Source: a virus
Strand: one strand, 5' to 3'
Length of the DNA: 48,602 nucleotides
Virus record (IMG/VR): IMGVR_UViG_3300032286_000417
Location: 1 to 48,602 of that record
Position 1 is the stretch's first letter; each line of letters opens with the position of its first letter. Positions 1 to 48,602 of this stretch are shown here, piece after piece. The translations under genes were made by a program, and so were the position numbers. Under the pieces are notes generated by a model. It had not been told where the DNA came from. It was given only the letters and a program-made list of their open reading frames with translations, and did not search any database.

Positions 1-828
1 CTGATATTCCTTCAAATAGGCTCGAATATCGTTACAATTTTTTCCCGAAGGCATATACTTAACTTGCAGGTGTCCTGCACGTTTTCCCAGCATTTTAACC
101 TTTAATTCCACATCATCAATGCTTTTAAAGATTTCTCTTGTACCAATGCCAGTCATCATACTGTCCAGACGCATAGACACTAAACCTTCACTCAATTCGA
201 ATGTCAGATAGATTACATTAAGTCCTGCCAACGCCCAGTTTACTCCCATGTTGGCTAGAAACAAACTCTTGCCACCACCCGATCCTGCACAAAAGATATT
301 CAGCTCACCTCTATTGAACCCACCGTAAAGTTTACGGTCAATGCTGGGCCAACCTGTGCTGATCTGTCCATTGCCATCTTTTAATTTGCTTAGACGTGCC
401 CTGGGATCTTCAAAATAGTTGGTACCCATGTCCTTGTTTAAACTGATCTGAATAGCGTCTTTGATCAGTTTCTCAACCGGGCCGTAATCACCTTTTTCCA
501 ACAGATCGGCACTGCTGACAATGGCTCTCTCTAGACCTTTGTGTCGACTAAAATTCTCAAACTCATTCATCAGCCATTCATAGTTTTCTTTGGGCAATTG
601 TGCAGGGTTGAGATCTATTTCGCAAGCTGCATTGACAATTGCCTGCTCTGGCATAATTTTATATTCATCAACATACCCGTTGATAAACTCGGCTGTTGAA
701 CGCAGTCTCTGATCAAAGTTTAATGGATCAAAAATATTTTGGCAGCGTATAAATGTTTCTGCATCTGAGAGAAACATCTCAAGATACAGTCTCTGGAGGT
801 CGTATGTGTAATTGGTTTTATTATTCAT
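1..828 (-). CDS. 41: Replicative DNA helicase, DnaB-type gp41 (3' end cut by window edge)
   Basis: This is the N-terminal 276 residues of a T4 gp41-type hexameric helicase; the rest runs off the left edge. I translated it from the ATG at 828, which lies inside the last codons of the primase gene (8-nt overlap), so helicase and primase are translationally linked. The Walker A motif AGSGGGKS is at residues 181-188, and the DnaB-type segment YLTFELSE is at 207-214. The N-terminal ~130 residues are a helical domain as in gp41. In T4, gp41 unwinds DNA 5'-3' at the fork and forms the primosome with gp61, whose homologue is the adjacent gene. No frameshift is seen in the visible part. Confidence 0.93.
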   Translation of the reverse strand, partial: MNNKTNYTYDLQRLYLEMFLSDAETFIRCQNIFDPLNFDQRLRSTAEFINGYVDEYKIMPEQAIVNAACEIDLNPAQLPKENYEWLMNEFENFSRHKGLERAIVSSADLLEKGDYGPVEKLIKDAIQISLNKDMGTNYFEDPRARLSKLKDGNGQISTGWPSIDRKLYGGFNRGELNIFCAGSGGGKSLFLANMGVNWALAGLNVIYLTFELSEGLVSMRLDSMMTGIGTREIFKSIDDVELKVKMLGKRAGHLQVKYMPSGKNCNDIRAYLKEYQ

Positions 829-1804
829 CAAGTGCTTCTAGTTTTTTCTTTAGTAATTCTATTTTTATCTTGTTGTCAGTCCTGTAGTGCAAAATTGTGG
901 CTAGAGTGTATAGACGCCCGTATTTCTTTACTGCATCCGCTACATCCTTGACATCATCGCCCCAAGGCGGTAAACTGGCACTCCAGCTGTTTGCAATCGC
1001 ATGTTTAAGCATCTTAGCACCTGGACGATCTCGATCTGGAACACAGATGATTTCTTTACCCTGAGCCTGTAATCTTGCAACTTGAGCATCGTTGGGCTCG
1101 TTAGTCATAATGGCCACACCATCTATAGCTATAGCATCAAATTGACCTTCTAAGGCTATGATGTATTGACGATCACGAATCTGTCTATCTAAATTGAATA
1201 CATAACCACTTTGACTTTCTGTAAGATATTTGGGCTTACCTTCTGTAAGTTTACGACCTGTGTAGCCAACAATTTTACCGTCTTGATAGAAAGGTATTAG
1301 GATTCTATCTGAGTACCCGGGCTCCGGACTCCACATCCAATCATACCAATCTATGTCCATGCCTCGGCCTAATAGGTATTCAATAGCCGGAGTAACATCT
1401 GTGCCTTGAGCAATCCATTCTGTTAGTAATTTACTGTCTTTGGGCAATGCTATTTCAGTTAGATTAAAGTTTAGAACTTTGGTTGCTTTGGGCATGTTCT
1501 CTTGATGTCTAAGAGCAACAAGATTTAACTTGCCAATGTCAAGTTCGCTAAGACCTAACCAACGGAATAACAGCTTGGTATTGCCACTTAATACTTTGCC
1601 CGGGCTCCAGCCTGCTTTAAATCCACAATTAAAGCAATGGTAAGTCCATGCTTCTCCGTCAGTTTTAATACCGCCACGTTTACGTGAATCTAATTTCTCG
1701 CCACGGTGATGACAGCAGACAGCGTTAAAACTTGTCCAGCCTCCGCTGGTTTGTTTTCGACTAGGTGGTAGTAGTGCTAGCAGTGCTGCTTGTATCTCAT
1801 TCAT
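821..1804 (-). CDS. 61: DNA primase, gp61 type
   Basis: This 327-aa protein is close to the 342 aa of T4 gp61. An N-terminal zinc-binding module is visible as C30-x2-H33 ... C57-x2-C60. A Toprim-like catalytic core follows, with the acidic residue in ALEGQFDA (E219) and the metal-binding DRDRPG segment (D257, D259). It makes RNA primers for lagging-strand synthesis together with the gp41 helicase encoded immediately downstream. The ATG at 1804 has no Shine-Dalgarno sequence. It lies 6 nt after the -10 hexamer of a strong sigma70-type promoter, which suggests a leaderless mRNA. Confidence 0.93.
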   Translation of the reverse strand: MNEIQAALLALLPPSRKQTSGGWTSFNAVCCHHRGEKLDSRKRGGIKTDGEAWTYHCFNCGFKAGWSPGKVLSGNTKLLFRWLGLSELDIGKLNLVALRHQENMPKATKVLNFNLTEIALPKDSKLLTEWIAQGTDVTPAIEYLLGRGMDIDWYDWMWSPEPGYSDRILIPFYQDGKIVGYTGRKLTEGKPKYLTESQSGYVFNLDRQIRDRQYIIALEGQFDAIAIDGVAIMTNEPNDAQVARLQAQGKEIICVPDRDRPGAKMLKHAIANSWSASLPPWGDDVKDVADAVKKYGRLYTLATILHYRTDNKIKIELLKKKLEALDE

Positions 1805-1810
1805 TGTAAC

Positions 1811-1839
1811 AGTTTAACTTCTGTACAAGAATTTGTCAA
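1811..1839 (-). promoter_or_regulatory. Sigma70-type promoter for primase-helicase
   Basis: Read on the minus strand this is TTGACA, a 17-nt spacer, then TAAACT. The -10 ends 6 nt before the primase ATG (1804), so transcription should start at or next to the start codon. The -35 lies inside the 3' end of the upstream structural gene. Confidence 0.75.
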
Positions 1840-2656
1840 ATGTTCCGCGGTAGTCTTGGTTATCTCTGTTGTTCAAATCCAGCGGGCCTCTTGCCGGAAC
1901 AACTAAGATGTTGAGGTACGAATAAACACCAGTAAAATTGGTGTAGGCAACACCGGTATAACCATTGTAGTTTAGAGTTTTAATGGTGCTGTAACTGGCC
2001 TGATCATTTGCATTGTTATTCAAAGTTCCTTGCACATAAACTGCGCCTTTGAATCCGGTTAGATAAAACGCCAATGTGTGTAGAGCAGTGTTTCCATTGT
2101 ATTCTGGACTGGCATAAATTGCACGACTCTTATACTCATATAGGTCCGTGCTGATGTTAAAACTCATCTGCAGATTTAAAACTTCTTGACTTGGTTGCAG
2201 TACAGGATAGATATCTTCATGGAGATGCAGTGTTCCGTTTATACCATAATAGGTATTGCTATAGGCAGGCAAGTAGGTGCCATCAGTTGGATCAACATAT
2301 TTTACACTATAGGTATAACTGGTCTTATCCAAATCTAGCGTGTCACTTTCGGTCAATGTTAGTTCTGCAATTCCTCTGGTACTGGTTGTACCTTGATCTA
2401 AAACAGTCAGTTCTTTTTCTAGAAGCACTCTTCTATTGATAGCATCATACATAGAGAAAACAAAAGTTTGAGTATTGCTAATGCTGATTCTTTTTTGATC
2501 GCTGTTTTTAAATTGAATACGGACTTTATTCTTAAGTCCCTTTTGTATTTTTAAATCGTGTTGGTACATGACTTGATTAACCCCGCGTATAGTTGGATCC
2601 AAATCTAACGTTACATCTAGATTATTTTGGTATAAATAGACTGGTAAAACTTGCAT
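1814..2656 (-). CDS. Putative virion structural (fibre/baseplate) protein
   Basis: This 280-aa protein has no signal peptide or membrane segment. The first ~130 residues are beta-rich and look like the BppU/Ig-like N-terminal domain of phage baseplate and fibre proteins (pattern VRIQFKNSDQKRI and an alternating hydrophobic register). The C-terminal half is rich in N, Y, T and G, as in phage adhesin domains. I do not recognise a specific T4 homologue. It has a late-promoter-like AATAAATA 5 nt before its ATG, which supports a late structural role although it lies between replication genes. It could be a small fibre or a capsid decoration protein. Confidence 0.55.
   Translation of the reverse strand: MQVLPVYLYQNNLDVTLDLDPTIRGVNQVMYQHDLKIQKGLKNKVRIQFKNSDQKRISISNTQTFVFSMYDAINRRVLLEKELTVLDQGTTSTRGIAELTLTESDTLDLDKTSYTYSVKYVDPTDGTYLPAYSNTYYGINGTLHLHEDIYPVLQPSQEVLNLQMSFNISTDLYEYKSRAIYASPEYNGNTALHTLAFYLTGFKGAVYVQGTLNNNANDQASYSTIKTLNYNGYTGVAYTNFTGVYSYLNILVVPARGPLDLNNRDNQDYRGTFDKFLYRS
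2631..2638 (+). promoter_or_regulatory. T4-type late promoter (TATAAATA)
   Basis: An exact T4 late-promoter octamer lies on the plus strand 35 nt before the ATG of the plus-strand gene at 2674. It is inside the coding sequence of the opposite-strand gene, so chance occurrence is possible, but position and orientation fit. Confidence 0.55.
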
Positions 2657-2661
2657 GTTTG

Positions 2662-2669
2662 TATTTATT
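2662..2669 (-). promoter_or_regulatory. Late promoter, leaderless geometry (AATAAATA)
   Basis: The minus strand reads AATAAATA, then 5 nt, then the ATG of the structural gene at 2656. No Shine-Dalgarno sequence intervenes. Confidence 0.55.
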
Positions 2670-2673
2670 AATA

Positions 2674-3057
2674 ATGAGTTTACCTAATAGTTTCCAAAAT
2701 AATCATCCCTTTATAGCGTGTATTAAATCTAACGATATTGAATACGTGGGCATCGTTATCAATTTAGACGATTTTGTTACCAGCATGTATGATATAACTG
2801 CTATACGCTCAGATGAAGAAAAACGTATATTCTTAGAATTAGGTGAAATATGGTGGTGGGAAAGCAATAGAAAGATACCTATTAATATTTTTCTTAAAAA
2901 AGAAATGCAATTATTTCGATATTGTATCAAGACATTTAACAGCAAGGACATAGAACTAGTGTTTGGCCCTGCGGTTAATCTAAGTGAAATTGCCGAAAAA
3001 AGAATCAAACGCAAGTCAATCCAGTTAGTAAGAACTCCTAAGAGTACCCGTAGCTAA
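2674..3057 (+). CDS. Hypothetical protein, orphan plus-strand gene
   Basis: A 127-aa product is predicted from the ATG at 2674 (MSLPNSF...). The open frame extends further upstream, but that part crosses the TATAAATA late promoter, so the internal ATG is preferred. The protein is soluble, with a hydrophobic/acidic N-terminal half containing a WWWES segment and a basic C-terminal end (KRIKRKS). I recognise no family. It is the only plus-strand gene in the first 28 kb. It converges on the DnaE-like gene with a 20-nt tail-to-tail overlap. An opposite-strand frame at 2703-3014 is judged to be its shadow. Confidence 0.6.
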   Translation: MSLPNSFQNNHPFIACIKSNDIEYVGIVINLDDFVTSMYDITAIRSDEEKRIFLELGEIWWWESNRKIPINIFLKKEMQLFRYCIKTFNSKDIELVFGPAVNLSEIAEKRIKRKSIQLVRTPKSTRS

Positions 3058-3619
3058 GTTCTTCACAAATCAAATTCATCTGTACCACAATGGCTATGGC
3101 ATAGGCAGTGGCGTGACTCTTCTTAAAATAATAATCATCAGTCGTTGGTTTGATCCAAATATCTGCCATAACGTCGGGCCAGCTCCGACCTAACAGATAT
3201 TTTTTTGCCGGCCGAATCATAGCCAGAACGGCCGCGAGCTGCTCTACGTTTCTCGGCTTCATCAATCTCAGTATTCTCCCGTGCCCATTCACCTGAAAAA
3301 GTAGGTTTACGAACTCGTCCTGTTCTAATAGATCCCATAGTGGTTCTGTCTCCAAAAGTGTAGTTAAATGTTTTTCATTTTTAACACCGTTATAGATATT
3401 GACATTTAAAAAATCAATTTTAAAATATCCCCGATCTTCTGCTTCTTTATAGTCTAGACTAGCAAATCCGTTTAACGGATTAACCGGGATAGAATGACAA
3501 TATACTCCGGTGTTGTGCTTTTTAAAAGTGCCATCTTCAGCTTTGATTGCTGCTGACACATGTTTAATTATTCCAAGCACTTTATTTCTGTCTGCAAAAT
3601 CTATATCAATATCTGGCAT
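3038..3619 (-). CDS. Miniature DNA polymerase III alpha (DnaE)-like protein
   Basis: This 193-aa protein keeps, in order, several landmarks of the ~1160-aa DnaE polymerase. They are PDIDIDF at residues 2-8 (the palm motif with two catalytic Asp), KHNTGVY at 34-40 (DnaE: KHAGGV), KIDFLNV at 67-73 (third catalytic Asp, D69; DnaE: KFDFLGL), LFQVNGHG near 107-114 (DnaE: VFQLESRG), AVLAMIRPAKK at 130-140 (DnaE: ALVALFRPGP) and FKKSHATAYA at 165-174 (DnaE: FNKSHSAAYA). The PHP domain, most of the fingers, the beta-binding and the OB regions are absent. Its start overlaps the sugar-kinase gene by 19 nt, so it is the last gene of the heptose operon. Polymerase activity is unproven; it may be a nucleotidyltransferase, a regulator or a decoy subunit. 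Confidence 0.72.
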   Translation of the reverse strand: MPDIDIDFADRNKVLGIIKHVSAAIKAEDGTFKKHNTGVYCHSIPVNPLNGFASLDYKEAEDRGYFKIDFLNVNIYNGVKNEKHLTTLLETEPLWDLLEQDEFVNLLFQVNGHGRILRLMKPRNVEQLAAVLAMIRPAKKYLLGRSWPDVMADIWIKPTTDDYYFKKSHATAYAIAIVVQMNLICEELSYGYS

Positions 3620-4398
3620 TTTTTTATCTCATCGTAAGTAGGAGCATAGTTTCCACGATGTTGGACAGTTAATCCTGCGGCTATGTTAGCAAACAGTATA
3701 GCTTTTTCTATATCTTTTGTAAAGAGATATTGGGCAGTTAGAGCAGCAAGAAATGTATCGCCTGCACCACATACATCCATAACTTCGGCTGGGTTAGTTG
3801 GATACAACTTTCCTTTATACTGTGCACCACGGTCACCTAATGTGACAATAAGATTTTCTGAAACAGTTACTGTATTTTTAAATTCAAGTTCGTTTATTTT
3901 AATGTAAACGTGCTCTGAACGATCTGTCATAGATGGCGGTGCAATATCAGCTAGCCGAGTTTTCTTTGTATCAATAAACACTGGACATTTTGCAGTTTTA
4001 ACAATAGATTCGATACTTTCGTAAGTTAGAAACCCTTTGTTGTAATCTGAAATTACAACGGCATCATATTGATCGAGGCTGTTCGGCAATCGACCACTCC
4101 ATTGACAGACCTCAATATCACTATCTACACGAAGCATGTGTTGTCCAGAACGCTTGTCTATATATCTACTTTTAACAATATCTTCATTATTAGTAACAAA
4201 GTCTACTGTAATACCTAGATTGATAAGATTGTCTTTGACGTTTGCTGCCATTCCACGCAGATCATAGGTTTCGATAATTTTAAGAATAGGCACAGGTGCT
4301 TCTGGACTTATTCTGTCTACTGTACCTATGTTGTATCGATCAGTACAACTATCACCTATCAGTAATACGTTGAATGATGTTGGTTGTTGAGTATCCAT
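3601..4398 (-). CDS. PfkB-family sugar kinase, HldE kinase-domain type
   Basis: This 265-aa protein resembles the N-terminal half of HldE (D-glycero-beta-D-manno-heptose-7-phosphate 1-kinase). The signature DRISPEAPVPI is at residues 28-38, followed by an AANV segment as in the HldE substrate region. The PfkB catalytic motif GAGD is at 211-214, with the general-base Asp. In LPS inner-core synthesis this enzyme makes heptose 1,7-bisphosphate. The start overlaps the upstream nucleotidyltransferase gene by 47 nt, so the two halves of bacterial HldE are encoded as separate overlapping genes. No GmhA or GmhB homologue is visible in the window, so the phage would rely on host intermediates. Confidence 0.82.
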   Translation of the reverse strand: MDTQQPTSFNVLLIGDSCTDRYNIGTVDRISPEAPVPILKIIETYDLRGMAANVKDNLINLGITVDFVTNNEDIVKSRYIDKRSGQHMLRVDSDIEVCQWSGRLPNSLDQYDAVVISDYNKGFLTYESIESIVKTAKCPVFIDTKKTRLADIAPPSMTDRSEHVYIKINELEFKNTVTVSENLIVTLGDRGAQYKGKLYPTNPAEVMDVCGAGDTFLAALTAQYLFTKDIEKAILFANIAAGLTVQHRGNYAPTYDEIKKCQILI

Positions 4399-4753
4399 CT
4401 ACTATATCCACAAAAACAATTTCTTTACAAAACTGTGCTCCCACTACGGGTTTATCTCTGTAATCACTACCTTTGACCATTACATCGGCATGATATATTT
4501 CTAACTGTTCTTCAAGATGTTCAGCGCTGTTAAAGATCATAACATAGTCCACTGCTTTGAGATTTGCCAGCATAAACTTTCTATCAATGAATGTGTTAAT
4601 TGGTCTCTCTGGACCTTTTAATTCTTTGACACGTTCGTCTGAGTCTATCAGCACCAGCAGATAATCGCCAAGACTTTTGGCATAATTTAATAATTCAATA
4701 TGACCTCTATGTAAGATGTCAAACGTGCCATTAACTACAATTCTTCGGGTCAT
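4352..4753 (-). CDS. Cytidylyltransferase-fold nucleotidyltransferase, HldE C-terminal type
   Basis: This 133-aa protein has the N-terminal motif NGTFDILHRGH (residues 8-18), with the catalytic HxGH as HRGH at 15-18. VKGSDY at residues 94-99 and a later YSTTNIIQRI correspond to the conserved KG(S/A)DY and STT.II.(K/R) segments of this fold. It matches the adenylyltransferase half of HldE, which makes ADP-D-glycero-beta-D-manno-heptose. It overlaps the epimerase gene upstream by 23 nt and the kinase gene downstream by 47 nt. A glycerol-3-phosphate or other sugar-phosphate substrate is possible from the fold alone; the neighbours favour heptose. Confidence 0.82.
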   Translation of the reverse strand: MTRRIVVNGTFDILHRGHIELLNYAKSLGDYLLVLIDSDERVKELKGPERPINTFIDRKFMLANLKAVDYVMIFNSAEHLEEQLEIYHADVMVKGSDYRDKPVVGAQFCKEIVFVDIVDGYSTTNIIQRITDR

Positions 4754-5516
4754 TTAATGTTGTGTTTAATTTGATTAGATCAGCACAGGTATATTTTTGA
4801 TATTGCTTCTCTAGATGCTTAGGCATGGGAATATATTCAACTTTGGCACTGTATCTGTCAGCAATCATGTTTGCAACTGATTCAAAACTTGTTGGCTGGC
4901 CTGTTCCTACATTCCATATGCCTGATTCTTTTACATTAAAAAATTTCTGATGAATATCAATTACATGGTCAACTGATACAAAATCTCTCAAATATGTATC
5001 ACTATGTTCAAATAATTTTATCACTCCAGTTTCTTTTGCCTGCTTAGTAAACACGTGATAGGGGCTTGGTTGATCTTTATGATCCTCATAAGGCCCGTAT
5101 ACATTAAAATAACGAAAACCTTGAACAAAAATGTTACCAAACTTTTGACTTTCTATATGCCTATCGAAAAGATATTTGCTCCATGCGTAGGGGCTTTGGG
5201 GGCTCTTTGGAGCAGTTTCTTTAAAATTTTGACCTAATCCGTATACACTAGCACTACTGGCATATTGTAGGTTAACTCCGTTCATTTGGCAGGCCATTAG
5301 AACTAGGCAACTAAAATCATGATTTTGTTTCATGATCTTTTCTACGTTTGTCTCTGCTGTAGAACTAATTGCTCCTAAATGAATACACCAGTCTAGTCCT
5401 TCAAACTCTGGAGGTTCTTCGCCCCATTCATATAATGACAGCTGGTGTTTGTCCTTAAGAGAGTTGACTATATTCTGGCCGATAAATCCTTTATAACCTG
5501 TAATTAGAATTTTCAT
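4731..5516 (-). CDS. hldD: ADP-L-glycero-D-manno-heptose 6-epimerase-like (HldD)
   Basis: This 261-aa extended short-chain dehydrogenase is shorter than E. coli HldD (310 aa). The nucleotide-binding motif is G7-x2-G10-x2-G13 and the catalytic pair is Y110...K114. HldD-specific segments are present: SSASVYG, FRYFNVYGPYEDHK, RDFVSVDHV, NVGTGQPTSFESVA and VEYIPMP. HldD converts ADP-D,D-heptose to ADP-L,D-heptose, the donor for LPS core heptosyltransferases. It lies between the cupin gene (4-nt overlap) and the nucleotidyltransferase, giving three consecutive steps of one pathway. A GT9 heptosyltransferase-like gene at 41428-42357 could use the product. Confidence 0.85.
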   Translation of the reverse strand: MKILITGYKGFIGQNIVNSLKDKHQLSLYEWGEEPPEFEGLDWCIHLGAISSTAETNVEKIMKQNHDFSCLVLMACQMNGVNLQYASSASVYGLGQNFKETAPKSPQSPYAWSKYLFDRHIESQKFGNIFVQGFRYFNVYGPYEDHKDQPSPYHVFTKQAKETGVIKLFEHSDTYLRDFVSVDHVIDIHQKFFNVKESGIWNVGTGQPTSFESVANMIADRYSAKVEYIPMPKHLEKQYQKYTCADLIKLNTTLNDPKNCS

Positions 5517-5872
5517 TTCTGACTATCTCCCTTGGCGACACGGTAGTTGTCTTCAACCGAATCAGGAGTGCTAACTTCAATTAAGGTGCCTTCTTCAATG
5601 CAGATAACTTGATGAGGTAGCAATGGCGGATTATGCCATATGTCACCTACCATTAATTCTTTTTCATACCGTGATGCATCTTTAGTATTGATACAGATGA
5701 CTTTAAATCTACCGCTGAGTACGAACCAAGTCTCATCTTTCTCAGAATGAAAGTGCATACTAAATCTTGCACCCTCATTGAAATTTAAAAACTTACCACA
5801 ATATTTGTCGTTGGATGCAAATATTAATTCACTTCCCCAACCTTTTTCAACTGATCCATTTAATCTTGTCAT
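5513..5872 (-). CDS. Cupin-domain protein (mannose-6-phosphate isomerase type II-like)
   Basis: This 119-aa single-domain protein has a cupin metal-binding pattern, MHFHSEKDETWFVLSG, and a second cupin motif around DIWHNPPLLPHQV. Such proteins occur as sugar-phosphate isomerase or epimerase-like enzymes in nucleotide-sugar pathways. It overlaps both neighbours by 4 nt, upstream of hldD, so a role in supplying or modifying a sugar phosphate for the heptose genes is reasonable. The exact substrate cannot be read from sequence. Confidence 0.7.
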   Translation of the reverse strand: MTRLNGSVEKGWGSELIFASNDKYCGKFLNFNEGARFSMHFHSEKDETWFVLSGRFKVICINTKDASRYEKELMVGDIWHNPPLLPHQVICIEEGTLIEVSTPDSVEDNYRVAKGDSQK

Positions 5873-6051
5873 GATAACTGTTCCTTAAATCTTGCTAAAA
5901 ATGCATCTACTAGACAATTATATTGTTGATCAGTTTTTTCGTTTTGATAATATACCCAAACACCACTGTCTTTATTTTCTAATTTTTTAATTCTAAAAAT
6001 AGTCGATTTATTGTCAATCCAATTGCTGTTAACATTTGGTAAATTTTTCAT
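5869..6051 (-). CDS. Small conserved-looking phage protein, function unknown
   Basis: This 60-aa protein is supported by tight 4-nt start/stop overlaps with both neighbours (ATGA junctions) and by coding-like composition. It has a central SGVWVYYQN segment and a basic helical end (FLARFKEQL). There is no signal peptide, membrane segment or Cys pair. I do not recognise a family. Confidence 0.6.
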   Translation of the reverse strand: MKNLPNVNSNWIDNKSTIFRIKKLENKDSGVWVYYQNEKTDQQYNCLVDAFLARFKEQLS

Positions 6052-6431
6052 AGCTCTCCACTTTCTGCTAATTTTAACATAAGACTATAATGCTCGTATG
6101 CTTTTTTCACCGCGGGGTATTTGTTTCGAAGACGGTGTTCTTCTTCTTTTTGTTCCATCAAAATATTAAACATTTCATAATGACCGTGTTGTTTCATATT
6201 ATTGAATACTTGATGTTCAAAATTTGCAATACGGTCTAATTCACTTTCAGCAATTTCTACAGTATACAAGGGTTCACTATCATATACAACGTCTTTATAA
6301 ACTTGATTAAAATCCATAGGATCCTTAAAGTAATTTAAATTAACTTTGTGATATCGATGAGCTCGTTTGTTTGTGTCAAGCAAATTAATTCTGTGATCTT
6401 GACAAAATTTTCTTATAACATCGTCCTTCAT
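6048..6431 (-). CDS. Hypothetical protein, mostly helical
   Basis: This 127-aa soluble protein is rich in charged residues, with a helical second half containing MEQKEEEHRLRNKYPAVKKA. It is coupled by 4-nt overlaps to the zinc-finger gene upstream and to the 60-aa gene downstream. No domain was recognised. Its position between replication-region genes and sugar genes does not identify a role. Confidence 0.6.
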   Translation of the reverse strand: MKDDVIRKFCQDHRINLLDTNKRAHRYHKVNLNYFKDPMDFNQVYKDVVYDSEPLYTVEIAESELDRIANFEHQVFNNMKQHGHYEMFNILMEQKEEEHRLRNKYPAVKKAYEHYSLMLKLAESGEL

Positions 6432-7123
6432 TCTATCCCAACCTCTCGACAGATTTCTTTTACTAGAGCAACATCTGCAGGAAACTCTTTAAATTTACGC
6501 AACCAATATGGAACATCAAATGCCGGTGCAATCATATTCAATTGCTCGTCGCTCATTGTCTTAACCATTTTTTGTCCGCTCTGTGTATTTAGAATAATCC
6601 ATGGACTAATCTTGCCATTCTTGATATCGTGAACTGCTTTATTAAGGCTTGTATAAGAAAAGTAATGTGCAAAATTTGCACTATGCTCATCTGCCCAATC
6701 CATCATAGACGCTAATGATCTTTGAATTGCACTTTCTACTGGCTCAACCTTAATCATCTCAAACAAATACTTTTCGTAAAGTTCGTCTCTACACCAGTGG
6801 TCAAGTTTCACTCCGCTTTTGATTACAAAGTCGATAAACTTGTCTGGATAGATAGGATTAACGTTATTAACAAAACTGCCAAACTTAACAAACGCATTGT
6901 AATAACTGCTGTCTGCAAAATTATCATATGTTTTTGCTACCTTGGCATTTTGTGTCAATTGCCAAAAGCGATTATAGGCCATGTAGCCTGCTTGAACACG
7001 CTTCTCATCTCGTTGTAGAGCACGCCTTTTTCGTTCGCACATATGAGCAACAAGAGTCTTCTCTTGCATAAAACTCTTGCTGCAATGTACACATTTATAA
7101 GGTTGTTCCACAAGTGCTATCAT
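6428..7123 (-). CDS. C2HC zinc-finger protein of T4-like phage type
   Basis: The first ~30 residues of this 231-aa protein form a classical finger: C11-x2-C14, then H27 and C29 (YKCVHCSKSF ... VAHMCERKRR). The remainder is a helical domain with a long conserved-looking stretch (YNRFWQL, FADSSYYNAFVKFG, RDELYEKYLFEM). The finger suggests binding to nucleic acid. The location in the gp32-uvsX-uvsY-uvsW operon suggests a replication, repair or transcription accessory function. T4 gp59 (217 aa, helicase loader) is a size-matched possibility, but I see no convincing sequence match. The start abuts the porin stop (TAATG). Confidence 0.65.
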   Translation of the reverse strand: MIALVEQPYKCVHCSKSFMQEKTLVAHMCERKRRALQRDEKRVQAGYMAYNRFWQLTQNAKVAKTYDNFADSSYYNAFVKFGSFVNNVNPIYPDKFIDFVIKSGVKLDHWCRDELYEKYLFEMIKVEPVESAIQRSLASMMDWADEHSANFAHYFSYTSLNKAVHDIKNGKISPWIILNTQSGQKMVKTMSDEQLNMIAPAFDVPYWLRKFKEFPADVALVKEICREVGIE

Positions 7124-7818
7124 TAGAATGATTTTTTAACTGAGATAATAAAAGAGTCTTTCCAAAGTGCATGTCCGTTTTCAACGAATCCATAATTTTT
7201 GGCAATGTCTGTTAGATTTTTATTGGTAACATAAGTTCCTGTTACAGTCCAGTCTTTACTGTATTGATAACTTAAAGAAGCTTGTCTAGTAGTATAATTA
7301 AAAAGTTCGTTATTTGCAATATCTACTTTACCAACATGTGCGTGAGCCGTTAGCTGGTTGTTTAAAGGAATAGTCACTCCTGCTTCGTAGTAAGTTGTTC
7401 CGTCGCTTCCAGGATAGCTAAAATAATTGCTAAGAGATCTGTTAGCCTTTACAGTAAAAATACTGTAACTAATATTAGTATAAACTTCATTAGTTACATA
7501 TTTTGTAACTTTAGGAAATAGATAATTCATTGTTCCAATATCTACAGTCAATCCATTAACAGGACTAAACTTGTATCCAGCATACGGATCAACATGGAAT
7601 CCGTAACCAAGGCCACCTGATACTGAGGGTACTTTGGTACCTACATAAAATCCATTCTTGAATTGTTGATTAATGTCAAACACTACTCCAGGCCGAGCTT
7701 GATTCTCACTAATTCCTCGAACTCGATTATCGCTGTTAAATGATATCGATTTATCCCAATCTGCCTGGGCTGAGCCCAAGGTCAAAAGTGTTGCCAATGT
7801 TAATAATAATTTTTTCAT
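7123..7818 (-). CDS. TorF-like outer-membrane beta-barrel (putative porin)
   Basis: This 231-aa protein has a textbook Sec signal peptide: MKK, a hydrophobic core LLLTLATLLTLG, then SAQA, with predicted cleavage after A19. The mature part begins with a segment like the TorF/Gcw_chp family signature (S-N-x-x-x-R-G-I-S; here FNSDNRVRGISE). Alternating hydrophobic/aromatic strands follow, ending in KKSF, a C-terminal Phe typical of outer-membrane barrels. This is a bacterial envelope gene, not a virion gene. It is coupled by ATGA to the upstream gene and has an AAGGAA Shine-Dalgarno sequence, so it is expressed with the replication genes. Possible roles are nutrient uptake during infection, masking the receptor, or superinfection exclusion. 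Confidence 0.78.
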   Translation of the reverse strand: MKKLLLTLATLLTLGSAQADWDKSISFNSDNRVRGISENQARPGVVFDINQQFKNGFYVGTKVPSVSGGLGYGFHVDPYAGYKFSPVNGLTVDIGTMNYLFPKVTKYVTNEVYTNISYSIFTVKANRSLSNYFSYPGSDGTTYYEAGVTIPLNNQLTAHAHVGKVDIANNELFNYTTRQASLSYQYSKDWTVTGTYVTNKNLTDIAKNYGFVENGHALWKDSFIISVKKSF

Positions 7819-8279
7819 TCGTATTCCTTTCTTTGTTTTTTGTCAAAACCCATTTTATCAAAGAGTTCTTCTTTGTCTTTAATAGACATAATTTTAGCTA
7901 ACATTTTAATTTCATTGATTTTCATAGCAGGATATAGTTCTGCTAAAAGTTTCTCAATCTTGTTAACTTTCTCTTTTTTACCTGCTGCCAAATAAGGATG
8001 GTAGCACGGTACTCCGGCACCTGTGGCCGCAAATAACTTCCACAAGAGTTCTTTATGATTCTTACTGAGATCCCAATGATTTTTGTTTACATATTCATTG
8101 GACATTTCAAGGAACCATTCTTGAATATCTTTATCTCCTTGCACATTACTGGTGTAACGCATTAGAATATAAGGACTAAATGCTTTCTTTTCTTCGTCAG
8201 TAAGATTTTCGTAAAAGGTATAGTCTTTACGATCTACTGCGTTTAATTCACGTTTGATGTCCAGTTTCGCTGTTGCCAT
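7815..8279 (-). CDS. Putative clamp-loader A subunit (gp62-like)
   Basis: This 154-aa soluble protein is mostly helical and basic near the C-terminus (KKQRKEYE). Its pattern (FSPYILMRY..., WFLEMSNEYVNK, LLWKLFAATGAG, LYPAMKINEIKMLAK) resembles small phage clamp-loader A proteins, which partner the AAA+ gp44 to load the gp45 sliding clamp. T4 gp62 is 187 aa. gp44, gp45 and the gp43 polymerase are not in this window, so context gives only general support (a replication operon). The start overlaps the preceding small gene by 32 nt. A hypothetical protein of other function remains possible. Confidence 0.45.
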   Translation of the reverse strand: MATAKLDIKRELNAVDRKDYTFYENLTDEEKKAFSPYILMRYTSNVQGDKDIQEWFLEMSNEYVNKNHWDLSKNHKELLWKLFAATGAGVPCYHPYLAAGKKEKVNKIEKLLAELYPAMKINEIKMLAKIMSIKDKEELFDKMGFDKKQRKEYE

Positions 8280-8535
8280 CTTCTTTACTCAGGTAATATA
8301 ATATTTTAACACGCTCAATGGCCTTTTGTAAAGCCTCGTTACCTTCAGATGCTTTAAGAATTTCATTCCATTCATTATTCAACATCCAGTCATTATTCCA
8401 AGAAGTAATAATAAAATCAGACACATCAAAAGACGCTGTAGTCGATACTGAAATACAAGAATCAAAATCCATTGAGTTATATTGACTTAAATCTAAGCCA
8501 TTGAGATCAATTGTAATAATATCTTTCGAGTCCAT
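8248..8535 (-). CDS. Small acidic hypothetical protein
   Basis: This 95-aa protein is acidic in its first half (MDSKDIITIDLNGLDLS...) with a helical C-terminal half (LQKAIERVKILYYL). It overlaps the downstream gene by 32 nt and begins 3 nt after the upstream stop, which supports it as a real operon member. No family was recognised. An accessory or inhibitor role for the replication proteins would be a guess. Confidence 0.55.
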   Translation of the reverse strand: MDSKDIITIDLNGLDLSQYNSMDFDSCISVSTTASFDVSDFIITSWNNDWMLNNEWNEILKASEGNEALQKAIERVKILYYLSKEDGNSETGHQT

Positions 8536-8538
8536 AGT

Positions 8539-9042
8539 TTACCAACATTTTGTATAATCTACAATCTCACTTTGACGACTAACTTCTTTGACAAAGTAAG
8601 CGCATAAGGGTTTCTCTCCAGGGTGCAATGGTGTGCACAGCAGTTGGCCCGGACGCATCTTTGGAAAGTACCATTTAATATCTTGGTAAACATCAATAAT
8701 ATCAATGTCTAAAAATTCTGGTCGGAATCCACTAATAGGGTTAAAACAAAATGTTTTAAATCCTCTATCATTGAGGCTGGTCAATGGTAATACTTCCATG
8801 TCTGGACCTTCTGGATCTCCAACAATTGTACACCAATCCAATGGCATAGTTAAATCATATTTGCCAATTTTAAGAACTACCGCTGGTCCTGTGAAGCTTT
8901 CTAAAAATATCAAAGGAATAAAGAAATGATCAGGATTGCTGTTATCGCTGTTATCAAAAACAGAAAATCTTAAATCTTCGTCAATTTCTTCTGGTAAGTC
9001 GTTTAGATAAAATGTTTTATTTTCTAATGTTAGTATCTGCAT
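8539..9042 (-). CDS. Conserved T4-like phage protein of unknown function
   Basis: This 167-aa protein has strongly patterned motifs (FIPLIFLESF, MPLDWC, LPLTSLNDRGF, FNPISGF, KWYFPKMRPGQLLC, CAYFVKE). The pattern resembles a protein found in the replication region of marine T4-like phages, but I cannot name a function. It looks like a compact beta-rich fold, with no signal peptide or membrane segment. It sits between the glycosyltransferase/methyltransferase fusion (6-nt gap) and the 95-aa gene. Confidence 0.65.
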   Translation of the reverse strand: MQILTLENKTFYLNDLPEEIDEDLRFSVFDNSDNSNPDHFFIPLIFLESFTGPAVVLKIGKYDLTMPLDWCTIVGDPEGPDMEVLPLTSLNDRGFKTFCFNPISGFRPEFLDIDIIDVYQDIKWYFPKMRPGQLLCTPLHPGEKPLCAYFVKEVSRQSEIVDYTKCW

Positions 9043-9047
9043 TTTTA

Positions 9048-10265
9048 TTATACTTCACGCTTTTCTAAAACTGTGAGTCCGTTATTGTTTGTCTTGTGCA
9101 ATGCAAATTTCCATTCAGGATTTTCAATTACAAATTCTATAATAGCAGGTAGTAATCCTATATGAGTCTGGCCGCCTTCGTCCTTAGTACCAAACGTATG
9201 AGTATCATGGAACATCATATATTTTCTTACCTTGCTACTATGCAATTTTAATTCTTCCTTTAATTGAAAGTAGCTGTGCCAACTGTCTATAAAAAGTAAA
9301 TCAGTTGGTTCTATCTCAATTTTAGTTACATCTGCTATAATATATTTTACATTCTTTCCTTGGTCCTTTGCAATATCAAATACTGCTTGTGCTTGTTTAT
9401 TATGGAAAATATCGTAAGACGTTAACGTAGCGTTAGTATTTAAAAATGCTCGGGTACTGCATCCGTCACTGACTCCAAACTCTGTTACATGATTTACCTG
9501 TTCACCGTACTGTTTTAAAACGGGCAAATGTTCATTAATGTTAGATGGAGTATGGCAGGCATTTTCATATTCAATTTGTAAAGAGTGAGTTTTAAAAAGA
9601 ACACTTTTCCATTTTTCTAATTCTGGTTTGTAGAGCACTGTTTCTTTATCTAAAAAGTTGTTTACAATAGTTCCACTAGTTTGAGCATGTGGAGTATGAT
9701 ACAGCATGTCTGTTATGAGATAGTTTGTTCGCCCTTCCCACAATGCAGTATCAAACACCCAATTATCCCCGTAATACACTTTTAAGCAATCAGGAATATC
9801 GATCCAGGTGTCTTTATGTACAAACATTAGGCATCCGAATCCCATAGTATGTTCGCCTTCCCACGGTTTAATCTTTATCGATCCTGTTTGGAACAGAGGT
9901 TGATTATGATTAGGATCTCCTAGACATATTCCTACAACTCCGCACGTAGGAGAAAGTACTTCTTGTACATGATAAAATGCTTTGATGTCAAAAATAACAT
10001 CGTCGCTTAGAATACCTATGTGTTTATTTCTACTTTCTCTAACACCAATATTCCATGCAGGGTTAACGTAGATATTTTCTTTAAAATTTATCATACGTAC
10101 TTTCTCATGAGATAGTACCGGTGCGTTAGGCGTTTTTTCTATATCGTTATTGATAATAATAATTTCGTCAATAAGCGGAAATTTCACTAGGTCTGTTAAA
10201 AAATTAACGAATGGAGCATATCTCCACATGGTAGGAATAACTACCGAAAATTTTGAGTTTGTCAT
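9048..10265 (-). CDS. Glycosyltransferase-methyltransferase fusion
   Basis: The first ~200 residues of this 405-aa protein are a GT2/GT-A type glycosyltransferase: N-terminal FSVVIPTMWR, IIINND, NPAWNIGV and ILSDDVIFD, where the DD corresponds to the metal-binding DxD region. The last ~170 residues look like a class I SAM-dependent methyltransferase of the Methyltransf_24 type: VTEFGVSDGCSTRAFL as motif I, then LLFIDSWHSYFQLKEEL and MMFHDTHTFG. It probably adds and/or O-methylates a sugar. It lies directly after uvsW with a 4-nt overlap, so a glycan enzyme is embedded in the recombination operon. Acceptor and sugar are unknown. Confidence 0.75.
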   Translation of the reverse strand: MTNSKFSVVIPTMWRYAPFVNFLTDLVKFPLIDEIIIINNDIEKTPNAPVLSHEKVRMINFKENIYVNPAWNIGVRESRNKHIGILSDDVIFDIKAFYHVQEVLSPTCGVVGICLGDPNHNQPLFQTGSIKIKPWEGEHTMGFGCLMFVHKDTWIDIPDCLKVYYGDNWVFDTALWEGRTNYLITDMLYHTPHAQTSGTIVNNFLDKETVLYKPELEKWKSVLFKTHSLQIEYENACHTPSNINEHLPVLKQYGEQVNHVTEFGVSDGCSTRAFLNTNATLTSYDIFHNKQAQAVFDIAKDQGKNVKYIIADVTKIEIEPTDLLFIDSWHSYFQLKEELKLHSSKVRKYMMFHDTHTFGTKDEGGQTHIGLLPAIIEFVIENPEWKFALHKTNNNGLTVLEKREV

Positions 10266-11746
10266 ATATATTTTACTTTTTGAATTTCAAAAGGGTACTT
10301 AGCGTCTTTGTAAAACTTCTTCCGCTGCGTAAGGTGTCGTTTGGCATATTTTGTACTTGCTGTGAGATCCCAGATTTGTACGAAGTCTTTGTCGTCTGCT
10401 TTTCTAATGCCTCGCCCAATACTCTGTATAACTCTTGTAAAGCTCTTTCCGGGCTCCACAAGAACCAAATTAAAAATCCTAGGGATATTAATACCCACAG
10501 CGGCCACACCGTAAGTCGCCACAATAATCTTATTGGTACTAGTTTTAATTTCGTCATACTCTGCTTTTCTGTCTTTAGTTTTTACACGCCCCGAAATGAA
10601 TGCTACATCAGGTTTTTCTGATAATACACTGAATAATTCGCTTAGATGTGTTTGTAAAAATTCACCACATTCAATTCTATCTACTAATACCAATGTATTT
10701 CCTGTATTGGAAATTTCCTTGATCAATGTAGACATCCATGACATACGATCTCTGTCAGTTACTAAGAATTTTAATTCTTCTGCATAACCACTAAATTCTT
10801 TCCACTCAGCAGTTTGTATAACATTTACATGGCATTGACTTAACACACCCTTATCTTGTAGTTCATGTGCTGCTACACGATGTACTACTTCTCCCAGGCT
10901 ACAACGTAGACTTTGAAACTCAAAATCTTCTTTTGGAACCGTGCCCGTTAGCCCCCAACGAATAGGTGCATTGGCAATATTTCTTGTCAGCAGATTTTTA
11001 AGAACATCTGCTTTTGCCATATGAACTTCGTCAACCATGACACAATTTACGCCGTCAAGGAATTCAGCAAGACCTAAAATATCCTCATCATCCATGGATT
11101 TTTTGTCTAAAATATTCAAACTTTGCCAGGTACATATTGTATGTGTTTTGCCGTAATCTTTTCTGTCGCCGTAGTATACACCGACGTCTAACCCGCAGTT
11201 GATAAAGTCTTCCTCTGTTTGTTCAACTAAGCTCTTGTTAGGAACAATGGTTATTGTTCGACCGTATTTTTCACAGATTTTCGCCAAAGTTGCGGTAGTG
11301 ATTGTCTTGCCAAAGCCGGTGGCAATTTCTTGAATGCACTGAGGATTTTCTAAAAACTTGTTGATGACTTCGACTTGGTCGTCACGAAGTCTAATCTTTT
11401 CTCCTGCAAATCTATGACCTTCAGGCCATGTTTGATCACCCCAAAAATCTTCAAAAATTTCATCAAATTGTAGGTTAGTAGGATTGCGTAGATCTTCTAG
11501 CTCAATGTAGTAATTCTTACTTTCGAGATATTCTAAAACTTGAGGCAACATGCTTAGATAGGTAGTTCCGCCAAGACCAAAATAACTGACAGTACCGTCC
11601 CATCGACCTAATTTATAGGCTGGACGATACCGAGCAGTAGGATCTTCGTACTTGAATTTTTTAACCAAGGCCTTACGTGCGTCAAGATCTAAGTTTTCAA
11701 TCTTAACGTTTACTTCGTCCTTGATAATAACTTTACACGTTGCCAA
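10262..11746 (-). CDS. uvsW: UvsW-type DNA/RNA helicase
   Basis: This 494-aa protein matches the 503 aa of T4 UvsW in size. It has an N-terminal small domain (residues ~1-110), Walker A ATGFGKT at 142-148, a DEVH box at 239-242, SF2 motif III as LTGTV, and motif VI QSIGRGIRK near the C-terminus. In T4, UvsW unwinds R-loops and recombination intermediates, regresses forks and drives the switch from origin- to recombination-dependent replication. The gene start overlaps the preceding HARP-like gene by 14 nt and follows uvsX and uvsY in the same operon. Confidence 0.93.
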   Translation of the reverse strand: MATCKVIIKDEVNVKIENLDLDARKALVKKFKYEDPTARYRPAYKLGRWDGTVSYFGLGGTTYLSMLPQVLEYLESKNYYIELEDLRNPTNLQFDEIFEDFWGDQTWPEGHRFAGEKIRLRDDQVEVINKFLENPQCIQEIATGFGKTITTATLAKICEKYGRTITIVPNKSLVEQTEEDFINCGLDVGVYYGDRKDYGKTHTICTWQSLNILDKKSMDDEDILGLAEFLDGVNCVMVDEVHMAKADVLKNLLTRNIANAPIRWGLTGTVPKEDFEFQSLRCSLGEVVHRVAAHELQDKGVLSQCHVNVIQTAEWKEFSGYAEELKFLVTDRDRMSWMSTLIKEISNTGNTLVLVDRIECGEFLQTHLSELFSVLSEKPDVAFISGRVKTKDRKAEYDEIKTSTNKIIVATYGVAAVGINIPRIFNLVLVEPGKSFTRVIQSIGRGIRKADDKDFVQIWDLTASTKYAKRHLTQRKKFYKDAKYPFEIQKVKYI

Positions 11747-12923
11747 AATTAAATTCCTTTTGTTTGCTAGGTTCGCAATAATATATCAAATTTTCACGAT
11801 TTTTAAAGAAATCTCTAATTGTATAGTGTACATTAGATCTACCTAGACTTACAACACTATTGAATATCATTTTTGATTTTAAGACGGGCTTGGGCAATTT
11901 GATGCTGACAAAAATAAACTTGGTGGTATCAGTTATTGGATTGTTAAGTCCGCAATTTTTTACAAAATCATTAAAAGTTTTCCCCTCTGAGCTAGGCAGT
12001 CTAAACATAACACTCATTTTATCACTGGTGTATCCAAGGCCGGTAAGAAAATTATAAACCATCTTTGTCTTTTCTAATTCACTACCTCCGGGAATCACAA
12101 AAAGACAAGGATTCATGTGCTGAACAACATCCTTTAGACACTCAATTGACTCTGTTGTACTATCTATTTCAAAAATTCCGTCATAAGTGTTATCAAGAAA
12201 GGGTTTTATCAATGGATGTAAGTTGGCTTCTTTAAGTATGTTGCTTATTCCTTCATCCCATGTATTAATTCCAGATTTTCTAGCCGTAAAGACGGATGCA
12301 AGTATGTTCTCTCCGTCAATTTTTGGAATATAGTGACTAATATTCTTGAATACTACCTTGTTATCCTCTAATATCAACATGGGTACATATTTTTCCATGT
12401 TGTCGATGATATCATTGATTTGATTGAGATAATCTTTAAACTCTTCGTCGTACTCGAACGGTTCTTTTGAAGTAAGATTTTGAACAAATTTAAGATTTGT
12501 TTCGCTCAAAGAGAAATTCCATGTTTTGGCGTCACCGTCCCATGTGGCAAGACCCAAGTGATCTCTATGTTTCCTAATTTCACCAACTTTTTCTTCACTA
12601 TAAGGAAATTCCACTTTGATAATTTTACCCCATATGGGACATGTGGCAATAGTTACTCGCCTACTTTGAAGATTAGATGTTTTTCTGATGGCAAACCTAA
12701 ACTGAGGATTCATCAACTCAGGCGCGATTGTCTTTTTAATTGCAATTTCGAGATTATTACAATATTTTTTTAATAATTTAACCGCAAGCAGACTTTGCTT
12801 TTCCGTAAAGCCCCGGCCTGAAAAGATTTGATTGGAAAAACTTACAATAATGTTACTGTCAAATGAATTCACCTTGACATAACTGTTTAAATCTATGATA
12901 AGATCTTCAATATATACGGTCAT
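11733..12923 (-). CDS. Unknown recombination-operon protein with HARP-like segment
   Basis: The product is 396 aa from the ATG at 12923. That start is preferred because it overlaps the uvsY stop (ATGA) and has GGAGGA 9 nt upstream; the longer frame runs back into uvsY. Residues ~95-150 contain a pattern like the HARP domain of SMARCAL1-type annealing helicases: a small beta unit ending GLATWDGDAKTWNFSL. The rest has a P-loop-less alpha/beta look (CLFVIPGGSE). No helicase motifs are present. Since UvsW is encoded next, it may be a fork-recognition or regulatory partner of UvsW. The HARP resemblance is by eye only. Confidence 0.6.
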   Translation of the reverse strand: MTVYIEDLIIDLNSYVKVNSFDSNIIVSFSNQIFSGRGFTEKQSLLAVKLLKKYCNNLEIAIKKTIAPELMNPQFRFAIRKTSNLQSRRVTIATCPIWGKIIKVEFPYSEEKVGEIRKHRDHLGLATWDGDAKTWNFSLSETNLKFVQNLTSKEPFEYDEEFKDYLNQINDIIDNMEKYVPMLILEDNKVVFKNISHYIPKIDGENILASVFTARKSGINTWDEGISNILKEANLHPLIKPFLDNTYDGIFEIDSTTESIECLKDVVQHMNPCLFVIPGGSELEKTKMVYNFLTGLGYTSDKMSVMFRLPSSEGKTFNDFVKNCGLNNPITDTTKFIFVSIKLPKPVLKSKMIFNSVVSLGRSNVHYTIRDFFKNRENLIYYCEPSKQKEFNFGNV

Positions 12924-13375
12924 AGAGTAATATCCTCCAACCCAGCAGTTCTCAACTTGATAATATTGCTCAATTGCCACTGCTTGATATCAAGGCCCTT
13001 AATAATGCCTAACCATTGATTGCGTAGCATGGCAAATTCGTTAATGATTTTTTCCATATCAACTACATCTGCTTCACCGTCGACATATTTTTCAACATCG
13101 CGACTACTTAGAGCACGTTGGTAATTTTCAAGGTATTTTTTAAATGCCTTGCTGCGTGTTCGACGTAGCTCAATGTTCAGATATTCCAAAATTGCTTCAA
13201 TTTCTTGAAGCTGATTAAATCTATGTTCAACAATGCCAGGCAAAGAAGCAGAAGCCTTTTCTATGCTTCCATAGATTTTAACTTCTGCTCTTGCTTGGTC
13301 TAATTCGTTATAAAAGTGATCTAAACAGGTTGGTAAATGTGCTATGTCCTTTGAGACTTTAGCATACCAACTCAT
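12920..13375 (-). CDS. uvsY: UvsY recombination mediator
   Basis: This 151-aa all-helical protein resembles T4 UvsY (137 aa) and its marine phage relatives. Basic central segments (ELRRTRSKAFKKYLENY) are followed by a YVDGEADVVD motif and a C-terminal helix WQLSNIIKLRTAGLEDI. UvsY displaces gp32 and loads UvsX on single-stranded DNA. Both partners are encoded just upstream in the same operon (gp32, uvsX). The start shares its first base with the stop of the 84-aa gene (1-nt overlap). Confidence 0.85.
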   Translation of the reverse strand: MSWYAKVSKDIAHLPTCLDHFYNELDQARAEVKIYGSIEKASASLPGIVEHRFNQLQEIEAILEYLNIELRRTRSKAFKKYLENYQRALSSRDVEKYVDGEADVVDMEKIINEFAMLRNQWLGIIKGLDIKQWQLSNIIKLRTAGLEDITL

Positions 13376-13629
13376 TAGTAATCCTCGGCTTCTTCGTCAG
13401 AATTCCAATCGTCACTATCGTCGACTTCTTCTTGACGTTCTGCATCAAGAACAAGTTTAATTGCGCTGTCAAGATGGGGATCGTACCCCATCACACTTTC
13501 TAATTCACTTAATTCTACATCTTTACCAAGAAGAAAATCAACATAGTGGCTTGCAGCCGTTTCTCGATTTTTTTCAGCAATGTAATCTTTAAATGTATCC
13601 CATGTTTCAATAATTAGTGCGTCTTCCAT
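13375..13629 (-). CDS. Small acidic protein between uvsX and uvsY
   Basis: This 84-aa protein has a helical N-terminal part (IIETWDTFKDYIAEKNRETAA, then YVDFLLGKDV) and a strongly acidic C-terminal tail (EEVDDSDDWNSDEEAEDY). Such a tail could mimic DNA or bind a basic partner such as UvsY. Start and stop overlap both neighbours by one base (TAATG junctions), and a GAGGAA Shine-Dalgarno sequence is present. Its place between uvsX and uvsY suggests a recombination accessory role. No named family was recognised. Confidence 0.65.
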   Translation of the reverse strand: MEDALIIETWDTFKDYIAEKNRETAASHYVDFLLGKDVELSELESVMGYDPHLDSAIKLVLDAERQEEVDDSDDWNSDEEAEDY

Positions 13630-14687
13630 TATGTTTCCTCTTGATCTTCGATAATTTCTGGAACAGTATTTACTGCGGTGTTATCCCATTCTAGCATAAT
13701 CTGCATGAGTTTTTCTTCTGTCCAGTTCTTACGAAACTCGGCAAGAATTTCTCCAGTGTGCTTGCTAGTATAGGCAAGTCTATTACCTACTTTAGATAAT
13801 ACACCCATTTTCTCAAACATGTCAACTAAACCGGAGGTCGGCGCCATACCTGTTGAATAAGGAATCTTAACTTGAACACTCTCAAATGGCTTTGCATAGC
13901 GAGTTTTCATAATCTTACAAGCTGAACGGATACCTAAAACATCAGTAACCTTGTTGCCATCTTCATCCTCTTTGAGTTTGAGTTTTTTCATAGCGACAAC
14001 AATAGAACTTGCGTAGACAAATCCCTGGCCGCCTGAGATTTTGTCATCTGGATCAAACATGTCTTGACTTGCGTATGTGTGATTTGTACAAACCATACCT
14101 ACGTTGTAGCTTCCGAACATGTTTACACAGTTACGAACCAAAGATGTAAGTGCTTTGGGCTTACGACCCATATCACCCTTCATCTCACCTGCTTCGAACT
14201 GATTAACGTCCGTGGGTGTCAACAACATGCCCAAAGAGTCGATCACAAACAATACTTTTGGACGATCTTCCAACGGCATTATCTTGTACTCTTTCATGAA
14301 TTCACTAATGGTTTTTGCCACGTCGTCAATCATAGCCATGTTGAGCTTTAACAACTTTTCTTCACTTGTATCAACACCAAGATCAAGAAGCCATTTTTCA
14401 TCTAGGGCATTTTCACTATCAACCAACACAACAAAAATACCTTGTTCTTGTGCGTGTCGAATAATGTTACCAGAGCAGATATACGATTTACCTGCGCCAG
14501 ATTCCCCAGCAAATACAGTTACCTTACCAAGAGGAACTCCTCTAAAGAAGTCTCCCGAGATGAGATAGTTTAGTGCATAGTTCCCAGTTGAGATCCAATC
14601 TGTTGGATCATTAAAGCCTATACCAAGTCCATCAATAGACTTGGTGATAGACTTACGGAACTTCGAAATATCGAAGGCTTTTCCCAT
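13629..14687 (-). CDS. uvsX: UvsX RecA-like recombinase
   Basis: This 352-aa protein (T4 UvsX is 391 aa) has Walker A GESGAGKS at residues 61-68 and Walker B VLFVIDS at 145-151, followed by a glycine-containing loop region (ISGGQGFVYASS). It forms ATP-dependent filaments on single-stranded DNA and carries out strand exchange in recombination-dependent replication, with UvsY and gp32 as partners. A GGGGAT Shine-Dalgarno sequence precedes the ATG, and the gene lies 15 nt after the gp32 stop. Confidence 0.95.
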   Translation of the reverse strand: MGKAFDISKFRKSITKSIDGLGIGFNDPTDWISTGNYALNYLISGDFFRGVPLGKVTVFAGESGAGKSYICSGNIIRHAQEQGIFVVLVDSENALDEKWLLDLGVDTSEEKLLKLNMAMIDDVAKTISEFMKEYKIMPLEDRPKVLFVIDSLGMLLTPTDVNQFEAGEMKGDMGRKPKALTSLVRNCVNMFGSYNVGMVCTNHTYASQDMFDPDDKISGGQGFVYASSIVVAMKKLKLKEDEDGNKVTDVLGIRSACKIMKTRYAKPFESVQVKIPYSTGMAPTSGLVDMFEKMGVLSKVGNRLAYTSKHTGEILAEFRKNWTEEKLMQIMLEWDNTAVNTVPEIIEDQEET

Positions 14688-14702
14688 AGTCTATCCCCTA
14701 AA

Positions 14703-15719
14703 TTAATCAGCTTTTTGGCGATTACGAATCATCGCAATGATGTCGGCAGCTCGACTGCTAGCATCGCCGCCAGCGGTTGACTTATTCTCTGTCTTTGCAG
14801 AATCAGTATCAAATGGAGGATCTTCTTCCATTTCGTCAACTTGCGGATTGCTTGCTACAGGAGCAGGTCGGGCCGCTACAGGAGCAGGCTTGTTTGCTGC
14901 CGGGCTGGAGCTATTGCCAGAACCAGCAGGAGCATTGTAACCAGCCGGTTTGAAGTACTGACCCCAACGATCCATGTCAAATGCTTCACCATCGACGGAT
15001 GCTTCGAACATTTCTTTGATTACTTTGAGTTCAACTTCACCTGGCTTCTTTGGAAGGAAGCTCTTCAAATCGTGAAGACCATATTGTTTGATTGCTGCGT
15101 TTTCTGCCTCGCTCAAAGCACGTTCACGACGAGCCCAAGTACTAGTAGAGTAGTCAGCATAACCACCTTTGCTAGTCTTAGCAATCTTAAAATCCAAGCC
15201 ACGGACAAAGTCTGTTGGCAATTCTTCAATCTCACTATCCATCAATGCGTTCTTAACAATGTTAAAGATTTGACTGCCGATGATGAATCGACGAATTGGA
15301 TTCTCTGGAGTCTTGTCTTCTTGATACTTGCTATCAACAACGTATCCTTGGAACAAGTAGCTCTTCTTTTTCCAGTACTTACGACCCATCTCTTCCAAAG
15401 ATTTATCTTTGAACCATGGACGTACTTCAGTAAGAACTGGACATGTCTCACCCCACATCTCCATACATGGGACTTGCACAGTCACAGGCTTGGAATTGGT
15501 TTCGCCTTTCACACCGGCGAATGGCAACTTGATCATTGCTCGTTCAATCCAGAAGAAAGTGTTGTTAGTGTCGCCATCGGGTAAAAAACGTACTGTTGCA
15601 CTAGTACCTTCTGCGATATTCCAATGGGGGTAAATTGCGTTGTCTCCGCCGGTTGCGCTGCCGCCGTTTTGTTGAGATGATGCTTGAAGCTTTGCGCGAA
15701 TTTCTGCTAACGTTGCCAT
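14703..15719 (-). CDS. 32: gp32 single-stranded DNA-binding protein
   Basis: This 338-aa protein (T4 gp32 is 301 aa) has the N-terminal LAST-like region, an OB core with aromatic/basic segments (FFWIERAMIKLPF, KYWKKKSYLFQGYVV), and a long Ala/Pro linker leading to an acidic patch (DEMEEDPPFD) before a basic/hydrophobic end. Only two Cys (C85, C93) are seen where T4 uses a His-Cys3 zinc site, so zinc binding looks reduced or different. It coats single-stranded DNA and organises replication and recombination. It is the first gene of the long early operon and has a good AAGGAA Shine-Dalgarno sequence. Confidence 0.92.
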   Translation of the reverse strand: MATLAEIRAKLQASSQQNGGSATGGDNAIYPHWNIAEGTSATVRFLPDGDTNNTFFWIERAMIKLPFAGVKGETNSKPVTVQVPCMEMWGETCPVLTEVRPWFKDKSLEEMGRKYWKKKSYLFQGYVVDSKYQEDKTPENPIRRFIIGSQIFNIVKNALMDSEIEELPTDFVRGLDFKIAKTSKGGYADYSTSTWARRERALSEAENAAIKQYGLHDLKSFLPKKPGEVELKVIKEMFEASVDGEAFDMDRWGQYFKPAGYNAPAGSGNSSSPAANKPAPVAARPAPVASNPQVDEMEEDPPFDTDSAKTENKSTAGGDASSRAADIIAMIRNRQKAD

Positions 15720-15774
15720 AATGTTTTTCCTTAATGTTGATTTATTATGCCTCTTCTTTAAAGCCTACTGACTA

Positions 15775-15814
15775 AAAAGAAAAACTGTGCATAGAGTTAA
15801 CTATACACAGTTTT
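15775..15814 (-). terminator. Rho-independent terminator after the large conserved gene
   Basis: A 14-bp stem is formed by 15814-15801 and 15794-15781 (with one G-U on the minus strand) with a 6-nt loop, followed by TCTTTTT on the minus strand. It lies about 40 nt past the stop of the 697-aa gene. Confidence 0.8.
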
Positions 15815-15828
15815 ATTTATTATTGCAA
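15800..15828 (-). promoter_or_regulatory. Sigma70-like promoter for the gp32 operon
   Basis: The minus strand reads TTGCAA, a 17-nt spacer, then TATAGT. The -10 lies within the 5' arm of the terminator hairpin that ends the preceding gene, so RNA starting here would lack that arm and escape termination. A leader of roughly 70 nt to the gp32 ATG is predicted. Confidence 0.55.
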
Positions 15829-15852
15829 CCTAGTCGGCTGCTAAAATATGGT

Positions 15853-17946
15853 TTATTTTGCCAATCCGGATAATCTCATAATGTCTTCAAATGCTGATAC
15901 ATCTTCAGATTTTAATTTACCAGTTCTTTCCAAATCTTTCAACATGGCAATACGATCACGGTAGCCTGCAATACCTGGTTTGATATCGTGGGCGGCCATA
16001 CGTTGTTGGTATGTTGGATTGTCAGCATGTTTCATTGTGGTGTCATATTGGTGACTGTGTTGAGTATTCTTTTCTTCTGCAGACATGATATTGGTATTAA
16101 AGTCTCTGCCTCCCATACCTTGATCACCGATACCTTCTACTTTTTGTTTGATGTTGCCTAATAGCTCTTTGAGCCGAGCAAGTCCGTCGTCAGCTACGCC
16201 TGTGGTTTTACCATGACGCTCTTGCCATTCCGTAGTTAATTTTTCCATAAATGCTTCAGCCATTGCTTTTGCCTGCTGTCCTGCGGCTTCGCCGAACATT
16301 TCGCTAATTTGTTTTTCTACGTCAATTGCAATACCTTCATTGCCACGGAATGGTCCAACTTCTGGATTATCCCTGTTATAAAATTGTTTAACAATTTTTG
16401 CCACTTCTTGAATCATTGCAGTGCGATCAGTGCCTTCCATAACGCCCGGATTCATCTGCATGTCTCCATTTTCGACAGGTGCTGGTTCAGCTTCTGGTTG
16501 TGCGCCAACTTCTGGAGCAGGCTGTTGTTCCTGACCTGTATCACTCATTCCTAATGCTACTAACAATTCTGGATAACTTTCGTTAGCCCATAATTGTAAA
16601 ATGTTCATAGGATCACTTGTCGAATCTAAATCCGCTGCTTGCTTAAACTTGTCAGCAAGGTCGCTATCATCTAGTCCAAACTGTTGGAAAAATTGTGTGG
16701 CTATAGAACCATCTGGTCCTAATTGTAAAGGTTCACTTAGGTCTCCTAGTGCCATTTTGAGATCTTCGATTTGATCGTCTGCTAACTTGCCTTGCTCTAC
16801 TGCTTCTGCCCATGCTTCAAATTGTGCAAATTCATTGACGGATTCTTCCATCTCTTCTCCATGTACTGGACAAGAATTATCCTCATCTTCGTCAGTGCAG
16901 GTACAGTTTGATTTTGCTTCTTGTACATAAGACTCAAGATCGATGCCGTTAGTTTCTTGCATGATATTATGTATTAGTGGAAAAAATTGTGCCAATTCTT
17001 CTTTAAAATTTGTTTGAGTAAATTTACTCTTGTAATCTTCCATTGTAACAGGATCTAATTCCATTAGATCGTTGCCACTGTGTTCTTGTTCATTAAATTC
17101 TGCAACCCAAGATTCGTAGTGATGACGTTTGCCCAATGCCTCTATCATAGACTTCAATTCGCTAAGACGACCATGTGCTCGATCAGAGATTCCCATAGCG
17201 TCATCATGTAGTTGACTGTGCTGAACTTGTCTGCTGAATTCTTGTAGTTGAGCAATTTGCTCACTCATACGCATGATAGCTTTGCCTGCTGGATCATGTG
17301 GAACTCCGCCGTGATCTACGTGCTGAGCCATGGCAAATGCACCAGTTGGGTGGATAAATGGATATTTAAAGCGCTCGCCGTCTGCATTTTGTATAAAGAT
17401 TGCTCTAATATTCTTACGCTGACTACGACTACCCGGATACATTTCGTCAACTGGACGAGCGTGTCTAACAATTACTTCTGTTGCGCCGCGAACTGCACGG
17501 CTAGTTTTCTTTGTGCTTTTAGAATTCCATTTAGATTCGTTCATTTTTGTTTGCATTAGTTCTTCCTTTGTACCTTTGCTGGCAAGGTATTGAAAATCGT
17601 TTTTATCAAGGTTTGTTTTGGCAATATCTCTAGTATCGAAACGCATTAGTCTACGCATGGCAAACATACGCATTTCTTTTAAAAATTTGTACCAGATCTG
17701 TTTAACAGATTGATCAATGTTCTCTGTAATACCTTGACTATAATAAATTTTTAAACTGCCCAAGTCATTTAGACTGATACTAACACGACCTAGATTATTA
17801 CCTTCAAATACAAAGTCAAAATCAAAGAAACGTGCTTCTGCGGGGTCGATAGTAACTGCACCAGTTTCGTCGCCCATTTCTAAATTTTCGAAACGGCTGC
17901 GAATCTTGTCAAAAACATCTTGGCTGATTAGTTGGATAGCTTTCAT
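15853..17946 (-). CDS. Large conserved-looking late protein, probable internal virion protein
   Basis: This 697-aa, hydrophilic, helix-rich protein has a Cys/His patch (CTCTDEDEDNSCPVHGEE, residues ~348-366) that could bind metal and a Pro/Glu/Ala-rich linker (~480-500). The N-terminal ~140 residues look like a separate folded domain. It ends with the peptide DIMRLSGLAK, strikingly like the end of the 314-aa protein at 19608. It follows terminase gp17 with the late-promoter motif ACTAAATA 5 nt before its ATG and is followed by a terminator, so it is a late, probably structural or assembly gene. Homologues in marine T4-like phages have no known function that I can name. Confidence 0.6.
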   Translation of the reverse strand: MKAIQLISQDVFDKIRSRFENLEMGDETGAVTIDPAEARFFDFDFVFEGNNLGRVSISLNDLGSLKIYYSQGITENIDQSVKQIWYKFLKEMRMFAMRRLMRFDTRDIAKTNLDKNDFQYLASKGTKEELMQTKMNESKWNSKSTKKTSRAVRGATEVIVRHARPVDEMYPGSRSQRKNIRAIFIQNADGERFKYPFIHPTGAFAMAQHVDHGGVPHDPAGKAIMRMSEQIAQLQEFSRQVQHSQLHDDAMGISDRAHGRLSELKSMIEALGKRHHYESWVAEFNEQEHSGNDLMELDPVTMEDYKSKFTQTNFKEELAQFFPLIHNIMQETNGIDLESYVQEAKSNCTCTDEDEDNSCPVHGEEMEESVNEFAQFEAWAEAVEQGKLADDQIEDLKMALGDLSEPLQLGPDGSIATQFFQQFGLDDSDLADKFKQAADLDSTSDPMNILQLWANESYPELLVALGMSDTGQEQQPAPEVGAQPEAEPAPVENGDMQMNPGVMEGTDRTAMIQEVAKIVKQFYNRDNPEVGPFRGNEGIAIDVEKQISEMFGEAAGQQAKAMAEAFMEKLTTEWQERHGKTTGVADDGLARLKELLGNIKQKVEGIGDQGMGGRDFNTNIMSAEEKNTQHSHQYDTTMKHADNPTYQQRMAAHDIKPGIAGYRDRIAMLKDLERTGKLKSEDVSAFEDIMRLSGLAK

Positions 17947-17951
17947 GATTG

Positions 17952-17959
17952 TATTTAGT
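17952..17959 (-). promoter_or_regulatory. Late promoter, leaderless geometry (ACTAAATA)
   Basis: The octamer variant ends 5 nt before the ATG at 17946 and overlaps the stop codon of gene 17. No Shine-Dalgarno sequence is present. Confidence 0.55.
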
Positions 17960-19545
17960 TAAAAACTACTGATATAGATAGGCATCGGCAGGTCGTAATC
18001 TTCTTGTATTTCTTCACGCATTTTATCGTAAATTGCAGGATCCCAATCTTGCAATAACATAATCATACGTATTGCCAACAACATACTAGAAACCAAATCG
18101 TCGTGTTGTCCAGTTTTTGCTTTAAATGTAATACCTGTTGCAACAAACGTTTTTAATTCACTTATAAGTGCTTTGCTGTTGATTGTTAATTTTTTAGTTT
18201 CTATAAGTTGTTTTAATTTAGCACAGGTAGAAATCTTAGCTGCATGGGTAGTGTTAAACCCCTTACGGAAACGGCGAACATGACCTTTTTTAATTGGCTC
18301 ACTTAAGAATAATCCAGGGAAAGTTTCTTCGCCTAGCTCGTTTATACAAATTAGTGCACTTTCGCCCAATGTGTTGTTTTCTACGCTGTAGTATATACTA
18401 CTGGCGGATCCTAATGCTTGACAGTCTTCTTCTATCTTCTTTAATAGATCTCTTAAAATTCTAACCTGAGATTGAATAGGAGTCATATTATGATGCCACT
18501 CACAAACTTGTGTCAAACTAGGAAGTTCTACAATTTGTATAGCGGCATAATCGCCTCCGGTACCTAGACTAGGATCTAAACTAACAATATAAGTAGCTCT
18601 TGGATTGATCTTTTTATACCAACGTGCTTGCCCCATTTTCATGTAGGGTTCTATACCATCTAAATTGGCAAGGTTAATACTGTTAATCAACGTCTCGTCA
18701 AAGATCAAGAATTTACATTCGTGTTCTCGCTCAAATCGTTCTTGCCCAAGCTGACTACGCATTTCGTTAGCCCATACATCGTCTCGATCTGGGTGCTCGT
18801 GCCATACAGCCATGTAAGGATAAAATCCGTTGCGTCCTAGTTCTTGTTCATTTCCAAACTCGTCAAACTTTTTATTAGCTTCGTTCCAAATTAAAGCAAA
18901 CTGGTCTTCGTCGCTGTTTGGAGTACTTGTGATAATTGCTTTACCGCCTGTAGACAGTGTAGGTGCAATAGAAGTCCAGAATTCTGTAGCAATATTAGGA
19001 GCAACATAGGCAAACTCGTCGCAATACAATAATGATATAGACAAACCACGACCAGTTGTTTCTGTAGTTGTCTGCGCCATAATACGCGAGCCATTGTCAA
19101 ACTCAATACTCTGCTTGTTATAACTTGTTGCGCCGCATCGTATCATGTCGGGACATAATTCATATGCATAACGTAGACGCTGCATAATTTCTTGAGCACC
19201 TGTATATTTGTGTGCTGCAATTAGAATAGTCGAGTTAGGTACAAACATTGCGTACCATAATAAGTATCCTACAGCGGTTGTAGTTTTACCCATCTGACGA
19301 CCTAACATGTTCACACTAAAACGATGTCCGTGATAACTTTCTAAAAGATCAGTTTGATAGTTAAAAGGCTCGTACTTTATCTTACCTTTAGTAGGATGTT
19401 GGATATAAAAGAAATTTCTAATAAAAAAATCTGGTCCTAGAGCAGGGTCTTGACACTTCATTAAGTTCTCAATATCCTGCTCCGTCCACTTTTGTGTAGA
19501 GTATGCTTTTTTGACTAGATTTCCGTCTAAGTTTTTACTTCCCAT
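17959..19545 (-). CDS. 17: Terminase large subunit gp17
   Basis: This 528-aa protein (T4 gp17 is 610 aa) has Walker A GRQMGKTT at residues 82-89 and Walker B LLYCDE ending at D176-E177. The C-terminal nuclease domain has its first catalytic Asp in VSLDPSLGTGGDY (D324) and a later HDDLVSS acidic motif. It is the ATP-driven DNA packaging motor and headful nuclease, docking on the portal. The ATG lies 5 nt after AGTAAATA and directly downstream of a terminator, with no Shine-Dalgarno sequence. Confidence 0.95.
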   Translation of the reverse strand: MGSKNLDGNLVKKAYSTQKWTEQDIENLMKCQDPALGPDFFIRNFFYIQHPTKGKIKYEPFNYQTDLLESYHGHRFSVNMLGRQMGKTTTAVGYLLWYAMFVPNSTILIAAHKYTGAQEIMQRLRYAYELCPDMIRCGATSYNKQSIEFDNGSRIMAQTTTETTGRGLSISLLYCDEFAYVAPNIATEFWTSIAPTLSTGGKAIITSTPNSDEDQFALIWNEANKKFDEFGNEQELGRNGFYPYMAVWHEHPDRDDVWANEMRSQLGQERFEREHECKFLIFDETLINSINLANLDGIEPYMKMGQARWYKKINPRATYIVSLDPSLGTGGDYAAIQIVELPSLTQVCEWHHNMTPIQSQVRILRDLLKKIEEDCQALGSASSIYYSVENNTLGESALICINELGEETFPGLFLSEPIKKGHVRRFRKGFNTTHAAKISTCAKLKQLIETKKLTINSKALISELKTFVATGITFKAKTGQHDDLVSSMLLAIRMIMLLQDWDPAIYDKMREEIQEDYDLPMPIYISSF

Positions 19546-19550
19546 AGTTT

Positions 19551-19558
19551 TATTTACT
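19551..19558 (-). promoter_or_regulatory. Late promoter for gene 17, leaderless geometry (AGTAAATA)
   Basis: The motif starts right at the U-tract of the terminator of the preceding gene and ends 5 nt before the terminase ATG. Confidence 0.6.
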
Positions 19559-19587
19559 GAAAAAAATAGCCTCCGAAGAGGCTATTT
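19558..19587 (-). terminator. Rho-independent terminator with UUCG loop
   Basis: A perfect 10-bp stem (19587-19578 with 19573-19564) is closed by the very stable C(UUCG)G tetraloop on the minus strand and followed by a run of T. It ends transcription of the 314-aa gene just before the gene 17 promoter. Confidence 0.9.
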
Positions 19588-19607
19588 GGATACTATATGT
19601 ATAGTGT

Positions 19608-20552
19608 TTATTTTAGTCCAGATAATTTTAAAATATCTGCCATGCTTTCGTTGGCATTTTCTTTGGTGTTTTTTGCGGCGCTGGCAGAGTCTCCCGAAGC
19701 TGCCTTACGTTTGTATGCAGGAATATTGACTGGATTTTTTGGATCTAAATCTTTTAAACGATCTTCGATACCTTCTTCCATGTCGTCGTCTTCAGTAGCT
19801 TCGTCCATTTCTTTGTCTTTTGCTTCGCCAATAAACGATCTGTATTCAGCCATTAATCTAGCTGCGACACTTTCATTGGTGTCATGGGCACGAGGATTAT
19901 TGTAGTTGCCGCGGCCTTTAGCAGCGCCAGGCGGATTCTCGTGATGAGCGTGTTGCTCCGAATCAAACTCGTTAGTATCAGTAGGATCGTTCGGAGTGTT
20001 ATCATAGGTTTCGTTTTTTTTGTCATCATCGTCGCCCATCTCAGCACCGATAGAAGTACCAATTAAATCTCCTGCTACGCCGCCAATAGCGCCGCCGATT
20101 GGACCACCAGCCATAGTACCTAATGCTTTACCAGCTGTACTGCCTAATGCGCCGCCAGCCATGCCGCCGACACCTCTTCCGATAAATCCTTCTTCAGTTT
20201 CTTCGTCGTCCATTGGATTTAACTTATCTAGAACTGAGCGCATAGAATCGCCAGCAGTCGGAGTTCCTGTAACAACTTCGTCACCGCCTTGTGCTGTACC
20301 AGCTAGCGTAGCAATAGCTCGAATCATGTTGCTTAATTCATCGCCGCTGCCAGCAGTCATATTAATACTTGCAGGAGTAGAAGGACGTTCCATTGTAGGA
20401 GGTGTCATCATGCCACATTCGTCAACTTGATTATTTTCTTTGATAGCAATACTGACAGTTTTCTGCGGCTGTACAATACGTAGACCAGTGTCTACATTTG
20501 GATTAACAGCATCAAGTTCGGCAAGACGCTTCATTACATCGATCATTTGCAT
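19608..20552 (-). CDS. Late protein with glycine-zipper segment, probable virion protein
   Basis: This 314-aa protein is hydrophilic apart from a central Gly/Ala segment (about residues 125-172) with repeated GxxxG spacing (GRGVGGMAGGALG..., GGPIGGAIGGVAG). That is a glycine zipper able to insert in or cross a membrane. The flanks are acidic and Asn/Asp-rich. The extreme C-terminus is ADILKLSGLK, shared with the 697-aa protein. An internal EYRSFIGEA resembles T4 capsid-targeting peptides. It has an AAGGAAG Shine-Dalgarno sequence and a dedicated terminator. Ejected internal protein and channel-former are attractive guesses. An alternative start two codons downstream cannot be excluded. Confidence 0.6.
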   Translation of the reverse strand: MQMIDVMKRLAELDAVNPNVDTGLRIVQPQKTVSIAIKENNQVDECGMMTPPTMERPSTPASINMTAGSGDELSNMIRAIATLAGTAQGGDEVVTGTPTAGDSMRSVLDKLNPMDDEETEEGFIGRGVGGMAGGALGSTAGKALGTMAGGPIGGAIGGVAGDLIGTSIGAEMGDDDDKKNETYDNTPNDPTDTNEFDSEQHAHHENPPGAAKGRGNYNNPRAHDTNESVAARLMAEYRSFIGEAKDKEMDEATEDDDMEEGIEDRLKDLDPKNPVNIPAYKRKAASGDSASAAKNTKENANESMADILKLSGLK

Positions 20553-20553
20553 A

Positions 20554-21156
20554 TTATTTCTTCCTTAAGTCTTGTGCCTGAAACTTTAAAAGACTTTCTT
20601 GTTTGTCTGTAGTATCAGTATTAAATTTTGCAGCAGCTTCCATGGGGATTTCTTCACCGCGTTCCTTGCGTTGTAGTTTAAGAATATCGTTTAATTCTTT
20701 GACAAATCCAGTATTGTACTTGTCTCCGTAATAGTCTTCAAATTGTGGATTACCTGCTTCTTTATAATTAGGGTCATCTAATAGAGCGCCTTCACGTTCT
20801 TCAACAGGTGTTTGATATTCTTCGCTTGGTTCGCCCGGACGACGAACAACTATTTTTTGTTTGCTAATACCTAATTCGCTGCTTAGGTATTCTGTTAATT
20901 CTTGTTGTGTAGTAGGATAATCTAACGTAACTTCGTAAATGTTAACTTCGCAATTTCTTAACTGAGGAAAATCTAAAGGTAACGCTTGAATAGGTGTAAT
21001 AGACTTTTTTAGAGTATTGTAAGTATCAGCTATTGTAAAGCGACCCAATGCTCGCTTCATGTGATCTTCTTGCTCGGTAGTTACTTCGCCAGCAACTTTG
21101 ACACGGAAGTCGTATTTTTTAACTGATTCGGAGAGATAATTTTTGAAGCTTTTCAT
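20554..21156 (-). CDS. Putative head-associated protein with capsid-targeting-like N-terminus
   Basis: The 200-aa protein begins MKSFKNYLSES, close to T4 capsid-targeting peptides (M-K-x-[FY]-x-x-[FY]-[IL]-x-E) that are cleaved after Glu by the gp21 protease. A beta-alpha domain follows (YDFRVKVAGEV, IYEVTLDYPTT, KQKIVVRRPGE), then a charged C-terminal part. It lies in the packaging cluster between gp16 and the glycine-zipper gene. Its ATG has AATAAATA 7 nt upstream and no Shine-Dalgarno sequence, so it should start a late transcript. A virion head location is inferred, not shown. Confidence 0.55.
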   Translation of the reverse strand: MKSFKNYLSESVKKYDFRVKVAGEVTTEQEDHMKRALGRFTIADTYNTLKKSITPIQALPLDFPQLRNCEVNIYEVTLDYPTTQQELTEYLSSELGISKQKIVVRRPGEPSEEYQTPVEEREGALLDDPNYKEAGNPQFEDYYGDKYNTGFVKELNDILKLQRKERGEEIPMEAAAKFNTDTTDKQESLLKFQAQDLRKK

Positions 21157-21162
21157 AGTATA

Positions 21163-21642
21163 TTATTTATTCAGATTCTTTAGTTTTTCGAGGATGCTGT
21201 TACGATCAGTTATAATATAACCTTCTCCTTCTACAGTTTCCCCGCCCTCGTGGGTGCCGTTTTTCTTATCAATAGCCAACTTTTTAAGCTGCAAATCAAC
21301 CATTTTTAACTTCTTGTCAATTTTGTTTGTCTTGGCAGTAATGGCTGCATTCATCATTTGGGCCGCTACTTCAAACATTCTAGAACCGTAACGTGCTTCT
21401 ACATTCATACCTAGATCCATTAGATCATCGTAGGCCTTTTCTGCTTTGTTTGCTAATGCATCTAATTCAGAATCGCTTAGATCGCCCAACCCCTTTACTC
21501 GAGGCAAAGCTGCGGAAATTTTATCAAATTCTTCTAGTTTTTCTTGTAAATCAATAGTAGGAACAGCGGGCGCTGGTGGCGGCATAACAACTTCTTCTGC
21601 ACTAGGTGGTAGATTTAAAAGTTCTTCTAATTTTTTTGTCAT
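21163..21642 (-). CDS. 16: Terminase small subunit gp16
   Basis: The 159-aa protein matches the 164 aa of T4 gp16. A Pro/Ala-rich N-terminal segment leads to a long helical hairpin (DSELDALANKAEKAYDDL, FEVAAQMMNAAITAKTNK, KKLKMVDLQLKKLAIDKK) that forms the ring-assembling core in this family. A C-terminal tail follows (ITDRNSILEKLKNL). It recognises phage DNA and regulates the gp17 motor. The location beside gp4 and two genes before gp17 fits. A weak TAAGTA motif lies 5 nt before the ATG, with no clear Shine-Dalgarno sequence. Confidence 0.8.
   Translation of the reverse strand: MTKKLEELLNLPPSAEEVVMPPPAPAVPTIDLQEKLEEFDKISAALPRVKGLGDLSDSELDALANKAEKAYDDLMDLGMNVEARYGSRMFEVAAQMMNAAITAKTNKIDKKLKMVDLQLKKLAIDKKNGTHEGGETVEGEGYIITDRNSILEKLKNLNK
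21164..21171 (-). promoter_or_regulatory. Late promoter, leaderless geometry (AATAAATA)
   Basis: The motif ends 7 nt before the ATG at 21156 and overlaps the stop of the gp16-like gene. Confidence 0.55.
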
Positions 21643-21650
21643 ATTTTTAC

Positions 21651-22094
21651 TTATCTTTTTTTGGAGGGGTTGTGAAAAAGATCCCCTTCATTGATGACTC
21701 TAAATTTAATATTCTGCTGTTTACACCATGCACCAGCAGCGGCCCACTTGGCCATATTTTTAACATACTGAGCTTGGTTGTAGAGATTTTTACCAACTTT
21801 TTCTTTTAACATCTGAGCAGCTGGTTTAATCTCTACTAGTTCTACATGTTTTTGATGATTTTTATCTAGGTAAACTATTAGAAAGTCAGGAACATAGACA
21901 GTTTGCCTACCTGTTAAAGGATCTCTATAGGGTATTTTTAACGGCTCACTAGACCATTCATTTATACTGGGATTATTATCGCAGAATTGCATAAAAGTTA
22001 GTTCCCAACTACTTCTATATAATGGAGCTTTCAATCCGACATATTTGTCAAGATTTTTAATCTGGTATACACCTTTTGCAAATTTTAAACTCAT
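21651..22094 (-). CDS. 4: Head completion protein gp4
   Basis: This 147-aa protein has the gp4-family signature: basic N-terminus (MSLKFAKGVYQIKN), KYVG, then YRSSWELTFMQFCD, INEWSSEPLKIPY and YVPDFLIVY. Together these make a TnsA/endonuclease-like fold in which E, D and K residues line the active site. In T4, gp4 acts on filled heads before tail joining. It overlaps the preceding structural gene by one base (TAATG). Confidence 0.85.
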   Translation of the reverse strand: MSLKFAKGVYQIKNLDKYVGLKAPLYRSSWELTFMQFCDNNPSINEWSSEPLKIPYRDPLTGRQTVYVPDFLIVYLDKNHQKHVELVEIKPAAQMLKEKVGKNLYNQAQYVKNMAKWAAAGAWCKQQNIKFRVINEGDLFHNPSKKR

Positions 22095-23305
22095 TAGTAT
22101 ACCGTGTTGTCAGTTGTATCTAAATAACCTTGTCCTGTAGTGACATTATAGTTAAGGACCGCAATACGTTCTCCTATTCCTTCCTGAGCTTGACTTTGCA
22201 AAGAAATAGCTTTAAAATTAAAATCTAATACTGCTGATGCTGTTGCAGTTGGATTTATCCAATTAAATCCGTTTCTTACCGGAGCGCCGCCAGAATACAA
22301 TGTTATTTTGAGACTAACTGGGTCTGTGCCGACTTCATAATACCAAACTGCACGGCAATCAATTTTTATATCTGTAGTATCGGGATATATAATTCTAAGA
22401 TTATTAATCCTGATTAGTGCAGTCTCTGTACCGCGGCCAGTATTATCTCCACCCCACAATAATATATTAGGATTAGTTTCTGGCCAGCCCCATCCTATGT
22501 ATGATCCAACTGTTGGGGAAACTATCCTTGTTCTTGTATCTAAATCAGTACCTGAATTAAATGTGTATTCAATTACCATATAATCTGCTATAAATGCAAA
22601 CGAGGTGTTATTAACTGTTACCGAAGTTGATGTTACTGTAGGGCCATTTAATGAGTTTATTTTTAAATTAAAAACTAATATCTCACTAGTTTCAGTTAAT
22701 TGATCGACTAAAATGTTTAATTGTACTTGTGCAGTATTGTTGTTGATTGTTACTGATCCACTGGTGATTCCAAATTGGATATCAGAAGAATTTATTGTTG
22801 AACCAGTTGTAGTCCAATAAAGTACTGTGCCATTTTTAACATTTGTCGTGTTAATTGTAAATGTTATATTTTCGCCTTCGTTAACAGTATTATAAGAAGC
22901 ATTAACTGAGTAAGATTTTATTAAGGGAGGTTGAGCAACTACGTTTCTCACAACTTCGGCAGTCGAAGTAGCCTGAGGTGCGTATCCTAAATAGCTTGTT
23001 TTAAATCTATTGTAATTTAATATCTCACTTACTACATTGCTTAGTTCAACAGAATTTAGACCTTTCAATGTGTCAAGCATTGCCATAGGATTCACGTTAT
23101 CGGCTTTAGATTGCCTTATAATTACAATGGCAATTGCATCGGCACTTATTTTAGCAAACCCTTTAGATTCAAAATATCCTTTAATAGAATCAAATGTCGC
23201 AACAGGCACTTCTAATGGAGTAGTATAGTAAGAATCAAATGCCTGTAATGTAGTAGCATCGCTTCCTTCTGCAATCTTAGGAGGTAAATTTGTGTAATAA
23301 TTCAT
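22094..23305 (-). CDS. Tail or baseplate structural protein with Calx-beta-like domain
   Basis: The N-terminal ~130 residues of this 403-aa protein are helical (TFDSIKGYFESKGF, IAIVIIRQSKADN), comparable to wedge-type proteins. Residues ~133-230 form a Calx-beta/Ig-like unit (YNTVNEGENITFTINTTNV, GTVLYWTTTG), common in marine phage virion proteins. The last ~160 residues are a beta-rich domain with many aromatics (IGWGWPETNPNILLWGG). It is encoded between gp4 and the tube-like protein, so a tail structure is likely. The precise T4 counterpart is uncertain; gp53 is a candidate by position only. Confidence 0.6.
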   Translation of the reverse strand: MNYYTNLPPKIAEGSDATTLQAFDSYYTTPLEVPVATFDSIKGYFESKGFAKISADAIAIVIIRQSKADNVNPMAMLDTLKGLNSVELSNVVSEILNYNRFKTSYLGYAPQATSTAEVVRNVVAQPPLIKSYSVNASYNTVNEGENITFTINTTNVKNGTVLYWTTTGSTINSSDIQFGITSGSVTINNNTAQVQLNILVDQLTETSEILVFNLKINSLNGPTVTSTSVTVNNTSFAFIADYMVIEYTFNSGTDLDTRTRIVSPTVGSYIGWGWPETNPNILLWGGDNTGRGTETALIRINNLRIIYPDTTDIKIDCRAVWYYEVGTDPVSLKITLYSGGAPVRNGFNWINPTATASAVLDFNFKAISLQSQAQEGIGERIAVLNYNVTTGQGYLDTTDNTVY

Positions 23306-23306
23306 A

Positions 23307-24377
23307 TTATTTCTTTGTCAACGTGACTGATCTTGCAACTGTATTATATTGATTAACTCCGGCTACTCCTGCAACTTTAACATCGCCTGTATTTCTCGCT
23401 CTAGATGCGGCTACTCCACTAAGAGCATTGCCAATTATGTTTGTTGTTTCAGCTTGTAGAGATGCTTTGGTAATACCTCTTGCATTTCTCCGCAATTGAT
23501 TAGCTTGAATTGCAGCCGCTAAAAAGTTACCTTGAGTTATTGAACCAAACACTCCTTGAGCACCCGCAATAACGCCGCCTGGTCCAAATAATGTCTTACT
23601 GCCTAACCCTCCAATACTTAATGGGCTAGGAGTTGTATCGTAAAATGCTCTAAATTGATCAACATCGGTACCTTTTTGAATTTGACCTTGATTATACAAG
23701 ACTGTCTCATAGGCTACAGACATTTTATTAGTTAACGTTTTAGAATTTTCTGATTGTTCAAGAGTATCGTGGCTCCACTCAGTTACTAAAGGATTTACTA
23801 ATGTATATTGCGTAAATTTTTGTTGATGCAAAACGTAGATGTTTATGCTTTTAAAGAAAGGTTCTTTTTGACCATTATCTAAACCATATTTGTAAAAAGA
23901 GTCTTTATATTTTGTATCTTCAAATGGAGGTACAAGAGTATTATTAGAAAGAGTGTTGCCGTAGTTGCTATCTGCAAAATAATATTGGAAATAAGCCTTC
24001 CAAAGATCTCTAGTGATGTCACTATTGTCGTCATGAAAGTCAATAGAAATTGGTTGATATTTGATTGCCTTTTGTATAACAGTCTTTCTATTATATTGAT
24101 TAATAGTTTCTGTTTCTAGCTGGAACTTTGGTTGGTCTATTCTTTTAACCAACATTCCTACATCTTTATAAAAAATATCATACCGCCTTGTTGTGTCCCG
24201 TATTGCATTTAAATTTACATTAAAGTTTACAAAATACAAAAATCCTACTTTAGGTGCTCTAGAGTAGGTATCTCTGACATATAATCTGTCAGCGTGTTGA
24301 TAGTCCTTCATTATAGCGCTGGTGCCGAAGACACCACTGACTACTCCGCCTAAAAAATTTGTAAATGCATTTGCCAT
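23307..24377 (-). CDS. Tail-tube-like / baseplate tube-initiator protein
   Basis: Residues ~40-230 of this 356-aa protein have the tail-tube fold pattern found in gp19, gp48 and gp54: VGFLYFVNFNVN, LVKRIDQPKFQLETETINQYNRK, YQPISIDFHDD and later VTEWSHDTLEQSE with MSVAYETVLY. The C-terminal ~130 residues are low-complexity Gly/Ala/Asn. The location directly after the tube gene suggests a gp54-like initiator, but gp48 or another tube-fold protein is possible. Its ATG follows CATAAATA by 5 nt with no Shine-Dalgarno sequence and sits just behind a terminator. Confidence 0.6.
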   Translation of the reverse strand: MANAFTNFLGGVVSGVFGTSAIMKDYQHADRLYVRDTYSRAPKVGFLYFVNFNVNLNAIRDTTRRYDIFYKDVGMLVKRIDQPKFQLETETINQYNRKTVIQKAIKYQPISIDFHDDNSDITRDLWKAYFQYYFADSNYGNTLSNNTLVPPFEDTKYKDSFYKYGLDNGQKEPFFKSINIYVLHQQKFTQYTLVNPLVTEWSHDTLEQSENSKTLTNKMSVAYETVLYNQGQIQKGTDVDQFRAFYDTTPSPLSIGGLGSKTLFGPGGVIAGAQGVFGSITQGNFLAAAIQANQLRRNARGITKASLQAETTNIIGNALSGVAASRARNTGDVKVAGVAGVNQYNTVARSVTLTKK

Positions 24378-24382
24378 ACTGA

Positions 24383-24390
24383 TATTTATG
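24383..24390 (-). promoter_or_regulatory. Late promoter, leaderless geometry (CATAAATA)
   Basis: The motif is placed between the gp19 terminator and the ATG at 24377, with a spacer of 5 nt. Confidence 0.6.
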
Positions 24391-24392
24391 CC

Positions 24393-24424
24393 AAATAAAA
24401 AGCCCGGGTTTTATGCCGGGCTTT
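24393..24424 (-). terminator. Rho-independent terminator after tail tube gene
   Basis: A 9-bp GC-rich stem (24424-24416 with 24407-24399) and 8-nt loop are followed by TTATTT on the minus strand, 17 nt past the gp19 stop. Confidence 0.88.
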
Positions 24425-24440
24425 AAGGGGGTAGTGTTGA

Positions 24441-25076
24441 TTAACCGCCAAGTGCCAATGAACGTACTGTACGTCCGACGGCTGCTCCAATTCCTGTAGG
24501 TGCGCCACCTTCACCGTACTGTAGGGCGTTATCGTAACAGATTGTTAGAGCAATGTCCATAGGATCTGTTGCGTTAGAGTAGTCGCCACCTTGATAAGTT
24601 GCATTCTTGAGCCAGCAGCCCAAGAACTCAAAACTTTCTAATATTGTAGGAGTATTAGCGCCGTTGCCGCCGTCTAACATTTCTACACGCATGGTAAACT
24701 TATAGTCAATACCTGATGCAGCGCCACTTTGTTCAAAGAAGTCAAACTGTTTCTGCAACTGTTGACCTACTAGAGTAGTAACATTGTTACTTACGTCGTC
24801 ACGTAGAGTCAACTTGGCATCGGCCCATGAGTGCTTGCCTGCTAGTTTAACAGTGCTGTTATATACCGGCAATGAAATTGTTTCGAACGAAAGGTCCGGA
24901 CGTGTTACATTCATGACCTGTTTGGTCAATTCTGTAGTCGGTGTACCCGGGACTCCAAAATTATCTAATGTAACGCGAAAGCGATACTTTAGTTTTGGCA
25001 TCAACAGACCCTGACTTGCTGAGCTTTGGTCTGTTGATAGAGGTACTGTAAATCTATTTAAACTTGATACTGGCAT
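24441..25076 (-). CDS. 19: Tail tube protein gp19
   Basis: This 211-aa protein (T4 gp19 is 163 aa) shows the contractile tail-tube pattern: PKLKYRFRVTLDNF, VTRPDLSFETISLPVYNS, KHSWADAKLTLRDD, YKFTMRVEMLDGG and ILESFEFLGCWLKN. Hexamers stack to form the inner tube for DNA passage, within the gp18 sheath encoded upstream. Single-gene control is suggested: its own late promoter (GGTAAATA at 25099-25106), an AAGGAG Shine-Dalgarno sequence and its own strong terminator, as expected for a highly expressed protein. Confidence 0.9.
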   Translation of the reverse strand: MPVSSLNRFTVPLSTDQSSASQGLLMPKLKYRFRVTLDNFGVPGTPTTELTKQVMNVTRPDLSFETISLPVYNSTVKLAGKHSWADAKLTLRDDVSNNVTTLVGQQLQKQFDFFEQSGAASGIDYKFTMRVEMLDGGNGANTPTILESFEFLGCWLKNATYQGGDYSNATDPMDIALTICYDNALQYGEGGAPTGIGAAVGRTVRSLALGG

Positions 25077-25098
25077 TTCAAATGCTCCTTATTACTTG

Positions 25099-25106
25099 TA
25101 TTTACC
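25099..25106 (-). promoter_or_regulatory. Late promoter for tail tube gene (GGTAAATA)
   Basis: The octamer variant lies 22 nt before the gp19 ATG, with AAGGAG between; this is normal leader geometry. Confidence 0.55.
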
Positions 25107-25107
25107 T

Positions 25108-28074
25108 TTATACTCCAGCTGCAATTTCACCAGTATTCTTTATTCTTAAAGGAATATAAATGAATTCAACAGCTTTCACAGGCTCAATAGCTACATCTAA
25201 CCAAAGTTCGCTTCGATCGATTCTGGTCGGTGTATTGTTTGTATTATCGCAAATTGTGACAAAGTCATACAATGCACGTTGTCCCACTAATTCTAATAGT
25301 AAACTATCAGCAGCAGCTTTGATCTCTCGACGTGTTTGAGCATCGTTAGGTTCAAACAAATAAGGCTTGGCCAATACTGCCAGTTGCTTACGTAGGTAGG
25401 CTACTAGACGAACTACGTTAATTCTATCCAACGCACTGGCTGTTTTTGCACGAGTATACTGACCAAAGTTGACAATTCCTACACCAGGTAGTGTGGCAAT
25501 TGGGTTAACTTTTACATCACGTAGGACATTTCTTAATCCTTCATATAGACTAGCACTCTTAAACTCACCAGTAGCGTCAATGTAACCAACGCTGGTTGCA
25601 TTATCGATACCACCACGACGTAGTCCTGCTGGCGCAAACCATTGATAGCTCTTGGCATCACTGTTGATAATAGTACGCAACATCATGTGGCTTGGAGGAA
25701 CAACGATCTCTTTGCCTCTAAAGTTTGTTGTAAGTCCGCTTGGGTAAAATACACCTAGGTATTCATCTGCAGATATTAGACCGGCATCGCCGTTATCTGT
25801 TGCGCCTGCTGTATTATTGCCCCAATTTCTTAAAGCTGTAGCAGTTGGTTGTAAACGTAACGGACTATCACCTACTACAAATGCTGTTTGACCTCTTTCT
25901 GTATTTAAAGAAATCATATTTGCAATAACTTCTGGATATCCAGGACATACAATTAGATTAAAATCTAATGTATCAGTATCACGAATAGCAAGGTTAGTGT
26001 TAATCATACTCTTAAGTTGAGCAACAATATGTCCGCGTTGAGCAAGACGACCAAATCGTCCGCTACCGTCAAGATTACGTCCATTGACTGTGATCCATCG
26101 ATCTGGGAAGTAATCGGTCATTATAGCATTTCCAAATCTAACGTTTAGGGCTGTAGTATCAATATGATCAACAACATACTTCTTGACATTATTACCGCTG
26201 CGGCGTGTATTCCATAAACATATACCTCTTGGATAGTTTGCTGGATCTGGAGCATCTGGATCTACATAATTGCTTGTTAACATGTCAGCAATGGTACCAA
26301 ATGGCATGCCGCCGTTAGGTGGTTGGGTGATGCCTGCGCGAGCATCTGCAAATACCCATCCATTTGGGCTGTAGTCGTCTGTGGGATCCTGTTGAACCCA
26401 CATCTTATCTGAATTATTCCAGACATAGTAATCTAGTCCGTAGCGTTCTGGGTCAGCTGTACTGACCCAAATATCATTGTCAACTAAATCACCACCGTCG
26501 CTACGATCGCCGTCTGCGGGTGCTGTGGCGCGGACAATAGGACCAGCTGGATCTGTAAGGGGATATACATACCTATATCCTCTCCACGCAAAGCCATCAT
26601 TTACCATGATATCTACGTCGTAGTTGCCGCCGCTATACCAAAGTGTGCCGTCAGCAGGAGCAGTAGCTGGTGCAGAGGAGCTGGCTTCGTAGGTTAATGG
26701 AGCCCAATTTGACGCTAGATAATCAAATGCATCATATGCTGGTGCAGTATACAGGTTAGCAGTTGTTGTAGGATTAAACCCTACACCGGCCAACGGAGAG
26801 TTTGTATCGTCAAGTAATTGGAAGTTGCCGCCGGCAGAATGACTAAATGTTAGACGTCTAGTTGTGACATCGTAAGTACAGGTAACATAGGACAGACCGG
26901 CAGCACTAACAGCAGCAGGCATGAGACTAGCTCGATTATTTGCACTAGCTGATAAAACAACTGTCTTGGTACTTGACCATGCATTACCACCAGGTAGAGT
27001 TTCTCTAATTTGAAATATACTGTTGCTGCCGGATACAACGGATATGTTGGCAATAATACTAATAGAAGTTGCGCCGGGATTCTTACGTCTCCAGACTTTA
27101 AAGTTTGCAACGTAGTCAGCACCGACTCCATTTTCAGTATTTGGTTCAACAAATAGTGTACCAACTGGTATATTTTTTCCACCGCCTGATGCATCTAAGG
27201 CATATAGAGCAGCTTGTGGCGTATCGTATAATGGTGCTGGGACTGTACCCCATGCTTTGGTAGAACCGTTATATAATTTGATTACCCAATTTGCACCAAA
27301 GCCTGGTGTAGTTGTTTTAATCCATACGCTGCCTGTTAGGGCGTTTAGAGCACCTGTTCCTGTATTTGTAAAATTAGGATACGAAGTATGCGGAGCCATT
27401 ACTAGTTGTTTTCCGCCGTCAAATCCTAGTGCAACGGGCGTCCATGAATTATCGTCTTGTTTATAATACAAAGCATTTTCGTTATCCGATGTTACAACCA
27501 TGGCATAATCGCCTTGGTTTCCATAAGATGTCAACGGAACCATAGAAATATCTACATTGTTTTGAGATGTAACATCGTCTAAAACTTTAACAGTTTTAAC
27601 TGTAAACTTATCTGTAGTTTGATCCCATTCATTTACACCAAATAGTGTATTTGCAGTGTCTACCCAATATTGGCCGCTGTTAGGAGATCCGCTAGGTGCT
27701 GTGGCAGACGAAGCTAGATCAGCTAGATCGACATCTGCACGAACAATGTAGGCTTTAGAACTTGCTCCTAATGCAGAGTATGCAGCTTGCAATCCGTACT
27801 CACTAATTTCGCTACCTTGTATAACATTCTCAGATGCATCAGTTTCGAAAATAGGATTGCCAAAAGTATCTGTAAGATCTCGTTGACTTGTAATAACAAA
27901 AACATTGCCTTGTTGGGCAGCGGTAGTACCTAGTGCGGTACCGGTTGCAGCAGCATTAGATTTATCTTGTCTGCTGGCAATAAAAATTAGAGGGATTGTG
28001 CCCGGAGCAGCTGGAGTATAAAAACTCTCATCTTGAACTATAACTTGTACGCCTGGTGAACCTAGAGTGGCCAT
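25108..28074 (-). CDS. 18: Tail sheath protein gp18, enlarged
   Basis: This 988-aa protein is far larger than T4 gp18 (659 aa). The N-terminal sheath domain (GSPGVQVIVQDES, PLIFIASRQDKSN) covers roughly residues 1-120. The conserved C-terminal sheath core runs from about residue 600 (FGTIADMLTSNY, RGICLWNTRRSG, ... LVGQRALYDFVTICDN, VEPVK-like IAIEPVKAVEFIYIPLRI). Between them are extra beta-rich insertions with repeated short W/Y motifs (YYVWNNSDKMW, YYKQDDNSWTP, YNGSTKAWGT) that would lie on the outside of the tail. It contracts to drive the tube into the host. Late promoter and AAGGAG Shine-Dalgarno sequence are present. Confidence 0.9.
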   Translation of the reverse strand: MATLGSPGVQVIVQDESFYTPAAPGTIPLIFIASRQDKSNAAATGTALGTTAAQQGNVFVITSQRDLTDTFGNPIFETDASENVIQGSEISEYGLQAAYSALGASSKAYIVRADVDLADLASSATAPSGSPNSGQYWVDTANTLFGVNEWDQTTDKFTVKTVKVLDDVTSQNNVDISMVPLTSYGNQGDYAMVVTSDNENALYYKQDDNSWTPVALGFDGGKQLVMAPHTSYPNFTNTGTGALNALTGSVWIKTTTPGFGANWVIKLYNGSTKAWGTVPAPLYDTPQAALYALDASGGGKNIPVGTLFVEPNTENGVGADYVANFKVWRRKNPGATSISIIANISVVSGSNSIFQIRETLPGGNAWSSTKTVVLSASANNRASLMPAAVSAAGLSYVTCTYDVTTRRLTFSHSAGGNFQLLDDTNSPLAGVGFNPTTTANLYTAPAYDAFDYLASNWAPLTYEASSSAPATAPADGTLWYSGGNYDVDIMVNDGFAWRGYRYVYPLTDPAGPIVRATAPADGDRSDGGDLVDNDIWVSTADPERYGLDYYVWNNSDKMWVQQDPTDDYSPNGWVFADARAGITQPPNGGMPFGTIADMLTSNYVDPDAPDPANYPRGICLWNTRRSGNNVKKYVVDHIDTTALNVRFGNAIMTDYFPDRWITVNGRNLDGSGRFGRLAQRGHIVAQLKSMINTNLAIRDTDTLDFNLIVCPGYPEVIANMISLNTERGQTAFVVGDSPLRLQPTATALRNWGNNTAGATDNGDAGLISADEYLGVFYPSGLTTNFRGKEIVVPPSHMMLRTIINSDAKSYQWFAPAGLRRGGIDNATSVGYIDATGEFKSASLYEGLRNVLRDVKVNPIATLPGVGIVNFGQYTRAKTASALDRINVVRLVAYLRKQLAVLAKPYLFEPNDAQTRREIKAAADSLLLELVGQRALYDFVTICDNTNNTPTRIDRSELWLDVAIEPVKAVEFIYIPLRIKNTGEIAAGV

Positions 28075-28105
28075 ATTTGAATCTCCTTAGTGGATTACTT
28101 GAATA

Positions 28106-28113
28106 TATTTAGC
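28106..28113 (-). promoter_or_regulatory. Late promoter for tail sheath gene (GCTAAATA)
   Basis: The motif lies 31 nt before the gp18 ATG, with an AAGGAG Shine-Dalgarno sequence between. It is divergent from the plus-strand late motif at 28137. Confidence 0.55.
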
Positions 28114-28136
28114 TATAGGTTCAGAAAAAACGTCGG

Positions 28137-28143
28137 TTAAATA
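28137..28143 (+). promoter_or_regulatory. Late-promoter-like TTAAATA for HNH-like gene
   Basis: This plus-strand motif lies 29 nt before the ATG at 28173, with an A/G-rich leader. It is weaker than the exact octamers. Confidence 0.45.
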
Positions 28144-28172
28144 CTGCGTAAAAGGGACAAAAAAGGGCGCTT

Positions 28173-28508
28173 ATGAGAGATCTCTGCAAACAATGCGGCA
28201 AAAGACCAGTAGCAATCAACTACTATAAAGAAGGCACGCCTTATTATAGGTCTAAGTGCGATCATTGTGCCAAGGGAAGAAATAAAGAAAGGCCCTTGTG
28301 GGCCTTAAGTGGATATAAGAAAAAGTTATCGTGCGACAAGTGCGGCTTTAGTTCTAAGTATGCTGATCAGTTTAATGTCTACAATATAGACGGCGATCTT
28401 AAAAACTGTCGACATACGAATTTAAAAACGGTATGCGCGAATTGTCAACGAATACTACACAAACTTAAACTTCCATGGCGGCAGGGAGACCTGAAACCCG
28501 ATTTCTAA
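28173..28508 (+). CDS. Zinc-ribbon protein with HNH-like scaffold
   Basis: This 111-aa basic protein has four CxxC knuckles: C5/C8, C29/C32, C54/C57 and C88/C91. The second half looks like an HNH endonuclease zinc scaffold (VYNIDGDLKN ... NLKTVCANCQRILH). However, the catalytic His expected in the (V)HHxDGD position is replaced by Tyr-Asn, so nuclease activity may be lost. It is a single plus-strand gene between sheath and dNMP kinase genes and converges on the kinase gene with a 44-nt overlap. A DNA-binding or regulatory role is possible. Confidence 0.65.
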   Translation: MRDLCKQCGKRPVAINYYKEGTPYYRSKCDHCAKGRNKERPLWALSGYKKKLSCDKCGFSSKYADQFNVYNIDGDLKNCRHTNLKTVCANCQRILHKLKLPWRQGDLKPDF

Positions 28509-29118
28509 TAGCAGTAAATAGATCATCAATAGTACCGTCATTAGTAATAACTGCATCAATATCACCGCCTACCCATGCAGTTTCGCTAGCATGTATACCT
28601 AACTTTTCTAATTTAAGTCTACTTAGACTCCATGTAGAATTACCTTCAGGACCCCTGTTAGAACTGATTGCGGCGGCGAACCATTCAGGATCGTTGCCCC
28701 GCTTTACACGGATAACAGTTCCGCCTGCATTATGTATAGCTTTAATTTCATTAGGGAATCGCACATCGCTAATAACAATATTATCTCGAGTTTTACGCAT
28801 TTTGTTTTCTAAACTGGCAATCCATATGTCGTCATGAAATCCTGCTCTACAAACTTCTGTGCCCCAATATTGTAAGATTTTACGAGGAGTAATTTCCATA
28901 CCTAACCGGTCACTCCACCAGTCGTCACGTTGCTCGCGCCATTCACGAGCCTGTGTAGTACGTCCTTCTAACAGTGTTCGATCCCACCCAAATACGCAGG
29001 CTACTGCATCTTTAAGTGTATTGGCAAAACTGTCTCTTCGAAAGCCATGAAAATTAACCAAATAGTCTGCGGCAGTATCTTTGCCAGCGCCGATTAGCCC
29101 TACAAAACCTACAATCAT
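28465..29118 (-). CDS. 1: Deoxynucleoside monophosphate kinase (gp1)
   Basis: This 217-aa protein (T4 gp1 is 241 aa) has an N-terminal P-loop GLIGAGKD at residues 7-14. Family segments follow: FANTLKDAVACVFGW, REWREQRDDWW, RKILQYWGTEV, VISDVRFPNE and a lid-like VIRVKRG. The enzyme phosphorylates dNMPs to dNDPs for phage DNA synthesis. It follows a glycosyltransferase gene by 12 nt and shares its sigma70-type promoter at 29963-29992, consistent with early expression. Confidence 0.9.
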   Translation of the reverse strand: MIVGFVGLIGAGKDTAADYLVNFHGFRRDSFANTLKDAVACVFGWDRTLLEGRTTQAREWREQRDDWWSDRLGMEITPRKILQYWGTEVCRAGFHDDIWIASLENKMRKTRDNIVISDVRFPNEIKAIHNAGGTVIRVKRGNDPEWFAAAISSNRGPEGNSTWSLSRLKLEKLGIHASETAWVGGDIDAVITNDGTIDDLFTAIRNRVSGLPAAMEV

Positions 29119-29130
29119 TTGTGTCTCCTA

Positions 29131-29955
29131 TTAACCAGTTTCTTTACCGTTATCTAAGTTTTCTACAAAACAATAATTTGTATAGTGGTCTGTTTTTGTA
29201 TCAACAATGTGCGCTACTTTAGGCTTGTTGATTAACAGCCAGCGTTCGAACGCATATCGATAAGCATGACCTGTGGGATATAGATCAACTTCTGATCCCA
29301 TGTATTGATCTGAATTTAATGGATTTGGTAAAGATCTTACATGATTAGATTTTGTCCACCAAAAGTTTCCACTTACAGTAAAATCCATGCAGACTAGGTC
29401 TTTAACTCCTACTACATCTGCATCTTGCAGTAGGCGCACACACTCTGGCCATTTTTCTATTAGATAATATTGTAGCACTTCTTTCCAGTTGGCTACAGCA
29501 GCACCTGCTCTGGTAATGCCTTTGTTATAAAAATACAATACATCTATATCTTTTTCTACACATGCCTTGTGTAAAAAATCTAAAGTCTGTCCTTCGTATA
29601 TATTGGGATCTGTACAATCTCTAACATTGATGATATTTACAAAGGGATATCGCATGTTGATGTATTCTCTAATCTTTTGATCAAAGTTAAGTTCGGGACC
29701 TATGGGATTGTGTACTAAGATTTGCCCTTTTTCAGTATAATATGTAAATTGGTCTGGACTTTTATTTCTATTAAAGTTAAGTCCGTACATTCCGGACATG
29801 TACACTGGCATAGTTATTGCCATGTTAATTTTAGCAATGTCTGCTAATCGGCTTTTCTTAAGCAGACTTAACTGCTCGTCAATCCACCATGTCCAGTTAG
29901 CTGCTCTAATGTCCGGCGGGATGTAAAAATGATAAAAAACTTCTATAGGTCTCAT
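29131..29955 (-). CDS. Putative glycosyltransferase
   Basis: This 274-aa protein has no signal peptide. The N-terminus IEVFYHFYIP and the later YFYNKGITR, ANWKEVLQYYLIEKWPE, DADVVGVK and SGNFWWTKSNHVRSLPNP resemble a GT family that modifies surface glycans in aquatic bacteria. VSGNFWW is the most characteristic element. The donor and acceptor are unknown. It heads a short operon with the dNMP kinase, driven by a sigma70-type promoter whose -10 ends 7 nt before the ATG. There is no Shine-Dalgarno sequence, so the mRNA may be leaderless. Confidence 0.65.
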   Translation of the reverse strand: MRPIEVFYHFYIPPDIRAANWTWWIDEQLSLLKKSRLADIAKINMAITMPVYMSGMYGLNFNRNKSPDQFTYYTEKGQILVHNPIGPELNFDQKIREYINMRYPFVNIINVRDCTDPNIYEGQTLDFLHKACVEKDIDVLYFYNKGITRAGAAVANWKEVLQYYLIEKWPECVRLLQDADVVGVKDLVCMDFTVSGNFWWTKSNHVRSLPNPLNSDQYMGSEVDLYPTGHAYRYAFERWLLINKPKVAHIVDTKTDHYTNYCFVENLDNGKETG

Positions 29956-29962
29956 AGTATCT

Positions 29963-29992
29963 AGTATAATTTATTCCTAGGTACTGTGTCAA
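29963..29992 (-). promoter_or_regulatory. Sigma70-type promoter for glycosyltransferase and dNMP kinase
   Basis: The minus strand reads TTGACA, an 18-nt spacer, then TATACT. The -10 ends 7 nt before the ATG at 29955, so a leaderless transcript is predicted. The promoter is in the short gap after gp13. Confidence 0.75.
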
Positions 29993-30001
29993 GAGAAATT
30001 T

Positions 30002-30760
30002 TTAGCCTGTTATCCAAGTAAGTGGTGTACCGCCATCTTTGTAGTTGATTAGATCCATTTCTAATTGTTCAATTTCGGCCTTGCCTTCACTCTTCAAAGC
30101 AGTACCATTTAGAGTTGTGCCGCCCTGTGGACTAGCAATTGTAGCAAACTTCTCACGGGCTTCGCCTAGCATGATCTTACAGGTTGCCAAGGCATAATCA
30201 CGTAGCCACTGTCCGGCAAAAGTATCGCTTAATAAATTAAAGTCTGGGCGATGGTTATCAATCCAAAGTAGAACTTCTTCTGGACCACGTGGACGCTGAT
30301 CAATGGTTAACAATTTTGTACTTTTGTTGAAAATAAAATTAATTTCACTACCAAACATTTTACCAACTAGCTTTTGATAGCTGGCAAATGCAAAATAAGT
30401 AGCCAAACCGCCCATGTTTGAACTAGACAGTAGATATGTGTTACTGTAAGCCAGGTTGAACGGTTCAAACAAACTGCCGCCATCGCCGCCACCTGTTCTA
30501 CTACCGATGCTACGACGATATATCCTACGCACATTTTCTATTTCTGGTGCTAGAACATAGTTGTTTTGATCTACCTGCAGGGTTAAAAATGCAAAACTTT
30601 CCTCAACACTGTTACTACTACGCTGTCTAAACTTGCGTAAAGAACGGTCAATAGCGAGATTATAATGTACAGGATCTAATTCTACATCGACGAGACCATC
30701 ACCTAGCATAAGTCTAATGTAGTCTATTACTTCTTGGCGTTGATTTTCAGAGTTGGTCAT
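30002..30760 (-). CDS. 13: Neck protein gp13-like
   Basis: The product is 252 aa from the ATG at 30760. A TTG four codons upstream is less likely. Marine T4-like neck protein signatures are seen: DYIRLMLGDGLVDVELD, AIDRSLRKFRQRSSNSVEE, YVLAPEIENVRRIYRRSIG, FNLAYSNTYLL, RPRGPEEVLLW, CKIMLGEAREKF and GGTTLNGTALKSE. In T4, gp13 and gp14 form the neck that joins filled heads to tails. Here gp13 is on the minus strand while gp14 and gp15 are divergent on the plus strand, separated by an HNH endonuclease gene. Confidence 0.72.
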   Translation of the reverse strand: MTNSENQRQEVIDYIRLMLGDGLVDVELDPVHYNLAIDRSLRKFRQRSSNSVEESFAFLTLQVDQNNYVLAPEIENVRRIYRRSIGSRTGGGDGGSLFEPFNLAYSNTYLLSSSNMGGLATYFAFASYQKLVGKMFGSEINFIFNKSTKLLTIDQRPRGPEEVLLWIDNHRPDFNLLSDTFAGQWLRDYALATCKIMLGEAREKFATIASPQGGTTLNGTALKSEGKAEIEQLEMDLINYKDGGTPLTWITG

Positions 30761-30773
30761 TGATGTTCTCAAT

Positions 30774-30781
30774 TATAAATA
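30774..30781 (+). promoter_or_regulatory. T4-type late promoter (TATAAATA) for the neck operon
   Basis: An exact plus-strand octamer lies in the intergenic gap, 60 nt before the HNH gene and upstream of gp14-gp15-Nudix. Confidence 0.75.
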
Positions 30782-30786
30782 TAAGT

Positions 30787-30816
30787 GTAGTTCACGGGAC
30801 GGCAATCCCTAACTAC
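30787..30816 (+). other. Hairpin in the 5' leader of the HNH gene
   Basis: GTAGTT (30787-30792) pairs with AACTAC (30811-30816), and GGGA (30796-30799) with TCCC (30806-30809), around a 6-nt loop. It lies just after the late promoter and before the GGAG Shine-Dalgarno sequence. There is no U-tract, so it is not a terminator; it could affect mRNA stability or processing. Confidence 0.4.
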
Positions 30817-30841
30817 TCTAACGCTATGAGGAGCATCAGCA

Positions 30842-31480
30842 ATGTATTTACCTAACAAATATACTCGTTGGTATGACGAGATCATACAACAAGCCAAGAA
30901 CAGATCTAAAGTTACCGGGTATACAGAAAAACATCATATTATTCCTAGATCACTCGGCGGAAATAATAAAAAAGAAAATATTGCAGTATTGACTGCTAGA
31001 GAACATTTTGTCTGCCATTGGCTATTGACCAAAATGGTTGACGGAAAATTTTTGCCTAAAATGCAAAAGGCATTGTGGAGGATGTTGGTCAACGGTGCTA
31101 ACTTTCAGGTAAGATATAAACCAAACTCACATACCTACGAACGTCTAAGATTAAAATACGGAACTTTGAAAAAGGGAATAATTACTTCTTCAGAAACCAA
31201 AGAAAAAATTTCAAAGGCAAACAAAGGAAAAATAGCATGGAACAAGGGAATTCCTAGAACCGAAGAAGAACGAAAATTAATGTCTAAAAGAAGAAAAGAA
31301 ACAGCCAATAAAGTACAAGTATGGAATTATGGAAAGACACATTCTCCCGAAACTCTCAAAAAGATCACAGAAAAAGCCAAAAATAGAAACAAATATAATT
31401 GCTGTTACTGTGATAAAATTGTAGCAGGAACTAATTTTTTTAGATGGCATGGCGAAAATTGTAAGTTAAAAATTCAATAA
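30842..31480 (+). CDS. HNH homing endonuclease with NUMOD-type repeats and C-terminal zinc finger
   Basis: In this 212-aa basic protein the HNH core is KHHIIPRSLGGNNKKENIAV (H31-H32, N45) followed by TAREHFVCHWLL. The middle has NUMOD3-like DNA-binding segments (ETKEKISKANKGKIAWNKG, then GKTHSPETLKK). The C-terminus is a compact finger, C-x2-C ... H ... C (NCCYCDK ... WHGENCK). Free-standing HNH genes of this kind cut intron- or HEG-less alleles and spread by gene conversion. It sits exactly between divergent gp13 and gp14, a typical homing position, and has GGAG 8 nt before the ATG. Confidence 0.85.
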   Translation: MYLPNKYTRWYDEIIQQAKNRSKVTGYTEKHHIIPRSLGGNNKKENIAVLTAREHFVCHWLLTKMVDGKFLPKMQKALWRMLVNGANFQVRYKPNSHTYERLRLKYGTLKKGIITSSETKEKISKANKGKIAWNKGIPRTEEERKLMSKRRKETANKVQVWNYGKTHSPETLKKITEKAKNRNKYNCCYCDKIVAGTNFFRWHGENCKLKIQ

Positions 31481-31483
31481 ATA
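31476..31483 (+). promoter_or_regulatory. Late promoter for gp14, leaderless geometry (AATAAATA)
   Basis: The motif overlaps the HNH stop codon and ends 7 nt before the gp14 ATG. There is no Shine-Dalgarno sequence. Confidence 0.6.
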
Positions 31484-31490
31484 CACGACT

Positions 31491-32699
31491 ATGCCACGCT
31501 TATCTCTATACCGCCCCGAAAAGGGCAATGATTTCCGCTTTCTAGATCGTGTAATCAACGAAGAATTTCAAGTGGGCGGCACAGACGTGTTTATCCACAA
31601 GTACTTAGGACCAGTTAATCCGGAAGAAGGTACCAGCAGTCCTGCAACACCAATAAATGTCAATTCTACTCCAGAATTAGGCATACAAGATTTGTTACTG
31701 TTAGAAAACAGAGATCGCCATTATGCCCCAGATGTTTATGTTCTACGTGGTATCTATGACATGGTAGACATAGATTTTAATCTAAGTCAATTTGGTCTGT
31801 TCTTGCAGAACGACACTGTTATGGTTATGTTCCATCTACGAACCTGTTTTGATACACTAGGGCGTAAAATCATGGCAGGCGACGTGATTGAATTACCTCA
31901 TCAGAAAGACGAATATGCACTAGACGAGAACAGTGTGGTAGCACTAAAAAGATTTTATGTGGTACAAGACGTTACTCGTCCTGCAAGAGGTTACAGTCAA
32001 ACTTGGTATCCTCACCTATTACGTGCCAAATGCGTACCGCTTGTTGACAGCCAAGAATTTAAAGAAATATTGGACGGCGATTCTGGTGCAGGAGATGGTA
32101 GTACTTTACGAGATCTATTAAGCCAGTATCAGAAAGAAATTGATATTAATAATCAAGTAATTGCTCAAGCAGAAGCAGATGCAGGGGCAAGTGGATATAA
32201 TACTGATCACTTATATACCCTATCAGTTAGACCAGACGGTAATATCAATGTTGCAGACGCTAGTATTTCAGATGTTGATGCCAGTACAGATACTCCTGGA
32301 TTTGATGCCAGCATTGTTCTTCAGAGTCCTAATAAAAATATCTATGTAGGATACTTAACAGGAGACGGTGTTCCTCCTGGAGGAGCACCTTATGGCTTTG
32401 GTATTATTTTTCCTAATGGTCCTGTAAAAAATCAGTTTTTCTTACGTACCGATTATGTACCTAATCGACTGTATAGATTTGACGGCAAGCGATGGATCAA
32501 GTACGAAGACAATGTTCGAATGACTCTAAATAACCTAGGCACTGAAGAAGTCACTGAAGGAATATTTGCAGGCAAGCAGGTCAAGAAAACACAAAAATCA
32601 GGATTTATTAACAACGTTAATACTTCCACTATTGCAGGCGAAGTGGTACAAGAACGTCAAGCATTGAGCAAAGCACTAAAACCACGTGCTGACAATTAA
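31491..32699 (+). CDS. 14: Neck protein gp14-like, with inserted domain
   Basis: The first ~190 residues of this 402-aa protein carry the gp14 pattern: RDRHYAPDVYVLRG, DIDFNLSQFGLFLQND, LGRKIMAGDVIELPHQKDE, KRFYVVQDVTRPARGYSQTWYPHLLRAKCVPLVDSQEF. T4 gp14 is 256 aa, so the ~150-residue Asp/Gly-rich segment after residue ~200, including LYRFDGKRWIKYED, is an added surface-like domain. It joins head and tail with gp13 and gp15. Its ATG lies 7 nt after AATAAATA, so a leaderless late transcript is predicted. Confidence 0.78.
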   Translation: MPRLSLYRPEKGNDFRFLDRVINEEFQVGGTDVFIHKYLGPVNPEEGTSSPATPINVNSTPELGIQDLLLLENRDRHYAPDVYVLRGIYDMVDIDFNLSQFGLFLQNDTVMVMFHLRTCFDTLGRKIMAGDVIELPHQKDEYALDENSVVALKRFYVVQDVTRPARGYSQTWYPHLLRAKCVPLVDSQEFKEILDGDSGAGDGSTLRDLLSQYQKEIDINNQVIAQAEADAGASGYNTDHLYTLSVRPDGNINVADASISDVDASTDTPGFDASIVLQSPNKNIYVGYLTGDGVPPGGAPYGFGIIFPNGPVKNQFFLRTDYVPNRLYRFDGKRWIKYEDNVRMTLNNLGTEEVTEGIFAGKQVKKTQKSGFINNVNTSTIAGEVVQERQALSKALKPRADN

Positions 32700-32708
32700 G
32701 GAGTTATT

Positions 32709-34115
32709 TTGGATTATTTTTATGACGGACAATTGAGAAGATACATTACGCAGTTTATTCGAGTAATGAGTAATTTTGGATATAAAGATGCCAAAGGACA
32801 AATAACTCGTGTTCCTGCAAGATACGGCGACATGAATAGACAAGTGGCGCAGATTCTAAAAAAGAACAGTGAGAATATTTTGCCAACAGCACCATTAGTT
32901 GCCTGTTATATTAAAGACTTACAATTTGATATTACACGACTACAAGATCCTACATTTGTCAGTACTGTTAATGTGAGAGAGCGTGTGTTTGACGAAGACA
33001 ATAACGAATATCTAAATACGCAAGGTAAAAATTATTCAGTCGAACGTATCATGCCAAATCCATTCATGCTGACATTGAATGCTGACATATGGGCAACTAA
33101 TACAGATCAAAAAATGCAATTATTTGAACAAATTATTGTTTTGTTCAATCCCAGTTTGGAAATTCAAACAACTGACAATTATATCGACTGGACCAGCCTA
33201 AGTGTACTAACACTTGATTCTATGGTATGGTCTAGTAGAACAATTCCGCAAGGGCTCGAGCAGGATATTGATATACTTACTTTGAGTTTTAAAGCACCTA
33301 TATGGATTACGCCTCCTGCAAAAGTTAAAAAACTAGGAATTGTAACTAAGATTATTACAGACGTATATGCTCTTGCACAAGGAACAATTAAAAATGACTT
33401 TAGCGATCCCAACTCTGTAGCAGACTTTGGCCTCGAAGATGCAAGAATAACAGTTACTCCTGGCAATTATGATTTACTAGTATTAGATAATGTAGCTGCA
33501 CTGGTAAAATACAATTCTGGCGTAGACGAACAGGCAACTTCAATAGGAAATAGCAGATATAATTGGAGAGAAATTCTCGACTTGTATCCAGGCCAGTTTA
33601 GAGCAGGCCTAAGTCAATTAAGATTGGCAAAGCCAGACGGCAATGAAATCGTTGCTTATATTAGTCTAGATCCGTTAGATGACGGGAAGATGATTTTAAA
33701 CATTGATCAGGACACTGTTCCTGCAAATACTATTATAGGCGGTCGAGGAACTATAGACGCTATAATTAATCCAGAAACTTTTAATCCAGGAACTAGTAAT
33801 ACAGAAACTCCGACTTCTGGTACTAGATATCTGATATTAGAAAATATCAATATAAATGATCAGTACGGTACTCCGGGATACGACGGGCCAGACGCTTGGA
33901 AGAATCTTAATGGTACAGATTTTCAAGCACACGCAAATGATATTATTGAATGGAACGGCACAGCATGGACTATTGTATTCGATTCTACCACAACCAACAC
34001 TGTCACATACATAACTAATTCATATACAGGCATTCAATACAAATGGGATCAAAGTACTTGGTCTAAGAGCTACGAGGGCCTATATGATCGTAAAGCATGG
34101 CGTCTAATCCTTTAA
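32709..34115 (+). CDS. 15: Tail sheath stabiliser / completion protein gp15, TTG start
   Basis: This 468-aa protein begins at a TTG codon, with AAGGAG 5 nt upstream; no ATG lies near in frame. gp15 patterns include DYFYDGQLRRYITQFIRVM, RYGDMNRQVAQILKKNSEN, MPNPFMLTLNADIW, QLFEQIIVLFNPSLEIQTT, NYIDWTSL and SSRTIPQGLEQDIDILTLSF, then PIWITPPAKVKKLG. T4 gp15 is 272 aa; residues beyond ~230 are an added beta-rich domain ending in W-containing motifs (IEWNGTAWTIV, YKWDQSTWSKS). It caps the sheath at the head-proximal end. It follows gp14 by 9 nt and overlaps the Nudix gene by 19 nt. Confidence 0.85.
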   Translation: MDYFYDGQLRRYITQFIRVMSNFGYKDAKGQITRVPARYGDMNRQVAQILKKNSENILPTAPLVACYIKDLQFDITRLQDPTFVSTVNVRERVFDEDNNEYLNTQGKNYSVERIMPNPFMLTLNADIWATNTDQKMQLFEQIIVLFNPSLEIQTTDNYIDWTSLSVLTLDSMVWSSRTIPQGLEQDIDILTLSFKAPIWITPPAKVKKLGIVTKIITDVYALAQGTIKNDFSDPNSVADFGLEDARITVTPGNYDLLVLDNVAALVKYNSGVDEQATSIGNSRYNWREILDLYPGQFRAGLSQLRLAKPDGNEIVAYISLDPLDDGKMILNIDQDTVPANTIIGGRGTIDAIINPETFNPGTSNTETPTSGTRYLILENININDQYGTPGYDGPDAWKNLNGTDFQAHANDIIEWNGTAWTIVFDSTTTNTVTYITNSYTGIQYKWDQSTWSKSYEGLYDRKAWRLIL

Positions 34116-34537
34116 ATCAAATTATTTGTAGTGGTGGAATTTTTCTTTCTTGTGACACTAAAAGATTTTTATTCTTGTTAAGAAACCAAGGCAAAACGGC
34201 AGGAACTTGGGGATTTGTTGGGGGTAAAAAAGAACCCACTGACATCACTGCCTTCGATGCATTGAATAGAGAAATTCAAGAAGAAGTAGGCGGAACTCCT
34301 ACTATTAGAAAAGCTGTTCCATTAGAGCTGTTTACCAGCAATGATCAACATTTTCAATATAACACATATGTGTTGTTAGTTGAACATGAATTTACTCCTA
34401 CACTTAATGAAGAACATGCAGGATATGCGTGGGTAAATTACGGACATTGGCCCAAGCCTCTACATCAAGGTGTAAAAAATAGCCTTAACAGCAAAACCGT
34501 TAAGGCTAAATTAGAACTTCTGTTAGAATTAGTTTAA
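34097..34537 (+). CDS. Nudix hydrolase
   Basis: This 146-aa protein has a Nudix box from about residue 42: GGKKEPTDITAFDALNREIQEE, then VGG. The REIQEE core with catalytic Glu residues is intact. The spacing between the first Gly block and REx2EE is off by about one residue compared with the consensus GX5EX7REUXEEXGU. Nudix enzymes clear nucleoside diphosphate derivatives; in T4-like phages they may act on ADP-ribose, (d)NTPs or RNA caps. It overlaps gp15 by 19 nt, so it is expressed with late neck genes. It converges on a minus-strand gene with a 4-nt overlap. Confidence 0.8.
   Translation: MASNPLNQIICSGGIFLSCDTKRFLFLLRNQGKTAGTWGFVGGKKEPTDITAFDALNREIQEEVGGTPTIRKAVPLELFTSNDQHFQYNTYVLLVEHEFTPTLNEEHAGYAWVNYGHWPKPLHQGVKNSLNSKTVKAKLELLLELV
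34474..34508 (-). terminator. Minus-strand terminator embedded in the Nudix coding region
   Basis: A perfect 10-bp stem (34508-34499 with 34489-34480) with a 9-nt loop is followed by TTTTTT on the minus strand, 26 nt past the stop of the 74-aa minus-strand gene. It should end transcription coming from the GIY-YIG/74-aa genes. Confidence 0.8.
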
Positions 34538-34758
34538 TCTTTATCTGTTACAATTACGGCTACTTTATCAACCCATATCATACGACCATGACAGGAAATG
34601 TTCCATTTGGTCTCGCCGTATTCTTGAGTACATTCAGTAAATGTTTCTCCAATGATGCGAACATCAGTGGCAAGGTGTTCGAGTCCGTTTTCGAACACTC
34701 GCCAAACTAACTCACTACCGTTATGTTTGGTATTGAATCGTACGTGATACTTGTTCAT
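34534..34758 (-). CDS. Small conserved-looking phage protein
   Basis: This 74-aa single-domain beta-rich protein contains YHVRFNTKHNGSELVWRVFENG and KWNISCHGRMIWVDKVA. No Cys pairs or membrane segment suggest a specific role. It shares its start base with the GIY-YIG stop (1-nt overlap) and is followed by a strong terminator. It looks like a protein found in other T4-like phages, but I cannot name a function. Confidence 0.6.
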   Translation of the reverse strand: MNKYHVRFNTKHNGSELVWRVFENGLEHLATDVRIIGETFTECTQEYGETKWNISCHGRMIWVDKVAVIVTDKD

Positions 34759-35372
34759 TACTTACTCCTACAATTGTCAAAATGTTTCTTTTTCATACTT
34801 CCTAAATATCTACCTGTTGATTTACAATGTGGACAAATAACGTCAGGAGCATTTTTTATAGTGGATGCAGATTTTAAACGTGACTCTTTAGTAATAACTT
34901 GAGTAACCCTTGCACGTCTGATTTTTTCTTTGACCTCGTCAGTCATAACCTGTTGTTTTGCTTTTTCACTTTGTAGTTTACGACGTTCCGGATTTCTGGC
35001 CCATTGTACTCGTGTTCGTTCTGCTTGAGCTCTACGGTATTCCGGATCTGCGCCACGTTTCAGTGCGGCTGCTTTTAATTTGGCACGCACTTCTTCGTCA
35101 AGATTGAACATAATATTGTTTCTATTGTTGTAGATGCTGTTTGATGTGATATCAAGACTATCTAATATTTGTGATTCAAGCAACTGACATTCAGGCATGG
35201 TACCTTTGAATAATATTTCTCTTTGCCATTTGTAGGAAGTATTATTATAATCATTCCAAAACTGTTCAGAAGCAGACGAGCAAACATACCCGTCATCCTC
35301 TTTGCCTTTATGCCAACCGATATAAATCTTATTGAGTGTCAAGTTGGTCCAACGATAAACAAATGAATTCAT
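34758..35372 (-). CDS. GIY-YIG homing endonuclease with C-terminal zinc finger
   Basis: This 204-aa protein has an N-terminal GIY-YIG domain: VYRW (5-8) and IYIGWHKG (16-23) stand for the GIY and YIG elements, with the catalytic Glu in CQLLESQIL. A basic NUMOD-like linker follows (KLKAAALKRGADPEYRRAQ, ...RKLQSEKAK). The C-terminus is a finger, CPHC ... H ... C, organised like that of the HNH enzyme at 30842. It is a free-standing SegA-type homing gene. It has an exact TATAAATA late promoter 5 nt before its ATG and no Shine-Dalgarno sequence. Confidence 0.85.
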   Translation of the reverse strand: MNSFVYRWTNLTLNKIYIGWHKGKEDDGYVCSSASEQFWNDYNNTSYKWQREILFKGTMPECQLLESQILDSLDITSNSIYNNRNNIMFNLDEEVRAKLKAAALKRGADPEYRRAQAERTRVQWARNPERRKLQSEKAKQQVMTDEVKEKIRRARVTQVITKESRLKSASTIKNAPDVICPHCKSTGRYLGSMKKKHFDNCRSK

Positions 35373-35377
35373 ATGTT

Positions 35378-35385
35378 TATTTATA
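35378..35385 (-). promoter_or_regulatory. Late promoter TATAAATA, leaderless geometry
   Basis: An exact T4 late octamer on the minus strand ends 5 nt before the GIY-YIG ATG at 35372. Confidence 0.7.
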
Positions 35386-35403
35386 TTGCCAACGTCCTAA
35401 CAT

Positions 35404-36264
35404 TTACTTTAATCCCATTGACTTTCTAATAGATGTTCCTGATATACTTGTAATAGATTCATCAAACTTTTCCTCCTCTATTGTATATCCTACTCCACGA
35501 CCATAGCCAATATGAGTAATATTAGGAACTACTAATATTTCATATTGACCTTGATATAATGGATCAAGATCACGTTTAATAGTATTCTTGACTTGATCAA
35601 TAGCAAATGGATTGCTGTCCTGCCAGCCCTGACAGTCACGAATCATAATACATACCTGTCCTCTGCGTAGTATTATTCTTTCGAATAAAGCACGGTGTCC
35701 AGTATGCCACGGTTGCCATCTGCCAAGTTGCTCAACAGTTTCTTTTTGCCAATTAAATGTTGGGCGGCGACGATTTTCTAAAATATGTTGTCCGACAAAT
35801 TCTACCCACTTCTCTGCGTCCTTTTCAGTTACTCGAAAATCATATATATCAGGCGGGGTAAATGCTTTGTTAGTGTCCTCATACCGTCCAGCATCGATCG
35901 TATCCATCCAGATTGTCCAATCTGCTTTAAAATTATGTCGCATTTCTGGTAACGGAGCTACAAAATCGCAGATAACAAAATCACCAGAACATTTAATAGC
36001 AAACTCGAACATTCTTAAACTCTGTCGAATTCTGCCTTCTTTGCTAAAGTCCCAATCGTTAAATCGTTTGCGTATCTCATCCGCATTGAACCAGTCTACT
36101 TTTACATTAAAAAAATCAGGTCCGGGTATTCCTTCATAACCCAAGACGCGACCTGGAGATACTTTCATAACATCTCCGTTCTGTTCTAGGTATTTTTTTA
36201 ATCTTTCTGCAAAATATGTTTTTCCTGCGCCGGGTAATCCCATAATTAAAATTCGTTGTGACAT
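35404..36264 (-). CDS. APS kinase-like / nucleotidyltransferase fusion
   Basis: The N-terminal half of this 286-aa protein is a P-loop kinase of APS-kinase type: GLPGAGKT at 9-16, then DWFNADEIRKRFNDWDFSKEG..IRQSLRMFEFA, like the DGDxxR...GFSxxDR...R..E(V)A pattern. The C-terminal half has a cytidylyltransferase-fold motif GRWQPWHTGH (HxGH at 187-190) and ISGTSIR at 274-280, closer to NadM-like adenylyltransferases than to classical ATP sulfurylase. PAPS made by such a kinase would feed the two sulfotransferases encoded at 38820 and 43230. Other sugar- or alcohol-phosphate activation is possible. It has an AAGGAA Shine-Dalgarno sequence. Confidence 0.72.
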   Translation of the reverse strand: MSQRILIMGLPGAGKTYFAERLKKYLEQNGDVMKVSPGRVLGYEGIPGPDFFNVKVDWFNADEIRKRFNDWDFSKEGRIRQSLRMFEFAIKCSGDFVICDFVAPLPEMRHNFKADWTIWMDTIDAGRYEDTNKAFTPPDIYDFRVTEKDAEKWVEFVGQHILENRRRPTFNWQKETVEQLGRWQPWHTGHRALFERIILRRGQVCIMIRDCQGWQDSNPFAIDQVKNTIKRDLDPLYQGQYEILVVPNITHIGYGRGVGYTIEEEKFDESITSISGTSIRKSMGLK

Positions 36265-36281
36265 CGTGTTTTCCTTTATGT

Positions 36282-36289
36282 TATTTAAG
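36282..36289 (-). promoter_or_regulatory. Late-promoter-like CTTAAATA for the kinase fusion
   Basis: The motif lies 17 nt before the ATG at 36264, with AAGGAA between. Confidence 0.4.
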
Positions 36290-36308
36290 GGGGCGCAAAC
36301 AGCTGGCC

Positions 36309-36339
36309 AAAAATAAAGGGTACTGTAAGCACCCTTTAT
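36309..36339 (-). terminator. Rho-independent terminator after the 98-aa gene
   Basis: A 9-bp stem (36339-36331 with 36321-36313) with a 9-nt loop is followed by TTTT on the minus strand, about 30 nt past the stop at 36371. Confidence 0.8.
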
Positions 36340-36366
36340 AGTAACAAATAATTAATTATCTGTCAA
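36338..36366 (-). promoter_or_regulatory. Sigma70-type promoter entering the terminator hairpin
   Basis: The minus strand reads TTGACA, a 17-nt spacer, then TACTAT. The expected start falls near 36331, after the 5' arm of the terminator hairpin, so this promoter's own RNA would not form the terminator. It would serve the kinase fusion gene. Confidence 0.5.
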
Positions 36367-36370
36367 GTCT

Positions 36371-36667
36371 TTAACCGTTCATTGCGGCTGTAACAGCAGC
36401 CAAAAGATCGGTGTTAGTCCATGTATCGCGAACTGCATCATATGCATCGCCAGACCAAACATTAATTCCGCGGCGGCCGGAGCCACGAGTTTCAGTCTCG
36501 CCGTTAGGACGTTCTTCTGTAACAAATGGTCCTAATTCAACTTCAACCTGAACAAAACGATTTTGAATGTTTTCTTGAATTTGTACAATACGGAATTCAT
36601 TTGTAGTTACACGCTCACTTAAAACAATTTCACTCTCAATTGTTTGATTTTCAACTATAGTTGTCAT
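36371..36667 (-). CDS. Small conserved-looking protein, late expressed
   Basis: The product is 98 aa from the ATG at 36667 (MTTIVENQ...). The upstream in-frame codons are rejected because AAGGAG sits 6 nt before this ATG and the late promoter lies further upstream. The protein is soluble with a beta-rich N-terminal half (FRIVQIQENIQNRFVQVEVELG) and a C-terminal segment (WSGDAYDAVRDTWTNTDLL). It is a monocistronic late unit with its own promoter and terminator, the layout seen for the tail tube gene, so it may be an abundant virion protein. Family unknown. Confidence 0.6.
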   Translation of the reverse strand: MTTIVENQTIESEIVLSERVTTNEFRIVQIQENIQNRFVQVEVELGPFVTEERPNGETETRGSGRRGINVWSGDAYDAVRDTWTNTDLLAAVTAAMNG

Positions 36668-36683
36668 GCTTATCTCCTTGTTG

Positions 36684-37511
36684 TTAGCTAACTGTATATT
36701 TATCTGTATATAATTCTTCAATGATGTTAAAGATTGAATATTTAGGATTGTACCCTAAGTTTTTAAGTTTAGTAGTATCCATAAACATGCTCTTAACCTG
36801 TACAATTTTATGGAATTCTGCTTGTTCTATATTATTGATTTGAGATGTAGATCCTAATTGTACTACATGATCAATGATATTTTTAAACTTAGTGCCTTGG
36901 CCATTTCCAATATTGTAAATTTCATTAACTTTACCAGAAGTCAATACAAGATTAACAGCAGCACAAAGATCGTCAACATGAATATAATCTCGAATAAATT
37001 CGCCGCCATCATAAAGATTAACAGGAAGCCCTTGCTTCATTTGATTAACCATGTAGGTAACAGCATTCTTTTTAGGGCCTGCCTTTGTATCACCCAGACC
37101 TAATACATTGGCAAATCTCAGTATTCGATATTTTAGTCCATGAGTTTCACAATAGCTTATCAGTAATTGCTCTGCGGTACGTTTTGTAATGCTATAAAAT
37201 CCTTTTGGATTACAATAACTATCTTCGCGAGCAGGTAAATCAGTATCGCCGTAGACAAACCAACTACTGACAAAATTAAAAACGCCACCTGGGTGGCTGT
37301 GACGCCAATTTTCTAATACTTTGATCAATGTTGTGAGATTAGTATCAATGTCAATATAGGGATTTGTCTTTACATGATAATTGTCAACGGTGCTGATCAT
37401 GTAAAGGATATCAGCTTCTTTAGGTATAAGATCGTTACGATCATTTATTGTACAAGAATATTGTTCGGCATATCGACTGCCAATAAATCCCTTACCAAAT
37501 AAGTTTACCAT
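36684..37511 (-). CDS. NAD(P)-dependent sugar epimerase/dehydratase
   Basis: This 275-aa extended SDR has a short nucleotide-binding motif FGKGFIGSRY (G6, G8, G11) and catalytic Y106...K110 (FYSITKRTAEQ). Sugar-nucleotide binding segments RFANVLG, GEFIRDYIHVDDLC and EIYNIGNGQG are typical. It overlaps the RfbH-like dehydrase gene by 7 nt and follows it, so it probably reduces or epimerises the keto sugar formed by that enzyme, as in CDP-3,6-dideoxyhexose pathways. The exact product cannot be read. Confidence 0.75.
   Translation of the reverse strand: MVNLFGKGFIGSRYAEQYSCTINDRNDLIPKEADILYMISTVDNYHVKTNPYIDIDTNLTTLIKVLENWRHSHPGGVFNFVSSWFVYGDTDLPAREDSYCNPKGFYSITKRTAEQLLISYCETHGLKYRILRFANVLGLGDTKAGPKKNAVTYMVNQMKQGLPVNLYDGGEFIRDYIHVDDLCAAVNLVLTSGKVNEIYNIGNGQGTKFKNIIDHVVQLGSTSQINNIEQAEFHKIVQVKSMFMDTTKLKNLGYNPKYSIFNIIEELYTDKYTVS
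36697..36704 (-). promoter_or_regulatory. Late promoter for the 98-aa gene (GATAAATA)
   Basis: The motif lies 29 nt before the ATG at 36667, inside the 3' end of the epimerase gene, followed by an AAGGAG Shine-Dalgarno sequence. Confidence 0.6.
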
Positions 37512-38782
37512 TTTTTAATAACCGACTTGATGTAATCTAATACCTGCTCATTGTATTGAGGAGTGCAACCTAAGAAGAATACATGACTTAATGCAAGATT
37601 AGAGTTTGGATATTTTTTATAATCGTCTAGGTGTTTAAAAGCACTGTGTATTAAAATATTACCTGCAAAATAGCTTCTGGTTTGTATCTTATTAGCTTCA
37701 AAGTGATCTACTAATAGTTCTTTTTCGTCTTGACTAGAGCAAATAATAGGAACGCCAAACCAACTGGTATCTGCTTGCGGTAACATTATTGCCGATCTCA
37801 CAGTTGGAATATTTTCCAACAGAGCTTTTTCAATTTCGGCCTTGTGGTATTTTCTCTTTGTATCAATCTCTTCTAATTTTGTCAATTGAATTGATCCGAT
37901 AGCACCCTGGAAGTCCAATGGCTTTAGATTATAACCAATGTTAGTGAATACATATTTGTGGTCAATGATGCCGTCGTAATCTTCTAACCAACGATCAAAT
38001 CTATTGCCGCAAGTACCACAGGCCAACAGATTAGCAGCGCCACTACAGCGGCAATCACGGCCCCACCAGCTAACACTGCGAACTAGATTAATAAAGTCCA
38101 TATCATCGCTACTGACCATACCCCCTTCACCTGTACTGATGTGATGAGCCGGAAAGAAGCTGCAAGTCCAACTAAAATAATAGTCAGTTAAATGGGCGCC
38201 GTTATAACGTGTACCAAGACTGTCACAACTATCTCCGATTAGGAGAAGACTATGTTGGTCACAGATTGCCTTTAGCCTGTCCATATCCGGAGGATTGCCT
38301 AATACAGGACTAACAACAATAGCTTTGGTCTTGCTGGTAATGGCCTGTTCGATAAGGTTAATATCAAAATTCAAAGTGTCCATTTCGATATCGATAAACA
38401 CTGGCTTTAGATTATTTTGAATAATGGGTGCAATAGTAGTAGGAAATCCTACTGGGCTTACAATTAATTCATCTCCATCTTGCCACTTAAAATATTTTTT
38501 AAGTGCGGTAAACATCACTAGGTTGGCACTACTACCGCTATTAACCATATGACTCTGTTTAACATTGAATTTTTTAGCAAATTCAAATTGAAACTGATCA
38601 ACGTATTCGCCGCTGGTTAACCATTTACCAGTTAAAAATGCAGATACCGCAGCCTCTACTTCTCTCCGATCCCAATATGGCCCAGAGTAAAGAACTGTAT
38701 CACCTTGTTTGAAGTTGTCATAATTTTTTATATAGGCGGGTTTGACAGTATCGCCGATGGATTTAATAATTTGTTCTATCAT
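37505..38782 (-). CDS. RfbH/E1-like sugar 3-dehydrase (DegT family, His in place of PLP-Lys)
   Basis: This 425-aa DegT/DnrJ-fold protein has SFFPAHHISTGEGG at residues 208-221. It carries His213-His214 where aminotransferases have the PLP-binding Lys, which marks the E1/ColD dehydrases. C186, then C244 after 57 residues, C246, and C255/C258 closely match the [2Fe-2S] pattern of CDP-4-keto-6-deoxyglucose-3-dehydrase (C-X57-C-X1-C-X7-C, here X8 at the last gap). GYNLKPLDFQGAIG is also E1-like. It would remove the 3-hydroxyl to give 3,6-dideoxy sugars. It has a near-consensus sigma70 promoter with leaderless geometry. Confidence 0.82.
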   Translation of the reverse strand: MIEQIIKSIGDTVKPAYIKNYDNFKQGDTVLYSGPYWDRREVEAAVSAFLTGKWLTSGEYVDQFQFEFAKKFNVKQSHMVNSGSSANLVMFTALKKYFKWQDGDELIVSPVGFPTTIAPIIQNNLKPVFIDIEMDTLNFDINLIEQAITSKTKAIVVSPVLGNPPDMDRLKAICDQHSLLLIGDSCDSLGTRYNGAHLTDYYFSWTCSFFPAHHISTGEGGMVSSDDMDFINLVRSVSWWGRDCRCSGAANLLACGTCGNRFDRWLEDYDGIIDHKYVFTNIGYNLKPLDFQGAIGSIQLTKLEEIDTKRKYHKAEIEKALLENIPTVRSAIMLPQADTSWFGVPIICSSQDEKELLVDHFEANKIQTRSYFAGNILIHSAFKHLDDYKKYPNSNLALSHVFFLGCTPQYNEQVLDYIKSVIKKW

Positions 38783-38788
38783 GGTTTA

Positions 38789-38817
38789 ATTTTAGCAACC
38801 CTAGAGACGATTGTCAA
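38789..38817 (-). promoter_or_regulatory. Sigma70 promoter for the dideoxy-sugar genes
   Basis: The minus strand reads TTGACA, a 17-nt spacer, then TAAAAT. The -10 ends 6 nt before the ATG at 38782. The -35 starts right after the stop of the sulfotransferase gene. Confidence 0.8.
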
Positions 38818-38819
38818 CC

Positions 38820-39731
38820 TTAGAGTTGTCTTTTTATTGTAGGAATAGCCGGTCGTGTCTGAATCTGGATGGTCGGTGCTGTAGGGGCATTTTTAGCAGC
38901 CTGCGGTTCGGCAACCCAATTTAACACTTTTCGTTGTTCAAAATTAGATTTCCAAAAACTCATAGGGCTATATCTATCCCAAAGTTCTCCAGGTAAAATA
39001 CTACGGCGATCTCGATATTCTACTTTTCGACGAACAGTATGCAGACCTTGAATTTTAGCCTGTTCATCAAATTCGTCGTAACTATCTTCCACATTGTCAA
39101 AGTCGTGCTCGTACCACGATTCACCTAAGAAGTTATATATTTGTTGCATTGAACTTCTCGGATACCTGACCAATGTATCATATTCTACATACAATATTTG
39201 AGCAGCTTCGTTGGCAAACATACTTTGTTGTACGTTGATTAACGGACCGTGTACATAACCTCCAAAGTTTGGCATTTGCCCCATTAATATACTGCATCGG
39301 TCATGAACATTTCCCAGTTCTTGATGGTGATACAATGGTTTAATTGTATGAGGATTTTTAGCATTAAGTTGCTCAAAGCTGTCTAATATCCAAGGAACAT
39401 CTCGAAGACATACTATCATCTTAAAGTTAGGAAATAGATCCTTGAGCAACGAAGTATCTGCTGTCCAACCTCGATTGGTATTAAAACAAACTTCATTGTC
39501 GTGCTTATAAAAGCTCTCAAACATGTCAAGCATGAGTTCTCGACGTTTTCCCACAGGTACCGCAGCGCTCATACCAACCGCAGTATTAGTATCTCTAGTA
39601 ATACTGTGTAGGTAGCTGTGTAGAGGATCACTGATCCCAGAGGTAAATCTAGGATTTTGTTTTAGTATAGAGCTTAACAGCGTTGATCCAGATCTAGGAA
39701 GTCCCGATATAAAATGGAACGTCTTTGTCAT
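38820..39731 (-). CDS. Sulfotransferase-family protein with Pro-rich tail
   Basis: The N-terminus of this 303-aa protein, FHFISGLPRSGSTLLSSIL (residues 5-23), is the PAPS 5'-phosphosulfate-binding loop of sulfotransferases. KMIVCLRDVPWILDSFEQL corresponds to the 3'-phosphate-binding strand and helix. After the catalytic domain comes a low-complexity tail rich in Ala, Pro and Thr ending RPAIPTIKRQL. A nearly identical ending is found on the glycosyltransferase at 44027. It probably sulfates a surface sugar; a kinase able to make PAPS is encoded at 35404. It overlaps the carbamoyltransferase stop by one base. Confidence 0.8.
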   Translation of the reverse strand: MTKTFHFISGLPRSGSTLLSSILKQNPRFTSGISDPLHSYLHSITRDTNTAVGMSAAVPVGKRRELMLDMFESFYKHDNEVCFNTNRGWTADTSLLKDLFPNFKMIVCLRDVPWILDSFEQLNAKNPHTIKPLYHHQELGNVHDRCSILMGQMPNFGGYVHGPLINVQQSMFANEAAQILYVEYDTLVRYPRSSMQQIYNFLGESWYEHDFDNVEDSYDEFDEQAKIQGLHTVRRKVEYRDRRSILPGELWDRYSPMSFWKSNFEQRKVLNWVAEPQAAKNAPTAPTIQIQTRPAIPTIKRQL

Positions 39732-41428
39732 TATTTCTTCTTTACAAGTTTACCAATCTCTGGTAGATACAAATAATCAATATCACTGTTGAGTAGTGTA
39801 ACTACTGCATCTACTATTGATTCAACTAATGGATCACCTGCTAGATTAAAACTGGTGTTGAATAACAAAGGAACTCCAGTCTTTTCGTGGAACGCTTTAA
39901 TAAGATCGTAATAGTGTTTATTTTGTTCTTGATTAACAGTCTGTACACGACAAGTACCGTCAACGTGAGTAACTGAAGGAATTTGATCTTTCTTATCAGC
40001 TCGAACATCTACAGCATACATCATGAATGGACTGGATTCAAGGCCGGCCATGTCAAACCACTCATCAGCATGTTCTTCTAGGCAAGATCCGGCAAACGGA
40101 CGGAACCATTCTCGACGCTTGACACGATTAACAATTTCTTTCCCATCTGGTATTCTAGGATCAAGTAAGATACTACGATTACCCAATGCACGAGGGCCGC
40201 CTTCCGCAGGTCCTTGGAATAGAGTAACAATATTACCTTGAATTAACAAATCAGTCATTTGATCAACAGTTGTATCTGTTATTTCTAAATTAGACACCTG
40301 ATTTAATATCAAATCTAGTTGGCTGTAATCAGGCGGAGCACCTAGATAGATGCTTTTTAATTTTTCTGGTGTAACTTCTTTACTATAATTAAACCAAGCA
40401 TATCTAGCCAAGCCTATCGCTGTGCCGCCGTCGTGTGCAATAGGATCAATATAGAACTTAACATCGGGGAATTTCTTCAAATACTTGTAATTTGCTACAC
40501 AATTTAGACCAAATCCACCAGAAATTACTACGTTTGTTTCGCCAGTAATATCTAGTGCCTTTTGAATAAGATCATACATCTGTTGTTCAACTTCGTTTTG
40601 AACATGCCATGCAAGATTTTTATCTACATCACGTACAAGATTAAAATCTTGATGCCATTCTTTTGGATCTGAAAATCTTCTCAGGTAAGGATTATGATCT
40701 TCATCAATTAATGCTCCAGCAGGATAGCGGGGAATTAATAGATTTTTATTGCCTTTACCGTTGATAAAAAATGCAGGAATATTTTCATCACGTTCTCCGT
40801 AAGGGGCTAGTCCCATGGTCTTACCAGCTTCAATAAATCCAAAGCCTAGGTAATTGCTCACAGCTTCGTAAGATTTGGTAATTGTTACGGTATTATCAAA
40901 TTCTTGAATGCCGTTGTCGTAATAGATTGCACTGCCGTCACTATACCTCTTATATACAGCGTTAAATTCGTGAGGGTAACTGCACTGATAGATGGTTTCA
41001 GTTTCAAACCCGGCAGTAACTGTATCAGTATTGCCTATTGCTTCTTGATGCACACTGCCTGCACCGTCAACAATTACTGCGGCTGCTGAATCAAAACCTG
41101 AATTATAAAATGCTGCGGCAGCATGTCCCAAGTGATGCAAGTTACCTAGATTAGTTACTTTCACATTAGGATTAAACTTACGAACCAAGGCAGTATACGC
41201 ATCTTCTCCGGTCCATGGCAATTTTGCCAAATCTGGACTAGTTCCGCCAATTACCAATTCATCTATTCTATTATAGATAAGGGCGTGTAACATGGCACGA
41301 AACGGATTACCGTCATATTTTAATCGACTGACACGTTCTTCTTCTGCATAATAGACAATTTCGCCATCTATTAACAGAGCGGCTGAACCGTTATGTCCAG
41401 GATTAATTGCTAAAACTGTGTATGCCAT
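39731..41428 (-). CDS. Carbamoyltransferase (NodU/TobZ family)
   Basis: This 565-aa protein has an N-terminal ASKHA-type domain (INPGHNGSAALLIDGEIVYYAEEERVSR, in part), HHLGHAAAAFYNSGF and VISGGFGLNCVANYK. It also has a C-terminal part with FQGPAEGGPRALGNRSIL and VPLLFNTSFNLAGDP. Both domains of the two-step enzyme, carbamoyl-adenylate formation and transfer, are present at full length. It would carbamoylate a hydroxyl of a sugar or other surface molecule. It is coupled by single-base overlaps to both neighbours in the glycan operon. Confidence 0.9.
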   Translation of the reverse strand: MAYTVLAINPGHNGSAALLIDGEIVYYAEEERVSRLKYDGNPFRAMLHALIYNRIDELVIGGTSPDLAKLPWTGEDAYTALVRKFNPNVKVTNLGNLHHLGHAAAAFYNSGFDSAAAVIVDGAGSVHQEAIGNTDTVTAGFETETIYQCSYPHEFNAVYKRYSDGSAIYYDNGIQEFDNTVTITKSYEAVSNYLGFGFIEAGKTMGLAPYGERDENIPAFFINGKGNKNLLIPRYPAGALIDEDHNPYLRRFSDPKEWHQDFNLVRDVDKNLAWHVQNEVEQQMYDLIQKALDITGETNVVISGGFGLNCVANYKYLKKFPDVKFYIDPIAHDGGTAIGLARYAWFNYSKEVTPEKLKSIYLGAPPDYSQLDLILNQVSNLEITDTTVDQMTDLLIQGNIVTLFQGPAEGGPRALGNRSILLDPRIPDGKEIVNRVKRREWFRPFAGSCLEEHADEWFDMAGLESSPFMMYAVDVRADKKDQIPSVTHVDGTCRVQTVNQEQNKHYYDLIKAFHEKTGVPLLFNTSFNLAGDPLVESIVDAVVTLLNSDIDYLYLPEIGKLVKKK

Positions 41429-42357
41429 TATTTGGTCTTCCTTTCGATGTCTGCTACAATGTTATTGAATAAAGAGTTTAATTCCACATCACTAAAGTTC
41501 ATTGAATTTTCATTAAGTCTGTTGCTTAACATAACATCTAGGCCGGTTATTCTAATAGGGCTATATTTTTTAGCATTGCCTTTGTCGATTATATTGAAGT
41601 AATCAGGGTAGCTGGTGTTGATAGGAAACGTTGAACCAAAAATAACACTACCAGGAGTACCTACAGCACGAGCCATGTGCTGGCCTACACTGTCAACTCC
41701 AATAAAGTAATCTGCTTCTGCAATTAGTGCAGCCCATTGGCGTAGATCGCAGGTATATTTTTGTGCAAATGTATCTTCTTTAAGTTGGAATTCTGGTTCG
41801 CCAAAAAATATCATATTGTATTTTTGGGACAATTTACGAACTAGGAACAAATAGTCTTTCTTACCAAGACTGCGACTTTCTTCATCCATGACTTGATCAC
41901 GATCTAATTTAGCTCCGCGACCAAATGGCTGAATGATCACAGTCTTTTGACGCTTTTGCATATTCTTTAAATCAAGTAATGTGTTCTCGGCAACAATTTT
42001 CTCTTGCTTGTTGAAAATCATTGTTGGGACACCGAGATCGCTATGGTCTGTTGTGTTGTTGATCTCACGATCAAATGCCTGCACTAGACTGATTTCTTGT
42101 CTAAAGTAGGCAGGATTGCGATATGGTTCTGGTGTAACAATCATATCGGCATTCTTAACTACATTGTCAAACACGCCCTTTGTGTCAATTCCGTAGGCTC
42201 GATCTTGTAATTCTGGGATTCCCCAATACAAGAAGTCCCATGCTGCTACCAAGACAGCCCAATCTGCCCCCGGGTTAAGTCTTGCATACTTTAATAATGC
42301 AGGAATGGCTGCAACTGCTCGGCCAGCGCCGCCATCGATCCAAAATACTTTTTTCAT
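41428..42357 (-). CDS. GT9 heptosyltransferase-like glycosyltransferase
   Basis: The N-terminal part of this 309-aa protein (KKVFWIDGGAGRAVAAIPALLKYAR) and the C-terminal donor-binding region (DLRQWAALIAEADYFIGVDS, GQHMARAVGTPGSVIFGST) match the GT9 ADP-heptose:LPS heptosyltransferase pattern, including the invariant GxDSxxxH-like element. It could use the ADP-heptose supplied by the genes at 3601-5516, linking two distant parts of the window. It is followed by a 3-nt gap from the GT2 gene. The acceptor is unknown. Confidence 0.75.
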   Translation of the reverse strand: MKKVFWIDGGAGRAVAAIPALLKYARLNPGADWAVLVAAWDFLYWGIPELQDRAYGIDTKGVFDNVVKNADMIVTPEPYRNPAYFRQEISLVQAFDREINNTTDHSDLGVPTMIFNKQEKIVAENTLLDLKNMQKRQKTVIIQPFGRGAKLDRDQVMDEESRSLGKKDYLFLVRKLSQKYNMIFFGEPEFQLKEDTFAQKYTCDLRQWAALIAEADYFIGVDSVGQHMARAVGTPGSVIFGSTFPINTSYPDYFNIIDKGNAKKYSPIRITGLDVMLSNRLNENSMNFSDVELNSLFNNIVADIERKTK

Positions 42358-42360
42358 CTG

Positions 42361-43230
42361 TTAGTTCCTTTGCTGGGTATTTAATAGGGTTTTAATTACT
42401 TGATTAAAATCTTGATTTTCTATTTGATTTTCTAGTTTGTATTTTTGTATAACTGGCATAGGATTACCTCCTACCAGGCATAAGTTTGCAAGGTCTTCTC
42501 CCCACTTGCTAGAAAATTTTTCCATATACTGACGATTACGGGTCTGTGTTTCTGTAAGTTGTTCAGGACCATCCCAAGTACTCTTGCCTGCAAAATGCAA
42601 TAGATAACTTTGACTATGGTATTTTACCTGATGTCCTGCTGCCAATGTTCTTAATCTGTAGTCAACATCTTCGCCTCCACCTACTCCAAACTGTTCGTCA
42701 AATAGTCCTACACTGTTATATATTTTTGCAGGCAATCTAAATACGTAAAATCCCATGAGGAGTCTTTCAAAGAATCCCGGTCTAATAGATTTCTTATGTT
42801 GTTCGGCACAGTCTATTAAAGAATACCAATTGACCAGTTCATTGATCTGCATAGATGGTTTTAAATCTAACAGACCGTCCTGGCTCCTGTATAAATGAGT
42901 TTGATTACAGCTAGGTAAGAGTAATATATTTGAGTATTGTTTTAGAGGATCAGCCCAACCAGGCGTAAAAGCAACGTCATTACTAAGGACAACAACATCT
43001 CGGCCGTTTGCTCGATCAATCATGTCATTGACATTTCCGGCAAAACTTTTTGGATCCTGATTAACTACAACTTCTGTTCCGTAATTATAGTCGTCTTCGC
43101 CGTCGTTATCTATAATGTAAAACTCGTCGTCTTTGGTCAGTTTAGTAGATCTTAAAAAACTAGCTACGGCTTGATCTGTATAATATCTAGAATTTCTTGT
43201 AGATATCATGCTGTAAAGAGTTTTACCCAT
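42361..43230 (-). CDS. GT2-family glycosyltransferase
   Basis: The product is 289 aa from the ATG at 43230, which overlaps the sulfotransferase stop (TAATG) and has GGAG 8 nt upstream; four extra upstream codons are possible but less likely. GT-A fold features are LYSMISTRNSRYYTDQAV, DEFYIIDNDG, VVLSNDVAFTPGW (metal-binding region), GLFDEQFGVGGGEDVDYRLRTLAAG and LLHFAGKST. This is the classical GT2 pattern with the ED acceptor-activating motif. It would add a sugar to a surface glycan; specificity is not readable. Confidence 0.82.
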   Translation of the reverse strand: MGKTLYSMISTRNSRYYTDQAVASFLRSTKLTKDDEFYIIDNDGEDDYNYGTEVVVNQDPKSFAGNVNDMIDRANGRDVVVLSNDVAFTPGWADPLKQYSNILLLPSCNQTHLYRSQDGLLDLKPSMQINELVNWYSLIDCAEQHKKSIRPGFFERLLMGFYVFRLPAKIYNSVGLFDEQFGVGGGEDVDYRLRTLAAGHQVKYHSQSYLLHFAGKSTWDGPEQLTETQTRNRQYMEKFSSKWGEDLANLCLVGGNPMPVIQKYKLENQIENQDFNQVIKTLLNTQQRN

Positions 43231-44030
43231 TACTTTCTCCAAAAATCTAAACGCATATCCGTATAGAGTTTTACTAGATCGTGTCCTATTACTGTCTCCG
43301 GAGGAGGACTAGCTTTGGCCAGTACAGATCTCACATGGTGCAGACCTTCCATGCCGCCGTGATATGCGTCATTCTCGTCCATGGCTTGTAAGTTTTCTGA
43401 ATCTAGTGTGTATCTATCCAGACTTAAAAAATCACAAATACGGTCTACAGTTAATTGTCCGTTGCCCACAATGTCTGCATACTCTACAAATAATAGATCT
43501 GCGTCAATGTTATTATAACCCATACGTAGGCTAGTATAGGGGTGTCCTATGTATTTTTCCATTAGCAGTTTACAACGAGTTTTATTGTTTACAATCTGTC
43601 CAGAATCAATTAGATCTTGATCTATAAAAGTAATTTTATGTTTATTTTTTTCTATAAGCAATAGATAACTGGCCATTATGTCTGGTATACTGCGTACAGT
43701 ACAGACAATTTTAGGTCTTGTACTCAATGCTTGTTTAATCAACGGAATAAATCTAGGCCAAAGACGATTTTTATCTATAACAACGGGCTTGTCAAGGTGT
43801 TTATAGGTGCCTTGTATAATACCCGATAAAATATCAGCATACTGATTGGGGTTAGGATCTACAATAGCTTGACTAATCACGGGCCAATTTTCTCCTACAA
43901 GGCTGATCAAATCAGCCAGAGGGCTAGTTGTGCTGGCAAACATTTGCGGATGTTGATTGAGCATACTGCACAATACTTGACTTCCGGATCTAGGCAAGCC
44001 GGACAACATAAAAAATTGTTTACTTGTCAT
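43230..44030 (-). CDS. Second sulfotransferase-family protein
   Basis: The N-terminus of this 266-aa protein, FFMLSGLPRSGSQVLCSMLNQHP, has the PAPS-binding loop (GLPRSGS), and PKIVCTVRSIPDIMASYLLL is the 3'-phosphate-binding region. It is similar in layout to the sulfotransferase at 38820 (shared GLPRSGS, ILYVEY/LLFVEY, GLHTVR/GLHHVRS segments), so the two are probably distant paralogues with different acceptors. It lacks the Pro-rich tail. It overlaps the upstream glycosyltransferase by 4 nt. Confidence 0.8.
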   Translation of the reverse strand: MTSKQFFMLSGLPRSGSQVLCSMLNQHPQMFASTTSPLADLISLVGENWPVISQAIVDPNPNQYADILSGIIQGTYKHLDKPVVIDKNRLWPRFIPLIKQALSTRPKIVCTVRSIPDIMASYLLLIEKNKHKITFIDQDLIDSGQIVNNKTRCKLLMEKYIGHPYTSLRMGYNNIDADLLFVEYADIVGNGQLTVDRICDFLSLDRYTLDSENLQAMDENDAYHGGMEGLHHVRSVLAKASPPPETVIGHDLVKLYTDMRLDFWRK

Positions 44031-44791
44031 AGCTGTCTTCTAAGCTGAGTAGGAATTGTTGGACGTGCAGGCGGTGCGGCCAATGCTTGGGTAGTTGTAT
44101 GAGGATTAATTGCGGGCGGTCCCGATACTGGTTTTACAGTCATTCCTTTATTAAACCAAGGGATAAAATTACCTTGGAATTTATAAGGTCCGATATGATT
44201 GCAGGTCATCTCGGGATCTAGCCAGATTTTGAATCCGCCGTCGACCAGTTTCATAAAAGCAATAATATCTTCGCTGACTAAATCTTTATTTTTAATCACT
44301 ACATCAAAAATCATACGACGCTCTTTATTATCTTTTTGGTCTATATAAATCTCCGATACATCCCATAGATATTGCATGGCTGTTCGACTCATCTTGACAA
44401 ATCCTGTACCAAGTCCCTGTACTTCTAACAGACCAGTTTCTGGATCAATTTTACTTTTGTCAATTTTTCTTAAGACATATTCTTCACGATCGCCTTTTTT
44501 ACGATAAGTTCCACCTACAACATCTTGAGAATAATCTAATAGCTTAAAAAACCATTCTGGTTGCCATTCAATGTCGCTGTCAATCCAAATTAGATCATCG
44601 TAGCCACCTTCGAGTGCAATCTGTATAGTGTCATTTCGGGCACGTTGGATCAGCGCATCAAAACTGACCCACATGGGGGTAATTTCTACTCCCTGTTCAG
44701 CAGCCATTTTAATAGTATTAACTAAACTGTTAACATACCATACATCGATCCTGCCATCATAGCAAGGTGTTCCCAATAAGACTCTACGCAT
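44027..44791 (-). CDS. GT-A glycosyltransferase (Anp1-like) with shared C-terminal tail
   Basis: The product is 254 aa from the ATG at 44791 (MRRVLLGTPCYDG), which is preceded by GGAAGGA and overlaps the previous stop by 8 nt; the longer frame runs into that gene. The GT-A signature is clear: ARNDTIQIALEGGYDDLIWIDSDIEW (in part) with DSD as the metal-binding motif, then VVGGTYRKKG and GFKIWLDPEMTCNHIG. After the domain comes a Thr/Ala/Pro-rich linker ending RPTIPTQLRRQL, almost the same as the end of the sulfotransferase at 38820. Donor and acceptor are unknown. Confidence 0.78.
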   Translation of the reverse strand: MRRVLLGTPCYDGRIDVWYVNSLVNTIKMAAEQGVEITPMWVSFDALIQRARNDTIQIALEGGYDDLIWIDSDIEWQPEWFFKLLDYSQDVVGGTYRKKGDREEYVLRKIDKSKIDPETGLLEVQGLGTGFVKMSRTAMQYLWDVSEIYIDQKDNKERRMIFDVVIKNKDLVSEDIIAFMKLVDGGFKIWLDPEMTCNHIGPYKFQGNFIPWFNKGMTVKPVSGPPAINPHTTTQALAAPPARPTIPTQLRRQL

Positions 44792-45689
44792 TTTTAAAAA
44801 ATTCCTTCCATTCTTGGGCTCTATGTTCCCAAGAGTAATTGGCGTTAAACCAATTGCTTTGTTCTTGTAAATTATACACATTTTGGCTCACTAGATCAAT
44901 TTCTTCATTGAGTGCAGCCGCATATTTTTCCGCCAAAAGTGTTAAATCATCTCCATAGGCGTAGTCTACAAACCGAGCCCACTGGTCACAAGTTTCCGGC
45001 AATGCTCCTAAATTGGTAGTGACAATTTTACATCCTGCTGCGCCTGCTTCTATAGCAGCAAGGCAACTGGTCTCTTCGTAGATGCTGGGATAGGCTAATA
45101 TATGGCTAGATTGCAGGGCCTGTCTCACCGCCTTGTTCATTGCATAGCCGCGGTAGGTAATACCCGGTGTTGTGCGGCATTGATGGAATAAATGATCGTG
45201 TGTACCAGCAAGTTGATTACTGTAACCTTTACCGTAGATAATATTGCTAGAAAATACAGTTAGTTCTACGTCAGTTCTGTTGAGTATTTTAAATGCTTTT
45301 AGTAAAACTTCTAATCCTCTGTTGGGCGTAGAAGTATATATTAGTTTAATCTTACCATTGGGTTTTTCTTTAAACTCAATAGGTTCAATGGCATTACGAA
45401 TTACCTGATTTTGGCTCAGGTCAATTGCAAATCTCTGTTCAAACTGTTGTCGTTGCCAACTGCTAACATAGACAAAATGATCAACAGACTTGATAAAGTC
45501 AGCGTCAGCCATACCTCTAATTGCACCTTGATCGTAGGCAAGATGTTGCCAAATTACATTAACACGGTTAGGGTCAATGTAGGCAGGATCGCAAACACTA
45601 AGGACAAGATTGATTTTTTGTTGCCAATCTTGTCCGGTGTATTTTAGTAGATTATTGTAGAGTATTTCAGAGCCGCCGAGTGGTCGCAT
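44784..45689 (-). CDS. GT4-family glycosyltransferase
   Basis: The first residues of this 301-aa protein, MRPLGGSEI, lack the usual GT-B N-terminal strand; the start is at the first available ATG. The C-terminal GT-B domain is clear: KIKLIYTSTPNRGLEVLLKAFKIL, ITYRGYAMNKAVRQALQSSHILAYPSIYEETSCLAAIEAGAAG and IVTTNLGALPETC, including the EX7E-like element. It is the first gene of the glycan operon, 24 nt after a late-promoter motif, directly following the tail fibre gene. Because the N-terminus looks short, some sequence may have been lost. Confidence 0.78.
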   Translation of the reverse strand: MRPLGGSEILYNNLLKYTGQDWQQKINLVLSVCDPAYIDPNRVNVIWQHLAYDQGAIRGMADADFIKSVDHFVYVSSWQRQQFEQRFAIDLSQNQVIRNAIEPIEFKEKPNGKIKLIYTSTPNRGLEVLLKAFKILNRTDVELTVFSSNIIYGKGYSNQLAGTHDHLFHQCRTTPGITYRGYAMNKAVRQALQSSHILAYPSIYEETSCLAAIEAGAAGCKIVTTNLGALPETCDQWARFVDYAYGDDLTLLAEKYAAALNEEIDLVSQNVYNLQEQSNWFNANYSWEHRAQEWKEFFKNA

Positions 45690-45712
45690 ATAATAGCACA
45701 GTTAAGTGCTAC

Positions 45713-45720
45713 TATTTACT
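45713..45720 (-). promoter_or_regulatory. Late-promoter-like AGTAAATA before the glycan operon
   Basis: The motif contains the stop codon of the tail fibre gene and lies 23 nt before the ATG at 45689. A short hairpin (45695-45710) lies between. No Shine-Dalgarno sequence is obvious. Confidence 0.45.
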
Positions 45721-48602
45721 TGTTCTCTAGTGCTGTGATTCTATTCCTGAGACTGACGTTTTCTTCAGCAAGTTCCTGAATAGCACGGACCATAACTGGT
45801 AATAGTTTACCTGGTGTTGCTTCAAGTCGTTCTGGATTTTCTTCCAGTACTAATGGTAGCCAATCTTTAACTCCGTATTTCTCAGTAACTGCCAACAATT
45901 CCTGGGCAATAAATCCAGCTTCCGACACACCTGTTTTTGCACCGTCACGCATATTCCAAGTAAACTTAACTGGACGTAGATCCATGATAAATTGCAAGCC
46001 CAGCGGAACATTCTCAATTGCGGTTTTATCACGAGAATCAGACAATGCCGTAATGGTAGTTACCTGAGCACGGATGGTAGCAATAAAACTATTCCCTAAA
46101 GTGATGGTGTTGATAGAAGTAGCAGTAAGACCCTGAGACTGATGGCCGACAAATATGTTATTACAACCAGTAGTATTATTAAATCCTGCTTGGAATCCTA
46201 CGGCAACATTATTATTACCAGTGGTATTAGCACACAAGGCAAGGGTTCCAATTGCGACATTGGCACTGCCAGTAGTGTTGCACTGAAGTGAACTAAGTCC
46301 TACGGCTGTATTTGTCTGGCCGCTAGTGTTTCCATAAAGAGAACATGCCCCAAGTGCGATATTGGAATTGCCAGTAGTATTAGATTTTAAGGCACAAATG
46401 CCGATAGCAATGTTATCACAACCGCTAGTGTTTGAACTTAAAGCAGCACACCCTGCGGCAAAATTAAAACTACCTAATGCATTGTTACATAAAGAATTTG
46501 TACCAAATGCTATATTATTACTACCTCCACAATTTTTTCCAAGAGCCCATTCTCCTATTGCAACATTTCTAAAGCCGTCATTGGCGCATCTCATAGAACA
46601 AGCACCTATGGCAATATTAAATATGCCTGTAAGGTTACAGAATAATGAATTGCTTCCTATTGCGGTATTGTTAGAACCAGTAGAATTGGTGTAAAGTGCA
46701 CAATCTCCTACAGCAACGTTGTTATTGCCAATGGCGTTGTTGCGAAGCGCACATTGACCAGATCCGAAGTTATTAGAGCCAGTAGTGTTACAACGAAGCA
46801 CAGAACATCCCAGAGCAATGTTATTACTACCAGTAGAATTAATACAGAGTGTAGAATGCCCTATAGCTATGTTATTAACGCCAGTAGCATTATTTGCCTC
46901 ACCGTAGAGTGCAAAAAAACCAATAGCAACATTATTACAGCCAGTGACGTTATTAGCAAGCGCTGACTGGCCAGCTGCAAAGTTATGAACACCCGAGGTG
47001 TTGCCAATTAGCGCACCAGATCCAATGGCAATGTTATTTGAGCCAGTAGTGTTAAGACAAAGGGCAGCAGTTCCAATAGCAAAATTATTGCAGCCAAAAG
47101 CATTAGTCGCCATTGCGCAATCACCTATGGCAATGTTAGCAGATCCAGTGGTGTTGGAATTTAGCGTACAGGTTCCTACGGCAAAGTTACATTTGCCAGT
47201 GGTATTAGAGAACATTGCCCTACAACCGATAGCAACGTTATTGCATCCAAAACTGTTATTGAAAAGTGCGTAGGCGTGAACTGCTAAATTAAGGGCGCCG
47301 GTGGTGTTATTGGCAAGTGTTTGATAACCTTGAGCAACATTACAACTACCAGTGGTATTACTGCCTAATGCATTTTGACCTATAGCAATATTATTATTGC
47401 CAGATGTATTGGCTTTTAGTGCGGTGCACCCTATAGCAATGTTACTTTGGCCGGTGATATTAGCAGCTAGTGCACAAACACCAATACCAATATTACTACA
47501 ACCGGCAGTGTTTGAGCACAGTGCCTTGTATCCTTGAGCAATGTTGCAACTGCCAGTGGTGTTGCTACCAAGTGCCTGATACCCTTGAGCAAAGTTATTT
47601 AAACCAGTAGTATTGCTAATAAGGGCACATCTACCTACAGCAAAATTACCCGACCCGGTTGTATTATTTCTTAGTGCTTGATCACCGAACCCTATATTAT
47701 TACAGCCAGTAGTATTGCAGAGCAATGTATCTCTGCCAATTCCAATATTATAGTTGCCGGTTATGTTATTGTATAGTACACATTGACCAATTGCATAGTT
47801 AAAGAATCCACCGTTATTACAACGTAATGCATTTAATCCTATGGCAACTAAACTACCTTGACTAGTTTCTGAAAATAATGCAAATTGGCCTATTGCAATA
47901 TTACAATGTGCATTTAAATTATTAGACAGCGCTGCGCATCCAATTGCAATATTTCCGCAGCCAGTTACATTATTTGCAAGTGTATCGCCAGGGCCTATGG
48001 CAATGTTACCGTTTCCAACGGTATTTTTTCCAGCGGCCGTTGATCCTATAGCAATGTTGTTTGAACCACAAGTATTACAGCAAAGTGCTCTATAACCCTG
48101 AGCAATATTATATCCACCAGTAGTGTTGCCAGTTAGAGAAGTTATACCGAATGCAATATTGCATCCACCTGTAGTGTTACAAGTAAGTGCACATACTCCA
48201 ATAGCCGTGTTATTCGAGCCAGTGGTGTTGGAATAGAGAACCTGACATCCTTGAGCAAAGTTATTACTACCGGTGGTATTAGATCTGAGTGCTTGATAAC
48301 CTACCACAAAGTTATTATTACCGGTGGTATTACAGAAGAGTGCGTTATAACCAATAGCAGTATTATTGTTGCCGGTGGTGTTGTTACAAAGTGCCTGACA
48401 ACCTACAGCAAAGTTATTTTGACCAGTCTGTATTGTATTACCAGCACAGCAACCAATTGAGACGTTTCCGTTACCAGTTGTATAACCAAAAACTGTGCCT
48501 AAACTAGTCGGAGTGGCGGCGGCCACCGAAGCCGTAAATGGACTGCCGTTGATGCAAAGTCCACCTGAGTCAATTTTTAATCGTTGACAGTTGCCGGCCT
48601 GC
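45716..48602 (-). CDS. Repeat-built tail fibre with S74 endosialidase-type chaperone (5' end outside window)
   Basis: At least 961 residues are visible; the frame stays open to the right edge (upstream residues read ...QAGNCQRLKIDSGGLCINGS), so the start is outside. About 45 copies of a 17-residue unit (consensus N-T-T-G-x-x-N-x-A-x-G-x-x-A-L-x-[CSN]) make up most of the protein, a YadA-head-like beta-roll expected to trimerise. The last ~110 residues are a Peptidase_S74 intramolecular chaperone: SDSRDK (self-cleavage Ser), LRPVKFTWNMRDG, AGFIAQEL, LPVMVRAIQEL and a coiled-coil end (ENVSLRNRITALE). Cys is unusually frequent. It is the likely host-recognition fibre. Confidence 0.88.
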   Translation of the reverse strand, partial: QAGNCQRLKIDSGGLCINGSPFTASVAAATPTSLGTVFGYTTGNGNVSIGCCAGNTIQTGQNNFAVGCQALCNNTTGNNNTAIGYNALFCNTTGNNNFVVGYQALRSNTTGSNNFAQGCQVLYSNTTGSNNTAIGVCALTCNTTGGCNIAFGITSLTGNTTGGYNIAQGYRALCCNTCGSNNIAIGSTAAGKNTVGNGNIAIGPGDTLANNVTGCGNIAIGCAALSNNLNAHCNIAIGQFALFSETSQGSLVAIGLNALRCNNGGFFNYAIGQCVLYNNITGNYNIGIGRDTLLCNTTGCNNIGFGDQALRNNTTGSGNFAVGRCALISNTTGLNNFAQGYQALGSNTTGSCNIAQGYKALCSNTAGCSNIGIGVCALAANITGQSNIAIGCTALKANTSGNNNIAIGQNALGSNTTGSCNVAQGYQTLANNTTGALNLAVHAYALFNNSFGCNNVAIGCRAMFSNTTGKCNFAVGTCTLNSNTTGSANIAIGDCAMATNAFGCNNFAIGTAALCLNTTGSNNIAIGSGALIGNTSGVHNFAAGQSALANNVTGCNNVAIGFFALYGEANNATGVNNIAIGHSTLCINSTGSNNIALGCSVLRCNTTGSNNFGSGQCALRNNAIGNNNVAVGDCALYTNSTGSNNTAIGSNSLFCNLTGIFNIAIGACSMRCANDGFRNVAIGEWALGKNCGGSNNIAFGTNSLCNNALGSFNFAAGCAALSSNTSGCDNIAIGICALKSNTTGNSNIALGACSLYGNTSGQTNTAVGLSSLQCNTTGSANVAIGTLALCANTTGNNNVAVGFQAGFNNTTGCNNIFVGHQSQGLTATSINTITLGNSFIATIRAQVTTITALSDSRDKTAIENVPLGLQFIMDLRPVKFTWNMRDGAKTGVSEAGFIAQELLAVTEKYGVKDWLPLVLEENPERLEATPGKLLPVMVRAIQELAEENVSLRNRITALENK
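46146..48480 (-). repeat. Tandem ~51-bp coding repeats of the tail fibre
   Basis: About 45 degenerate 51-bp units encode the 17-residue beta-roll repeat. The period is constant with only a few units expanded by extra residues (for example around 46890 and 47870-48000). Divergence between units is substantial, so this is an old array. It is coding, not a CRISPR. Confidence 0.85.

Follow-up and report, generated by a model that had tools for sequence, protein, structure and literature searches.

What can a phage protein of 193 residues do with the active site of a bacterial replicative polymerase? The window, meaning the entire 48,602-nucleotide stretch of viral DNA analyzed here, encodes such a protein on its minus strand. 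Its ORF, at positions 3038-3619, opens with an ATG that has an in-frame stop codon immediately 5' of it, and the plus strand of the same interval contains stops throughout and no gene. A preliminary description had noted six DnaE landmarks in this ORF, in the order found in DnaE, and all six are indeed present. Profile searches returned a full-length match to phrog_11778, annotated as "DNA polymerase" (E 2.2e-68, residues 3-187 of 193), and phrog_405, a family of phage DnaE proteins, matches as well (E 3.9e-8). Two NCBIfam models of DnaE, PRK05673 (E 6e-6) and TIGR00594 (E 1.5e-5), each align across three separate stretches, with scores of 23-24 bits that lie far below the family cut-offs of 434 and 1002, and Pfam alone gives a weak match to the finger domain. 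The similarity to DnaE exceeds chance. A search for tandem repeats near the gene found none. The gene, hereafter C-half, and its motifs are as follows.

3038..3619, minus strand: C-terminal half (C-half) of a split minimal Pol III alpha, from phrog_11778, AF2 and VIA; coordinates include the stop codon
3599..3613, minus strand: codons D3-D7 (PDIDIDF), with D5 and D7 as catalytic E. coli D401 and D403; invariant in 73 sequences, DxDxD in 84/84
3413..3421, minus strand: codons K67-D69 (KID), equivalent to E. coli K553 and catalytic D555; invariant
3101..3133, minus strand: codons Y163-Y173 (YYFKKSHATAY), fingers; F165, K166 and H169 invariant

The AlphaFold2 model of C-half, built from the family alignment, has a mean pLDDT of 92.6 and a fold that is Pol III-like. 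In the VIA comparison, residues 1-191 superimpose on residues 461-841 of Taq Pol III alpha (Z 9.7), and the model matches residues 400-784 of E. coli Pol III alpha with a Z of 9.1 over 185 residues at 3.7 Å. Pol III alpha and PolC entries fill the first 13 VIA rows, unrelated chains score Z ≤ 3, and Foldseek places the same Pol III alpha/PolC entries first, with modest E-values. C-half thus aligns over its whole length with bacterial DnaE (1160 aa in E. coli) and shares the overall fold of residues 400-784, together with the D401/D403 palm strand, the K553/D555 pair and the KHxxG, RP and FxKSHxxxY motifs in the same order. Equivalents of K510 and of Y754-x-F756-x3-H760-x3-Y764 are also kept. 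From its spacing, Y163-Y173 is probably the counterpart of this last E. coli segment, Y754-x-F756...H760...Y764, in the nucleobase pocket. In PolC, Y1274, F1276 and Y1284 line the incoming-nucleotide site (PMC12592400), and the equally spaced finger residues of C-half likely correspond to them.

The 385 DnaE residues between 400 and 784 are nonetheless represented by only 193 in C-half. By alignment the thumb is deleted, leaving no counterpart of E. coli K439 to K461, which contact DNA (PMC7584608). Most of the E. coli finger segment 643-752 is likewise gone, including the conserved DnaE stretch LRRAMGKK (708-715). The loss of linking domains around retained catalytic aspartates, proposed at the outset, is borne out. 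Moreover, C-half aligns with E. coli DnaE from position 399, the first catalytic strand, so that the N-terminal palm and its GS motif are absent from the chain. At the other end, DnaE regions C terminal to ~784 are also absent; in DnaE these are the beta-binding, OB and tau-binding regions. Unlike bacterial DnaE, then, the 193-aa chain contains no PHP domain, N-terminal palm, thumb, full fingers, or clamp-binding, OB or tau-binding region.

Such extensive loss raises the question of whether C-half is what remains of a host-derived dnaE after decay or interruption, a reading that draws on its being far shorter than host DnaE. The search for similar short phage proteins gave phrog_11778 and hundreds of relatives: at least 551 IMG/VR stretches encode one, and the best 80 of these show 65-75% identity over the best segment, nearly all with a shared start point. 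Isolate phages contribute 63 records with a relative over ≥80% of the length, including Atu_ph07, Phosso, RaK2, 121Q/PBECO4, GAP32, XacN1, PA5oct/Ettore and others. Across 73 aligned C-halves, D3, D5, D7, H35, G38, K67, D69, R136, P137, K139, F165, K166 and H169 are invariant. The three catalytic aspartates are present in 84/84 nonredundant members, more distant ones included; the pattern for the third aspartate missed one of the 84 sequences, that of Atu_ph07, which reads KFDFL and so has the aspartate too. The invariance of the aspartate triad, the lysine preceding the third aspartate and the finger K/H/F residues spans sequences down to 36% identity. Diverse C-halves start at the same point and have similar lengths, and the median dN/dS is 0.13 (159 pairs; range 0.06-0.21). 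The conserved residues and this dN/dS exclude decay, as the preliminary description had anticipated, and no larger, interrupted DnaE gene occurs at this locus in relatives. The fragment reading, refuted by this conservation, retains next to no probability. An upstream in-frame extension carrying the missing palm half was also considered; it is ruled out by the stop codon before the start and by the same start in relatives.

The surroundings of the gene were compared among 71 related loci with enough upstream sequence and 68 with enough downstream sequence (54 for the helicase).

1..831, minus strand: DnaB/gp41-like replicative helicase, cut by the window end (phrog_19, E 2e-38; 54/54 related loci)
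821..1804, minus strand: DNA primase, T4 gp61-like (phrog_47, E 4e-39; 68/68 related loci)
1814..2656, minus strand: virion structural protein-like gene (phrog_14467), a constant neighbor (67/68 loci)
2674..3057, plus strand: phrog_11637 gene, convergent, sharing 20 bases with the 3' end of the C-half gene (E 1.3e-31; 68/68 related loci)
3601..5516, minus strand: heptose genes by Pfam, namely PfkB kinase (3601-4398), nucleotidyltransferase (4352-4753) and epimerase (4731-5516)
10262..11746, minus strand: UvsW-like helicase, upstream anchor of the conserved block (phrog_16, E 3e-76; 64/71 related loci)

C-half had been described as ending a heptose operon away from the replication genes, and neither statement holds. 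Heptose genes occur in 9-11 of the 71 related loci (heptose kinase in 11/71), compared with 68/68 for the primase, and are an accessory insertion outside the conserved unit. Downstream of C-half, at 1.2-2.2 kb and on its strand, come the primase and helicase; upstream of it are uvsW, uvsX and gp32. The gene order of the window (uvsW, then small genes, C-half, the convergent gene, the structural gene, the primase and the helicase) recurs in RaK2, PBECO4 and Ettore; Phosso, SCTP-2 and a Vibrio phage share the downstream part of it. In Atu_ph07 the C-half gene precedes the primase/helicase by a few genes, and in XacN1 the neighborhood is different. The presence of phrog_11637 next to C-half in all 68 loci and in most isolate phages suggests a linked role. 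A family-B polymerase was found in all eight complete jumbo genomes searched and in G001, G003 and G031, three large contigs with both halves of the polymerase (see below), but not in the 48.6-kb window. A linked proofreading exonuclease (PF00929) was considered as a constant companion and discarded, as it occurs in only 3/7 genomes.

This neighborhood bears on the proposal that C-half is a decoy or inhibitor, mimicking DnaE to bind the clamp loader, tau or clamp of the host replisome. The similarity to DnaE would suit such a protein, and a phage might well have reason to disturb host replication. However, the gene sits in a conserved phage replication block, the DnaE clamp, OB and tau-binding regions beyond ~784 are missing, and neither a decoy nor a clamp-loader or tau binder needs invariant catalytic residues. 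We found no support for these roles and consider them highly improbable.

Several further genes of the window were noted. The uvsW start is overlapped by a gene for a 415-aa protein (11733-12980, minus strand) with no PHROG or Pfam match. A NUMOD3/HNH homing-endonuclease-like gene lies between structural genes (30842-31480, plus strand). A surface-sugar-like cluster (37505-44881, minus strand) comprises DegT aminotransferase, two sulfotransferase-like, carbamoyltransferase and glycosyltransferase-like genes, assigned by Pfam at 37505-41428 and by reading for the remainder. Finally, 45716-48526 (minus strand) encodes a 936-aa tail-fiber-like protein with many NTTGxxNxAxGxxAL-type repeats and a C-terminal Peptidase_S74 chaperone domain.

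If C-half begins at the first catalytic strand, where is the rest of the palm? A second short gene, detected with Pfam PF07733, is present in 8/8 complete isolate genomes and matches only profile positions ~16-98 of 260. Its product, N-half (family phrog_11127), is ~165-182 aa long and has a C-terminal end of the form ...GxGRGSSVASYVLYLIGxHKxDSIKYxLDxxEFL(K/R), in which the GS motif is nearly invariant. By sequence N-half corresponds to E. coli DnaE 323-392 (E 7e-7 in a search against that single sequence), and by structure its model (pLDDT 91.3) corresponds to residues 271-393 with a Z of 10-11. N-half thus ends at E. coli 392 and C-half begins at 399, a break of about six residues, and as judged from alignments and models the two together cover one palm plus fingers. 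The dN/dS of N-half is 0.31. Its residues 1-60, in place of the PHP domain, match no clear fold.

The two halves are co-inherited almost without exception. N-half is present in 62/63 isolate records that carry C-half, the sole exception being PP728206, which is 109 kb long, bears the label UNVERIFIED and has relatives among phages of ~346 kb, and in 9/9 of the IMG/VR contigs >250 kb that were tested and carry C-half. IMG/VR fragments mostly hold one half, with both in 2/24 and 2/22 records, because the genes of the two halves lie ~10 to 185 kb apart. In three genomes inspected, N-half is a few genes from clamp-loader gp44. The 48.6-kb window does not contain N-half; a PF07733 match in it was rejected, as this covers only 15 residues, is subthreshold and falls on the start of C-half itself. 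Nevertheless, a 270-kb relative (G001), with a C-half 70% identical to that of the window, has N-half and a family-B polymerase, and from such relatives we infer that the phage of the window probably carries N-half as well.

Both halves are also encoded, ~11 kb apart, in the 141-kb genomes of Alishewanella phages Slicko01 and Slickus01, which are complete and circular. Therefore, the C-half family occurs outside jumbo phages. The family-B polymerase of Slicko01 and Slickus01 is itself divided between two open frames of 578 and 322 aa, such that both polymerases are split in one phage.

The existence of N-half changes how C-half is to be read. The view that the 193-aa chain is by itself a complete minimal nucleotidyltransferase takes its strength from the presence of all three catalytic aspartates in a single chain and from a confident model when that chain is folded singly. 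Yet the chain has no first palm strands or GS motif, and a complementary protein with precisely those parts accompanies it in nearly every genome, making it very unlikely that C-half acts alone. Accordingly, of the initial proposal that C-half compresses the DnaE active site, the catalytic aspartate triad stands, while the N-terminal palm with its GS motif is encoded by a second protein elsewhere. The related suggestion of a minimal nucleotide-adding enzyme remains plausible for two subunits but not for C-half alone.

A split minimal DNA polymerase III alpha was predicted in group 2.2 jumbo phages by Iyer et al. in 2021 (PMC7824862), and that prediction is thus already known. C-half belongs to the same protein family, with the same division into N- and C-subdomains encoded by distant genes, and relatives of C-half likewise occur in genomes with a family-B polymerase and T4-like replication genes. 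Unlike those jumbo phages, the window is a fragment with C-half only, and the family as described here extends to 141-kb, nonjumbo phages. In a survey of marine jumbo phages, PF07733 was present in 51.9% of one large cluster (PMC9123017), a figure that fits N-half. The full-length DnaE-like polymerases of Streptomyces phages are also phage family-C enzymes, but they match C-half weakly (28-29% over about half), and the one examined, from phage Muntaha, is a single chain of 1095 aa, unlike the split enzyme. Rossellomorea phage phiT1 was considered as a case of the same split and rejected: it has two DnaE genes (573 and 469 aa), but the N piece extends past the split site. The phiT1 genes are separated by a 49-aa ORF and are split at a different place from the jumbo-phage polymerase. 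Our search of the open-licence literature found no experimental test of the joining or activity of the two halves. New here are the exact split site; confident models of both halves, placed complementarily on the same solved enzyme; the co-inheritance counts; the constant neighbors; the selection estimates; and the occurrence outside jumbo phages.

Collectively, we consider it likely that C-half pairs with a second chain in a family-C polymerase that lacks a thumb and operates alongside the family-B polymerase of the phage. C-half would be the metal- and template-binding half; it carries the three catalytic aspartates and reduced fingers, and N-half, encoded far away, supplies the GS motif and the initial half of the palm. 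The two chains are predicted to bind each other and form one Pol beta-like palm, which would add nucleotides to a primer. The missing thumb, clamp-binding and OB regions, as well as the missing PHP domain, predict an enzyme of low processivity, most likely suited to short synthesis (primer extension, gap filling or repair) near the primase and helicase and beside the family-B replicative polymerase. Our best guess is a role in primer extension or gap filling next to the primase and the family-B enzyme.

Because the thumb and the LRRAMGKK finger segment are deleted, activity could be weak or lost. The halves might then assemble into a catalytically weak or dead pair that serves as a structural replisome part, touching the primer end or holding a dNTP; inactive polymerase domains have such structural roles elsewhere. 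The presence of another, full-size polymerase, the family-B enzyme, is in keeping with a pair of this kind. It is harder to see why such a pair would preserve the aspartate triad, the preceding lysine and the finger K/H/F residues down to 36% identity, or a nearly invariant GS motif in N-half, and we regard this outcome as unlikely, though it carries some weight. The two-chain polymerase can also be stated more boldly, as a working thumbless family-C enzyme of ~360 aa in total that is dedicated to primer extension or lagging-strand synthesis and hands over to the family-B enzyme, which would make a two-polymerase phage replisome. We advance this form only tentatively, as a possibility on the doubtful side. 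At that size it would, to our knowledge, be smaller than any known Pol III-type enzyme.

Given the exact split site, the motif positions and the matched models, two small proteins of a cultured laboratory phage suffice to put the 2021 prediction to a direct test. If the halves reconstitute a polymerase, it would be the most compact version known to us of the fold used by bacterial replicative polymerases, and would reveal which domains the chemistry can do without. A family-C and a family-B polymerase would then operate side by side in many large T4-like phages.
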